Positions 1 through 43,840 of a stretch of 43,840 bases of DNA are shown in pieces. The notes below the pieces were generated by a model. That model ran no database searches. It had not been told where the DNA came from and saw only the letters and a list, made by a program, of their open reading frames with translations. This stretch comes from Bacillota bacterium (lineage in GTDB: Bacteria > Bacillota > Sulfobacillia > JAJZIM01): the NCBI GenBank assembly GCA_021810565.1, contig JAJZIM010000020.1, positions 1-43,840 on the forward strand. Reading direction: 5' to 3'. Each line of letters begins with the position of its first letter. Within the stretch, counting starts at the first letter, position 1. The translations under genes and the position numbers were made by a program.

Positions 1-33
1 GTGCCCGCCCGGTTCCTATCCAACGGGTTCCCC

Positions 34-169
34 GCCGCTTTAGGATCTTTTCCTGGTTGGCTTATCGTTGGGACCGCCAGGTCTGCGGCAACCGGAGGGT
101 GCACAGCCGCCGGTTTCCCTTTCGTCACTAGCCAATTGTCAGGCTATGTCAAGTGGAAAAGTCACCTCC
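34..169 (+). repeat. Dispersed repeat, copy 1 (possible IS end)
   Basis: About 135 bases here match, in inverted orientation, the stretch at 18801-18935. The best conserved parts are GCTATGTCAAGTGGAAAAGT followed by CACCTCC at 143-169, TGCGGCAACCGGA near 82-94 and GGATCTTTT near 43-51. The TGTCAAGT..AAAAGTCACC core resembles the terminal sequence of IS21-like elements, but no transposase lies next to either copy, so it may be a solo end or a non-autonomous repeat. The repeat identity is seen directly; the IS link is inference from memory of such ends. Confidence 0.7.
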
Positions 170-359
170 TTTGTGCCCGACCGGCTCCCCGTGAGGAGCG
201 GGTTCAGGTATCGGCGCCCCTTGGCCCGGGCCGTGCTCGCGGGGCCGCGGGACAACGCCTAGGTAGCACCGGGAGCGTTCCCCCGGCACGATCCTGCAAA
301 GGATGCCGCCTCCGGGAGGGCCGCGGCGCCGGAGGGCCCTTCCGGGTTGGGCCATCCCT

Positions 360-388
360 TTGACTTTCGCCCTCCCCCGGTTTATCCT
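360..388 (+). promoter_or_regulatory. Sigma-A-type promoter for the LigD-PE gene
   Basis: TTGACT (360-365), a 17-base spacer and TATCCT (383-388). Transcription would start near 395, leaving a ~130-base GC-rich leader with several possible hairpins before the ATG at 524. The stretch 170-359 shows no gene I can support. Confidence 0.55.
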
Positions 389-523
389 GACGCTGCAAGG
401 CCCGCCTTCGCGAAGCGCCCGCCGTAGCTTGGCGGTGGTGGCGCCCATGGTGCGGCAAGGCCCGCAGCCTGGACCTCGGGCCAACCCGATGCCGAACTTA
501 GGAAGATGCGGGAGGGCGGCGAG

Positions 524-970
524 ATGGCTTCGGACGGCTGGGAGGAGTACCGTCGTCGGCGGGACTTCCGGCGCACTCCCGAACCTGAACCGGGAGGCAG
601 CGGCCCCGCAGGCGTCTTCGTGGTGCAAAAGCATGCTGCCCGCCGCCTGCACTACGACTTCCGGCTTAGCCTGGACGGGGTGCTTAAGAGCTGGGCCGTT
701 CCCAAGGAGCCGTCCGACGATCCGCGCGTGCGCCGCCTGGCCGTGCCCACGGAGGACCACCCGCTGGAATACGCCGGGTTCGAGGGGATCATTCCCGAGG
801 GCGGCTACGGCGCGGGCCGAGTGGAGATCTGGGACCGGGGGACCTACGACCTGGAGTCGGGCAGCCCCGACAAGCTGGTGTTCCGGCTGCACGGTGAGCG
901 GCTATCCGGCCGTTTCGCCCTGGTGCGCACCCGCGTCGGATGGCTGCTCTTCAAGACCCGGCGGCAATAG
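524..970 (+). CDS. Stand-alone DNA ligase D 3'-phosphoesterase domain protein
   Basis: A 148-residue protein that is only the LigD 3'-phosphoesterase (PE) domain. In full LigD this domain removes 3'-phosphate and ribonucleotides from DNA ends during Ku-dependent end joining. Family landmarks are visible: [16 protein letters not shown] near residues 32-48 (metal-binding His and Asp) and [17 protein letters not shown] near 83-99. The ATG at 524 is preferred to the in-frame ATG at 506 because GGAGG at 511-515 sits 8 bases upstream of it. No ligase, polymerase or Ku gene is adjacent, so it is either a separately encoded NHEJ part or a free-standing end-processing enzyme, as in other bacteria and archaea with single-domain PE proteins. 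Fold assignment is firm; cellular role is inferred. Confidence 0.9.
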
Positions 971-1189
971 CGCGGGGCGCCGGGCCCCATATGGGGAGTG
1001 CCCGAGGGCGGCAGGGGGTGCGCCCGGGCGGCGGGCGACGGACCCCCCGGGAGCCGGGGACCCGCCGCCGGGGAGCCCGGCGCGGAAGACCGGCCTCTCG
1101 CGCCGCCTCCCGGAGGGGGCGAGTCCCGAAGGCCGGCGCAAGGCTCGACGACGCCCAGGGAACGGGGTAAGGGGGAGGGGGGGACTCGC
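971..1189. other. Intergenic region with palindromes
   Basis: No gene. It holds a 12-base perfect palindrome CCCCATATGGGG (985-996) right after the LigD-PE stop and an inverted repeat GCGGCGGG (1028-1035) / CCCGCCGC (1061-1068) that would fold into a strong hairpin. Either could act as a rho-independent-like end without a T tract. I see no clear promoter for the following peptidase gene. Confidence 0.4.
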
Positions 1190-2596
1190 ATGGATGAAGG
1201 GCGCTACCTGGCGGCGGACCGCTACTTCGCCCTGCACCACGCGGCGGGGCTGGAGGAACTCGTGCGCTTTCTGGCCATCCCCAGCATCAGCGCGCTGCCG
1301 GAGCACGCCCCCGACGTGGTCCGGGCGGCCCGGTTTCTAGCCGACAGGTTGCGGCAGGTCGGCTGTCCCGCGGTGGAGCTCTTGGACCCGGGGGGATACC
1401 CCGTGGTGTACGGCGCCTGGCCGGGCGCCGCCGGGGCGCCCACGGCCCTGGTCTACGGCCACTACGACGTGCAGCCGGTGGATCCCCCGGAGGCGTGGTA
1501 CCACGACCCCTTTGCGCCGGTGGTGGCCGACGGCAAGCTTTACGCCCGGGGAGCCTCCGACGACAAGGGCCAGCTTTGGATGCACCTGGAGGCCGCCCAG
1601 GCCCTGGCCGCCGCGGCGGGGCGACTGCCGGTGAACCTGAAGTTCCTCTTCGAGGGGGAGGAGGAGACGGGCGCCAGCCACCTGGCCGGCTTCGCCGCCG
1701 CCCATCGGGAACTGCTGGCGGCCGACGTCTTGGTCATCTCGGACACCTCCTTCTTCGCCCCGGGGGTGCCGAGTGTCTCCTGCGGCCTGCGGGGCCTGGC
1801 GGCATGGGAGCTGGTGGTCCACGGTTCCGCCCGGGACCTGCACTCGGGGGAGTTCGGGGGCGCGGTGGCCAACCCGCTGCATTCCTTGGCTGAACTCCTG
1901 GCAAGCCTGCACGACGGGGAGGGGCGGGTGGCGGTGGCGGGCTTCTACGACGGGGTGGCGCCGCCGGATCCGGGAGTGCGCGCGGAACTCGCCGGGCTGC
2001 CCTTCGAGGAGGACGCGTTTCGCCGGCTCACCGGGGCCGAGCCCTGGGGCGAGGTCGGCTATACCACTTTGGAGCGCCTGTGGTTGCGGCCCACCCTGGA
2101 GGTCAACGGCCTGGGAGGCGGTTTCCAGGGGACGGGGATCAAGACGGTGCTGCCCACGTCGGCCCGGGCCAAGCTCACCGCCCGGCTGGTGCCGGGGCAG
2201 GACCCCGCCCGGGTGCTGGCGGTGGTGGAGGACCACCTGCGCCGGCGCTGCCCCCCCGGGGTGCGCCTGGAACTGCGCCCCGGGGGCGGCTCCCCGGCGG
2301 TGCACACCCCCGCGGACTCCCCCTGGGTGCGCGCCGCCCGCCGGGCCCTGGAGCGTGCCTTCGAACGCCCGGCGGTGCTGATTCGCTCCGGCGGCTCCAT
2401 CCCCGTGGTGGCCGCCCTGCGGGAGACCTTGGGCACCGCGCCGGTGCTGCTCGGTTTCGGTCTGCCCGACGACGCCATCCACGCCCCCGACGAGCGGCTG
2501 GACCTGGAGCAATATGCCAGGGGCCAGCGGGCCATCGTGGCCTATTGGCTGGAGCTCGGGGCGGTGCGCGGCTCAGGTGTCGAAAAAGCGCGGTGA
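1190..2596 (+). CDS. M20 family metallopeptidase / dipeptidase
   Basis: A 468-residue M20/M28-superfamily zinc peptidase, probably a cytoplasmic dipeptidase or amidohydrolase of the ArgE/DapE/CPG2 type. Visible landmarks are GHYDVQPVD near residue 90 (first zinc His and Asp), ARGASDDKGQ near 120 (bridging Asp), FEGEEETGA near 155 (catalytic Glu-Glu) and a C-terminal GLPDDAIHAPDE (metal His). The dimerisation domain lies between. The ATG at 1190 follows GGGGGAGGGGGGG at about 8 bases, so the long in-frame upstream extension to 998 is rejected. It is transcribed alone; no signal peptide. Substrate cannot be told from sequence. Confidence 0.92.
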   Translation: MDEGRYLAADRYFALHHAAGLEELVRFLAIPSISALPEHAPDVVRAARFLADRLRQVGCPAVELLDPGGYPVVYGAWPGAAGAPTALVYGHYDVQPVDPPEAWYHDPFAPVVADGKLYARGASDDKGQLWMHLEAAQALAAAAGRLPVNLKFLFEGEEETGASHLAGFAAAHRELLAADVLVISDTSFFAPGVPSVSCGLRGLAAWELVVHGSARDLHSGEFGGAVANPLHSLAELLASLHDGEGRVAVAGFYDGVAPPDPGVRAELAGLPFEEDAFRRLTGAEPWGEVGYTTLERLWLRPTLEVNGLGGGFQGTGIKTVLPTSARAKLTARLVPGQDPARVLAVVEDHLRRRCPPGVRLELRPGGGSPAVHTPADSPWVRAARRALERAFERPAVLIRSGGSIPVVAALRETLGTAPVLLGFGLPDDAIHAPDERLDLEQYARGQRAIVAYWLELGAVRGSGVEKAR

Positions 2597-2623
2597 AGTG
2601 TTGGATTAGCCCGCCAACTCCCG

Positions 2624-2652
2624 TTGACGCGAATAGGCGCAAGTGTTAGAGT
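2624..2652 (+). promoter_or_regulatory. Promoter of the hdr-flx-rex operon
   Basis: TTGACG (2624-2629), 17-base spacer, TAGAGT (2647-2652). The start site would be near 2659, giving a ~110-base leader before hdrC. Confidence 0.6.
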
Positions 2653-2673
2653 AGAAGGCAAAATAGGGGGGTT

Positions 2674-2723
2674 CCGACGCAGCCGTCGCTGTCGGCAGGC
2701 CGAAAAGGGCAGGGGCCTTTTTT
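2674..2723 (+). terminator. Hairpins plus T6 in the hdr leader (attenuator or terminator)
   Basis: CCGAC (2674-2678) pairs with GTCGG (2691-2695), and GGCC (2698-2701) can pair with GGCC (2714-2717), directly followed by TTTTTT (2718-2723). It lies downstream of the promoter and upstream of the first gene, so it would act as a leader attenuator rather than a terminator for the peptidase gene. The stems are short, so confidence is moderate to low. Confidence 0.4.
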
Positions 2724-2734
2724 ATCCCGAGGCA

Positions 2735-2750
2735 AGTGAAAACGCTCACT
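2735..2750. promoter_or_regulatory. Candidate Rex operator
   Basis: AGTGA (2735-2739), six bases, TCACT (2746-2750): a perfect dyad with the GTGA-N6-TCAC core of known Rex boxes (consensus TTGTGA-N6-TCACAA). The rex gene is the last gene of the operon that starts 20 bases downstream, which supports NADH-responsive autoregulation. Its place downstream of the promoter suggests a roadblock, or a second unrecognised promoter. Confidence 0.55.
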
Positions 2751-2769
2751 AAGTGACGGAGGTGGCCAG

Positions 2770-3333
2770 TTGGCGGTCGTGGATCTGACCGAGGCGGCGA
2801 AGGGGCGCGAGGAGCTGTTGACCCGCGTGCGGGAGTTGGCGGAGACGGATCCCCTGGCCTGCTATCAATGCGGCAAGTGCTCCGCCGGGTGTCCCCTTTC
2901 CTTCGCCATGGACTACCAGCCCCGGCAGATCATCCGCCTGGTGCAGCTGGGGATGCGGGAGCAGGCCCTGGGCAGCTCCACCATTTGGCTGTGCGCGGGT
3001 TGCGCCACCTGCACCACCCGCTGTCCGCGCCAGGTGAAGATCGACGGCGTGATGGACGCCCTGCGCCAGCTGGCGGGACAGGACGGGAGGGCGCCCCGGG
3101 AGCGGGAGGTGGCCGCCTTCCACACCTCCTTCCTGGAGTCGGTCCGCCGCGGCGGCCGGGTGCACGAGCTCGGCATGGTGGGCAGCTACAAGCTGCGCAC
3201 CCGGCGGATCTTCCAGGACGGCGGCCTGGGCTGGAACCTGCTGCGGCATCGGCGCCTGCCCCTCAAGGCGTCACCCCTACGGGACCGCAAGACCGTGGAG
3301 CGGATCTTCCGGGCGGCGGAGGTGCGGGGATGA
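2770..3333 (+). CDS. hdrC: Heterodisulfide reductase subunit C (HdrC)
   Basis: A 187-residue iron-sulfur protein with two CxxCxxCxxxCP motifs, CYQCGKCSAGCP near residue 35 and CAGCATCTTRCP near 77, each binding a [4Fe-4S] cluster. HdrC carries electrons between the flavin subunit HdrA and the catalytic subunit HdrB. The TTG start at 2770 follows GGAGG with a 9-10 base gap. Its stop overlaps the hdrB start (ATGA). It is the first gene of a nine-gene operon, so the complex is of the cytoplasmic HdrABC-Flx type rather than the membrane HdrDE type. Confidence 0.93.
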   Translation: MAVVDLTEAAKGREELLTRVRELAETDPLACYQCGKCSAGCPLSFAMDYQPRQIIRLVQLGMREQALGSSTIWLCAGCATCTTRCPRQVKIDGVMDALRQLAGQDGRAPREREVAAFHTSFLESVRRGGRVHELGMVGSYKLRTRRIFQDGGLGWNLLRHRRLPLKASPLRDRKTVERIFRAAEVRG

Positions 3334-4205
3334 AACTGGCGTACTATCCGGGCTGCTCCTCCCACGGCAGCGCCGCCGACTACGACCGCTCGGCCCGGGC
3401 GGTGGCCGGAGCCCTGGCCCTGGAGCTGGTGGACGTGCCGGAGTGGAACTGCTGCGGGGCCTCCTCAGCCCACGGGGCCGACCACCGATTGGCCATGTAC
3501 CTGCCGGGGCGCAACCTGGCCGTGGCCGCCGGGATGGGGATGGGAGGGGTGGTCACGCCCTGCGCCGCCTGCTACAGCCGCCTGAACCGCGCCCATCACT
3601 GGCTGGCAGAAGATCGGCGCCGGTGGCTGGAGCTGTCCGCGGCCGTGGGCGTGCCCTACAACGACGTGGGCAAGCCGCGCTCCCTGCTGGAGGTGGTGGT
3701 GGGCGACGTGGGCCTGGAGGCGGTGGCCGCTCAGGTGCGCCGCCCGCTCAAGGGTCTGAAGGCGGCCGCCTATTACGGCTGCCTGATGCTCAAGCCCCCC
3801 GAGGTGGCCAGGTTCGACGACCCGGAGAATCCCCGCAGCATGGACGACCTGCTGCAGGCCCTGGGGGCGCAGCCGGTGCGCTGGGGCTTCAAGACGGAGT
3901 GCTGCGGCGCCAGTCTCTCCGTGAGCCGTCCCGAACTGGTGGAGAAGCTGGTGGGGGACATCCTGGACAACGCCTCCGCCGCCGGAGCCGAGTGCGTGGT
4001 CACCGCCTGCCCCATGTGCCAGGCCAATCTGGAGCAGCGTCGCTCGGAACGGCACCGGCTGCCCGTGTTCTACTTCACCGATCTGGCGGGCATCGCCTTC
4101 GGCCTGTCCCCCCGGGAGCTGGGGATCCCCATGCATCTGGGCGAGCCGCTGGAACTATTGCGCGGCAAGGGCCTCTTGGCGGCGGGCGAGGAGGGGCAAG
4201 GATGA
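3330..4205 (+). CDS. hdrB: Heterodisulfide reductase subunit B (HdrB)
   Basis: A 291-residue protein with two CCG domains, CCG at residues 41-43 and at 191-193, each with partner CxxC cysteines (for example TPCAAC near 72 and TACPMC near 228). In the family these ligate the two non-cubane [4Fe-4S] clusters that reduce the disulfide substrate. In a bacterium without coenzyme M/B the substrate is unknown; DsrC-type trisulfide or another thiol protein is the usual proposal. Start overlaps hdrC by 4 bases; stop overlaps hdrA by 4 bases, implying translational coupling and fixed stoichiometry. Confidence 0.94.
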
Positions 4206-6184
4206 AGCGGGTCGGCGTTTTCCTGTGCTGGTGCGGCTCCAATATCTCCTCGGCGGTGGATTTGGACCAGGTGGCCGAACAGACGGCCCTCTTGCCCCAT
4301 GTGGTGCATGTGGAGCAATACAAGTACCTATGCTCCGATCCGGGGCAGGAGACGGTGCGCAAGGCGATCAAGGAGCATGCCCTGAACCGGGTGGTGATCG
4401 CCGCCTGCTCGCCGCGGATGCACGAGCGCACCTTCCGCCGGGCGGTGGGCAGCGTGGGCCTCAATCCGCACCTGATGGAGATCGCCAACATCCGGGAACA
4501 GTGCTCCTGGGTGCATCCCGACAAAGTGACCTCCACCCCGGTGGCCGTCGACCTGGTGCGCACGGCGGTGGCCAAGGCGGTGAAGGACATCCCCCTGGAG
4601 CCCTCCTATGTGGGCATCGAGAAGCGCGCCCTGGTGGTCGGCGGCGGCATCGCCGGGATCCAGGCCGCCCTGGATATCGCCGACTCGGGCTACGAGGTGG
4701 TGCTGGTGGAGCGCGAGCCCACCATCGGGGGGCGCATGGCCCAGCTGGACAAGACCTTCCCCACTTTGGACTGCTCGTCCTGCATCCTGACGCCCAAGAT
4801 GGTGGAGGCCGGCCAGGATCCGCGCATCCGCCTTTTGACCTATGCCGAGGTGGAGTCCCTTTCCGGCTACATCGGCAACTTCGAGGCGCGCATCCGGATG
4901 AAGGCCCGCTCGGTGGACCTGGACCGGTGCACCGGCTGCGGCGACTGCTGGAACAAATGCCCCTACCGCAGCCCCGGGGAGTTCGACCTGGGGCTGGGCA
5001 AGCGCAAGGCCATCTACCTGCCCTTTCCCCAGGCGGTGCCCAACAAGCCGGTGCTGGACCGGGCCACCTGCGCCTACTTCCAAAAGGACGGCAAATGTCA
5101 GGTGTGCAAGAAGGTGTGCGCACCCGGGGCCATCGACTTCGAGCAGCAGGACGAGATCCTGGAGGAGCGCTTCGGGGCGGTGGTGGTGGCCACGGGCTTC
5201 GACCTGTGGGACCATGGTCGCTACGGCGAGTACGGCGCGGGGCAGCATCCGGACGTCATCTCCAGCCTGGAGTTCGAGCGGCTGGTGTCCGCCTCCGGCC
5301 CCACGGACGGAAAGATCAAGCGTCCCTCCGACGGCAAACTGCCCGAGCGGGTGGTCTTCATCCAGTGCGTGGGTTCCAGGGACGAGGCCAAGGGCGTCCC
5401 GTACTGCTCCAAGGTATGCTGCATGTACACCGCCAAGCACGCCATCCTGCTGAAGGAGAAGATCCCGAGCTCCCAGTCCTACGTCTTCTACATCGACGTG
5501 CGCGCCGCCGGCAAGAACTACGAGGAGTTCTACCGGCGGGCCACGGTGGAGTACGGCGCCCAGTACATCCGGGGCCGGGTTTCCCGCATCTATCCCCGGG
5601 GCGACAGCTTGGTGGTGGTGGGGGAGGACACCCTGCTGGGCCAGAAGGTGGAGGTGGAGGCGGACCTGGTGGTCCTGGCCACCGCGGTGGTCTCCCGTTC
5701 CGACGCGCCGCAGGTGGCCCAGAAACTGGGTTTCTCCTACGATCAGCACGGCTTCTTCACCGAGGCCCATCCGAAGCTGGCTCCGGTGGAGACCAACACC
5801 GCGGGGATCTTCCTGGCCGGGGCCTGCCAGGGGCCGAAGGACATCCCCGACACCGTGGCCCAGGCCGGCGCCGCGGCGGCCAAGGTGGTCCGCCTCTTCG
5901 CCAAGGACCAACTGGAGACGGAGCCCACGGTGGCCCGGGTGGATCGCGCGCGCTGCGCCGGGTGCGAGTGGTGCCGGCCCATCTGTCCCTACAAGGCCAT
6001 CGAGATGGAGGCGGTGACGGAGCGGGTGGGTTCTGGGCAGGTGGCGCGCCGGGTGGCCAAGGTCAACCCCAGCCTGTGCCACGGCTGCGGGGCCTGCTCG
6101 GTGGCCTGCCGGAGCGGGGCCATGAACCTGCTCGGATTCTCCAACGAGCAAGTCTGGGCGGAGGTGGAAGCGCTGTGTCTGTAG
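4202..6184 (+). CDS. hdrA: Heterodisulfide reductase subunit A (HdrA), FAD and Fe-S
   Basis: A 660-residue flavin subunit, the site of electron bifurcation in HdrABC complexes. Seen in order: an N-terminal segment with CWCG near residue 9; the FAD/thioredoxin-reductase Rossmann motif [16 protein letters not shown] near 144; DCSSC near 192; a ferredoxin motif [12 protein letters not shown] near 243; further cysteines [11 protein letters not shown] near 300; and a C-terminal double ferredoxin, [12 protein letters not shown] near 584 and [15 protein letters not shown] near 625. Length and domain order match the standard HdrA. The ATG at 4202 overlaps the hdrB stop. HdrA passes electrons to HdrC/HdrB and to ferredoxin through its C-terminal clusters; that split is family knowledge, not visible here. 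Confidence 0.95.
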
Positions 6185-6609
6185 CGGAGCGGGAACCGAA
6201 GATCGTGGGCTTCTTGTGCAACTGGTGCAGCTACGCCGGGGCGGACCTGGCCGGCACCAGCCGCACTTCCTATCCCACCTCCGTGCGGGTCATCCGGGTG
6301 CCGTGCTCGGGACGGGTGAACCCCCAGTTCGTGCTGCGGGCCTTCCAGCTGGGAGCCGACGGAGTGCTGGTGGCGGGGTGCCATCCGGGGGATTGCCACT
6401 ACTCCACCGGCAACTATTTCACCCGACGGCGCTTCCTCCTGGTGAAGCGCTTCCTGGACTACCTGGGGATCGACCAGCGCCGCTTCCGCCTGCGCTGGAT
6501 CTCGGCCTCCGAGGGGCCCAAGTTCGCCGAGACCATCCGGGAGATGACCGAGGAACTGCGCCAACTGGGACCGCGGGACGCCGCGGCGGTAGAGGCCCAT
6601 GCGGAGTGA
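6175..6609 (+). CDS. flxD: MvhD/FlxD-type [2Fe-2S] protein
   Basis: A 144-residue MvhD-like protein, the adaptor that links HdrA to its electron donor (hydrogenase, formate dehydrogenase or Flx). Cysteine pattern CNWCSYAG near residue 15, PCSGRV near 44 and GCHPGDCHY near 66 is diagnostic. The GTG at 6175 overlaps the end of hdrA by 10 bases and gives the usual short N-terminus before [10 protein letters not shown]. Here the donor genes that follow are flavin/NAD type, so it is called FlxD. Confidence 0.9.
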
Positions 6610-7546
6610 GGCGGTTCGCGCGGCGGCACGCCGCCTGCTGGAGGAGGGGAAGGTGGTCCGTTTCCTGGGCCACGCCCCAGGCTTTGACCCCACCAGCCCT
6701 TTCCCCCAGCTGATCACCCGGGCCGAAGAGGCCGAGCGGCTGGTGCTAGATCATTTCTGCGCCCCCAACCTGGCCAAGTACCTGCTGGACTACGAGACCC
6801 AGGAGGGAGTCACGGCGGTGGTCTTGAAGGGGTGCGACGCCTTGGGGCTGGCGCGGCTCTTGGCGGACCACCGGGTGGCGCGGGACCGGGTCTGGGTGGT
6901 GGGGCTGCCCTGTCCGGGGATGCTGGACCGGGACAAGGCGGCGGCGCTCTTGCCCGGAGTGCAGGAGGCCCGGGCGGAGGGTGACGAGTTCGTGCTGACG
7001 GGAGCGGGGGGCGAGCGGCGGGTGGCGGCGGGCCAGGTCCTGTTGGACCGCTGCCTGGTCTGCGCCGTTCCCACCCCCGACGACGCCGACGAGTTGTTGG
7101 GGGAGCCGGTGCCGGGGCGTCCGGTCCCCCGGGAGGAAGACGCGGCGGTGGCGGCCTTGGAGGCCATGACGAGCGCCGAGCGCAAGGCCTACTGGACGGA
7201 GCAGTTCTCCCGCTGCATCCGCTGCATGGCCTGCCGCAACGTCTGCCCGGCCTGCAACTGCCGCAGCTGCTGCTTCGACTCCGAGGAGCCGCGCTGGCTG
7301 TCGCGGGTCACCGATGGGCCGGCCCAGGAGATGTTCCACTTCGTGCGCGCCCTCCACGTGGCGGGCCGTTGCGTGGACTGCCACGAGTGCGAGCGGGTGT
7401 GCCCCATGGACATACCGCTGATGAAACTGAACCACAAGCTGCTGCAGGACGTGGAGGAGCTGTTCGAGTTGGAGCGGGCCTTCGTGCCGCGGGAGGTGGA
7501 GCCTCTGGGGATCTACCGGCCCGACGATCCGGAGGAGTTCGCTTGA
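6599..7546 (+). CDS. flxC: FlxC-like 4Fe-4S dicluster protein
   Basis: A 315-residue protein: an N-terminal alpha/beta region related to the beta subunits of F420 hydrogenase and formate dehydrogenase (FrhB/FdhB-like, [15 protein letters not shown] near 75) and a C-terminal double cluster, [19 protein letters not shown] near 204 and [12 protein letters not shown] near 258. In FlxABCD-HdrABC complexes FlxC and FlxB pass electrons from the flavin subunit FlxA towards FlxD. ATG overlaps flxD by 11 bases. Confidence 0.82.
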
Positions 7547-7562
7547 GGAGGGGGTGGCGTCG

Positions 7563-8597
7563 GTGAACGCCCTGGCGGTGGAGGAGCGCAAGGCGGTGCG
7601 GCTGGCCGACATCCGGCCGGTGCTGGAGCGCCTGGCGGCGGGCGGCAAGCTGGTGGCTCCGGTGGCGGAGGCGGGGGGGTTCGCCTTCCGGCGGGTGGGC
7701 CAGGCGGAAAAGGTGCGTCTGGACTTCTACAACACGGCGGAATCGCCCAAGGACCTGTTCTTCCCCCAGTCGGAGGTGCTGTTCTCCTACGACGCCGCGG
7801 GGATCGCCGTCCCGGAGCCGGCGGGGGAGCAGGTGCTCCTGGGCATCCGCCCCTGCGACCTGGCGGCCCTGCCGCTCTTGGACCGGGTCTTCGGGGAGGG
7901 ACCTTTCCGGGACCCCGGCTACCTGGCGCGGCGCGAGCGGACCGTCCTGGTGGCCGTGGCCTGCGACCGGCCGCGCGCCAGCTGTTTTTGCACCTCCTTC
8001 GGGTTGTCTCCGGGACACGTTGCAGGAGCGGACATGGTGTTGTATCCTGATGAGGGTGGATACCTGGTACGAGCGCAGACCGAGGCTGGCGAGGCGCTGA
8101 TGGCGGAATGGCCGGGGGAGGCGGTGGCGCCGGGGGAGGCCGAAGCGGTGGCCGCCCGCTACCGGTCCATGGAGACGCCACTGGGCCGGCGCATCCGTCT
8201 GGAGGGAGTGGCCGAGGCCCTGGACGGCATGTTCGACCACCCCATGTGGGAACAGATCGCCGCCCGCTGTCTGTCCTGCGGCATCTGCACCTACACCTGT
8301 CCCACCTGCCACTGCTTCCAGTTGACCGACGAGGCCAAGGGGGAGGCCGGAAAACGCGTGCGCTGCTGGGACTCCTGCATGTTTCCCGAGTTCACCCGCA
8401 TGGCCGGCGGGCACAACCCGCGGCCGGATAAGAAGGCCCGGGTGCGCCAGCGGTTCATGCACAAGCTCAACTACTTCGTACGGCGGTGGGAAGAATACCT
8501 GTGCGTGGGCTGCGGGCGCTGCGTGGAGAGTTGCCCCGTGGGCCTGGACATAGCGTACGTCATCGAAGCGGTGCAGGGGGTGACGGCCCGTGCCTGA
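7563..8597 (+). CDS. flxB: FlxB-like 4Fe-4S dicluster protein
   Basis: A 344-residue protein of the 4Fe-4S dicluster family seen in AsrA and hydrogenase beta-type subunits. It has IRPCDLAALPLLDR near 97, an internal cluster CLSCGICTYTCPTCHC near 236, and a C-terminal CVGCGRCVESCPVG near 314. The GTG at 7563 is preferred to the in-frame GTG at 7554 because GAGGAGGGGG (7546 on) would overlap the latter. It lies 16 bases after flxC and overlaps flxA by 8 bases. Confidence 0.82.
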   Translation: MNALAVEERKAVRLADIRPVLERLAAGGKLVAPVAEAGGFAFRRVGQAEKVRLDFYNTAESPKDLFFPQSEVLFSYDAAGIAVPEPAGEQVLLGIRPCDLAALPLLDRVFGEGPFRDPGYLARRERTVLVAVACDRPRASCFCTSFGLSPGHVAGADMVLYPDEGGYLVRAQTEAGEALMAEWPGEAVAPGEAEAVAARYRSMETPLGRRIRLEGVAEALDGMFDHPMWEQIAARCLSCGICTYTCPTCHCFQLTDEAKGEAGKRVRCWDSCMFPEFTRMAGGHNPRPDKKARVRQRFMHKLNYFVRRWEEYLCVGCGRCVESCPVGLDIAYVIEAVQGVTARA

Positions 8598-9438
8598 GGC
8601 GGCCCGGCAGCTGGATAATCCCCTGGTGCCCGCCCTGGCCACCGTCCAGGCGGTGCGTCCGGAGACGGCGGCGGGGGACGTGCGCACCTTCCAGGTGACC
8701 CTGGACGAGGGACCGGTCTTCCCCTACCTGCCCGGCCAGTGCGCCATGCTGTCGGTGCTGGGGGTGGGGGAGTCCATGATCTCCATCACCTCCTCCCCCA
8801 CCCGCCCCGATTTCCTGGAGTTCTCGGTGAAGAACGCGGGCCGGGTGACCGGCGCCCTCCACGAGCTGGGGGAGGGGGCGCGCATCGGGGTGCGCGGCCC
8901 CTACGGCAACCACTTCCCCCTGGAGCTGTTGCGCGGGAAGAACCTGGTCTTCGTGGGCGGCGGCATCGGGCTGGCCCCGCTGCGCTCCCTCATCTCCTAC
9001 TGCCTGGACCATCGGGCCGACTACGGTCAGGTGGATATCGTCTACGGAGCCCGCTCCCCGGTGGACCTGTGCTTCAAGGAGGACCTCTTCGAGCGGTGGC
9101 CGGCGGTGGAAAACACCTTCGTGCACGTGACGGTGGACCGGGGGGACGGCAGCTGGCAGGGACCGGTGGGCTTCGTGCCCGCCTATGTGGAGCAGGTGGC
9201 GCCCTCCTCCCGGGACGCCGTGGCCATCACCTGCGGCCCGCCCATCATGATCAAGTTCGTGCTGGCGGCTTTGGAGAAGTTGGGTTTCACCGACGAGCAG
9301 GTGGTAACCACCCTGGAGCTGAAGATGCAGTGCGGCGTGGGGATCTGCGGCCGCTGCAACATAGGACCCAAGTATGTGTGCCTGGACGGGCCGGTGTTCA
9401 CCCTGGCGGAACTGAAAAAGCTGCCCCAGGAATTCTAG
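8590..9438 (+). CDS. flxA: FlxA: FAD/NAD(P)H-binding oxidoreductase
   Basis: A 282-residue ferredoxin-NADP reductase-fold protein like PyrK and AsrB. It shows an FAD barrel (PYLPGQCAMLSVLG near 44), the NAD-binding motif VFVGGGIGLAPLRSL near 118, GPPIMIKFVL near 218 and a C-terminal [2Fe-2S] motif CGVGICGRCNIG followed by a fourth Cys near 265. As FlxA it would oxidise NADH and feed the Fe-S subunits. GTG start overlaps flxB. Together with hdrCBA it makes the window's NADH:disulfide/ferredoxin complex. Confidence 0.9.
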   Translation: MPEAARQLDNPLVPALATVQAVRPETAAGDVRTFQVTLDEGPVFPYLPGQCAMLSVLGVGESMISITSSPTRPDFLEFSVKNAGRVTGALHELGEGARIGVRGPYGNHFPLELLRGKNLVFVGGGIGLAPLRSLISYCLDHRADYGQVDIVYGARSPVDLCFKEDLFERWPAVENTFVHVTVDRGDGSWQGPVGFVPAYVEQVAPSSRDAVAITCGPPIMIKFVLAALEKLGFTDEQVVTTLELKMQCGVGICGRCNIGPKYVCLDGPVFTLAELKKLPQEF

Positions 9439-9447
9439 AGAGCGGAA

Positions 9448-10428
9448 GTGACGAGCATGGGGTGGGAAGGCATAGCGGCCTTCAGCGGGATCCGGGAACC
9501 GTTGGCGCGGGTGGAGGAGTTCCTGCAGGAGAGCCTCGTGGAGGACGAGGGGGCGCGGGAGCTGGGACGCCACCTCCTCTTGGGGAAGGGAAAGCGCGTC
9601 AGGCCAGCCCTGGTCCTCTTGGGGGCCACCATCCGGGGTGAGCTCCCGGAGGGGGCCGTGCCGCTGGCGGCGGCGGTGGAGATGATCCACCTGGCCACCC
9701 TGGTGCACGACGACATCATCGATCGGGCGCCCCTGCGCCGCGGCGTGGCCACCATCCACACCCGGTGGAGCGAGCACGCCTCGGTGCTGATGGGCGATTT
9801 CCTCTTCGCCAAAGCCTTCTCCCTGCTGGCCGCCACCGGATCCAACCGCATCGTGCGCTCCATGGCCGAGGTGGTCTACGAGATGTGCAGCGGGGAGATC
9901 GAGCAGAACCTCAGCCTCCACGTGCCCCAGGACCAGACGGAGGAGAGGTATCTGGAGCGCATCGGCAAGAAGACGGCGCGGTTCGTGGCGGAGAGCCTGC
10001 GGGTGGGCGGCATCTTGGCGGGAGCCAGCTCCGCCGAGGAGCAAGCCCTCTACGACTTCGGCTACCAGGTGGGCCTGGGTTTTCAGATCGTGGACGACCT
10101 TTTGGATGTGGCCGGTTCCCAGAAGCTGGGCAAGGCCTCGGGCAGCGACCTGCGCACGGGGGTGATCACCCTGCCGGTTATCCATGCCCTCAACGCCTCT
10201 CCCGAGGGAGGGCGGCTCCTGGAGCTTTGCGAACGTGAGCACTTGGAGCCGGGGGAAGTGGCGGAGGCGGGGGCGATTCTGCGCCACTCGTCCTCCCTGC
10301 AGTACACCCAGAAGCTGGCGGATAGATTGATGACCCAAGCCCAGGCGCGGCTCACGGCGTTGCCGGAGGGCCTCACCCGCGAGAGCCTGGACGCCTTGGT
10401 GAAGTTTCTGCGGCATCGGCGCTATTGA
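9448..10428 (+). CDS. Polyprenyl diphosphate synthase (HepT-like)
   Basis: A 326-residue trans-prenyltransferase. First Asp-rich motif LVHDDIIDRAPLRRG near residue 87, second GFQIVDDLLDVAG near 212, and KGKRVRPALVLLG near 48 are all present, so it should be active. It likely makes the heptaprenyl or longer side chain of menaquinone. The GTG at 9448 begins 9 bases after flxA, inside the hdr-flx-rex operon, tying quinone side-chain synthesis to the redox-controlled unit. Chain length cannot be read from the sequence. Confidence 0.9.
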   Translation: MTSMGWEGIAAFSGIREPLARVEEFLQESLVEDEGARELGRHLLLGKGKRVRPALVLLGATIRGELPEGAVPLAAAVEMIHLATLVHDDIIDRAPLRRGVATIHTRWSEHASVLMGDFLFAKAFSLLAATGSNRIVRSMAEVVYEMCSGEIEQNLSLHVPQDQTEERYLERIGKKTARFVAESLRVGGILAGASSAEEQALYDFGYQVGLGFQIVDDLLDVAGSQKLGKASGSDLRTGVITLPVIHALNASPEGGRLLELCEREHLEPGEVAEAGAILRHSSSLQYTQKLADRLMTQAQARLTALPEGLTRESLDALVKFLRHRRY

Positions 10429-10446
10429 CGGGAAGGGGCGGAAAAC

Positions 10447-11091
10447 TTGCAGAAAAAGATTCCTGAGGCAGCCATCCGCCGCCTGCCGGTCTATCTGCGT
10501 GTCCTGGATGAGTTGATCGAGGACGGCGTGGAGGTGACCTCCTCGGCGGATTTGGCGGGGCGCACGGGGCTTTCCTCCGAGCAGATCCGCAAGGACCTGG
10601 CCTATTTCGGCGCCTTCGGTACCCGGGGCGTGGGCTACGACACCTGTCTCTTGAACCGGCGCATCAAGAAGATCCTGGGGCTCACCCACCCGGCCAAGGT
10701 GGCCTTGGTGGGGGTGGGCAACCTGGGCACGGCCCTCATCCGGTACAATCTGGCCCAGCCCAAGGACATCCACATCACCGCCGCCTTCGACGCGGACCCC
10801 CGCAAGGTGGGCTTCCGCCTGGGGGAGCTGGAGGTGCAGGATCCGGAACGGATGGAGCAGGTGATCCGCTCCCAGGGGATCAAGATGGCGGTCCTCACCG
10901 TGCCGGCGCAGGAGGCCCAGCTGGTGGCCGAGCAACTGGCGGTGGCGGGCGTGGAAGCCATCCTGAATTTCTCCCCCGTGAAGCTGAAGGTGCCGGGGGT
11001 GTACGTGCAGGATGTGGACCTAACCATCGAGTTGCAGTCCTTGGCCTACTACACCAACGGGGCCGAGGCGGCGGTCTCGGGGAAGGTCTAG
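10447..11091 (+). CDS. rex: Redox-sensing transcriptional repressor Rex
   Basis: A 214-residue Rex protein: N-terminal winged helix with TGLSSEQIRKDLAYFGAFG near residue 40, and a Rossmann domain with VALVGVGNLGTALIRYN near 85 that senses the NADH/NAD+ ratio. A domain-swapped C-terminal helix (LQSLAYYTNG) is present. TTG start at 10447 gives the typical start MQKKIPEAAIRRLPVYLR. It is the last gene of the operon; the dyad at 2735-2750 is a plausible target, so the complex would be derepressed when NADH is high. Confidence 0.95.
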   Translation: MQKKIPEAAIRRLPVYLRVLDELIEDGVEVTSSADLAGRTGLSSEQIRKDLAYFGAFGTRGVGYDTCLLNRRIKKILGLTHPAKVALVGVGNLGTALIRYNLAQPKDIHITAAFDADPRKVGFRLGELEVQDPERMEQVIRSQGIKMAVLTVPAQEAQLVAEQLAVAGVEAILNFSPVKLKVPGVYVQDVDLTIELQSLAYYTNGAEAAVSGKV

Positions 11092-11109
11092 GAGACAGGA
11101 CCCGCAGGG

Positions 11110-11143
11110 AGCGGACCGCCCGACGGCGGCCGGCTCTTTTTTT
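11110..11143 (+). terminator. Rho-independent terminator after rex
   Basis: An imperfect GC-rich stem (AGCGGACCGCC / GGCGGCCGGCT with a CGAC loop) followed by CTTTTTTTG at 11135-11143. It ends the hdr-flx-rex operon. Confidence 0.8.
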
Positions 11144-11207
11144 GCGCCTGGCGATCCGGTGCGCCTGCGTATCCGCCTTCCCGCAACGGCTCCCGTTACC
11201 CAGGTTG

Positions 11208-11216
11208 TGGTATGAT
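11208..11216 (+). promoter_or_regulatory. Extended -10 promoter for the first MNT/HEPN module
   Basis: TGG followed by TATGAT (11211-11216) is an extended -10 element; no good -35 is visible. About 100 bases of leader precede the ATG at 11325. Confidence 0.4.
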
Positions 11217-11324
11217 AACCTCGGGAAGCAAGCGCCCCGGGTGAGCACCCGGATTGGCTGGGGCCGACGGCGCCGCCGGAGGAGCCGATCAGGCAACGCG
11301 GAGCGAGGGGGGGGTGTACCGGTC

Positions 11325-11885
11325 ATGGCTGCTGCGTGGATCACCAGCGGGGAGGCTGCCGCCAGGTTGCAGGTGAGTCGCCGACGGGTGCTGCGTCTCT
11401 TGGCCCAAGGCCGTATCCCGGGGGCGATGAAGCGGGGGCGTGTTTGGCTCGTTCCTTCTCCGCCGCGGATCGCTCCCTCCGGGCGGCGGGACGGTTCCGC
11501 CGCAGCCTTGGAAGCCGTGGATGAGGCGGCAAGGACCGTGTTGGCGGCCAGACGGCAGGAAAACGACCGGCTGCGGGCGGTGGCCCAAGAGGCGGCCCGG
11601 CGGATCGCGGAGCATCCGGCGGTGTGCAAGGTGGTTCTCTTCGGCTCGGTCGCCGCCGGGGCGGCGGATCGGGGGAGCGACATCGACCTGGCAGTGGTGG
11701 CGGATGTGGCGCCGGAAATATCCCCCCACAAGAGGCTTGCCGAGGTTTACAACCGCATAGCACCGTTGGCGAAAATAGACCTTCTGGTGTACACCTCGGA
11801 TGAATACGCACGGCTGTCGCGGGAATCTCCATTCGTCCAGGAAGAGGTCCTCAAACGAGGGGTGATTTTGTTTGAACGTCGGTGA
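11325..11885 (+). CDS. HTH-fused MNT nucleotidyltransferase (antitoxin)
   Basis: A 186-residue protein with two parts. Residues ~3-42 (ITSGEAAARLQVSRRRVLRL then GAMKRGRVW) are an excisionase/MerR-like helix-turn-helix; residues ~95-180 are a minimal nucleotidyltransferase with GSVAAG at 107-112 and the SDIDL catalytic aspartates D119 and D121. MNT proteins paired with HEPN RNases act as antitoxins by AMPylating the toxin. The fused DNA-binding domain suggests it also represses its own operon. Its 3' end overlaps the HEPN gene by 14 bases. Domain calls are firm, regulation is inferred. Confidence 0.85.
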   Translation: MAAAWITSGEAAARLQVSRRRVLRLLAQGRIPGAMKRGRVWLVPSPPRIAPSGRRDGSAAALEAVDEAARTVLAARRQENDRLRAVAQEAARRIAEHPAVCKVVLFGSVAAGAADRGSDIDLAVVADVAPEISPHKRLAEVYNRIAPLAKIDLLVYTSDEYARLSRESPFVQEEVLKRGVILFERR

Positions 11886-12342
11886 AGCAGGTAGAGGTTG
11901 GCTGGAACAAGCCGGTGACGATCTGGACACTGCAAAAACCCTGCAAGACCTCCATCCCTTTGCCGCTTGCTTCCACGCCCAGCAAGCAGGAGAAAAAGCG
12001 GTGAAGAGTATTTTCGGTTTTTTTGGGTTGCCAATCGCCCATAAGACTCATTTTCTTGACGATTTGTACAAAGAGCTAGAAAAAATACCGAAAGCTCACG
12101 CTACCCTGCCGCCATTGGACGAGGTGCGAGGTCTGGATCGCCTATATATTCCCACCCGCTATCCCGACGCTTGGGGTGGCGATCGGCCCAGCAAACACTA
12201 CACGTCCAAGGATGCGGCGGAAGCGATAGCCCAGGCGGAAAAACTGCTCGCTCCGGCGACCAAGCTGCTGGCCCGGTTGCGCGAGGACGCAAGTCGGGCT
12301 CGCGGGTGCCGGCGGGGTGGCGATGGGACGGGGAGGACATAG
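11872..12342 (+). CDS. HEPN domain protein (toxin partner)
   Basis: A 156-residue HEPN-fold protein starting at TTG 11872. The core WLEQAGDDLDTAKTL and CFHAQQAGEKAVKSI near residues 10-45 is the usual HEPN signature; LDRLYIPTRYPD near 92 is the second conserved block. This subclass often sits beside an MNT protein and lacks a clear Rx4-6H RNase motif, so whether it is a nuclease or another nucleotide-handling partner is open. The last ~15 residues (Arg/Gly rich) look unconserved. Confidence 0.82.
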   Translation: MNVGEAGRGWLEQAGDDLDTAKTLQDLHPFAACFHAQQAGEKAVKSIFGFFGLPIAHKTHFLDDLYKELEKIPKAHATLPPLDEVRGLDRLYIPTRYPDAWGGDRPSKHYTSKDAAEAIAQAEKLLAPATKLLARLREDASRARGCRRGGDGTGRT

Positions 12343-12689
12343 CGCTGCAAGGTTCCTGGAGGATCTGGCCGGGAGATGTGATCCTGGTAATGCTGGCCGT
12401 GACGGCGGCCCTCGTCATGCGCCGTCATCTCCACCGTGCCACCGGCCTGCCGGGCACGCCGCGGATCGGCGACCGGGTGGCCGGGAGCGTGGGTTGGGCG
12501 GCGGGCTAGGCGGTGCTGGTCCAACCGCCCGTCGTGGCAGTGTATTTTCGTGCTGCACCTGCCTTTAGCAACCTAAATCGGTCATGCTTTCGTGCCATCC
12601 GGTTTATGGCATGGAACGCCGAGGAGCTGGAGGTCGTTGGCAAGGCAAGCCGGTGGTGCTAGAATGAACTTGCTGGCGGAGGGGGGGCG
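12343..12689. other. Intergenic region between the two MNT/HEPN modules
   Basis: No gene I can support. An open frame covering 12343-12509 could encode one membrane helix, but it lacks a convincing start and ribosome site. The right part carries the promoter at 12637-12665. Confidence 0.4.
12637..12665 (+). promoter_or_regulatory. Promoter of the second MNT/HEPN module
   Basis: TTGGCA (12637-12642), 17-base spacer ending in an extended TG, and TAGAAT (12660-12665). A short leader with GGCGGAGGGGGGG precedes the GTG at 12690. Confidence 0.65.
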
Positions 12690-13058
12690 GTGAAGACGGC
12701 ATACGAGCGATATAGCGTGGCTTGGGAGCAACGCATGGCCCAAGAGGCGGAGGACTTGCTCCAGCGGCGGCAGTTTGCGATGGGGCTGGCCCGGCGGTTG
12801 GCCGAGGTGCTGGCTCAAGACTTTGCCGCGTCGGCGGTCTACCTCTTCGGCTCCACCGCCCACGGGCACCACTACCGTTGGGACTCCGACCTTGATCTGG
12901 CGGCGGAGGGGATCCCTCCGGAGCAAGAGTTCCGCGCGGCGGCGAGGCTTGCAGAGCTGGCAGCGGAAGATGGCTTTACCGCGGATTTGACGTGTCTGGA
13001 GAGCTGCAAGGCGCCGGTGCGGGAACGGGTGTTGAGCGAGGGCATGCGCCTTGTCTAA
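12690..13058 (+). CDS. MNT nucleotidyltransferase-domain antitoxin
   Basis: A 122-residue minimal nucleotidyltransferase. The active-site pattern GSTAHG at residues 54-59 and DSDLDL with aspartates near 65-69 are intact. GTG start at 12690 sits behind GGAGGGGGG. It ends by overlapping the next gene by 8 bases. In MntA/HepT pairs such a protein AMPylates the HEPN toxin to silence it. Unlike the first module it has no fused helix-turn-helix. Confidence 0.88.
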   Translation: MKTAYERYSVAWEQRMAQEAEDLLQRRQFAMGLARRLAEVLAQDFAASAVYLFGSTAHGHHYRWDSDLDLAAEGIPPEQEFRAAARLAELAAEDGFTADLTCLESCKAPVRERVLSEGMRLV

Positions 13059-13545
13059 AAAGGATGAATTCCTGATTGTGGCTCAAGAGATTTCATCGGT
13101 GCAAAAAGATATGGCAAAGATCGCCGCCGACATGGCGGAAGTCATTCAGAAAGTCCTGGCAAAAGACGCCGCTGACAAGTTGGAGGCTGCCTACCTGGCT
13201 TTCCAGGCAATGCGCTTCTTCGTGGCGGCGGAAGACGTGCTGCAAAAGATCGCCAAGTCCGTGGACGGCTTTTTCCCCGGCGGTGAACGCTCGCACATCG
13301 ACCTGTTGCGCCAAATGTCCTTGGAGCTGCCAGGCAGGCGCCCGCCGGTCATATCCGGGGAGACCTTCGAGAAGCTTTTCGAACTGCGCGCTTTCCGGCA
13401 CCGATTGATCCACGCATACCAAGAACCGCTGGCCTGGGAGCGGATGCGGCGGCCCGTCACCGCCGTGCCGGAGTGCGCCCAATCGCTCTCCGACGACCTG
13501 ACCGTCTTTCGCGGCTTCCTGACCCGGCTCGCAGGGAACTCGTGA
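13051..13545 (+). CDS. HepT-like HEPN ribonuclease toxin
   Basis: A 164-residue all-helical HEPN protein (DUF86/HepT type). The RNase motif Rx4HxY is seen as RHRLIHAY, R116, H121 and Y123, where the Tyr is the usual AMPylation target of the partner MNT enzyme. TTG start at 13051 overlaps the MNT stop. With its partner it forms a complete toxin-antitoxin unit. Sequence is unlike the HEPN at 11872, so the two modules are not recent duplicates. Confidence 0.85.
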   Translation: MSKKDEFLIVAQEISSVQKDMAKIAADMAEVIQKVLAKDAADKLEAAYLAFQAMRFFVAAEDVLQKIAKSVDGFFPGGERSHIDLLRQMSLELPGRRPPVISGETFEKLFELRAFRHRLIHAYQEPLAWERMRRPVTAVPECAQSLSDDLTVFRGFLTRLAGNS

Positions 13546-13860
13546 CCACGGGCAGGCGGTCGCGGTAGGCAGCCTCTTGGGGTTTGCGCCCAGCGGGATC
13601 TGGACAGCGCATATCCGGCCAGGTTTGTGGAGGAAGGGCGCTTGAACGCGGCCGGGGCCGAACGGTCCCGGCCAGGCGCAAAGCCGATTGGGGCGGGCGG
13701 CTGTCGGCCACGCAGGAGGGCGGGAAGACGTGGCGGCAAGCGGTGCTGGCCCGTGGAGCGACGCTACGCGCATTAACAAACCATGAACAAACAGTGGGGC
13801 GGCTTTTTTCCCCTGCCGCGGCGTGGTAGAATACGCGAGGAACAATCAGGTAGGTCAGGG
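13546..13860. other. Intergenic region with extended -10
   Basis: No gene I can support in 315 bases. TGGTAGAAT at 13824-13832 is a good extended -10 element for the kelch gene at 13861; a GC hairpin-like CCCCTGCCGCGG lies just before it. Confidence 0.4.
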
Positions 13861-14895
13861 ATGGTTGCCAAGGTGAGGATCGGCGGAAGGCGGGCGCGTT
13901 GGGGCCGGCTGCTTTGGAGGTTGGCGGTGCTACTGGGGGCGGGTCTGGCGGTGGCCCACCTGGCCCTGACCCGGCCGCCCAAGGCGCACCCCGCTGCGCC
14001 GCCCAGGCAGGAGCTGGTCTGGCAGGTACGTCCCCTGGGCAGCTTGTCGCAACCGCTGGAAGGGGCTGCGGCGGCGGTCATGGACGGGCGCGTGCTTTTG
14101 GCCGGGGGACTTACGGCGGCGGACGTATCCAGCGCCGAGCTCACCTTCTTCGCCTTGCGGCCGTGGCGTAGCGTCGCCACCTATCGGCTGCCCCGGGCGG
14201 TGCATGACGCGGCGATGGCCGTGGTGGGAGGGCGCGCCTACCTCCTGGGCGGCGGCGACGCCGTGGGACCGGTGGCCTCCGTCTGGGCGATCAGCCCGGA
14301 CGGCATCGTGCGGGGGGCGACGGCGCTGCCCGTGCCGTTGTCCGACTTGGCCGCGGTCGCTTCGGGGGGGCGCATCTACGTCTTCGGCGGCTTTACCGGT
14401 CGTTCTTACAGCCGCGCCGTTTGGGACTGGCGGCCCGGCGGTACCTGGCGACGCGTGGGGACGCTGCCGTACGGCCTGCGCTACAGCGCGGCGGCGGTCA
14501 TGGACTCCCGGGTCTATCTCTTCGGAGGCCTGACGAGCGCCGGACGCACGGCGGACATCCTGTCCTTCGATCCGGCCACCGGTCGGGTGCGCCGGGTGGG
14601 CGCCCTGTCCCGCCCCCTGATGTATGCCGGGGCGGCTAGCAGCAACGGACAGCTGTTGGTGGTGGGGGGCAAGGGCGTCCACGGTTTCCGCACCGCCATT
14701 CGGCGCTTTCAGCCGACGACGGGAAAGCTGACCATGGTGGGGCGACTGCCGTTGCCCCTGGGATACTTCGCGGTGGCGGGCACGACTCTTCTGGGTGGCC
14801 GAACGGATGCGGGTCCGGTCGCTCAAATTTACCAGATGATGCCGTCCAAGCAGGGCGCGGCCCCGGGAAAAACTAAGGCTAAGGCTGGGAGGTGA
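13861..14895 (+). CDS. Membrane-anchored kelch-repeat protein
   Basis: A 344-residue protein: a basic N-terminus, one membrane segment near residues 18-38 (LLWRLAVLLGAGLAVAHLAL) and then a six-blade beta-propeller of kelch type. Blade marks are visible as AAAVMDGRVLLAGGL, AMAVVGGRAYLLGGG, AAVASGGRIYVFGGF, AAAVMDSRVYLFGGL and GAASSNGQLLVVGGK at about 45-50 residue spacing. It should face outside. The ATG at 13861 is chosen over the in-frame ATG at 13783 because the promoter element lies between them. It ends 5 bases before the SLH gene, so the two are probably cotranscribed. Ligand unknown. Confidence 0.85.
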   Translation: MVAKVRIGGRRARWGRLLWRLAVLLGAGLAVAHLALTRPPKAHPAAPPRQELVWQVRPLGSLSQPLEGAAAAVMDGRVLLAGGLTAADVSSAELTFFALRPWRSVATYRLPRAVHDAAMAVVGGRAYLLGGGDAVGPVASVWAISPDGIVRGATALPVPLSDLAAVASGGRIYVFGGFTGRSYSRAVWDWRPGGTWRRVGTLPYGLRYSAAAVMDSRVYLFGGLTSAGRTADILSFDPATGRVRRVGALSRPLMYAGAASSNGQLLVVGGKGVHGFRTAIRRFQPTTGKLTMVGRLPLPLGYFAVAGTTLLGGRTDAGPVAQIYQMMPSKQGAAPGKTKAKAGR

Positions 14896-14900
14896 GGGGG

Positions 14901-17639
14901 ATGCGGCGGTGGTTGCTACCGTTGGTTATTGCGATCACGCTGTCCTCGGCGGGCCACGCCGCGGCCGCCTTCCGGGACGTACCTGCCGGGTACTGGGCCG
15001 CCTCCGCCATCGGGGCGTCGGTCCGCCAAGGCTTCCTGACGGGGGTATCCGCTCACCGCTTCGCGCCGGGGGCGCCGCTCACCCGCGCCGAGCTGGCGAC
15101 GGCGCTGGTTGGTCTGGCGCACCTGCCGGCCCAGCGCGGGCCGTCCTTTACCGATGTGTCTGCCACCAGCCCCTTCTACCAGGCGGTGGAGACGGCGACC
15201 GGGGTGGGCCTGCTCAGCGGGGTGGGGGGCGGGCGGTTCGACCCGGCGGGGTCGGTGACCAGGGCCCAGGCGGCGGTGGCTGCGGTGCGGTTTCTGGGGC
15301 TTGCGCCCGTGGCCCAAGACCTGGCGGATGAACCTTTGCCCTGGACGGACGCCGCAAGCATCCCCTCCTGGGCCCGGGGAGCCGCCTACGTCACCTGGCG
15401 CTTGGGCCTGCTGCGCGGCTGGGGCGGCGCCTTCCACCCGGGCGCGGTACTGTCCCGAGCCCAGGGGGCGGTGCTGCTGCGCGGGCTGGAGACGCTCCCG
15501 CCCGCCTCCGGGCGACCACTGTTGGAGAGCGTTGCCCGGCGGGTGAGCGCCGGCGCCGGGACGGCGGATCTGAATGTGGGGCAGAGCACCTACCTGTGGG
15601 CCTTGGTGCACGACGCCCAAGGCTACGCGCTGCCGTTGCCCGTGCGCTGGCAAAGCGTGGGGGCCAGCGTCTACGGGGGCGACTTTACCGCCGACGCCCC
15701 CGGCACCTACACGGTGACCGCGTCGGTGTACGGCACCGCCCTCACCCACTCCTTCACCATTTTGGTCCACCGCCCCGCCGCCTTGGAGTTTGCGGCTTCC
15801 GATCCCCAGGTCTTTCTCACCGGTCGTCGGGAGGAGTGGACGGTGGAGGTGACCGACCCGAGCGGCCGGCGCGACCCGGCGGACCAGGGGCGCTACCTGG
15901 CGTTAACGGTGTCCGGCCCCGGCGGCACCACGGGCTGGGTCGTCCAGGACCGCCGCGGGCGGGTCAGCTTCCCCCTGCAGGAGGCGGCGCCGGGACAGTA
16001 CACGGTGCAGGTCAGCTCCCCGGGCCTGGGGCAGGCCAGCCGGACCTTTTGGGTGGTGGCCGCCCCCCTGGGTACCTTGCAGTGGACCGGAGGCACGCCC
16101 ACGCTGCAGCCGGGGCAGACCGCCCAGTTCGTGGTGGCCACGCCCCACTGGGGCTACGCGCCGGTGCAGGTGGCGCTGCGGGTGTACTCCAGCGATCCCA
16201 ACGTGGCGGCGATGCCGGCCCTGGCCTGGCCGGGGACGCCCTTCGCGGTGACCGGCGGCCCCGCAGCCGGGTCGGCCGTCTTGACGGTTAGCGTCGCCGG
16301 CGGGGCATGGCTGCCGGCCACCTTTCAGGTTCAGGAGGCGGCCCGGGGGGCCTTGTCCCTGGCGGCGCCGACGACGGTGGTGGCAGGAGCGCCGCTGGAG
16401 GTGACAGTGCGGGGAGTGGGGTCGGCCCCGGTGACCTTGGCGACCCAGGGCCCTGCGGGCACCCGGTCGGAGTACTCCACGGTACAGGCGGTGCAGGGCG
16501 AGGCGCATTTCTCCCTGGTGCTGACCGTAGCCGGTTCCTACCGGCTCAGCGCCACCGCCCCAGGCCTGGCGGGGGCGCTGAGCACGCTGCGGGTGGCGCC
16601 GGCCTCGGCGGCGACCTGGCGGATTTGGCTTGCGCCTTCCCCCTTCCTGGCGCCGGGGCAGACCGCCGCGGCGCACGCGGCGCAAATAGACGCCTACGGC
16701 AACCCGCTGCCCTCGGGGGACGCCGCCGTCTTCACGGGCACCGGGGCGGTGAGCGTCGCAGGTTCCCAGGTGACCGGCGCGGCGCCCGGGGCGTTCCGCG
16801 TGACGGCCAACGGGGGTGCCGATGCCCTGAAGCTATCCGGACGGGTGCTGGGCGCTCCGGAGCAGCTCTTGGCGGGCCGGGGGATGTGGCTGACTTACGG
16901 GGAGCTTTCCCGGGACACCCCGGCCGGGGTGGTCCGGGGAGCCGAGAAACTGGGGCTGAACTACCTGGTGGTGCGGGTGGCGGGAGAGCGGCGCGGCTTC
17001 TATGGTGGGGCCGCCTTGGGGCGGCTGGTGGAGGATGCCCACGCCGCGGGCATCGCCGTCTTGGGCTGGGTGTACCCGGACCTGGCCCATCCTCGCAGCC
17101 AGGCCGCGGCGGCCGCCGCAGCCGCCGCCTTTCAGACCTCCGACGGGGAGCGCCTGGACGGCATGGTGTTGGACCTGGAGCGGGGGGTGACGGTGGACCG
17201 GCTCACCACCTACCTGGGGCGCGTGCGCCAGGCGGTGGGGCCGGGGGAGTTGGTGGCCGCGGCGGTCTTCCCTCCGCAGGTGTTCCCAGATTACCCCTAT
17301 TCCCTGGTGGCCCGCTACACCCAGGCCGGTCTGCCCATGGACTACTGGCACAGCCTGGAGCAAAGCTACAGCTATCAAGAGGCCTATGACTACGTGGCGG
17401 CTTCCCTGCGGGGTATCGCCGCGGCGGCACCCGGGTGGCCGCAAAGCCCCGTGCTGCAGGCCTTCGACTTCTACGGCGATGGTGTATCGGGCGCCTACAG
17501 CCCCGCCGCCCGGGAGGAGGCGGGCGCCCTGCGGGCGGCGCGGGAGCTGGGGGCGGTGGGGGTCTCCTTCTTCCGCTGGGGAAGCTTCACCTCGGCCGAG
17601 GCCCGGGTCATCGCTAGCGGGGGAACAGCAGCCGGGTGA
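14901..17639 (+). CDS. SLH-domain surface protein with glycoside-hydrolase-like C-terminus
   Basis: A 912-residue exported protein. Signal peptide at residues 1-24 (LLPLVIAITLSSAGHAAAA); three SLH repeats from ~25 to 205 (FRDVPAGYWAASAI, FTDVSATSPFYQAVE, WTDAASIPSWARGAAY) that anchor it to cell-wall polymer; several Ig-like beta domains from ~210 to 650; and a C-terminal (beta/alpha)8-like domain from ~655 (GMWLTYGELSRD, VLGWVYPDLAHP, GMVLDLERGV, GVSFFRWGSF) like putative glycosyl-hydrolase/DUF4015 proteins. ATG at 14901 follows GGGAGG at ~9 bases. Its 3' end overlaps the convergent spmB end by 26 bases. Substrate unknown. Confidence 0.85.
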   Translation: MRRWLLPLVIAITLSSAGHAAAAFRDVPAGYWAASAIGASVRQGFLTGVSAHRFAPGAPLTRAELATALVGLAHLPAQRGPSFTDVSATSPFYQAVETATGVGLLSGVGGGRFDPAGSVTRAQAAVAAVRFLGLAPVAQDLADEPLPWTDAASIPSWARGAAYVTWRLGLLRGWGGAFHPGAVLSRAQGAVLLRGLETLPPASGRPLLESVARRVSAGAGTADLNVGQSTYLWALVHDAQGYALPLPVRWQSVGASVYGGDFTADAPGTYTVTASVYGTALTHSFTILVHRPAALEFAASDPQVFLTGRREEWTVEVTDPSGRRDPADQGRYLALTVSGPGGTTGWVVQDRRGRVSFPLQEAAPGQYTVQVSSPGLGQASRTFWVVAAPLGTLQWTGGTPTLQPGQTAQFVVATPHWGYAPVQVALRVYSSDPNVAAMPALAWPGTPFAVTGGPAAGSAVLTVSVAGGAWLPATFQVQEAARGALSLAAPTTVVAGAPLEVTVRGVGSAPVTLATQGPAGTRSEYSTVQAVQGEAHFSLVLTVAGSYRLSATAPGLAGALSTLRVAPASAATWRIWLAPSPFLAPGQTAAAHAAQIDAYGNPLPSGDAAVFTGTGAVSVAGSQVTGAAPGAFRVTANGGADALKLSGRVLGAPEQLLAGRGMWLTYGELSRDTPAGVVRGAEKLGLNYLVVRVAGERRGFYGGAALGRLVEDAHAAGIAVLGWVYPDLAHPRSQAAAAAAAAAFQTSDGERLDGMVLDLERGVTVDRLTTYLGRVRQAVGPGELVAAAVFPPQVFPDYPYSLVARYTQAGLPMDYWHSLEQSYSYQEAYDYVAASLRGIAAAAPGWPQSPVLQAFDFYGDGVSGAYSPAAREEAGALRAARELGAVGVSFFRWGSFTSAEARVIASGGTAAG

Positions 17640-18135
17640 TCAGCACGGCGCCGAAGAAGCCGGTGCAGTCGCCGATGAGGCACAGCGGGAGGGCATAGCG
17701 GGTGCGGCGCACCCCCACGGAGCCGAAGTACAAGGTCAGGACGTACAGGGTGGTGTCGGAGCTGCCCTGGAGGACGGAGGCCACCCGCCCCAGGAAGGAA
17801 TCCGGGCCGTGGGTCTCCAGAACGTGGGCGATGATGCTGGTGGCCGCTCCCGAGGCGATGGGGCGCACCAGGATGATGGGCAGTATCTCGGCGGGAACCC
17901 GCAGGGGGGCCAGGGCGGGGCCCAACCAGCGGGTGAGCAGTCCCAGGGCTCCCGAGGACCGGAAGACCCCCAAGGCCACGTAGATGGCCAGGATATACGG
18001 CAGCAGGTGCGCGGCCAGGCGCAGCCCCTCCTCGGCGCCCTGAATGAAGACCTCGAACACGGGAACGCCCCGGGCATGGGCCACCAGGAGCACGGTGCAG
18101 ACCAGGGTGGGGATGAGCCAGGAGGAGAAGCTCAA
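17614..18135 (-). CDS. spmB: Spore maturation protein SpmB
   Basis: A 173-residue membrane protein with about five hydrophobic segments and the nucleoside-recognition (Gate) domain signature PIASGAATSIIAHVLETHGPDS and SSDTTLYVLTLYFG. SpmA and SpmB are needed for spore core dehydration and heat resistance. The TTG start at 18135 overlaps the spmA stop (TTGA), giving the family's usual N-terminus SFSSWLIPTLV and length. Longer in-frame starts upstream would run back through spmA and are rejected. Confidence 0.93.
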   Translation of the reverse strand: MSFSSWLIPTLVCTVLLVAHARGVPVFEVFIQGAEEGLRLAAHLLPYILAIYVALGVFRSSGALGLLTRWLGPALAPLRVPAEILPIILVRPIASGAATSIIAHVLETHGPDSFLGRVASVLQGSSDTTLYVLTLYFGSVGVRRTRYALPLCLIGDCTGFFGAVLITRLLFPR

Positions 18136-18725
18136 GGCTGACGGTCCCGGGGGGCCAGGCGGCGGAAGACGCGGTCGGCCGCCAGGACCACCGCCATGGA
18201 CAGCCCGGTGGTGAGCACCACCGCCTCCACGATTTGCGCTGGATCGCTGGAGCCCGTGGCCGCCCGCAGGGCGATGGCTCCCGAGGGAACCAGGGTCAAG
18301 ACGGCGCTGTTCAGGGCCAGGAAGGTGATCATGGCGGGCGTGGCGGTGCGCGGCTGCCGGTTGGTGGCCTGCAGTTCCTTCATGGCCTGCAGACCGAAGG
18401 GGGTGGCGGCGTTGCCCAGCCCGAAAATGTTGGCGGCGAGGTTCAGGGCGATGGCGGTGAGGGCGGGATGATCCCGCGCCAGATCGGGAAAGACGAAGCG
18501 CAGGAGGGGGGCCAGCCGCCGACCCACCGAATCCAGGATCCGGGCCTCTTGGGCCACGCGGCTCACCCCGAACCAAACGGCGATGGTGCCGCCGAGGGCC
18601 AGAGTCAGGTCCACGGCCCGGCGGGATTCGGTCAGGAAGGACACCGTGCCGGCGTCCAGCCGACCTTGGAGGGCGGCCACCCCGAAGCCGATGACTATGA
18701 GGCCCAGCCAGATCCCGTTGATCAA
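18132..18725 (-). CDS. spmA: Spore maturation protein SpmA
   Basis: A 197-residue membrane protein, the usual SpmA length, with the Gate-domain signature LNLAANIFGLGNAATPFGL and PAMITFLALNSAVLTLVPS. TTG start at 18725 gives the start INGIWLGLIVIGFGVAALQG; a GAGAGGAGGTG ribosome site lies just upstream. In-frame sequence further upstream belongs to the dispersed repeat and is not part of the protein. Operon with spmB; this is strong evidence for an endospore former. Confidence 0.92.
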   Translation of the reverse strand: MINGIWLGLIVIGFGVAALQGRLDAGTVSFLTESRRAVDLTLALGGTIAVWFGVSRVAQEARILDSVGRRLAPLLRFVFPDLARDHPALTAIALNLAANIFGLGNAATPFGLQAMKELQATNRQPRTATPAMITFLALNSAVLTLVPSGAIALRAATGSSDPAQIVEAVVLTTGLSMAVVLAADRVFRRLAPRDRQP

Positions 18726-18800
18726 GGGGGAGGGCACCTCCTCTCGGTTCGATCCCACCGTCAAGGATATGGGCCGGGGGGAGGCGGCAGAACCGGTATC

Positions 18801-18935
18801 GGAGGTGACTTTTCTACTTGACATAGCTTGACCATTGTCCATCGACGAAAAGGAAACTGGTGTCTCCATACCGTCCGGTTGCCGCAGGCTGGCGGCCTGG
18901 ACGAGAAACCAACCCGAAAAAGATCCTGAAGCGGC
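18801..18935 (-). repeat. Dispersed repeat, copy 2
   Basis: Inverted copy of the repeat at 34-169. It lies just upstream of spmA and may supply part of its 5' leader. The most conserved part reads, on the minus strand, GCTATGTCAAGTAGAAAAGT then CACCTCC. Sequence on to about 19080 also shows weak resemblance to the first 35 bases of the window. Confidence 0.7.
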
Positions 18936-19137
18936 GGGGGACATGTGGAAGAGGAACCCGCTGGCCCTTTCCCCCTGCTGCCGCCGCAGCCGTCCGGAGA
19001 AGCGACGGCATTCTGGGAGCCGAGGCGCCGCCCAGGACGGCGCGATGCACCCCGACGCCCGAACCGCTCGGAACCCCACCGTTGGATGGGAGCCGGGCAG
19101 CCCTTTGCTTCCTGATATTTAGCGAGTGTTATATCTC

Positions 19138-19166
19138 TTGACAGGTGGCCCATGGCGGTATATTAT
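19138..19166 (+). promoter_or_regulatory. Strong promoter of tnpB
   Basis: Consensus TTGACA (19138-19143), exactly 17 bases, TATTAT (19161-19166). An AGGAGGTG ribosome site follows 8 bases before the ATG at 19207. The sequence before it (18936-19137) holds nothing else I recognise. Confidence 0.75.
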
Positions 19167-19206
19167 GCCGCGGTGGGCATCATTTGTAGTTTAGGAGGTG
19201 AGTGGC

Positions 19207-20829
19207 ATGCCGGCCATGTCCTGCATCACGGTGACCCGCACCGTGAAGTTCCAGGTTCGATCCGAGGCCAACGCCGGAAAGATCAGCGCCCTCCTCGCCA
19301 CCGTTCAGGAGTGGGACCGGGCCGTGGCCTTCTACGCGGATTTCTTCCTGGACCACCCCGGTATTTTCTCCGAGCAGAAGACCTACGTGGCAAAACGGGG
19401 GAAGTACGCCGGAGAGGAGCGGCCCCGCCCGCTCACCGCCCAGGAGATCCTGACCTGGGCGGAGCGCCACACCGTGGCCACCAAGGCGCATCCGAACCTG
19501 TCTCGCGACTTCGGACAGGTTTGCCCCGAAGCGCCGACCGTGCTGCGCCGTGCGGCCATCAACCACGCCGCCGGGGCGGTGCGACAGCACCTGTCGAACC
19601 TGGCCAACTGGGAGGCGGCGGATCCCAAGCGGCGGGGCAAGGTCCCGGCCCTGCCCCGGCCCCATCCGCACCTGGTGGCCTACGAAGGAATCTCCGCCCT
19701 GCGCCTGGAGGACTACCGGGAGGGATACCTTCGCCTGCGCCTCCTGGACGGCGAGCGCTGGGAGTGGCATAACATGTCGGTGCAAGGTCCCCCCTACGCC
19801 CCGGAACTGTTCGCCCAGTCGCACTCGGAGAAGGGGCGCACGGCCCAGAATCGACGCATGGCGGAGGAGGGCCGCGCCGAGCGCACCCAGGAGGAGCGGG
19901 AGGCGCTAGGCCCGACCGTCGGCGTGTGGGTGGCCCGATCCCCGGTGCTTATCCCCAAGGAGGATGGCTGGTGGATCCCCGTGCCCTTCGAGTGCCGGGT
20001 GGTCATCCGGGGCAAGGCCGAGGACCGACGGCTCGCGGAACCTGATCTCAGGGTGGGCACCTTCGACCTGAACGCGGCCTCCACCGTGGGGGCGGCCTGG
20101 CAGGGCCAGCGCTGCATCGGGATCAAGACCATCCGGCATGCCCGGGAGAGCGAGAAGCGGGAGAAGGCCCTGCGGACGGTGGCCAAGAAGCAGCGCCAAT
20201 CCGGTAGGGCCGTCAAGGGTGAGCGCTCCAACCGCTCCCTTTGGAACTACATCCGCAACCTGGACGACGCCTTGGCTTGGCAAATAGCCAGCGTTATCGT
20301 CACCTGGGCGGTGCTCCTGGGCCTCCAGGTGTTGGTCTTCGAGCACCTGCGGTCCTACCGGCCCCGGCGGGGCCTTTCCTGGAGCCGGCGCACCAACCGG
20401 AAACGCTCCTATTGGCTGCGCGGAAAGGTGGTGAAATACGCGAGGCACCTGGCCCTGATCCACGGCATTCTGGTGGTGGAGCGAAACCCGGCCTGGACCA
20501 GTCGAGCATGCCCCGAGTGTCACCGTTTGGCGGAGCGGTTCTCCCCCGGCGGTACCGGCTACCCCAGCCGGCTAGCTTGCGGGCACTGCCTTGCCCCTGG
20601 CCTTGCCGGCCTGAGGCATGGAGATGCGAACGTGGCGGCGGCCTTGAACCTAAAGCCCAAGTGGGATCGGACCTTCCGGTATCCCATGAAGCAGGAGGTC
20701 CAGGCGGCGGCTGAACCAAGACGCGCCGGAAACGGCGGCGCAGCTTCGGGGGCCAACGACCAAACGGCGGATGCCTCCGGAGCCCAAAGCCCTGGTGGTG
20801 GGGCTGGTAAAACCGATACGGCCGCTTAA
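19207..20829 (+). CDS. tnpB: TnpB-family RNA-guided nuclease (IS200/IS605-type)
   Basis: A 540-residue TnpB/OrfB protein. The split RuvC catalytic residues are readable: D287 in VGTFDLNAAS, E379 in LVFEHLRS and D473 in HGDANVAAALNL. A zinc ribbon sits between the last two with cysteines C435, C438, C458 and C461. TnpB uses an RNA from the element's right end to cut target DNA at the donor site and so helps retain the element. It is longer than a typical ~400-residue TnpB, with an extended N-terminal lobe and a low-complexity Gly/Ala tail of ~45 residues. No TnpA transposase is nearby. ATG 19207 chosen; the GTG at 19198 overlaps the ribosome site. Confidence 0.9.
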   Translation: MPAMSCITVTRTVKFQVRSEANAGKISALLATVQEWDRAVAFYADFFLDHPGIFSEQKTYVAKRGKYAGEERPRPLTAQEILTWAERHTVATKAHPNLSRDFGQVCPEAPTVLRRAAINHAAGAVRQHLSNLANWEAADPKRRGKVPALPRPHPHLVAYEGISALRLEDYREGYLRLRLLDGERWEWHNMSVQGPPYAPELFAQSHSEKGRTAQNRRMAEEGRAERTQEEREALGPTVGVWVARSPVLIPKEDGWWIPVPFECRVVIRGKAEDRRLAEPDLRVGTFDLNAASTVGAAWQGQRCIGIKTIRHARESEKREKALRTVAKKQRQSGRAVKGERSNRSLWNYIRNLDDALAWQIASVIVTWAVLLGLQVLVFEHLRSYRPRRGLSWSRRTNRKRSYWLRGKVVKYARHLALIHGILVVERNPAWTSRACPECHRLAERFSPGGTGYPSRLACGHCLAPGLAGLRHGDANVAAALNLKPKWDRTFRYPMKQEVQAAAEPRRAGNGGAASGANDQTADASGAQSPGGGAGKTDTAA

Positions 20830-21005
20830 CCGGCGGCCAAGGCGCTGGCGCCGTGTAAACGGTGCGGAGGCTTGCCTCCGAAAGGCACGGCGCGACTCCC
20901 TGCGGGTTGCCGATCCGAACTGGCGCACCGGAGGATCGGCCCGGAAACGCTCCCCGCGCAGGGGCGGCACGAACGACCGTTGTCGAGATTCGTCCGGCGA
21001 ATCGG
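20830..21005 (+). ncRNA. Candidate omega RNA / right end of the TnpB element
   Basis: Directly after tnpB lies a noncoding, hairpin-rich stretch: CGGAGG-CTTG-CCTCCG (20865-20880), CCGATCC (20910-20916) pairing with GGATCGG (20933-20939), and GATTCG-TCCGG-CGAATC (20987-21003). TnpB guides are made from exactly this place in known elements. The guide part would be the host sequence just beyond the element end, which I cannot fix. Structure is seen; function inferred. Confidence 0.45.
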
Positions 21006-21012
21006 GCAACTG

Positions 21013-21043
21013 TTGACACCACCGTCGAGGCGCGGCATATAGA
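21013..21043 (+). promoter_or_regulatory. Probable promoter of panD
   Basis: TTGACA (21013-21018) followed after 17-19 bases by CATATAGA (21036-21043). The GGGAGGTG ribosome site starts soon after, so the leader is very short. Confidence 0.45.
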
Positions 21044-21066
21044 TGCGGGACGGGAGGTGCAGCGCC

Positions 21067-21423
21067 TTGCAGCGGACCATGTGCAAGGGCAAGATCCACC
21101 GGGCCACGGTGACCCGGGCGGATTTGGAGTATGAAGGCAGCATCAGCCTGGACGCCGCCCTGATGGCGGCGGCGGACATCCTGCCGGGGGAGCTGGTGCA
21201 GATCACCAGCCTGGCCAACGGCAAGCGGTGGCGCACCTACGCCATGCCCGCCGCGGCCGGCATGGTGGGGCTGAACGGGCCGGCGGCCCGCTGGTTTCAC
21301 CCGGGGGACCGGGTGGTGGTGCTCTCCTGGGGCCAGTACGCCCCGGAGGAGTTGGACCGGCGGCGCATGCGGGTGGTGTTCGTGGATCAGGCTAATCGGG
21401 TGGAGCGGGTGGAGGAGCGCTAG
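21067..21423 (+). CDS. panD: Aspartate 1-decarboxylase PanD
   Basis: A 118-residue pyruvoyl enzyme making beta-alanine for pantothenate. The self-cleavage site Gly24-Ser25 is present in EYEGSISLD, with K9 and R/Y residues of the active site (KGKIHRATVT). The TTG at 21067 places cleavage exactly at the family position 24/25 and has GGGAGGTG 7 bases upstream; the in-frame ATG at 21043 would put the ribosome site inside the gene. Its 3' end overlaps the convergent VanW gene by 32 bases. No panB/panC nearby. Confidence 0.94.
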   Translation: MQRTMCKGKIHRATVTRADLEYEGSISLDAALMAAADILPGELVQITSLANGKRWRTYAMPAAAGMVGLNGPAARWFHPGDRVVVLSWGQYAPEELDRRRMRVVFVDQANRVERVEER

Positions 21424-22228
21424 GGGGACCGGTCCCCACCTGGACGATGCGTGGGCTGGGCTGATAGGTGTCGATGCCCAGGGGCCGCACCGACTCTCCC
21501 CGGGCGGTGCGGACAGCGGCCCACACCCGCACCCGGCAGCCCGCCTGACCGGGAGCCGCCACCCGCTCGGTGCCCCGCGGCAGGACGGGGTCGGGCAGCC
21601 GCTGGGTCCGGGTGGGGTACCACTCCAGCACCTGGTGGTGCAGGCTCACCGCGGGACCGGTGATGCGGCCGTAGAGGGCGATGGTCAGGCGGTGGTCGGC
21701 GGCGTGGGCCCGGATCAGCACCGGTTGGGCCGTCGAGTTGCGAAAGCGCAGGTCCTTGCCCCCCTGCTCCGAGACCGTGGCATCCAGGCCGGGGGGCAGG
21801 TAGGGCACCAGCAGGGTGTGGGGATGGCGCTCCAGGACCTTTAGGTGGGCCAGGAGCACCGCGTCGTACAGGGTTCCGGCCACCTGGCAGACGCCGCCGC
21901 CGATGGAGGTGGCGATGCGGTTGCCCATGAAGGTGCGTCCCTCCCGATAGCCGCGCCGGGTGGTGAAGGGGCCCAGCCGTTGCAGGAAGGAGAAGGACTG
22001 CCCCGGTTCCAGCAGCGTCCCCGACAGGCGTCGGGCGGTCAGCTCGATGTTGCCGGCCTGGGCCGGCAGGGCGTGGGGATAGGCGGTGGTGACCGAACTC
22101 AAGCGCACCCGGAGGTCCAACGAGTCCTGGAGGGTCCGGAAGCGGTCCGCCGGTCCGGCCTGGGCCGGCAGCGCGGCGGCGAGCAGCCCGGCGGCAAGCA
22201 GGGCCAAGCAAGCGCGACGCGGCATCAT
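21392..22228 (-). CDS. VanW family exported protein
   Basis: A 278-residue protein with a signal peptide (RRACLALLAAGLLAAALPAQA) and a VanW domain: LEPGQSFSFLQRLGPFTTRRG then SIGGGVCQVAGTLYDA, FRNSTAQPVLIRA. VanW is found in vancomycin-resistance clusters and many spore formers; its biochemical role is unknown but the domain is linked to cell-wall proteins. ATG at 22228 has GGGGAGGTG just upstream; a longer in-frame start at 22285 lacks one. A Pro-rich tail (PPSAPPPAPPD) ends the protein. Confidence 0.88.
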   Translation of the reverse strand: MMPRRACLALLAAGLLAAALPAQAGPADRFRTLQDSLDLRVRLSSVTTAYPHALPAQAGNIELTARRLSGTLLEPGQSFSFLQRLGPFTTRRGYREGRTFMGNRIATSIGGGVCQVAGTLYDAVLLAHLKVLERHPHTLLVPYLPPGLDATVSEQGGKDLRFRNSTAQPVLIRAHAADHRLTIALYGRITGPAVSLHHQVLEWYPTRTQRLPDPVLPRGTERVAAPGQAGCRVRVWAAVRTARGESVRPLGIDTYQPSPRIVQVGTGPPSAPPPAPPD

Positions 22229-22340
22229 GGCAGCACCTCCCCGCAAGGAAGCATCCCCGCCGCCTCCGAGGAGGATGCCCCACACATGTTGCCGCCTCGG
22301 CCAGGGCTTGCCGAAGCCTTTTCTTTTCCCCCGCCTTTGC

Positions 22341-22346
22341 TATAAT
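22341..22346 (+). promoter_or_regulatory. -10 element upstream of cdaA
   Basis: A perfect TATAAT 50 bases before the cdaA start, without a recognisable -35. It probably drives cdaA-cdaR-glmM. Confidence 0.45.
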
Positions 22347-22395
22347 GAGCGAGGGAAAGCTAAAGCCGGACCTGGACGGCGGATGAGGTGGGCAA

Positions 22396-23175
22396 GTGGC
22401 CCTGCGCTCGGAAGATCTCGGGTTCATCGCGGCCTCCTTGGCGGACATCGCCATCGTGGCCTACATCTTCTTCCGGATCATCCTGCTCATCCGGGGCACC
22501 CGGGCCGTGCAACTGGTGAAGGGGATCGCGCTCTTGCTGCTGGCCACCCCCGTGGCGGGCTGGCTGCACTTGGTGGCCACCCACTGGCTGTTGCAGACGG
22601 TGCAGGTGATGCTGGTGGTGGCCCTGCCGGTGGTGTTTCAGCCGGAGCTGCGCCGGGCCCTGGAGCAGTTGGGCCGGGGCCGGCTCTTCACCCGCTCGCT
22701 GCTGGACCTGGGGAAGGCGGATCAGGAGCAGGTCCTGGGAGAGGTGGCCGGGGCCGCCTTCCTCCTGGCGCGCCGTCGGGTGGGTGCGTTGCTGGTGCTG
22801 GAGCGGGAGACGGGATTGCGCGAGTATGTGGAGAGCGGGGTGCGGTTGGATGCGCGGGTGTCGGCGGAGTTGATCCGGAGCATCTTCGAGCCGAACACGC
22901 CGCTGCACGACGGTGCGGTGATCATTCGGGGTAACCGCCTGGCGGCGGCGGCCTGCTTTCTGCCCTTTCCCGACCGGGGGGAGGTGGCCCGGGAACTGGG
23001 CTCCCGCCACCGGGCGGCCTTGGGGGTGACCGACCATTCGGACGCCCTGGCGGTGGTGGTCTCGGAGGAGACGGGCCGGGTCTCCCTGGCCCAGGGCGGC
23101 GTGCTGACCCGCGATCTGGACGAGGCCGCCTTGCGGCAGCGTCTGGATGAGGCCTTCCGGGGGCGCAAGGGATGA
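22396..23175 (+). CDS. cdaA: Diadenylate cyclase CdaA
   Basis: A 259-residue membrane enzyme making c-di-AMP from two ATP. Three N-terminal membrane segments (to about residue 85) precede the DAC domain; the catalytic motifs DGA at D172 (PLHDGAVIIRG) and RHR at 204-206 (GSRHRAALG) are intact. GTG start at 22396 behind GAGGTG. Its stop overlaps cdaR by 4 bases. The cdaA-cdaR-glmM order is the classic Bacillota arrangement, in which CdaR and GlmM tune CdaA activity and so tie c-di-AMP to peptidoglycan supply. Confidence 0.96.
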   Translation: MALRSEDLGFIAASLADIAIVAYIFFRIILLIRGTRAVQLVKGIALLLLATPVAGWLHLVATHWLLQTVQVMLVVALPVVFQPELRRALEQLGRGRLFTRSLLDLGKADQEQVLGEVAGAAFLLARRRVGALLVLERETGLREYVESGVRLDARVSAELIRSIFEPNTPLHDGAVIIRGNRLAAAACFLPFPDRGEVARELGSRHRAALGVTDHSDALAVVVSEETGRVSLAQGGVLTRDLDEAALRQRLDEAFRGRKG

Positions 23176-24107
23176 TGGATCGTCTGCTGGAGAAGAACTA
23201 TTTCGTGGCCTTGTTGTCCTTGCTGTTGGCCGTGTTGGTGTGGGCCCAGGTGGCCGGGGTGGGAGCCGCCCAGCCCCATAGGACCCTGAGCGGCGTGCGG
23301 GTGGCCGCCCAGGGCTTGGACCCGGGCATGTACCTCTTGGGTCTCAGCCCCAGCCAGGTGGCGGTGACCGTCCGCGGCACGCCGCAGCAGCTGGCCGTCC
23401 TCAATCCAGGGGCCGTGCGGGCCTCGGTGGATCTGCATGGGGCCAAGCCGGGCCTGAACTCGGTGGCGGTGCAGGTGTCTTTGCCCGCCGGCGTGAGCCT
23501 GGTGGGGTTGAACCCCGCGGCGGTGACCGCCCGGGTGGACGTGCTCCAGTCGCACACGGTGCCGGTGCGGACCAAGCTGGAGGGAGACCTGGCTCCGGGC
23601 TACCAGGACCTGCAGGTGGCACCGCAGCCGGCGTCGGTGCAGGTCTCGGGCCCCGCCGGCCGGGTGGAGCGGGTGGCGGCGGTGCAGGTGACCGTCAACC
23701 AGAAGGGGCTGGCGGGCACTTTCCGGATCCACGCTGCAGCCGTGGCGGTGGATGGGGCGGGGGCGCCGGTTTCCGGGGTGCGCCTCGACCCGGGTACCGT
23801 GGCGGTGCGGGTGCAGGTGGGAGCGCTGCCGGCGGTGACCCTGCCGGTGCGGCCGACCGTCGTCGGCTCTCCCGCCGCGGGGTATCGGGCCGGGACGGCC
23901 ACGGCCAACCCCGCCTCGGTCACCCTGCGGGGACCGCCCGCGGCGCTGCGCAACCTGAATTACCTGGGCACCCAGCCGGTGAGCGTGGCGGGGGCCACCG
24001 CGACGGTGAAGGCCACGGTGGCGGTGGAGCTGCCGTCGGGGACGGCGGCGGTGGGCTCAAGCACGGTGCAGGTGACGGTGCCGGTGACGGCGAAGACGGG
24101 AGGCTGA
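23172..24107 (+). CDS. cdaR: CdaR (YbbR repeat) regulator of CdaA
   Basis: A 311-residue protein: one N-terminal membrane segment (NYFVALLSLLLAVLVWAQVAG) and three to four YbbR repeats outside the membrane, seen as repeating LDPGMYLLGLSPSQVAVTVRG, LNPAAVTARV, LAPGYQDLQVAPQPASVQVS and AAGYRAGTATANPASVTLRG-like blocks about 80 residues apart. It binds and modulates CdaA. ATG overlaps cdaA stop. No catalytic motif expected. Confidence 0.93.
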   Translation: MMDRLLEKNYFVALLSLLLAVLVWAQVAGVGAAQPHRTLSGVRVAAQGLDPGMYLLGLSPSQVAVTVRGTPQQLAVLNPGAVRASVDLHGAKPGLNSVAVQVSLPAGVSLVGLNPAAVTARVDVLQSHTVPVRTKLEGDLAPGYQDLQVAPQPASVQVSGPAGRVERVAAVQVTVNQKGLAGTFRIHAAAVAVDGAGAPVSGVRLDPGTVAVRVQVGALPAVTLPVRPTVVGSPAAGYRAGTATANPASVTLRGPPAALRNLNYLGTQPVSVAGATATVKATVAVELPSGTAAVGSSTVQVTVPVTAKTGG

Positions 24108-24109
24108 AC

Positions 24110-25456
24110 ATGGGGCGTCTATTCGGGACCGACGGGATCCGCGGGGTGGCCAACCGGGAGCTGACGCCGGAGTTGGCCTTCCGATTGGGGCTGGCCGTGG
24201 CCCACACGGCGTGGGAAGCGGGGGACGGTGCGCGGCAGCAGATCCTCATCGGCAAGGACACCCGCCTGTCCGGCGACCTGCTGGAGGCGGCGCTCACCGC
24301 GGGCATTCTGGCGGCGGGGGTGGACGTGTTGGCGGCGGGGATGCTGCCGACGCCCGCCGTAGCCCATTTGACCCGCGATTGCGGTGCCGCGGCGGGGGCG
24401 ATGATCTCCGCCTCCCACAACCCGGTGGAGGACAACGGCATCAAGTTCTTCTCCGCCTCCGGGTACAAGCTGCCCGACGCCTGGGAGGACCGGATCCAGC
24501 AACTGGTGGAGGAGGGAGGGGAGCCGATCCACCGCCCTACCGCCGCCGGCCTGGGGCGACGGCGCGTGCTGGAGGACGGGGCCGCGCGCTACCTGGAGCA
24601 CCTGCGAGGGCTGGTGCCCGTGCGGTTGGAGGGGTGTCGGGTGGCGGTGGACGCCGCCTGCGGCGCGGCGGCGGGTTTGGCCAGCCGCCTGCTGCGGGAC
24701 CTGGGGGCTCAGGTGATCGCCATCCACGACGATCCGGACGGGGCGCGCATCAACGTGGCGTGCGGCTCCACCGATCCGGCGGCGCTGCAGGAGACCGTGG
24801 TGCGGGAGGACGCCCAGTTGGGCCTGGCCTTCGACGGCGACGCGGACCGCTGCCTGGCCGTGGACGAGCGGGGTGAACTGGTGGACGGGGACCACCTGCT
24901 GGCCATATTGGGCTTGGCCATGCTGCGCCGGGGAGAGCTCGCGGAGGGCACCGTGGTGGCCACGGTGATGTCGAATTTGGGACTGCACCAGATCATTGCC
25001 GCGCACGGCGGGCGGGTGGTGACCACCCGGGTGGGGGATCGCTACGTGCTGGAGGAGCTGTCGCGGGGCGGCTACTCCTTGGGCGGGGAGCAGTCGGGGC
25101 ACCTGATCTTCCCCCGCCTTTCCACCACCGGCGACGGCATCCTGACGGCGCTGCAGCTGTTGCGGGTGTGGTCCGAGGAGGGGCAGCCCCTGTCCCGGCT
25201 GGCCGCAGCGATGACCGTTTGGCCCCAGGTGTTGGTGAACGTGCGGGTGGCCCGGCGGGACGGCCTTTTGGAGCGGGAGCGGGTGCGGGAGGTAGTGGAC
25301 CGGGCCCGGACGCGTCTGGGGGACACCGGGCGGGTGCTGGTCCGCCCTTCGGGGACGGAACCGGTGGTGCGGGTGATGGTGGAGGCGCCCAGGGAGGCCG
25401 ATGCCCGGGACTTGGCGGAGGAGATCGCGGTCGCCATTGCCGAGGAGGTGGTTTAG
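24110..25456 (+). CDS. glmM: Phosphoglucosamine mutase GlmM
   Basis: A 448-residue alpha-D-phosphohexomutase converting glucosamine-6-P to glucosamine-1-P for UDP-GlcNAc. N-terminal LFGTDGIRGVANRELT, the phosphoserine loop ISASHNPVEDNGIKFF with Ser102, the metal loop AFDGDADRC and the phosphate-binding RPSGTEPVVRVM near the C-terminus are all there. It starts 2 bases after cdaR and is followed by the glmS ribozyme and glmS. Confidence 0.97.
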   Translation: MGRLFGTDGIRGVANRELTPELAFRLGLAVAHTAWEAGDGARQQILIGKDTRLSGDLLEAALTAGILAAGVDVLAAGMLPTPAVAHLTRDCGAAAGAMISASHNPVEDNGIKFFSASGYKLPDAWEDRIQQLVEEGGEPIHRPTAAGLGRRRVLEDGAARYLEHLRGLVPVRLEGCRVAVDAACGAAAGLASRLLRDLGAQVIAIHDDPDGARINVACGSTDPAALQETVVREDAQLGLAFDGDADRCLAVDERGELVDGDHLLAILGLAMLRRGELAEGTVVATVMSNLGLHQIIAAHGGRVVTTRVGDRYVLEELSRGGYSLGGEQSGHLIFPRLSTTGDGILTALQLLRVWSEEGQPLSRLAAAMTVWPQVLVNVRVARRDGLLERERVREVVDRARTRLGDTGRVLVRPSGTEPVVRVMVEAPREADARDLAEEIAVAIAEEVV

Positions 25457-25467
25457 GAGCGGGATGC

Positions 25468-25610
25468 TTCGCCAGCGCCAGACCCCGGCGACGGGGTGAC
25501 GAGGTGGGGGAGGATCGAGTCTTCGGCGGATGCCCCCCGGCCGGCCACGGCCGACAGCGGTTCCACAAAGCCCGGCGGCGACGTCGGGGACAAAGGGGAC
25601 CAGGTGGCGC
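25468..25610 (+). ncRNA. glmS ribozyme: glmS ribozyme (glucosamine-6-phosphate-activated)
   Basis: The sequence contains the conserved glmS-ribozyme blocks in order: AGCGCCAGACC (cleavage between A25474 and G25475), GTGACGAGGTGG (25496-25507), GGATCGAGTCTTCGGCGGAT (25512-25531), GCCCCCCGGC and a 3' pseudoknot region with ACAAAGGGGACC near 25590. It lies between glmM and glmS. When glucosamine-6-P binds, the RNA cleaves itself and the downstream glmS message is degraded, a feedback brake. Loop sequences are much more GC-rich than in Bacillus. The 3' limit is approximate. Confidence 0.88.
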
Positions 25611-25671
25611 GCCGTTTACGCCGCCCTGCTCCGGGCGGCGGCGGCAGACAATCGGGGAGGTCTAAAAGGAA

Positions 25672-27486
25672 TTGTGCGGCATCGTAGGGTATGTCGGCCG
25701 GGGGGAGGCTTTGCCCTTTCTCCTGGAGGGCCTGCGGCGCCTGGAGTACCGCGGCTACGATTCGGCGGGCGTGGCCGTGTACCACGACGGCGAGATGCGC
25801 CTGACGAAGACCGCCGGTCGACTGGAGGCGTTGGAGCGCAAATTGGTGGAGCATCCTTCGGCCGGCACGGTGGGCATCGGGCACACCCGCTGGGCCACCC
25901 ACGGGCGGCCCACGGAGGAGAACGCCCATCCGCATACCGACTGTCGGGGCACTCTGGCGGCGGTACACAACGGCATCATCGAGAACTTCGCCGAGTTGCG
26001 CCGGCGCCTGAGCGCGGCGGGCCATGTCTTCCGTTCCGAAACGGACACGGAGGTGCTGTGCCACCTGGTGGAGGAGGCCTACGCGGGTGACTTGGCGGCC
26101 GCGGTGCGTCGGGCGGCTCGGGAACTTGTGGGCTCCTACGCGGCGGCGTTCCTGTCCCTGGCGGAGCCGCACCGGTTGGTGGCCATCCGCCAGGACAGCC
26201 CGTTGGTGGTGGGGCTGGGGGAGGGGGAAAACTACCTGGCCTCGGATATCCCCGCCATCCTGGCCCGCACTCGGCGCGCCGTGATCCTGGAGGACCGGCA
26301 GGTGGCCGTGGTGCGCGCTGACGGGGTCGAGGTGACGGATTTGGAAGGAAGGGTGCTGGGCCTACAAGTCTTTCAGGTGCCCTGGGATCTGGCCCAGGCG
26401 GAGAAAGGGGGGCTGCCCACCTTCATGCTCAAGGAGATCCGGGAACAGCCCCGGGTGCTGCGGGAGACCCTGCGGGGCCGCATCGAGGGGGAGCGGGTGG
26501 TGCTGGGGGAACTGGAGCCCCTCCTGGCCGGGGTACGCAAGTTGCACCTGGTGGCCTGCGGCACCGCCTACCACGCCGGTCTGGTGGGCAAGCAGCTCAT
26601 CGAGGGCTTGGCCCGGCTGCCGGTGGAGGTGGACTACTCCTCGGAGTTTCGCTACCGCAACCCGATCCTGGAGCCCGGCACCCTGTGCGTGGCGGTGAGC
26701 CAGTCGGGGGAGACGGCGGACACCCTGGCCGCCCTGCGGGAGGCCCGTCGGCAGGGATTGCCGACCCTGGCCGTCACCAACGTGGTGGGCAGCACCCTGG
26801 ACCGGGAGGCGGCCCGGGTGCTCCACACCCGGGCCGGCCCCGAGATCGCCGTGGCCTCCACCAAGGCCTACACCACCCAGTTGGCGGTCATGACCCTGCT
26901 GGCCTTGCACTTGGCCCAGGCGCGGGGCACTCTGCCGGCCGCCCAGGCGGCCGAACTGGTGCGCAGCATGGTCGACCTGCCGTCCTGGGCGGATCGGGTG
27001 CTGGACGGGGAGGAGGCGGCGGCCCAGGTGGGCCGGGTCCTGGCGGCTCACCGGGACGTGTTCTTCATCGGCCGGGGTTTGGACCATGCCCTGGCCATGG
27101 AGGGGCAGCTCAAGCTGAAGGAGATCTCCTACATCCACGCCGAGGCCTACGCCGCCGGGGAGTTGAAGCACGGCCCCCTGGCCCTGATCGAGGAGGGGGT
27201 GCCCGTGGTGGCCCTGGCCACCCAGCCGGATCTGGCGGAGAAGCTGGCCTCGAACGTCCAGGAGGTGCGGGCCCGGGGCGGCAGGATCTACGCCGTGGCG
27301 CGGGAGGGGGACGAGCGCCTGGCGAACCTGGCAGACCAGACGATGCTCCTGCCTGCGGCACCGGCGCCCTTGATGCCCATCCTGGGGGCCATCCCCCTGC
27401 AGCTGGTGGCCTACCACGCCGCCCTGCAGCGGGGTTGCGACGTCGACAAGCCCCGCAACCTGGCCAAGAGCGTGACGGTGGAGTAG
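25672..27486 (+). CDS. glmS: Glutamine-fructose-6-phosphate aminotransferase GlmS
   Basis: A 604-residue enzyme. N-terminal class II amidotransferase with Cys2 (MCGIVGYVG) and GHTRWATHG near 74; two SIS domains with VACGTAYHAG near 294, VSQSGETADTL near 342 and ASTKAYTTQL near 396; and the conserved end CDVDKPRNLAKSVTVE. TTG start at 25672 is required because Cys must follow Met; GGGGAGG lies 10-17 bases upstream. It is controlled by the ribozyme in its leader. Confidence 0.97.
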   Translation: MCGIVGYVGRGEALPFLLEGLRRLEYRGYDSAGVAVYHDGEMRLTKTAGRLEALERKLVEHPSAGTVGIGHTRWATHGRPTEENAHPHTDCRGTLAAVHNGIIENFAELRRRLSAAGHVFRSETDTEVLCHLVEEAYAGDLAAAVRRAARELVGSYAAAFLSLAEPHRLVAIRQDSPLVVGLGEGENYLASDIPAILARTRRAVILEDRQVAVVRADGVEVTDLEGRVLGLQVFQVPWDLAQAEKGGLPTFMLKEIREQPRVLRETLRGRIEGERVVLGELEPLLAGVRKLHLVACGTAYHAGLVGKQLIEGLARLPVEVDYSSEFRYRNPILEPGTLCVAVSQSGETADTLAALREARRQGLPTLAVTNVVGSTLDREAARVLHTRAGPEIAVASTKAYTTQLAVMTLLALHLAQARGTLPAAQAAELVRSMVDLPSWADRVLDGEEAAAQVGRVLAAHRDVFFIGRGLDHALAMEGQLKLKEISYIHAEAYAAGELKHGPLALIEEGVPVVALATQPDLAEKLASNVQEVRARGGRIYAVAREGDERLANLADQTMLLPAAPAPLMPILGAIPLQLVAYHAALQRGCDVDKPRNLAKSVTVE

Positions 27487-27513
27487 GGCGGGGGCCCGAT
27501 GGATGAGGAAGTG

Positions 27514-27529
27514 GGGCGCTGCAGCGCCC
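27514..27529. terminator. Hairpin after glmS
   Basis: A 16-base perfect palindrome, GGGCGCTGCAGCGCCC, 28 bases after the glmS stop. No long T run follows, but the position fits a terminator. A related hairpin recurs at 29845-29866 after the glmS-like remnant. Confidence 0.5.
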
Positions 27530-28009
27530 GGCCTTGCCGGGGGGGCGACCGCGGCTGACCGCCGGTGTCTTGCGGCTCGCTCCGGAAGGGGCGGCCGCCT
27601 GACGTTCGGTTCCTCGGCCTGCGAGGCGCCGCGCGGCCGGCATGGAGCCGCGTCAAGGACCGATGGCTCCGACAGGCGGCAACGCGGCGGGGCAAAGGGC
27701 TTCCGCCCTCCCGCGGCGGGCGTTTTGCGCCGCGTGCCAGGACCGGTTCGGCGCCTTCTCCCCCGGGGACTGGGCGAAGAGCCCTTAGTAGGCCGCCAGG
27801 TGCGGATGGGCTTGGGGCCCGGCTTCCCGGGGGAGGCACCGGCCGCGGCTCGAAGCAAGAAGTATTCCGGGCAGGAAGAAAAGCGGCTTGCCACCCGTCT
27901 TGAGTAAGCAGGGCGTTGCGACGGGCGTGTACGCCGCCGCTTGCCCGCCGGGTCCGGCCACCCAGCTCCCTCCCCGGGGGGAGGCCGACCGGAAGGGGGA
28001 GGAACCCGC
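27530..28009. other. Intergenic region before the BNR lipoprotein gene
   Basis: About 480 bases in which I see no reliable gene or promoter. An open frame ends at about 27907 with a basic, Gln/Arg-rich peptide but has no start with a ribosome site. The right edge holds the GGGGGAGG ribosome site for the next gene. Confidence 0.35.
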
Positions 28010-29512
28010 ATGCGCGAAGGGGGAAAAGGCAGGGCGGCGCTTTGGTGGTGCATCCTGGCGGCAGCCGGGGGATTGGCCCTGCTGACGGCCTGTGGAGGCG
28101 CGCCGCAGGGAACGAAGGGCAGTTCGTCGCCTGCCTCCCCCACCTCGAAATCCGGGGCGTCAGCCCCGCCGGTGGCCTACCATTTGCCGAACACCACGCA
28201 GCGTACCGGTATCGCTTTCGCCGGTCGGCACACCGGTTGGCTGCTAAACGGTCAGGACATCTGGGGGACTACGGACGGGGGCCGGCATTGGTCCTTGCAG
28301 CAACGCACCCAGCAGACGTTGGTTTCGGTGCAGGCCTTGGACGCGGCGCATGCCTTTGTCCTGGGGCGGCACGAACTCTGGGGCACGACGGACGGCGGGC
28401 GGCATTGGCAAAGGGTGGGTGAACCGGCGGGCAAGCCGCTGGGGCGGGTGCTCTTTTTGACCGATCGGCTGGGCTACGGCCTGGCTGGCCGCTGGTATGC
28501 CACCGCGGACCGCGGGCGCACCTGGACCCCCCTGTCCCGGCAGTTTCCCTCGGAGCAGGTGTGCCTCACCCGGCCGGGGCACGTCTGGGCCGTGAATTGG
28601 ACGGAGGGCGCGGGGGGTGGCGTGCTCCACTCCACCGATGGGGGCGCCAATTGGCGCCAGAGTCTCGCCTTGACCTCCCAATACCCGGGTGCGCCGGGTA
28701 AGGGGGGAGTTTTGACCTGCGCCGCCCCCGGAAACGTCTGGGCACTTTTGCGGGGCGGGGTGGGAATGAACCAGGGCTCGTACGCTTTGTACCACCGCAC
28801 CGCCGCGGGAGGCTGGCGGGCGGTGGCGGCCCTTTCCACGGCGGGGGGTGGCCGCGCCCCCGGCAATCCCCGGGCGCCGACGGGTCCCGGCGACTACTTC
28901 GGCCCGCTGGCGGTGGCCAACGCGGACACGGCCTACCTGCTGGGGATATGTCCGGCCTGCGGCATGGGCACCGCCACCTTGGGTGGCACCCGGGACGGCG
29001 GCCTCACGTGGCGAAACCTCCCGAAGCCCGTCCCCCTGGGAAGCAACTATCTCGTTTCCGGAGCCAGTCTGGTGTTCGTCAGTCCCCGGCAGGGATGGAT
29101 CATGGCCCCCTCCCGCGGCGCGGGAGTGGAGGTTCTGCGCACGCGGGACGCGGGCGCGTCCTGGCATAGCGGCCTGGTCCAGTCACTGACCCTGCGGGCG
29201 GACGAGGCCACGGTGACCCGGGAAATGCACGGCTGCCCCGCCGAGCTTTACGGCCCCGGCGGCTGCGCCCCCTTCCTCAGCGCCGTATCCACTCCCGACG
29301 GGCACGGCGGAACCCTCTACGCCGTGGAGCTCAACCGCAGCCCCGGCGACAACATGGGCCGCGGCATGGTGTGGTTCTTCGACGGTTCGCGGGAGCTTTC
29401 CACGGCCGGCCTGCCGCCTGTCGGAACGGGCGCCGGTGGGCCCCCTTACGGAATGGACGAGGTGTCGAGAGGAACGGGATCGGAGTGGCACAGCCCGGAG
29501 AGATCTTCGTGA
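28010..29512 (+). CDS. BNR/Ycf48-type beta-propeller lipoprotein
   Basis: A 500-residue exported lipoprotein: signal peptide with lipobox LLTACGG near residues 23-29, a Ser/Pro linker, then a beta-propeller with Asp-box-like turns (TTDGGRHWSL, TTDGGRHWQR, TADRGRTWTP, STDGGANWRQ, TRDGGLTWRN, TRDAGASWHS). Such propellers occur in sialidases and in the photosystem assembly factor Ycf48; catalytic residues are not evident here. ATG at 28010 follows GGGGGAGG. The last ~12 residues (GTGSEWHSPERSS) are probably wrong: a frame change near 29470-29490 continues into a more protein-like end to 29661. Confidence 0.8.
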   Translation: MREGGKGRAALWWCILAAAGGLALLTACGGAPQGTKGSSSPASPTSKSGASAPPVAYHLPNTTQRTGIAFAGRHTGWLLNGQDIWGTTDGGRHWSLQQRTQQTLVSVQALDAAHAFVLGRHELWGTTDGGRHWQRVGEPAGKPLGRVLFLTDRLGYGLAGRWYATADRGRTWTPLSRQFPSEQVCLTRPGHVWAVNWTEGAGGGVLHSTDGGANWRQSLALTSQYPGAPGKGGVLTCAAPGNVWALLRGGVGMNQGSYALYHRTAAGGWRAVAALSTAGGGRAPGNPRAPTGPGDYFGPLAVANADTAYLLGICPACGMGTATLGGTRDGGLTWRNLPKPVPLGSNYLVSGASLVFVSPRQGWIMAPSRGAGVEVLRTRDAGASWHSGLVQSLTLRADEATVTREMHGCPAELYGPGGCAPFLSAVSTPDGHGGTLYAVELNRSPGDNMGRGMVWFFDGSRELSTAGLPPVGTGAGGPPYGMDEVSRGTGSEWHSPERSS

Positions 29513-29661
29513 ACTTCTTGGTGTCCTCCCACGCGGGCGTGGCCGTCGCGCAGATTGGGGACGCCGGCACCGACGCCTATGTGTACCGGGTGAACCAGGC
29601 GGGCGACCTGGCGCTGGTGTCCGGCAAGCTTCCCCCGCCGCCCGAGGTCATAGGGATGTGA
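29470..29661 (+). pseudogene. Out-of-frame C-terminal continuation of the BNR protein
   Basis: In the +2 shifted frame the sequence reads GIGVAQPGEIFVNFLVSSH.. then VAVAQIGDAGTDAYVYRVNQ and ends at 29661. This looks like one more propeller strand set in the style of the upstream protein and has no start of its own. A one-base indel, real or from sequencing, near 29470-29490 would explain it. Confidence 0.6.
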
Positions 29662-29749
29662 GGGCAACCTGGAATAGGGGATCCTGCCGACATCCCGCCC
29701 AGGGACCTGGACCGTGGTCGACCTGGGGCACCGGGGGAACCGGCGTCTG

Positions 29750-29830
29750 CCATGCCGCTCGGCAGGGAGGCCGCAATGTCGACCAGCCCCGCAAGCTGGC
29801 CGAGGGCCTGACGGAGGAAGGGGGGAGCAC
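29750..29830 (+). pseudogene. Remnant of a second glmS 3' end
   Basis: The frame here encodes HAARQGGRNVDQPRKLAEGL.. , matching the GlmS C-terminus HAALQRGCDVDKPRNLAKSV.. encoded at 27415-27483 at about 13 of 23 positions. DNA around it is also alike, including a GC palindrome a little downstream. It is a decayed duplicate of the glmS end, separated by the BNR gene. Confidence 0.7.
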
Positions 29831-29844
29831 CCGACCAAAAGGAG

Positions 29845-29866
29845 GCGGGGCGCTGTAACGCCCCGC
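29845..29866. terminator. Strong hairpin after the glmS remnant
   Basis: GCGGGGCG (29845-29852), 6-base loop, CGCCCCGC (29859-29866). It can serve both the plus-strand region and the convergent Cys-rich peptide gene ending at 29884. Confidence 0.6.
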
Positions 29867-29883
29867 TTAGGCTCGGCCACCGG

Positions 29884-29997
29884 TTACGGCTTCTTGCAGG
29901 CATCTTCCGGCTTGGTCTGGGAGGGCGCGCCGCTGTTCAGGTCCGGCGTCTTCTGAGAGGGGCTGCCGACACATCCGCAGCCGCAATTGGTGGACAT
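29884..29997 (-). CDS. 37-residue Cys-rich peptide, MerR-controlled
   Basis: A short gene starting MSTNCGCGCVGSPSQK with four cysteines, three in CGCGC, then a Pro/Ser/Lys-rich tail and a last Cys near the end (DACKKP). A perfect AAAGGAGGTG ribosome site lies 6-8 bases before the ATG at 29997, and a promoter with a 19-base spacer lies at 30023-30053. The CGCGC cluster suggests soft-metal binding, like a minimal metallothionein or metal carrier. I do not recognise a named family. The divergent MerR gene next door supports a metal-response role. Confidence 0.75.
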   Translation of the reverse strand: MSTNCGCGCVGSPSQKTPDLNSGAPSQTKPEDACKKP

Positions 29998-30022
29998 GGT
30001 CATCACCTCCTTTCTCCGCCAA

Positions 30023-30053
30023 GGATAAGGCATTCCAGCAACCGGAAGGTCAA
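30023..30053 (-). promoter_or_regulatory. MerR-type promoter of the Cys-rich peptide gene
   Basis: On the minus strand: TTGACC (30053-30048), 19-base spacer, TTATCC (30028-30023). The 19-base spacer with dyad ACCTTCC-N7-GGAATGC is the hallmark of promoters activated by MerR-family proteins through DNA untwisting. Confidence 0.8.
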
Positions 30054-30079
30054 TAGCCCTTTTGATTGAATTTGCGTCC

Positions 30080-30110
30080 TTGACCTTCCCGCCGCCGGAA
30101 GGTTTATATT
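30080..30110 (+). promoter_or_regulatory. MerR-type promoter of the merR-family gene
   Basis: TTGACC (30080-30085), 19-base spacer, TATATT (30105-30110). A perfect dyad ACCTTCC-N7-GGAAGGT fills the spacer (30083-30103). It implies the regulator also controls its own gene. Confidence 0.82.
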
Positions 30111-30133
30111 CTTCGGGAAGGGAGGCGGTTGCC

Positions 30134-30622
30134 ATGCAGGATGCGCTCAAGATCGGGCAACTCGCAGCGGTGTTGGGCGTTGATCCCAAGACCATCAGGT
30201 ACTACGAGGAACTTGGCATGATCCGCCCGGCCCGCGCCGCCAACGGCTACCGGCTTTTTTCCGCCGGAGATGTGGCCCGGTTGCGCTTCGTGCGGCGGGC
30301 AAAGAGGTTTGGTTTGACCTTGAGCGAGGTCAAGATGCTGCTGGAAAGCATGGGAACCGAGGGCTGCTCAGGCGTGCGGTCCGCCGTCCGTCGGCTGGTC
30401 GAGGAGAAGTTGGAGCGGATCAGGGAACGCATGCAAGAGTTGTCCGATCTAAAGGCGGATCTGGAAGGTTTTCTGCAGGGGAACCGAACGCCGCCGTTCA
30501 CCATGTCTGTGGAGGCCGAGGGCTGCGTCTGCCTGGAGGGAGAGCTGCCCCATGCGGCCCCGAATGTCGAAAGCGCCGAGGAGGAGCAGCCTGCCCCATG
30601 CCCTGGCGATGATGCCACATAA
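30134..30622 (+). CDS. MerR family metal-responsive regulator
   Basis: A 162-residue MerR protein: winged helix with LKIGQLAAVLGVDPKTIRYY and YRLFSAGDVARLRFVRRA, a long dimerisation helix near 85-120, and an extended metal-like tail. Cysteines sit at EGCSGVRS near residue 78, EGCVCLEG near 136 and PAPCPGDD near the end, the placement seen in ZntR/CadR/PbrR-type sensors. Which metal is sensed cannot be told. ATG at 30134 follows GGGAGG. It faces the Cys-rich peptide gene across two 19-base-spacer promoters. Confidence 0.9.
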   Translation: MQDALKIGQLAAVLGVDPKTIRYYEELGMIRPARAANGYRLFSAGDVARLRFVRRAKRFGLTLSEVKMLLESMGTEGCSGVRSAVRRLVEEKLERIRERMQELSDLKADLEGFLQGNRTPPFTMSVEAEGCVCLEGELPHAAPNVESAEEEQPAPCPGDDAT

Positions 30623-30738
30623 TGAAGCAGCCATGCGGGTTCTTACGCAATAGGGCGGAATGTCCTTGTTAACGGCGGCAACAAGTACATGTATCCCCCC
30701 GGCGGGGTGAGAGAGGCTATGCCCGGGAGGTGATAAAG

Positions 30739-30924
30739 ATGGCCAAGACGACGCTCGTGGAGGGTGCCAAGAACCAGTTGGACAACCTGAAGTGGGAGAC
30801 CGCCAGCGAGATCGGGGTCAACCTGCAGCGCGGCTACAACGGCACCATCTCGGCCAAGGACGCCGGCCGCATCGGCGGCAACATGGTGCGCAAGCTGATC
30901 CAGAAGGCCGAGCAGAGCCTGTAG
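30739..30924 (+). CDS. Alpha/beta-type small acid-soluble spore protein
   Basis: A 61-residue SASP that coats and protects spore DNA. The germination-protease site region TASEIGVNL and the C-terminal signature GYNGTISAKDAGRIGGNMVRKLI are clear. ATG at 30739 with GGGAGGTGATAAAG just upstream; the GTG at 30730 overlaps that site. A hairpin follows. It would be made late in the forespore, though I could not make out a sigma-G promoter. Confidence 0.95.
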   Translation: MAKTTLVEGAKNQLDNLKWETASEIGVNLQRGYNGTISAKDAGRIGGNMVRKLIQKAEQSL

Positions 30925-30935
30925 CGAAGGGCTGT

Positions 30936-30960
30936 GAGGGGAGCGGGCAACCGCTCCCTC
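30936..30960 (+). terminator. Hairpin after the SASP gene
   Basis: GAGGGGAGCGG pairs with CCGCTCCCTC around a GCAA loop with one bulged G. No T run follows. Confidence 0.6.
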
Positions 30961-31380
30961 GCGTGTACGCCGGTCAGTTCCATCGCACGATGCTGACCGG
31001 CGCTTCCTGACGAATCCCTTGCGCGGGTCCAAGGACGTGGAAGGCGGCCTGCAAGAACCGCACCTGCACCCAGCGCAGCCACGACTTGAAGCACAACGAC
31101 TTTGGTCTCAAGGACTGCCGCTTGTGCTCCCTGCGGCGCCTCTTCACCGCATCCATGGATATCCAGGCCTTGGGAAGCCTCGAGCCAGCTTTGCTGTTCC
31201 CTGCCATGCTTGGCCTTTCCCGAAATGCCTGGAGAGCCTTCGCACATGCTCCAAGGCCCTAAACGGTCCCAAATGGCCTTCGTTTGTTTGCCCTCCCGGC
31301 TGGCCTATCGGTGCAAGTGCGTTTAGGGAGGGGCAGCAGGGAACCGGCGAGGATGGGCTTCATGGGCCAGGCATATAAAC
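30961..31380. other. Gene-poor stretch before the island
   Basis: No gene I can support. The minus strand at 30974-31207 has an open frame with a basic, transposase-like look (KRRRREHKRQSL, CFKSWLRWVQVRFL) but no start signal, so it may be an old mobile-element remnant. Confidence 0.35.
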
Positions 31381-31393
31381 TTAAACTATTAAT

Positions 31394-31404
31394 ATATTGA
31401 GACA
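31394..31404 (+). repeat. Left copy of an 11-bp inverted repeat bracketing the lar island
   Basis: ATATTGAGACA, found again in inverted orientation at 42237-42247. The pair encloses all genes from the first PPOX protein to the PucR regulator. It could be element ends, regulator sites or chance. Confidence 0.45.
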
Positions 31405-31411
31405 TAGTCGT

Positions 31412-31438
31412 GCCGCAGGAAGGAGCGGCCGTTTTTTT
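31412..31438 (+). terminator. Rho-independent terminator at the left edge of the island
   Basis: GCCGC (31412-31416), 8-base loop, GCGGC (31425-31429), then CG and TTTTTTT (31432-31438). No gene precedes it closely, so it insulates the island from upstream transcription. Confidence 0.65.
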
Positions 31439-31453
31439 AACCTCGCATGGGCA

Positions 31454-31482
31454 TTTACAACCCGGCGCATCGCATGTAGAAT
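31454..31482 (+). promoter_or_regulatory. Promoter at the head of the lar island
   Basis: TTTACA (31454-31459), 17-base spacer, TAGAAT (31477-31482). The leader to the ATG at 31612 is ~123 bases and contains a run of ten G (31542-31551). Confidence 0.6.
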
Positions 31483-31611
31483 AGACACAATAGTGCGCAC
31501 ATAGGAAATAATCACGCTAATATTAAGCTGTGGCGAATGGAGGGGGGGGGGTAAGAAAAACGGATCGGAAACACTATCCTGTTGAAAGTATTTGAGGGAA
31601 GGTGAGGGATA

Positions 31612-32094
31612 ATGGCTGTAGTGACCCAGGAAATGAAAGATGCCCTGAGAATCATCGGCAAGGGAGGATCGGTGGTTCATCTTGCCACTTGTAGCCGAGG
31701 GGGCAAGCCCAATATCGTGGCCGAGCGGTTCGTGACGCACTATAAAGATGAATACATTCTTATCGCAGATATGTTTGCGCAAAAGACCAAAGTGAACCTG
31801 AACGAAAATCAAATGGCTTGCATTTCCGTGGCGCATCCCATGAAAAACCGGGCCTGGGTTTTTCGGGGGCCGTGCACCATCCTGACCCTCGGCGAGGCCA
31901 GGAATTACAAATGGCATGGAGTGATGGCCGGGCCGCTGCTGGACGAGTGGGGGTCCTGGGACGAGAAGGAACCGCCGGATGAGGTCCCGCCGGATATCCG
32001 GCCGCCGCGCACCGCGCAACGGGGAGTCATTGTACTCAAAGTGGAGGAAGTGTACAGTTGGCTGCCCGATGAGGCGGGACGTTCGGTCATTTGA
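31612..32094 (+). CDS. PPOX-fold (pyridoxamine 5'-phosphate oxidase-like) protein
   Basis: A 160-residue split-barrel protein of the PPOX/flavin-binding superfamily. It shows VVHLATCSRGGKPNIVAERFV, ILIADMFAQKTKVNLNENQM and ISVAHPMKNRAWVFRGPCTIL, the usual strands and the loop that binds the FMN or F420 phosphate. Members reduce or bind flavins, or act as heme-degrading or F420 enzymes. ATG at 31612 follows GGAAGGTGAGGG. It is the first gene of the island and is followed closely by a second, divergent PPOX gene. Cofactor unknown. Confidence 0.75.
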   Translation: MAVVTQEMKDALRIIGKGGSVVHLATCSRGGKPNIVAERFVTHYKDEYILIADMFAQKTKVNLNENQMACISVAHPMKNRAWVFRGPCTILTLGEARNYKWHGVMAGPLLDEWGSWDEKEPPDEVPPDIRPPRTAQRGVIVLKVEEVYSWLPDEAGRSVI

Positions 32095-32111
32095 AGGAGG
32101 GAGAGACGGGG

Positions 32112-32534
32112 ATGAGCGTGTCTTTGACCCCCAGGATGAAAGGCTGGCTTGAGACACTGGGAGCGCATATCGCCATCGCGGATCGGCAGTGCGTCCCCAC
32201 CGTCGTGGTTGTGACCCAGGCGCAGGTCGCGGGGGCGACCGTGACCTTCGCTCTGACTTCCGCCCAACGGAACCAAACAGCCAAGATCTTGGAGGAGAAT
32301 GATCAGGTGGCGGTGGCGCCCGGGCAATTGGGCAGTGTGCGGGCGCCTTATCAGTTCAAGGGGTCGGGACGCTTGCAAGGTGACCGGCTGGTGGTGGAGG
32401 TGCAGGAGATTTACAGTACGAAGCCCGGGCCGGAATCGGCGGTGCGCCTGGACGTTATGGGGCAGGAGAGAATGCAGCGCTGGGAGGAGGCACGCTGGAC
32501 CGACCTTCCTCCGTCCGGAGGTCCCACCGGCTGA
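32112..32534 (+). CDS. Second PPOX-fold protein
   Basis: A 140-residue protein resembling the PPOX split barrel: KGWLETLGAHIAIADRQCVP.., VTFALTSAQRNQTAKILEEN, QVAVAPGQLGSVRAPYQFKG, LVVEVQEIYSTKPG. It starts 17 bases after the first PPOX gene at ATG 32112. The two may form a heterodimer, since PPOX proteins dimerise with the active site at the interface. This is inference; the sequences differ strongly. Confidence 0.65.
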   Translation: MSVSLTPRMKGWLETLGAHIAIADRQCVPTVVVVTQAQVAGATVTFALTSAQRNQTAKILEENDQVAVAPGQLGSVRAPYQFKGSGRLQGDRLVVEVQEIYSTKPGPESAVRLDVMGQERMQRWEEARWTDLPPSGGPTG

Positions 32535-32874
32535 GGCACGGTCGGAGTTACTTGACCGGGGTGGCTGGGCACGGACTCGGCACCATGGCGGGCGAGCAGC
32601 AAGGGGGCATTTCCTGGCAGGGCGGCTGCGCTAAGAAGCTCGGGCGCAGGATCTCGGAGCAACGCGGTCGCCCCTGGCGGTAATGAGGGCGCAGGCGTCA
32701 GTCGCCGGACGGTGGCTCCGCCAAGAGTGCCTGTTCTGCCGGGCACGAACCCGATTGGCGTACCAGTTCAGGCAGGCCGACAGACATGACGGTGCGGCTG
32801 TTGCCGCCTAGCCGGGAGATGATGGCCTTTGCGTTCGATTCTTACGAAAAGCGGCAGAAGGGAGGTTGTGAGGA
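32535..32874 (+). other. 340-bp leader-like gap before the orphan enzyme gene
   Basis: No gene found. It holds possible stems, for example GTGCC (32727-32731) with GGCAC (32742-32746) and GGTGGCTCCGCC near 32711. I recognise no riboswitch class. It separates the PPOX pair from the 594-residue gene and could hold its promoter or a structured leader. Confidence 0.35.
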
Positions 32875-34659
32875 ATGGATAAAGCGGTCGTGGCGGCCTT
32901 TCGAGCGGCCACCGCCCAGCCGGACTATCTCACGACGGATAAGTTTGACGCTATGTTGAGCGGCTTCGGCGTGTTCAATCTGGGGATTTGGGCGGCGGCC
33001 AACGTGCTGGCTAAGGAAATCGAAAAAGGTCGGAAAATCAAGTTGGACGTGGCCAATGAGCAGCACACGGATATGGATTTCCTGGCCGGTCGCTTGACGA
33101 AGGTGCTGAAGGAGTGCGGTGCGGATCCTTCCAACGCCTCACTGGTGGCGGCCACACTCCTGTATTGGGCCGGGGCCAACGTAACGGCCGGCATCCCGGC
33201 CCCCAACCGGAAACTGGGCGCGGTGTGTCGCATGGCTGCCGGAGCGCCTGCGGGACGGGTGGCAAACATGCCGACTGAGAAACTGAACAACAAGATATCT
33301 GGCTTTGCGGCGGTCCAAGCCATGTACCAAGCCATGAGCCGGGAGATCCTTGCCCCTTACGACGGCGCTTCGGTGCCCCTGGGAGTGGGGGGCAGCCCCC
33401 TCACCGGGCACACGCGGTTGGGAGAAGACATCTTGTTTCCCGAGTTGGCACAAAAATTGGTGCGCATCGGAGTGGATGCGATGCTGCAAGCCTACCGATC
33501 CGTGGGCATCAAGCCGTCCCGCTGGATGGCCAGCTTGTTGTCCTGCGCGGCGGCGTTGGAGATATTGCATCCGGATGCCTATGTGGGTGACGAGTGGGGG
33601 CCGTTCCTGCAGACCAGAACGCATTACGTGTGCGGTTTGACGGCGGTGGAAGCGGCCAAGTTGCCGGATAAGATTCATATTCGGGGAACGGGGGAAGAGT
33701 TGGAAACGGCCAAGGTGTTGGGGGAACTGGCCATGATCCTGAAGGACTGCGGGGCGCCCACCGTGGTGGGGATGATCATGTTCAACGAGGCCAATGCGAT
33801 CATCGCGGAAGGGGCGGGCTTGGGAGTCGGACGCAGCGGTGGGCCGCTGCTGCTGCCGCTGACCCACTGGTGCACCTCGGCGGTGCTGGCGCTGTACCTG
33901 ATCAGCAAGGGGATGAGCGAAAGCGGGATCGTCGACACCATAGCCAAGACCATGGATAACTTCTTTCAGCCGGAACATGCGGCGGTAGCTACAAACCTGT
34001 TGGCTCGCCGAGGCAACTTTCTTGAGCGGGGTCCGGTCACCAGGATGGTGATCCAAGCCACCGAACCAACCTTGGTTAAAGCGGTCTATCGGCGGGCGCT
34101 GCGGACGCATGAGGCGTTGCGGCAAGGCCGAACTTTGACCGAGGTAACGCGCAGCTTCGAGGAGGAAAGGATCCAGACCATAGGGGAAGGGGTCGCCCGC
34201 ATCATGAGCCAGTCCTTGGGCAGGAAAATCGAATACGTCAAATTCCGGAATGTCAGAGCAGGAGCCGGCAGGCGCACCCATCGTTTCGCCAAACAGTACT
34301 TCGCTTTCGACGGCTATGTAGACGTGGACGTCAAGGTGGACGGGAAAGTACACCGACATAGAAACATATATGTCACCGTCATTCCCGATGCCATGGTCAA
34401 CAAGGATCAGGCCACCTTGGACATCGTCCAGTGCTATGCCGTTGGCGCGGTGGATTTGCTCAACGCCGGGGCCGTGGCCATGGACGTGGTGGTGCCGGCT
34501 TGCGTGGGGGCGGCCATGGGGATGGAGGTGTCGGAGGCGCTGGAGCAAGCCGCAGCCGGTGCGACCATCAGCATGAGCATTCAGGTGCCGACCATGCAGG
34601 AATCGGCAACCTTGGCCGCGCGGATAGCCAGAGAGATGCCGGACGACTTCCCGCTATAG
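32875..34659 (+). CDS. 594-residue protein of unknown family, candidate enzyme of the lar island
   Basis: I do not recognise this protein. It is soluble-looking, with no signal peptide or membrane anchor, and Gly/Ala-rich loops typical of enzymes: LLYWAGANVTAGIPAPNRK near 100, GVGGSPLTGHTRLGEDILF near 165, GMIMFNEANAIIAEGAGLG near 300, PLLLPLTHWCTSAVLALYL near 325, NLLARRGNFLERGPVTRM near 370, and DVDVKVDGKVHRHRNIYVTV near 484. Eight scattered cysteines, no CxxC cluster motif. LarA landmarks are absent. ATG at 32875 has GGGAGG upstream. It heads the run ferredoxin-DUF2267-cupin-larC2-like-larE-MBL-larB-larC, so it is the best candidate catalytic subunit of that pathway. A faint echo of serine dehydratase/CyuA Gly-rich loops is not enough for an assignment. 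Confidence 0.8.
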   Translation: MDKAVVAAFRAATAQPDYLTTDKFDAMLSGFGVFNLGIWAAANVLAKEIEKGRKIKLDVANEQHTDMDFLAGRLTKVLKECGADPSNASLVAATLLYWAGANVTAGIPAPNRKLGAVCRMAAGAPAGRVANMPTEKLNNKISGFAAVQAMYQAMSREILAPYDGASVPLGVGGSPLTGHTRLGEDILFPELAQKLVRIGVDAMLQAYRSVGIKPSRWMASLLSCAAALEILHPDAYVGDEWGPFLQTRTHYVCGLTAVEAAKLPDKIHIRGTGEELETAKVLGELAMILKDCGAPTVVGMIMFNEANAIIAEGAGLGVGRSGGPLLLPLTHWCTSAVLALYLISKGMSESGIVDTIAKTMDNFFQPEHAAVATNLLARRGNFLERGPVTRMVIQATEPTLVKAVYRRALRTHEALRQGRTLTEVTRSFEEERIQTIGEGVARIMSQSLGRKIEYVKFRNVRAGAGRRTHRFAKQYFAFDGYVDVDVKVDGKVHRHRNIYVTVIPDAMVNKDQATLDIVQCYAVGAVDLLNAGAVAMDVVVPACVGAAMGMEVSEALEQAAAGATISMSIQVPTMQESATLAARIAREMPDDFPL

Positions 34660-34690
34660 AGCACGACAACACGGATTAGGGGATGATGCC

Positions 34691-35005
34691 GTGGCCCTGG
34701 CGTCTGTCGAAAAAATCCAAAGGGTCAGGGGCCTGGGACGTCGCAATAAACGAATGCCTTGGGTGATCCCGGTGAGTTGCGAAGGTTGCGGCAGTTGTGT
34801 GCAGGCCTGTCCACAGCAAGGATTGGTTATGCTGGAAACAAATCGGGAGGGAGTATATGTACCATGGCTCTTGGAACCGGCGCTATGCATCGGATGTGGG
34901 AAATGTGCAGAAGTTTGCGTGATGGGAGCACTGGTCATGACGAGCTATGTGCAAGAAGCCTATGATCGCTTCGCAAATAAGCGCCCAACTCTGCCCTCCG
35001 ATTAA
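34691..35005 (+). CDS. 2x[4Fe-4S] ferredoxin-type protein
   Basis: A 104-residue protein with two classic motifs, CEGCGSCVQACP near residue 30 and CIGCGKCAEVCV near 67, spaced as in bacterial dicluster ferredoxins, plus a 20-residue N-terminal extension. It likely passes electrons to or from the 594-residue protein, which starts its gene run just upstream (31-base gap). GTG at 34691 follows AGGGGATG. The next gene begins 2 bases after its stop. Confidence 0.9.
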   Translation: MALASVEKIQRVRGLGRRNKRMPWVIPVSCEGCGSCVQACPQQGLVMLETNREGVYVPWLLEPALCIGCGKCAEVCVMGALVMTSYVQEAYDRFANKRPTLPSD

Positions 35006-35007
35006 GG

Positions 35008-35436
35008 ATGACAAGGTTGTTCAAACGAGAAGTAACCCTGCGAGAATTTGCTAATTACGCTCGGGCGGTAGGGGGTTACTGCAGTTACCATGATGCGTTG
35101 GCGGCGGTAAATGCGGTATTGGGTGTGCTGCCCCACGTGATGTCCTCCCAAAATGCCGGGGCGGCAAGGGCCTTGCTGCCTTCGGCCTTGCGGCCAAGTT
35201 GGGACTCCTTTTCCGTCAACGCAGGAGAAGATGTCTGGACCCTGGCGGCCCGCGCCGGGGAGTTTTCCTCCCGGGAGGAAATAGGGCGGGCGATGCATGC
35301 CGTCTTCTCCAGTCTCAAGGAAAAATTGCGGGAGGGGGCACCTCGCTGGCAGCGGTTGCTGCCCGCCGAATTGCTGCTGGTATGGGAGCGTAGCCAGACA
35401 GTGGATGCCTCGCAACAAGCCAAGGACTGTCTGTGA
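35008..35436 (+). CDS. DUF2267-like helical protein
   Basis: A 142-residue protein made of two similar helical halves: LREFANYARAVGGYCSYHDA.. to LLPSALRPSWDSF, and VWTLAARAGEFSSREEIGRA.. to LLPAELLLVWE. Each resembles the DUF2267 repeat (family of unknown function, often in stress clusters). Match is by pattern only. ATG at 35008 is 2 bases after the ferredoxin stop, so it is likely cotranscribed and translationally coupled. Confidence 0.6.
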   Translation: MTRLFKREVTLREFANYARAVGGYCSYHDALAAVNAVLGVLPHVMSSQNAGAARALLPSALRPSWDSFSVNAGEDVWTLAARAGEFSSREEIGRAMHAVFSSLKEKLREGAPRWQRLLPAELLLVWERSQTVDASQQAKDCL

Positions 35437-35543
35437 CGTTGAACTCGGCGCTGGTCAGCGCATCGAAAAAGGGGCAATGCCGGTACCGCGCCTGCCCCAG
35501 GGTCTAACAGCCCCATTTGCTTCGGATCGGGGGGGATCAAGGG

Positions 35544-35915
35544 ATGGCTAATTCCGAGAACCGGATCTTTAGAATTCCCACTGCAGCTTCGAGCCCCGGC
35601 GCGGCCGCCGTGAAGACTGTCATTAGGACCGACGAGACCGCTTCGGTTGCCTTCTGGCGGGTGCCGCCCGGGGAGGAAGTCCACGCGCACCGCCACCCTC
35701 AAGGTCAGGATACCTGGGTGGTGCTGTCGGGCGAGGCTGTCTACTATCTGGGTGGTGACCAGATGGGGGCCTTGCATCCCGGGGACATCGCTGTGGCCGG
35801 AGCCGGCGAGGTCCATGGCGGGCGTAACACCGGAAGCGAAGAGTTGGTCTTCGTATCGATCCTCTCGCCCGCGTCAGCCGGGTTTGCCGCGGTGGACGAC
35901 CAGGATCCGCCCTGA
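35544..35915 (+). CDS. Cupin-domain protein
   Basis: A 123-residue single cupin. Metal motif 1 is seen as PPGEEVHAHRHPQGQDTWVV (His, His, His/Gln and Glu-equivalent positions) and motif 2 as PGDIAVAGAGEVHGGRNTG. Small cupins bind a metal and can be isomerases, dioxygenases or sensors. It sits in the lar island between the DUF2267-like gene and the LarC-like gene. ATG at 35544, with AGGG just upstream. Role not deducible. Confidence 0.85.
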   Translation: MANSENRIFRIPTAASSPGAAAVKTVIRTDETASVAFWRVPPGEEVHAHRHPQGQDTWVVLSGEAVYYLGGDQMGALHPGDIAVAGAGEVHGGRNTGSEELVFVSILSPASAGFAAVDDQDPP

Positions 35916-36023
35916 GCTGTCTAGACCGATGCCCACCACTTTTCTCCTTGGGCGGGTGGCGTCTGGGTCGCAGGATGCGGCTTTGCAGCCGGTTGGTCCA
36001 CATGTGGAGGGAGGATGCGGTGG

Positions 36024-36584
36024 ATGAGCAAAAAAATGAGATTGCTGTTGGCCCAAGCGGACGATCTGACAGGAGAAGCCGTGGGCCATTTGATACCGCG
36101 GCTCTTGGAAAAAGGTGCAGCTAATGTCCAGGTGATAGCGAGCATAACCAAGAAAAATCGGCCAGGGCAAGTAATCTTGGTGGACATGCGACCGGAGCGG
36201 CTGGCCGCGGTATTAAGCGTTTTACTGGCAGAGACAGGGATATCCGGTTATTATATTCTGGATGGTCATCATTTCTCCCTGGAAGTGTCCTTTGCACCAA
36301 AAATTCTGCGGATAACGTTGGGAGATGCATCTTGGACCAGGGATTTCGTGGTCAAGTATGTTGGCCCCAAGGAACATCCCTTTGCTATCAAAGTAGAGCA
36401 TGATTTCTTGCAAATAGTGCAGAAAGATCTGGAGATGCGAGGTGGGACTTGTTCTCTTAAGCAGTTGCGGGCACTGATCGAGAGCCAATTGTGGCTTGTT
36501 GATACGCCGGAGATCTTATTAAGTTTTCCATCGGCTACACCGTTGCCCGCTGTGGCGGGAAGAGCATCTATCCGTTTGGGCTGA
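36024..36584 (+). CDS. Stand-alone LarC C-terminal-domain paralogue
   Basis: A 186-residue protein matching the C-terminal half of LarC. AQADDLTGEAVGHLIPRLLE aligns with ETNLDDMDPRLYPPLLEQLL of the full LarC encoded at 39412, KKNRPGQVILVDMRPERLAA with KKGRPGVQLTVLALPEKAGE, and LLAETGISG with LLLETTSLGV. In LarC this domain (LarC2) binds CTP and works in nickel insertion into the pincer nucleotide. There is no LarC N-terminal part upstream and the frame is intact, so it is a separate gene, not a broken larC. ATG at 36024 is chosen because GGAGGGAGG lies 9 bases upstream. Lower G+C than its neighbours. Confidence 0.72.
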   Translation: MSKKMRLLLAQADDLTGEAVGHLIPRLLEKGAANVQVIASITKKNRPGQVILVDMRPERLAAVLSVLLAETGISGYYILDGHHFSLEVSFAPKILRITLGDASWTRDFVVKYVGPKEHPFAIKVEHDFLQIVQKDLEMRGGTCSLKQLRALIESQLWLVDTPEILLSFPSATPLPAVAGRASIRLG

Positions 36585-36606
36585 TCATTTTGGAAGGAGC
36601 GGAGCG

Positions 36607-37473
36607 ATGGAGCTGCAGTTGTGTCGTAAGAAGAGAAAACTGGAACGCATCTTCAGGTCGATGGGAAGTGTAGTGGTGGCCTTTTCCGGTGGGGTGGACA
36701 GCACTTTGCTGTTGCACGAGGCCCAACGGATGGTAGCGGGGCGGGTGCTGGCGGTGACTGCGGCCTCGCCCAGCTTGCCGGAGCGCGAGTTGGCGGCGGC
36801 GCGGGTTATGGCGGCGGATATGGCAGTAGAACACCTGGTAATCCGGACCGATGAACTGCACGATCCAAGATATGCAAGGAATTTTAACGACCGATGCTAT
36901 TATTGCAAAGCGATGCTTTTTAATAAGTTGCTGTCTATAGCTGAAGCCCGGGAAATGGAGTGGGTGGCTTATGGAGCAAATATTTCAGACATGTTGGAGG
37001 TCCGACCGGGAGCCCAGGCGGCAAGAGAGCTGGGAATACGTAGCCCGTTGGTCGAAGCGGGCTTGACCAAGGAGGAGGTTCGGGAATTGTCTCGCCTAGC
37101 CGGGTTGCCCACCTGGGCCAAACCTGCGGCGGCATGTTTGGCCTCGCGGTTCCCTTACGGTTTTTCCCTGAGCAGGGAGGTGTTCCGGCAAGTAGAACAA
37201 GCGGAGGATCTGCTGCTTGGCTTAGGCTTTAGGCAATTGCGGGTCCGCCACCACGGAGAGTTGGCCCGGCTGGAGGTCGCTCCTGAGGAGATGCCGCAGA
37301 TGTTGCAGACGCAGGTCTGCCGGGAGGTGGTCGCGGGATTGCAGAAATTAGGCTATCGCTATATCACCCTGGATCTGCAAGGTTACCGGACGGGAAGTTT
37401 CAACCAAGCACCGGAGGGCGGAAACATAGCGGCGGTACGCATCCATGCGGCCGCCGAGCAGGTCAAAGCGTGA
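36607..37473 (+). CDS. larE: LarE: ATP-dependent sacrificial sulfur transferase
   Basis: A 288-residue PP-loop enzyme. AFSGGVDSTLLLHEA near residue 24 binds ATP; DRCYYCKAMLFNKL near 97 and YGANISDMLEVRPG near 119 are LarE marks; the sulfur-donating cysteine is C177 in KPAAACLASRFPYG, one position off C176 of the Lactiplantibacillus enzyme. LarE adenylates the pyridinium carboxylate made by LarB and turns it into a thiocarboxylate, giving up its own cysteine sulfur, or using a [4Fe-4S] cluster in three-Cys types. ATG at 36607 follows AAGGAGC. Lies 22 bases after the LarC-like gene. Confidence 0.93.
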   Translation: MELQLCRKKRKLERIFRSMGSVVVAFSGGVDSTLLLHEAQRMVAGRVLAVTAASPSLPERELAAARVMAADMAVEHLVIRTDELHDPRYARNFNDRCYYCKAMLFNKLLSIAEAREMEWVAYGANISDMLEVRPGAQAARELGIRSPLVEAGLTKEEVRELSRLAGLPTWAKPAAACLASRFPYGFSLSREVFRQVEQAEDLLLGLGFRQLRVRHHGELARLEVAPEEMPQMLQTQVCREVVAGLQKLGYRYITLDLQGYRTGSFNQAPEGGNIAAVRIHAAAEQVKA

Positions 37474-37712
37474 CTGCGGAGCAGCCCATTCGGCGGCTCC
37501 CGCGTCAGGGGCGAGGGGGGTCGGCGTGGCGTTGGCTGGCGGAGGAGCGATGGGTGGGGTTGAGCGGACGACTGACCACCCTCCTCAGGGGCCTGCCCCC
37601 AGTCAGACGGGAATCATACCAAAGGAGTGTCGAAAATGACGGGACAGTTCAAGGGCCTGCCGATTTGCGATCAGGTGCAAGTGAGAGTCCTGATGGACAA
37701 CGCCGTAGATGA
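37470..37712 (+). CDS. Possible 80-residue basic protein between larE and the MBL gene
   Basis: A GTG start overlaps the larE stop in a GTGA arrangement typical of coupled genes, and the frame stays open for 80 codons, ending inside the MBL gene. The product is rich in Arg and Trp (RGGSAWRWLAEERWVGLSGR). The first ~55 codons lie outside any other gene. No family recognised and no separate ribosome site; it may be spurious. Confidence 0.3.
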   Translation: MTAEQPIRRLPRQGRGGSAWRWLAEERWVGLSGRLTTLLRGLPPVRRESYQRSVENDGTVQGPADLRSGASESPDGQRRR

Positions 37713-38640
37713 GTTCCTCCCGGCCGCGCCCGGCATAGAGCGTTTCAGCTTTATCCGTCCGGGCTATGAGGAGTTGCCGTTGCCTCTTCGGGCGGAGCAC
37801 GGGTTTTCCTTATTGGTGCGCTGGCAGATTGCAGACCGGGACCACGCGCTGCTTTTCGATTTCGGTCTGTCGGCGGACGGATTGGCGGAGAATCTACGGG
37901 CCTTGGGGGAGGATCTGACGGAGGTGGAAGCTTTGGCCCTAAGCCATGGGCATTGGGACCACTTCGGTGGCCTGGCAATGCTTCCGTTCCACGGCAGGCA
38001 TACGCCTTTTTATCATGGGCCCGAGGCATTTCGGGAACGTCGGATCGGGCCGTCCGGGCGGGAAGTAAACGTGGGTAGAATAAACCAGGAATGGCTGGAG
38101 CGTCTGTCGCTGGTCGCTTGCGAGGTGGCTCAGCCGCAGGAGATCCTCCCAGGAGCTTTGCTGGCGGGACGGATACCGAGGGAAACGGCCTTTGAGGGAG
38201 CAACCGGTCCTTTTCAGGTCAAACATGGGGATAAATGGGGGCCTGACTACTTGCCGGGAGAGATGGCCTTGATCATGCGCACCCAGCGGGGGCTGCTAGT
38301 CATTTCCGGATGCGCCCATGCCGGTATCGTAAACACCGTTCTTTACGCCCGCCGGTTGACGGGAGAGAAGAAGGTGCACGCTGTCTTGGGCGGATTCCAT
38401 TTAGTCACCAGCTCTTCGGAAGTCATTGACCGCACCATCCGATGCATTGCCGATATCGATCCGGATGTGGTGCTCCCCATGCATTGCACCGGCAATGCGG
38501 CAAGCATTGCCATCGCCAAAGACTTGGAGGGAGCCTACCGGGTTTCTGTCGTGGGCACTACTTTGCATTTCCCGCTGTTGGCTGCGGCACCGGCTGATGC
38601 ACAAGCGGAGACGCCACGCGTGCAGTCAGCCGCTCCCTAA
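37636..38640 (+). CDS. Metallo-beta-lactamase-fold hydrolase in the lar cluster
   Basis: A 334-residue MBL-fold protein close to the group annotated as 7,8-dihydropterin-6-yl-methyl-4-(beta-D-ribofuranosyl)aminobenzene-5'-phosphate synthase. Metal motif ALSHGHWDHFGGLAML near residue 106; further ligands SGCAHAGIVNTV near 228 and GGFHLVTSS near 254; VLPMHCTG near 280 is the C-terminal His motif. These enzymes act on phosphoester or cyclic-phosphate pterin or nucleotide substrates. Its position between larE and larB suggests a step on an NPN-type nucleotide. ATG at 37636 has AAGGAG 9 bases upstream. Confidence 0.85.
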   Translation: MTGQFKGLPICDQVQVRVLMDNAVDEFLPAAPGIERFSFIRPGYEELPLPLRAEHGFSLLVRWQIADRDHALLFDFGLSADGLAENLRALGEDLTEVEALALSHGHWDHFGGLAMLPFHGRHTPFYHGPEAFRERRIGPSGREVNVGRINQEWLERLSLVACEVAQPQEILPGALLAGRIPRETAFEGATGPFQVKHGDKWGPDYLPGEMALIMRTQRGLLVISGCAHAGIVNTVLYARRLTGEKKVHAVLGGFHLVTSSSEVIDRTIRCIADIDPDVVLPMHCTGNAASIAIAKDLEGAYRVSVVGTTLHFPLLAAAPADAQAETPRVQSAAP

Positions 38641-38653
38641 AGAGGATGGGGGC

Positions 38654-39415
38654 ATGGATCGCTCTACCCTGGCTGCCTGGCTCGAAGAAGTCCGATTGGG
38701 TTCCCTCACGCCTGCCGCTGCTTTGGAACGCCTGGCCGCGTGGCCCTACGAGGATTTGGGCTTTGCCAAGGTGGACCATCACCGAGTCCTTCGCCAAGGT
38801 TTTCCGGAGGTGATCTACTGTCCTGGCAAGACACCGGACCAAGTGGCGGCGATCGCCACGCGACTGCGTGCTACGGGCGCCACCGTCTTGGTCACCCGAA
38901 TCACACCGGAGGCGGCAGCGCTCTTGGAGAGCGCCTTTCCGGAACTGGCTTACCATCCGGAGGCGCGACTGGCCTTCTTGGGGGCACCGGCGCTGCCGCA
39001 ACACCAAGGTTGCATCGCGGTGGTCTGTGCCGGGACCGCCGACCTGCCGGTGGCGGAAGAAGCTGCCTTGTGTGCCGAGGTGATGGGCAATCCCGTGCGC
39101 CGCATCTATGATGTGGGGGTGGCTGGGTTGCACCGACTGTTGGATCACCGGGAGGTGCTGGCGCGGTCCCGGGTGGTGATCGTCGTAGCGGGGATGGAGG
39201 GGGCGTTGCCCACCGTGGTTGCCGGACTCATCGACCGACCAGTGGTGGCCGTGCCTACGAGTGTCGGCTATGGGGTTTCCCTGGGGGGGATAGCCGCGCT
39301 GCTGACGATGCTCAACAGTTGCGCCGGACGGGTGGGCGTGGTCAATATAGACAACGGCTTCGGGGCGGCGGCCTTGGCGGATGCCATCAACCGCGCGGCG
39401 GAAGCAACGCCATGA
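38654..39415 (+). CDS. larB: LarB: pyridinium-3,5-biscarboxylic acid mononucleotide synthase
   Basis: A 253-residue PurE-like enzyme that carboxylates nicotinic acid adenine dinucleotide and releases AMP, the first step of NPN cofactor synthesis. Seen: PEVIYCPGKTPDQVAAIA near 52, GCIAVVCAGTADLPVAEEA near 119, YDVGVAGLHRLLDH near 149, and the catalytic cysteine C223 in MLNSCAGRVGVVNIDNGFGA (C221 in Lactiplantibacillus). ATG at 38654 follows GAGGATGGGGG. Its stop overlaps the larC start (ATGA). Confidence 0.93.
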   Translation: MDRSTLAAWLEEVRLGSLTPAAALERLAAWPYEDLGFAKVDHHRVLRQGFPEVIYCPGKTPDQVAAIATRLRATGATVLVTRITPEAAALLESAFPELAYHPEARLAFLGAPALPQHQGCIAVVCAGTADLPVAEEAALCAEVMGNPVRRIYDVGVAGLHRLLDHREVLARSRVVIVVAGMEGALPTVVAGLIDRPVVAVPTSVGYGVSLGGIAALLTMLNSCAGRVGVVNIDNGFGAAALADAINRAAEATP

Positions 39416-40602
39416 GACATCTGTACCTGAACTGTTTTGACGGCATCAGCGGTGACATGGCCTTGGCAGCGCTGCTGGATCTGGGTTTGCCGGAAGCGGT
39501 GCTGCGAGATGTTCTCCGGGCCCTGGGGTTGGAGCACCAGGTGCGCTTGGCGGTGCGGGCGACCACCCAGCACTCCATAGGGGCCACGGCGTTGGAAGTC
39601 GTATGCGCCGCTGCGCAGCCCTTGCGGCGGCTGAGTGAGATCCTTTCTTTGTTGGGAGAAGCCAGGTTGCCGGACGGCGTACGGGAACGATCCGCCGCCA
39701 CCTTTCACCTGCTGGTTGAGGCCGAAGGTAGGGTCCACGGTGTCTCGCCCGCACAGGTCAACCTTCATGAGTTGGGGGCTTTGGACACCATCGTGGACGT
39801 GGTAGGCTTCGCGGCCGGCTTGGACCATCTGAAGATCCAGGCGGTTTCGGCATCCCCTGTGCCCTGGTTCACCGGTCGCATCGAGACAGAACATGGGTTC
39901 CTCTCCCTGCCGGCGCCTGCGGTACTGGAATTGCTGCGAGGGATTCCGATCGTGCCTGGGGAGCGGGCGGAGGAAATAGTCACCCCGACGGGAGCCGCTT
40001 TGCTGGTCGTGCACGCAGGGTCCTTCGGTCCTCCTCCCGCTTTTAGGTTGAAGTCGGTGGGTTACGGTGCCGGAAGGAGGGCAGGATCGCTCCTGCGGGC
40101 CGTGCTGGGGGAGGTGGAGGTGGCTGCGGAGGGGAGTTGGGAAGAGATCGCTGTGCTGGAAACCAATCTGGACGACATGGATCCGCGCTTGTACCCGCCC
40201 CTGTTGGAGCAGTTGTTGGGCGCAGGTGCGCTGGACGCCTTTGCGACCACAGTACAGATGAAGAAAGGACGCCCCGGCGTGCAACTTACGGTGCTGGCCT
40301 TGCCTGAAAAGGCGGGAGAGTTATGCGACCTGCTGCTGCTGGAAACCACCAGTCTGGGCGTGCGGGTGCAGCAACTGCGGCGGCGCGTCGCGGCGCGGGA
40401 GATCCGCCGTGTGGACACTGCCTATGGTTCGGTGCGGGTCAAGCTGGCCATGCTGGCGGGTCGTGTGGTGGGGGCCAATCCCGAATTGGAGGATTGTCGC
40501 AGTTTGGCCCAGCAGCGGGGGGTTCCCTTGAAAGTGGTGATGGCCAGCGCCCAGGCGGCTGCCCAGGCGGCATACCCGGTGTGCAGGGCCGGGGGAGGCT
40601 AG
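39412..40602 (+). CDS. larC: LarC: nickel insertion protein (full length)
   Basis: A 396-residue single-frame LarC, in contrast to the Lactiplantibacillus gene that needs a ribosomal frameshift. N-terminal LYLNCFDGISGDMALAALLD, HLHELG-type motif seen as QVNLHELGALDTIVDVVG near 119, EIVTPTGAALL near 185, and the C-terminal domain ETNLDDMDPRLYPPLLEQLL near 247 with KKGRPGVQLTVLA. LarC uses CTP to cyclometalate the pyridinium dithiocarboxylate nucleotide with nickel. The His-rich loop of some LarC proteins is missing. The start overlaps larB. Confidence 0.93.
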   Translation: MRHLYLNCFDGISGDMALAALLDLGLPEAVLRDVLRALGLEHQVRLAVRATTQHSIGATALEVVCAAAQPLRRLSEILSLLGEARLPDGVRERSAATFHLLVEAEGRVHGVSPAQVNLHELGALDTIVDVVGFAAGLDHLKIQAVSASPVPWFTGRIETEHGFLSLPAPAVLELLRGIPIVPGERAEEIVTPTGAALLVVHAGSFGPPPAFRLKSVGYGAGRRAGSLLRAVLGEVEVAAEGSWEEIAVLETNLDDMDPRLYPPLLEQLLGAGALDAFATTVQMKKGRPGVQLTVLALPEKAGELCDLLLLETTSLGVRVQQLRRRVAAREIRRVDTAYGSVRVKLAMLAGRVVGANPELEDCRSLAQQRGVPLKVVMASAQAAAQAAYPVCRAGGG

Positions 40603-40819
40603 CTGGCAGACCGGCGCCGTCCGGCCCCGCCGAAGCGCCAGAGCGCAGCACCGGAGTTGATGCCGGCTGAGTGGCGCCGCAGCGGGGGTGGCGCCCCTTG
40701 TGCCACAGATGCTTGCGTGTTATACCTAAGGTGTCGCGAGATGGGCGGGCGGGAGAGGAAAAGCGGCGAATAAATCCACAGAAGATTTTTTATTTATTCT
40801 TGATGGAGAGGGTGGGGAG
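40603..40819. other. Intergenic region between larC and the regulator
   Basis: No gene. A hairpin-forming GGCGCCGCAG..GTGGCGCC lies near 40672-40697 and may end the lar operon. A TTATAC at ~40719 is a possible -10 for the regulator gene. Confidence 0.4.
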
Positions 40820-42205
40820 TTGATCCAGCGGGAATTCTTCCTGGGCCAACTGCTGCACCAGTTGTTCAACTGGGAGATGCAAGGCGATCGGCAACCGGAA
40901 ACCTCCCGACTGCTGATGGTTGCGGAAGGGTTGGGGCGGTGGGCTTATCAGGAGATGGCCAACAGCGGCCAGGCGGCGGCATGTCCGGACATGGCAGCTT
41001 ACGGCGCGCTGCTGGCGGACTTGAAGAATGCCCTGGGCGGAAGCTGCGCGGTGCTGAAGGGAGGCGATAATTGGGCAGTCCTGGCGCTGAAGCGTTGCCC
41101 CTTTCAAGAGGTCATTCGCCAGTCACCATGTATGTGCATGGTAACGGCAGGAGTCTTCGGTGTTTTGACTCGCTGCCGCTTCGGATACGGGCGCGTGGTG
41201 TTGGAGCGCACCATTGCCACGGGGGCTCCGTGGTGCCGCATAGCCGTCTACGCCACTCCGGGCGTGGTCGAGGTGGGGGACGCGGTCAGCCTGGAATTTC
41301 CGGCGTCGGCAGCGGCAAGACTGCACGAGCCCGCCGAAGTGGTTGGCCGGGGTCGGCCAAGTTGGCTGTCGGGGGGGGGCAGGCAGTTTGCGCTACGCTG
41401 CCTGACCGAGTTGCAAGGGATCCGGGAACGCCTGGAAGACAACTTGGTGCGAGGCCTCATCAACGATTCCTTCACGCTGGAGGACAGTGAGTTTTTGGGC
41501 CAGCAACTGGTTAACTTAGGACGGTGCCTTGCGGAGACATACCGCGTGCTGCTGGTGACCCGGAAGCCAGAGGGGTCTTTGGAGGTACCCGGGCGGCGGA
41601 GTTGGCGCAAGGTCTTGCGGCGGCGAATGCGGCAAAGTGCTCCGGACAGTTTAGCGGGCCGGGATGACCAGGATGGAATGGTGGTGCTGGTTCCGGGGAA
41701 GGAGTATGAGGTGGCGGAACTGGTGCGGCTTTGTCAGGAGGACCTGCAGCGCTGCGGCCACGAGGGGCTGACCATGTCGGTGGGCGGTCCCAGCCAGAGT
41801 TTGCCAAACATCCGTCGCTCCTATCTGCAGGCTGCGATAGCCATGCGTGTTTTGGAACGCCTGGGGCCGGCACATAAGGATATTTTTTTCGAGCATCTTG
41901 GAATATACAGCTTATTCTACTACCTGGAGGAGCTACCCTTGGCTCGGGAAGCAGCTATGCAAATGCTGCGACCGCTGATAGAATACGATGATCGGCGGCA
42001 CACCTACCTATTGAGTACCTTGGAGACTTATTTCGCTTGCGAATGTAAGTTTAAGAAAACTGCAGATGCGCTATTTATCCATCCGACGACACTGAAGTAT
42101 CGATTACAACGGGCACAGCAGCTGGGAGGTTTCAATCTGGCAAATATGGAAGACCGACTGTCGGTGCTTATGAGCCTACGCTTTATCAAGCTAAATGTGC
42201 GTTAG
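40820..42205 (+). CDS. PucR/CdaR-type transcriptional regulator
   Basis: A 461-residue protein with a C-terminal PucR helix-turn-helix: LSTLETYFACECKFKKTADA then LFIHPTTLKYRLQRAQQLGG near 405-440. The upstream region shows a GGDEF-like/PucR middle domain (MVVLVPGKEYEVAELVRLCQ). The N-terminal ~250 residues are a sensor region I cannot name. Such proteins activate adjacent catabolic genes when their ligand is present, so it is the likely regulator of the island. TTG start at 40820. No known effector. The last gene inside the bracketing inverted repeat. Confidence 0.82.
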   Translation: MIQREFFLGQLLHQLFNWEMQGDRQPETSRLLMVAEGLGRWAYQEMANSGQAAACPDMAAYGALLADLKNALGGSCAVLKGGDNWAVLALKRCPFQEVIRQSPCMCMVTAGVFGVLTRCRFGYGRVVLERTIATGAPWCRIAVYATPGVVEVGDAVSLEFPASAAARLHEPAEVVGRGRPSWLSGGGRQFALRCLTELQGIRERLEDNLVRGLINDSFTLEDSEFLGQQLVNLGRCLAETYRVLLVTRKPEGSLEVPGRRSWRKVLRRRMRQSAPDSLAGRDDQDGMVVLVPGKEYEVAELVRLCQEDLQRCGHEGLTMSVGGPSQSLPNIRRSYLQAAIAMRVLERLGPAHKDIFFEHLGIYSLFYYLEELPLAREAAMQMLRPLIEYDDRRHTYLLSTLETYFACECKFKKTADALFIHPTTLKYRLQRAQQLGGFNLANMEDRLSVLMSLRFIKLNVR

Positions 42206-42236
42206 TGCTGCAAAACGCCCAGAGTCCGCAAGATAT

Positions 42237-42247
42237 TGTCTCAATAT
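42237..42247 (-). repeat. Right copy of the 11-bp inverted repeat
   Basis: TGTCTCAATAT, the exact complement of 31394-31404, 31 bases after the regulator stop. See the left copy. Confidence 0.45.
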
Positions 42248-42297
42248 GCCCGCTATACCGCTGATATATTAGTTCCAACCGGGGAAAATGCCTATCC

Positions 42298-43030
42298 TTG
42301 TATTTGAATGGCGTGAGTGCTCCCATGGGCATCAAGATGCGATTGGTACTCTATGCCACAAGTGGTCGCGACCAGAGCACGGTAGCGGAATTCGTAAAGG
42401 ATCTGCAGGAGCACGGTGGTGACTCTGCGGCGGTAAGCGCAGTTACTATGGATATGCCTCCCGCGTTTGTTTTCGGTGTGGAGGCACATCTGCCCCAAAC
42501 TGTCATCAGCTTTGACCGTTTACATGTTACCAAGTCAGTAAATGATGCGGTAGATCAGGTGCGCCTAGAGGAACAGAAGGCAGAGCGTGACCTCAAGAGA
42601 ACCAGATATCTTTGGCTGAAGAACTGGGATCATCTTTCAGAAGGGCAGCAAGACCGGTTGGAATTGCTACTGCACAAGCCATTGAAAACTTCCAGAGCCC
42701 ACCTTGTTAATGGGTCGTTGCAGGGTTTGTGGGATCAGCCGGAAGAAATAACCGAACCTTATTCGCGGCGGTAGTATGTTGGGGCCACACATTCGCGGCT
42801 AAAGCCAATGATCGACCCGGCGCGGACAATTGGTCGGTATTGGGATGGTATTCTTCAAGCCGTCACCTCCCGCCTCGCTATCGGCCCGCTCGAAGGCATT
42901 AACAGCATAAGTCAGGCGAATAAAGCAAATACACGCAGCAACCGGAATAAAAGCAACTTGATTGCCACGACATACCAATTAGGCGGGGGGGCTTGATCTA
43001 CCCGATCTCCAAACAATCTAGCGAAGAACC
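42298..43030 (+). pseudogene. ISL3-family transposase remnant
   Basis: A 5'-truncated DDE transposase of the ISL3 family. Readable landmarks are AVTMDMPPAF..GVEAHLPQTV, ISFDRLHVTKSVNDAVDQVR, KNWDHLSEGQQDRL and, after an in-frame TAG at 42772-42774, THSRLKPMIDPARTIGRYWD and LEGINSISQANKA. Both halves are in the same frame; the TAG replaces a Trp codon and the next Trp is a Gly. The zinc-finger N-terminus is gone. GCGAAGAACC at 43021-43030 looks like the right terminal repeat. Not functional. Confidence 0.82.
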
Positions 43031-43033
43031 TGA

Positions 43034-43177
43034 TGTTTTCATGTATACCTGTCCCTGTTCACCTTCGCCTACCTCCCCTTTCCCAAGCTGTTCCACCTGT
43101 ACGCGGCGCCGCTGATCACCGGAGCCACGGCCCGGCGCCGCTACATCCACACCGGAGAGGAGGCAGTGACCCGATGA
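43034..43177 (+). pseudogene. C-terminal stub of a membrane cytochrome subunit (HdrE/DsrM/NarI-like)
   Basis: The last ~45 codons of a gene: LSLFTFAYLPFPKLFHLYAA, then PLITGATARRRYIHTGEEAV and the stop, which overlaps the following ATG by 4 bases. A hydrophobic helix followed by a basic cytosolic tail fits the heme b membrane partner of HdrD/DsrK. Its N-terminal part is missing because the ISL3 element sits directly upstream and a stop is met at 43031-43033. So the membrane subunit is broken here. Confidence 0.65.
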
Positions 43178-43840
43178 AACCCCTGCGGAAAGAGGAGAGC
43201 GAGCCGCCGGTGCGCCTGTGGGAGGGGCTCACCCGGACGCAGCTGGCGTCCCTGGACGCCTGCACCCGTTGCGGCCAGTGCATCAAGTGGTGCCCGGTGC
43301 AGGATGTCCTGGGGGCGCCCGAGGTCTCACCGCCGGAGAAGATGAGTCTGTTCAAGGAGCTGTTGGCCGCCCAGCGGGGTGCCCGGGCGGTGCTCCTCGG
43401 GCGGCGGCCGGTGGACACGGCCAAGGTGGCGCGTCTGACCGACGCCCTGTACAAGTGCACCACCTGCGGCGTGTGCGGCGAGTACTGCGAGGTGGGGATC
43501 AGTTGCATGCGCCTTTGGCCCGCCCTGCGGCGCAAGATGGTGGAGTTGGGGGCGGGGCCGGTGGGACCCCAGCGGGACAACCTGCGCATCGTGTGGGAGA
43601 AGAAGAACCCCTACGACCAGCCCCACGCCGAGCGGCTGGCCTTCCTGCCGGAGAACGTCCGGGTGGCCGAGAAGGCCGAGACCGGCTTCTTCGTGGGCTG
43701 CTCCGGAGCCTATCCGGCCAAGCCCATGGTGGCCGGGGCGGTGACGGTGCTGCAGGCGGCGGGGGTCGAGTTCACCATCCTGGACGACGAGTGGTGCTGC
43801 GGCTTCCCGCTGTGGGTGATCGGCGAGCACCAGAGGGTGG
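43174..43840 (+). CDS. HdrD/DsrK-like Fe-S oxidoreductase, partial
   Basis: The first 222 residues of a protein running off the window. Two ferredoxin motifs, CTRCGQCIKWCP near residue 30 and CTTCGVCGEYCEVGISC near 95, then the start of a CCG domain, FFVGCSGAYPAKPMV near 172 and DDEWCCGFPL near 207. This is the layout of DsrK, HdrD and GlcF-like subunits that hand quinol electrons to a thiol/disulfide. ATG at 43174 overlaps the membrane-subunit stub. If that stub is truly broken, this protein may be without its membrane anchor or be transcribed from IS sequence. Confidence 0.85.
   Translation, partial: MKPLRKEESEPPVRLWEGLTRTQLASLDACTRCGQCIKWCPVQDVLGAPEVSPPEKMSLFKELLAAQRGARAVLLGRRPVDTAKVARLTDALYKCTTCGVCGEYCEVGISCMRLWPALRRKMVELGAGPVGPQRDNLRIVWEKKNPYDQPHAERLAFLPENVRVAEKAETGFFVGCSGAYPAKPMVAGAVTVLQAAGVEFTILDDEWCCGFPLWVIGEHQRV

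Follow-up and report, generated by a model that had tools for sequence, protein, structure and literature searches.

The window (the whole stretch of DNA that was analysed, 43,840 nt in length) carries a gene island in which a 594 aa protein, here called protein X, is followed in order by a ferredoxin, a DUF2267 protein, a cupin, LarC2s, LarE, a metallo-beta-lactamase-fold protein, LarB and LarC. All features of the window given below with coordinates are on the + strand. Protein X (32875..34659) is intact and conserved, has a mainly helical structural model, and is a candidate non-LarA apo-enzyme for the nickel-pincer cofactor (NPN). An earlier note on this DNA, made from the sequence alone, had described the gene as long, intact and well started and as the largest of the island, and this is borne out: translation begins at an ATG, a Shine-Dalgarno-like stretch (GGGAGGT) lies immediately 5′ of it, and the frame continues for 594 aa uninterrupted by stops. 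The same note had X lead the ferredoxin run; X is not the first gene of the conserved run, as its closest relatives have two small genes just upstream, one for a PNPOx-fold protein and one other.

In the window, the first of these upstream genes (31612..32094) specifies a PNPOx-fold, putatively flavin-binding protein (PF01243, 37.9 bits against a cut-off of 28.1), which is found upstream of X in clade A of the X tree (see below). Between it and X lies the gene for a small protein (32091..32534) of no Pfam or NCBIfam family, found at the same place in clade A with copies that are 31–55% identical. Directly downstream of X is a two-cluster 4Fe-4S ferredoxin (34691..35005; Fer4_7). Bacillota of clade A have retained it next to X, and copies 53–60% identical directly follow X at five loci (L010, L012, L013, L014 and L047). 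The DUF2267 small protein (35008..35436; PF10025, 31.0 bits against 29.8) is also kept in clade A and its gene is present at 13 related loci.

The lar genes begin with a stand-alone LarC2-like protein, LarC2s (36015..36584; PF01969, 54.3 bits against a cut-off of 22.1), and LarE, the sulfur transferase of NPN synthesis (36607..37473; TIGR00268, 318 bits against 150). Inside the lar run is a gene for a metallo-beta-lactamase-fold protein (37627..38640; PF00753) that is not generally kept with X, being seen at one other X locus (L017). It is followed by LarB, the NaAD carboxylase/hydrolase of NPN synthesis (38654..39415; NF033503, 293 bits against 175; start set by eye from the L010 homologue), and by LarC (39412..40602), a nickel insertion protein with both C1 and C2 parts (TIGR00299, 176 bits against 90; NF052512, 139 against 50). 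A possible PucR/CdaR-type regulator (40820..42205), judged from its position and its sequence as read, lies beside the island. No Rfam RNA was found within the island.

Two further observations concern the genome to which the window belongs (G000). Contig C97 (5573-6343) has a further strong match to LarE (311 bits) within a 586-residue open frame, possibly a fusion. The genome also carries two full and two partial genes for CO dehydrogenase catalytic subunits (contigs C50, C74, C115 and C26), and the two full copies would fit an anaerobe that metabolises CO or C1 compounds.

Conservation and predicted structure of protein X

Searches of X against Pfam and NCBIfam gave zero matches even at E 1, and nothing significant was found among PDB sequences with either the single sequence or the family profile, in agreement with the earlier view that X belongs to no known family. 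Two PDB matches were set aside, one to a designed repeat protein that is compositional, and the other a weak match to 4h7l (E 0.0095, residues 439–519). When 29 homologues of X were scanned against Pfam up to E 10, only isolated matches appeared, each in at most two members. Comparison of one half of X with the other by hhalign detected no internal repeat.

Protein X is encoded at 50 further loci, at 36–73% identity, in Bacillota, Nitrospirota, Actinobacteria, Alphaproteobacteria and others. An alignment-based scan of about 85,000 species genomes gave 45 X loci, and a scan with the single X sequence as query gave none. Homologues on five rhizobial plasmids, located by tblastn, are 38–39% identical to X and cover 92–93% of its length. 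In the phylum of the window, a family profile search found X in 2 of 398 genomes. The hosts include Desulfofundulus, Desulfovirgula and other Clostridia; Lachnospiraceae, Eubacterium callanderi and Anaerosphaera; Mesorhizobium, Sinorhizobium, Rhizobium and Paracoccus thiocyanatus; and Nitrospirota, one actinobacterial MAG and one Balneolaceae MAG. A search of phages for X returned no match. The X tree shows two clades: clade A comprises Bacillota (including the window), Nitrospirota and Actinobacteria, and clade B comprises Alphaproteobacteria with a burkholderial MAG, together with Lachnospiraceae, Eubacteriaceae and Anaerosphaera.

The alignment of 29 homologues has about 70 invariant columns. 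Four His (H179, H232, H268 and H331) and four Lys (K113, K136, K140 and K290) are invariant, as are, among others, E184, D185, E229, D234, D291, E305, E312, R466, R467, D479 and D483. The earlier note had looked to such an alignment for invariant His, Lys and Cys, and the first two were recovered while no invariant Cys was; X thus lacks the conserved Cys expected of iron-sulfur enzymes, which fits the earlier remark that it has no Fe-S motif. Three segments had been singled out there as conserved in appearance, and this stands for particular residues: G178, H179, G183, E184 and D185 in the GHTRLGED stretch, E305 and E312 around MFNEANAIIAEGAG, and H331 in THWC, the Cys of which varies.

The Pfam Lar_N domain (PF09861) is present neither in X nor in the 29 homologues. 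The claim that X is unrelated to LarA also withstood a profile comparison by hhalign, in which X against 17 LarA sequences gave a probability of 0.2% and an E of 0.38. An AlphaFold model of X, built with 29 sequences, has high confidence values (pLDDT 91.3, pTM 0.91); helices make up most of it, and residues 452–495 form a small beta part. With the full model, Foldseek returned nothing from the PDB below E 0.46 and VIA gave a best Z of 4.4. Residues 1–362, which contain all four invariant His and all four invariant Lys, were modelled alone at a pLDDT of 83; here Foldseek returned nothing from the PDB below E 1.5, and the top row of VIA (Z 6.1) was a designed helical repeat, at a level common for helical models. 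Phenylalanine ammonia lyase, the beta subunit of ethyl-CoM reductase, and iminodisuccinate epimerase/2-methylcitrate dehydratase came up in these fold searches at noise level and are not proposed as relatives. No viral structures similar to the model were found. LarA does not appear in the fold-match lists, though absence from such lists excludes nothing. The confident match to a characterised family, which the earlier note had named as what would count against its reading, did not emerge from the PDB sequence or fold searches. The modelled fold of X thus appears to have no PDB counterpart in these searches, which is not in itself proof of a new fold, and it offers no clue to function.

Genes kept with protein X

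LarC2s is present at 46 of the 51 X loci, and at the other five (L019, L023, L046, L048 and L054) the sequence runs out at X or no further than about 420 bp downstream. Wherever both flanks of X measure 600 bp or more, LarC2s is at most about 1 kb away (42/42 loci), the spacing being within 700 bp at 39 of them and 783, 915 and 973 bp at L012, L047 and L013, respectively. It follows X directly in rhizobia, precedes it in several Lachnospiraceae and Eubacteriaceae and, in clade A, comes after the ferredoxin or DUF2267 gene. This change of side between lineages indicates that the adjacency has been kept and is not one inherited arrangement. LarC2s proteins form their own clade, separate from the C2 domains of LarC and with a topology that broadly follows the X tree, and share an invariant KKxRP motif. 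Among 119 genomes, a LarC2s profile picks out only the window gene at 201 bits, ordinary LarC of the 118 other genomes reaching at most 62 bits. Against the NCBIfam LarC2 equivalog (NF052512), LarC2s scores 49.2 bits, just under the cut-off of 50.

Besides LarC2s, X loci usually carry larB, larC and larE, in orders that differ between lineages; the rhizobial run, for example, reads X, LarC2s, LarC, LarE, LarB and a NixA/HoxN nickel permease. The genome of the window has larB, larC and larE above their cut-offs, as expected of a host that makes NPN. LarB is above cut-off in 18 of the 20 other X genomes; for LarE, counting the genome of the window as well, the figure is 18 of 21. The exceptions are two Anaerosphaera for both proteins, and G446 for LarE. 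LarA, sought as Lar_N, was not found in the genome of the window; it is missing from 11 of the 20 other X genomes and present in nine. The cofactor must then have another user in the genomes lacking LarA. Across the phylum, LarB is above cut-off in 217 of 398 genomes, and several genomes with strong LarB matches (e.g., G066 and G069) have neither LarA nor X, so X explains no more than a small share of the genomes without LarA.

Some lineages depart from the usual complement. The two Anaerosphaera genomes (G450 and G451, with X loci L025 and L027) have X, LarC2s and LarC1 and are without LarB and LarE genome-wide, so that an imported precursor would be required; their X runs also include an ECF transporter S-component and DUF1893, and the S-component may serve in import or salvage of an NPN precursor. 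In a group formed by R. tropici, R. lusitanum, R. leucaenae and R. freirei, larE is divided by an in-frame stop into two adjacent ORFs of the same frame (L002:15568-16374, and likewise L006, L037, L038, L039 and L045) while X is intact; larE of a close strain (L005) is undivided. These Rhizobium strains may therefore make no NPN via this gene. One X cluster of Desulfofundulus (L012:7240-14588) contains two LarB and two LarC-type genes, and a sensor kinase/AraC-type regulator pair is found between the duplicated lar genes.

The metabolic genes around X vary. In four Nitrospirota loci (L017, L018, L020 and L021), the X-lar genes are followed by a CooS-type CO dehydrogenase catalytic subunit and a NuoF-like protein; the L017 enzyme scores 500.7 bits with TIGR01702 (cut-off 478), and the proteins of the other three cluster with it. 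Loci of Anaerosphaera and UBA6113 carry FTHFS, FolD and formiminotransferase/cyclodeaminase genes. Rhizobial loci carry PatB, RidA and an amino-acid ABC transporter, along with amine oxidase, alcohol dehydrogenase and cupin genes, and a Hyphomicrobiaceae locus has an HpcH-type aldolase and an amine oxidase. Such variety is expected if X enzymes take different substrates, and from this context the substrate probably differs between subfamilies. Mimosine catabolism was considered as the rhizobial pathway and set aside: upstream there are PatB, LysR and amino-acid ABC genes of the same general sort as midABCD/midR, a weak lead, but the PLP enzyme belongs with the C-S lyases of the PatB type, no pyd genes were seen, and the neighbours elsewhere differ.

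Proposed role of protein X and comparison with LarA and LarC

To our knowledge, the organometallic cofactor NPN is known only from racemases and epimerases of the LarA type. In LarA, the cofactor can be tethered by a Lys, a His completes the coordination of nickel, and C4 of the pyridinium accepts a hydride from the substrate and then gives it back. NPN is made from NaAD by LarB, LarE and LarC (PMC11796402). About 15% of genomes carry larB, larC and larE without larA, from which the existence of NPN-binding proteins other than LarA was inferred in 2024 (PMC11796402). A literature search that mostly covered journals outside subscription returned no named non-LarA NPN protein, though one may have been published elsewhere.

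Protein X is a strong candidate for this predicted enzyme. The reading that we consider probable takes X for an apo-enzyme that represents a second class of NPN enzymes without relation to LarA; it would be loaded by LarC2s, with hydride transfer as its probable chemistry; both cofactor binding and reaction are proposed here from gene context and by analogy. The stronger evidence for this comes from gene context, with NPN genes beside X in several phyla. In outline, LarB, LarE and LarC would make NPN, and LarC2s would probably finish the cofactor or hand it over to X. By analogy with LarA, X would bind NPN, plausibly via an invariant Lys (K113, K136, K140 or K290) together with an invariant His (H179, H232, H268 or H331); the two sets of four residues are compatible with such binding. 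X would then take a hydride from an organic substrate and return it, as LarA does. In clade A, the PNPOx-type protein and the ferredoxin may carry electrons away, making the enzyme a net oxidoreductase, and in clade B, where these two are lacking, isomerisation would be more likely. A more specific proposal, tentative and in our view doubtful, is that X is the first non-LarA NPN enzyme, of a fold absent from the PDB, and that the clade with ferredoxin and PNPOx genes employs the pincer in net oxidation or reduction and not racemisation, the hydride passing to NPN, to flavin and to ferredoxin in an anaerobic, C1- or CO-linked metabolism.

Protein X might instead serve the maturation or carriage of NPN, as a nickel donor, an NPN chaperone or part of a LarC2s-X insertion complex, with the true user encoded elsewhere. 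Its closest and only constant neighbour is indeed LarC2-like, in several genomes (L035, L055 and L056) the conserved unit consists of X and LarC2s only, and LarA co-occurs in the nine X genomes noted above. However, most LarB-bearing genomes are without X, which is thus not generally needed for NPN synthesis, and this dispensability speaks more for a cofactor user than for a general maturation factor. There is also no LarA to be served in the genome of the window and 11 others, and a protein of nearly 600 residues with many invariant polar positions looks catalytic. We regard a maturation role as unlikely. Slightly less probable is a related proposal, that the cofactor of X is another nickel compound stemming from the NPN pathway, namely a pincer modified by LarC2s (e.g., cytidinylylated or differently metallated). 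In clade A and rhizobia, the divergent paralogue LarC2s stands beside a complete LarC and would be redundant for plain NPN, and its KKxRP motif has been retained; on the other side, the LarC2s of Lachnospiraceae and Anaerosphaera is found beside a short LarC1 (240–255 aa) and may simply be the other half of a LarC split in two.

The linkage of X to lar genes could also reflect shared regulation by nickel or anaerobiosis, or the spread of one mobile island, in which case X would use no pincer cofactor at all. The genes are patchy in distribution and plasmid-borne in rhizobia, and nickel enzymes such as CooS are nearby in Nitrospirota. This appears highly improbable, as the linkage holds across at least four phyla despite differing gene orders and flanking genes, and is tightest with LarC2s, for which no other role is known.

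If X does act as a user of NPN, it would be a second protein scaffold for nickel-pincer catalysis, possibly with a new type of reaction. X and LarC2s together provide a concrete and expressible candidate for the missing NPN user, and a direct test is feasible with a Duet system already described for NPN enzymes in E. coli, in which a candidate gene takes the place of larA (PMC11796402). Organisms in culture that carry X include Eubacterium callanderi, Desulfofundulus thermobenzoicus, rhizobia and Anaerosphaera.

Compared with known systems, the island is a lar cluster that has, in place of LarA, the unrelated protein X with a LarC2 paralogue of its own, X possibly representing a new enzyme class. 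Like LarA, X is encoded with larB, larC and larE, its conserved His and Lys could hold and assist a nickel-pincer cofactor, and hydride-transfer chemistry would be expected of it by analogy. Unlike LarA, it is without a Lar_N domain and without profile similarity to that family, is longer (about 590 aa against about 430 aa), is predicted to be mainly helical, and has a dedicated partner in LarC2s. LarC2s is itself homologous to LarC2 (PDB 6BWO) by profile (E 2e-8), with PF01969 above cut-off, but differs from LarC and its C2 domain in standing alone, in forming its own clade and in occurring, among the sampled genomes, only with X. The best solved relative of LarC2s is the uncharacterised MK0293 of Methanopyrus kandleri (PDB 3C19; E 2e-14), which matches the LarC2s profile better than the LarC2 of L. 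plantarum does and is likewise a short stand-alone protein, although it comes from a methanogen.

Follow-up and report, generated by a model that had tools for sequence, protein, structure and literature searches.

A free-standing LarC2-like protein paired with a candidate NPN enzyme unrelated to LarA

Overview

A complete free-standing LarC2-like domain (hereafter the solo) is encoded in the window, the whole 43,840-nucleotide stretch of DNA analysed here, together with a 594-aa protein (hereafter the client) that it accompanies in several bacterial phyla. Our preferred reading, held with moderate confidence, is that the solo is the client's dedicated cofactor-handling partner and that the client is a candidate NPN enzyme unrelated to LarA. 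The observations on which it is based are the fold of the solo, its separate subfamily, its obligate pairing with the client, the Lar genes and nickel transporters found with the pair, and the absence of LarA; from these we infer that NPN binds to the client and that it is the cofactor, not the substrate, on which the solo acts.

In the known route, LarB performs the carboxylation, LarE the sulfur insertion and LarC the CTP-dependent nickel insertion via a cytidinylylated intermediate, and the NPN so produced is installed in LarA, on which the adduct amounts to about +450 Da (PMC11796402). The larB, larC and larE genes are found without larA in about 15% of surveyed genomes, which implies a non-LarA NPN enzyme (mBio 2024), and a non-LarA NPN protein had been predicted but not identified (PMC11796402). 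The present cluster lacks LarA and carries a client that is not LarA-like, and therefore matches this prediction. It provides a concrete candidate for the non-LarA NPN enzyme, with an obligate partner and genetic neighbours. No description of the client-solo system was found in the literature searched, and should the client prove to be an NPN enzyme, it would be of a new kind.

The gene cluster in the window

The following features were assigned to the cluster:

31612–32094, forward strand: PNPOx-like FMN-binding split-barrel protein (PF01243, 37.9 bits)
32091–32534, forward strand: second small protein, encoded ahead of the client and conserved in position, 147 aa when read from the first possible start, without a Pfam family
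32875–34659, forward strand: the 594-aa client, candidate non-LarA NPN enzyme, without a Pfam or NCBIfam family
34691–35005, forward strand: 2x[4Fe-4S] ferredoxin (Pfam Fer4 families)
35008–35436, forward strand: DUF2267-like protein, 142 aa (PF10025, 31.0 bits, cut-off 29.8)
35517–35915, forward strand: cupin between client and solo (PF07883, 55.9 bits)
36024–36584, forward strand: the free-standing LarC2-like protein (solo), 186 aa, or 189 aa if the start is at 36015
36607–37473, forward strand: LarE, sulfur insertase (TIGR00268, 318 bits, cut-off 150)
37627–38640, forward strand: MBL-fold protein (PF00753, 51.8 bits)
38654–39415, forward strand: LarB, pyridinium carboxylase (NF033503, 293 bits, cut-off 175)
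39412–40602, forward strand: full-length LarC, LarC1 and LarC2 in one frame (PF01969, 406.7 bits over positions 1–375; TIGR00299, 175.6 bits)
40820–42205, forward strand: PucR/CdaR-type regulator at the cluster end (PF13556, 67.7 bits)

Bacillota and Nitrospirota loci share the PNPOx-like protein and the second small protein, both ahead of the client, and the DUF2267-like protein beside it. The ferredoxin, with homologues in L009, L011, L012, L013, L046 and L052, was kept beside the client in the Bacillota loci of the window type and in the Actinomycetota locus. The MBL-fold protein had a 31% match in a Nitrospirota locus (L016), and the cupin was not generally conserved, one weak cupin match being present in the other loci. 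The G+C content of the cluster (0.50–0.66) was below the window average of 0.67, which is consistent with transfer. Elsewhere in the window, reading the translations by eye picked out a long series of ORFs resembling Hdr, 4Fe-4S and hydrogenase/sulfhydrogenase electron-transfer proteins (2770–9438) and a TnpB/IS605-type-like ORF with a C-terminal zinc-ribbon (19198–20829).

Sequence, fold and subfamily of the solo

The solo ORF starts at 36024 with an ATG placed after GGAGG, at a Shine-Dalgarno spacing better than that available to the start at 36015. Its product matched the Pfam model PF01969 (Ni_insertion) with 54.3 bits (E = 1.6e-14, cut-off 22.1), aligning to positions 243–360 of 375, which correspond to the C-terminal (LarC2) part only, and no LarC1 is joined to it. 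The window copy scored 49.2 bits against the NCBIfam LarC2 model (NF052512), just below the cut-off of 50, and all 32 relatives of a set of 32 matched this model at E <= 1e-3. The ORF is a complete free-standing LarC2-like domain, and the first-pass annotation, which had placed such a domain beside a complete one-frame LarC, was confirmed by this C-terminal match and by the full-length LarC at 39412–40602 (406.7 bits).

An alignment and an AlphaFold model of the solo were built from the 32 relatives, the model presenting a mean pLDDT of 93.6. The best Foldseek match in the PDB was MK0293 (3c19, E = 2.3e-11), and LarC2 itself was recovered with 6bwo (E = 1.1e-9, probability 1.00, TM 0.62/0.79), so that the predicted fold, on which the annotation had made its proposal depend, is that of LarC2. 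PII/CutA-type proteins came next, at E ~5e-4, as might be expected if the solo were a PII-like regulator, using its ferredoxin-like fold as a nucleotide sensor to control the client or LarC; this is very improbable, because LarC2 shares the fold and scores far better, and because LarC2 motifs are retained.

The solo shares 29% identity over 69 aa with the window's own LarC, and a tree separated the solo sequences from the LarC2 domains of LarC by one branch with support 100, in an analysis where the program flagged long branches and the exact rooting is unsure. The solo proteins form a subfamily well separated from the LarC2 domains of ordinary LarC; the annotation had called the second LarC2 unit diverged. 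The low identity and the deep separate branch also ruled out a recent duplication of the window LarC.

The solo family retains the LarC2 residues D13, E18, K43, K44, R46, G75, K111 and E125, the KK-x-R likeness to LarC pointed out earlier being preserved in K43, K44 and R46. D34 is replaced by N in every solo copy, and the arginines at solo positions 77, 83 and 88, at least 97% invariant in LarC, are lost. These replacements are the reason for classing the solo as LarC2-like and not as a canonical LarC2, and they leave its binding of CTP or NPN not assured, the activity of LarC2 being CTP-dependent insertion of nickel into P2TMN.

The 594-aa client protein

No family was found for the client in Pfam or NCBIfam profile searches. 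Its AlphaFold model, built from 33 sequences, was mostly helical (pLDDT 89.7, pTM 0.91). Foldseek found no PDB chain at E 0.001 for the full-length model, the best E being 0.4, and in VIA the best Z was 5.1, to designed helical repeats, a comparison that VIA notes to be uninformative for helical proteins; the missing PDB match of the full-length model is no proof of a new fold. Weak profile matches to 4h7l (E = 0.009) and to a designed repeat were considered likely chance. A distant relationship to LarA was unsupported, as the client presented no Pfam match, no Lar_N domain and an hhalign probability of 0.5% against a LarA that itself scores 676 bits with NF033504. Many columns of the client alignment are invariant, including K113, K136, K140, K290, H179, H232, H268 and H331, and these lysines and histidines may serve to attach the cofactor, which NPN-dependent enzymes hold covalently on a lysine, and to carry out acid-base chemistry.

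Relatives of the client were sought in the phylum, then in plasmids, and then by scanning 84,980 genomes with the alignment, which yielded 45 loci. The phylum search returned one relative (72%), and rhizobial relatives were found on plasmids (39%). A pattern scan of Archaea gave no client homologue, nor did any appear in cyanobacteria, which this cluster leaves unexplained. In the complete genome G506, some 20 kb separate the intact client from a fragment that matches only the last 100 residues of the client profile (G506:C1:304163-304459, L070).

Pairing of the client and the solo

The solo was present on the same strand in all 43 near-complete client loci with enough flanking sequence, downstream of the client in 36 and upstream in seven, at a median distance of 31 bp and a maximum of 1134 bp. 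These loci span Bacillota, Nitrospirota, Pseudomonadota and Actinomycetota, and the fact that the two genes stay neighbours while their order differs between phyla points to a functional link. In the five client loci without a solo (L018, L022, L025, L045 and L047) the contig ends no more than 424 bp 3' of the client, and in two of these cases the genome search gave a solo-type match (G459 and G476). Thus, the solo was beside homologues of the 594-aa protein in other genomes, as the annotation had proposed to check, and no cluster copy with adequate flanking sequence lacked it.

The pairing was also followed within taxa. In the order of G329, the client occurred in four of 113 genomes (G329, G506, G540 and G551), and solo-class matches (102–217 bits) were found in the same four, all the others being ordinary LarC at no more than 60 bits. 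This exact overlap has a chance probability of about 1.6e-7 (1/113-choose-4) if the genomes are independent, and the true support is weaker because they are related. Similarly, among 398 genomes of the phylum, only the window's genome (G000) and G329 carried client or solo, their solo scores being 181 and 204 bits against 66 bits for the next best genome. Many genomes of the phylum have LarC, and therefore the solo follows the client and not LarC. This distribution gives no support to the earlier guess that the solo regulates LarC, since the solo tracks the 594-aa protein and is kept in Anaerosphaera without a full LarC. The accompanying guess of a chaperone stands in the broader sense of a factor for the client, which by virtue of the obligate pairing fits best of the four functions then suggested.

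The solo might also be simply one more LarC2, redundant and used in NPN synthesis at large, as suggested by the PGAP name of the R. tropici copy ('nickel insertion protein') and by its being the only LarC2 in Anaerosphaera. We regard this as improbable, given the absence of the solo from LarC-bearing genomes without a client, the support of 100 for its deep separate branch and the change of invariant residues.

Among pairwise distance correlations, that of client and solo was the highest (r = 0.91; client-LarB, 0.85). Together with the one-to-one pairing and the adjacency on either side, this would suit a single enzyme made of both proteins, the solo being its structural or catalytic subunit and the LarC2 fold holding the cofactor during turnover. 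Such an arrangement seems doubtful to us, because the characterised LarC2 domain works in cofactor synthesis and because operon partners correlate anyway.

Lar genes, nickel transport and the absence of LarA

The three Ni_insertion matches in the window's genome are the solo, the window LarC and the LarC of a second LarB-LarC pair on another contig. Inspection by eye placed a LarB-LarC pair next to ParB/ParA-like genes in L001/L010 (G000:C93) and in Desulfofundulus (L011:11687-15784). No LarA (PF09861) was found in the genome search of the window's genome, a point that the annotation had missed, and it was absent from 30 of the 43 other client genomes. Matches above cut-off were found for LarB in 40/44 and LarE in 38/44 client genomes, and for Ni_insertion in 42/43, so the company of LarB, LarC and LarE is shared by the window and most relatives, the exceptions being Anaerosphaera and several probably incomplete MAGs. 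In rhizobia, client, solo, LarC, LarE, LarB and a NixA nickel transporter form one operon, in this order, and in G506 a NikA-like nickel/peptide ABC transporter is accompanied by solo, LarB, stand-alone LarC1 and client.

Many Bacillota carry a stand-alone LarC1 (~245 aa, TIGR00299 146–225 bits) beside the client and a full LarC elsewhere, the two coexisting in G445, G457, G462, G473 and G480. The stand-alone LarC1 is absent from rhizobia, most Nitrospirota and the window's genome, where the solo is still kept. As a general rule, the possibility that the solo supplies the LarC2 missing from a split LarC was rejected, because a full LarC coexists in most genomes; Anaerosphaera fits it.

These genes bear on another explanation, a second cyclometallase in which the solo, with LarC1 where present, makes a cofactor variant used only by the client and differing in metal, precursor or nucleotide. 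Its attractions are the client-side LarC1 present in many Bacillota in addition to a full LarC, the LarC1 and solo retained alone in Anaerosphaera without LarB and LarE, and the change of three arginines and one aspartate that are invariant in canonical LarC2, which would also suit the different metal or nucleotide suggested by the annotation. Nevertheless, rhizobia, most Nitrospirota and the window's genome keep the solo without a stand-alone LarC1, and operons of this kind keep LarB and LarE and hence the standard NPN route, so that we consider a second cyclometallase unlikely, though less so than the other alternatives.

Exceptions to the standard NPN route

Anaerosphaera multitolerans and A. 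aminiphila (L024 and L026; G458 and G460) carry client, solo and stand-alone LarC1, and profile searches of both genomes found no LarB, LarE, full LarC or LarA. The LarB search returned PurE-like matches only (37 and 34 bits, cut-off 175), and the LarE search generic ATP-pyrophosphatase matches (<30 bits, cut-off 150). In Anaerosphaera, LarC1 is followed directly by a DUF1893 gene and an ECF transporter S component, which also adjoin LarC1 in L023, whose genome has LarB and LarE. It is possible that Anaerosphaera salvages a cofactor precursor.

In the Rhizobium tropici group, LarE is interrupted by a single in-frame TAA (L006:15568-16374, also L036, L037, L038 and L044), leaving ORFs of 134 and 121 aa that both resemble the intact LarE, which is found in L007 and L008. 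Because LarB and LarE are missing or broken, the known NPN route would be closed in Anaerosphaera and the R. tropici group, barring salvage or another synthesis. LarB and LarE are in this sense less strictly tied to the client than the LarC1- and LarC2-type proteins, and a modified cofactor is a serious rival to the preferred reading.

In a bolder form of the preferred reading, the client would have a new fold and be the first enzyme known to use NPN without belonging to the LarA superfamily, and the solo and LarC1 would be a client-specific maturase for a scavenged or differently made cofactor. We advance it tentatively, at somewhat less than even chances. A maturase acting on such a cofactor would explain Anaerosphaera without LarB and LarE.

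Substrate hints from neighbouring genes

One-carbon genes were found within 10–12 kb of the client in several lineages. For example, a formate-THF ligase is near the client in four Bacillota loci (L023, L024, L026 and L054), and each of the four Nitrospirota loci that extend far enough (L016, L017, L019 and L020) has genes for the catalytic subunit of CO dehydrogenase and for a NuoF-like flavoprotein downstream of the client cluster. As CO dehydrogenase is itself a nickel enzyme, a shared nickel supply could explain its presence nearby. In G506 (L074, 10162–19321), the client cluster is immediately followed by genes for beta-RFAP synthase, an Mpt_N dehydrogenase and subunit A of formylmethanofuran dehydrogenase; these methanopterin-type one-carbon genes stand in a bacterial genome. 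The neighbours thus hint at one-carbon metabolism, too weakly to name a reaction.

Moreover, a PatB-type C-S lyase, RidA and an amino-acid ABC transporter are near the client in rhizobia (L006:2744-8988), and one Bacillota locus (L023:16364-21496) has an AGCS carrier together with MalY/PatB-like genes and a gene resembling RidA. These PatB/MalY-type and transport neighbours make an amino-acid substrate possible, again too weakly to name the reaction. A link of the client to mimosine breakdown was considered, and a literature search gave it no support.

Proposed mechanism and experimental systems

According to the preferred reading, in which the solo is the client's cofactor-handling partner, LarB, LarE and the full LarC would supply NPN as in the known route. 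The solo, with its nucleotide-binding LarC2 fold lacking the three arginines, would bind the cofactor, as such or linked to CTP, and, often with a stand-alone LarC1, would load, complete or maintain the cofactor in the client. The carriers include the culturable Rhizobium, Sinorhizobium, Desulfofundulus, Eubacterium callanderi and Anaerosphaera, and co-expression in E. coli with the Duet system already in use offers a way to examine the question.

Comparison with known systems

The client keeps the company known for the LarA superfamily of NPN-dependent 2-hydroxyacid racemases and epimerases, namely LarB, LarC, LarE and nickel uptake. In contrast to these enzymes, it has no sequence similarity to LarA and no Lar_N, and Foldseek gave no significant LarA match for its mostly helical full-length model.

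The best match of the solo, both in sequence (54.9 bits with the family profile) and in fold, is MK0293 of Methanopyrus kandleri (3c19), an uncharacterised solo LarC2-like protein. MK0293 differs in being archaeal, the domain of life in which the pattern scan found no client homologue.

The separate LarC1 and LarC2 reading frames resemble the frameshift-split larC1/larC2 of lactobacilli. However, the solo belongs to another subfamily and is a neighbour of the client; in addition, there is usually either a full LarC or a LarC2 of the classic split type. Finally, the solo has in common with the LarC2 of Lactiplantibacillus plantarum LarC (6bwo/6bwq/6bwr; NF052512; C-terminal part of PF01969) the fold and the D-x-x-x-x-E and KK-x-R motifs, whereas it is free-standing, tied to a non-LarA protein, changed from D34 to N, deprived of the three arginines and extended by additional C-terminal residues.
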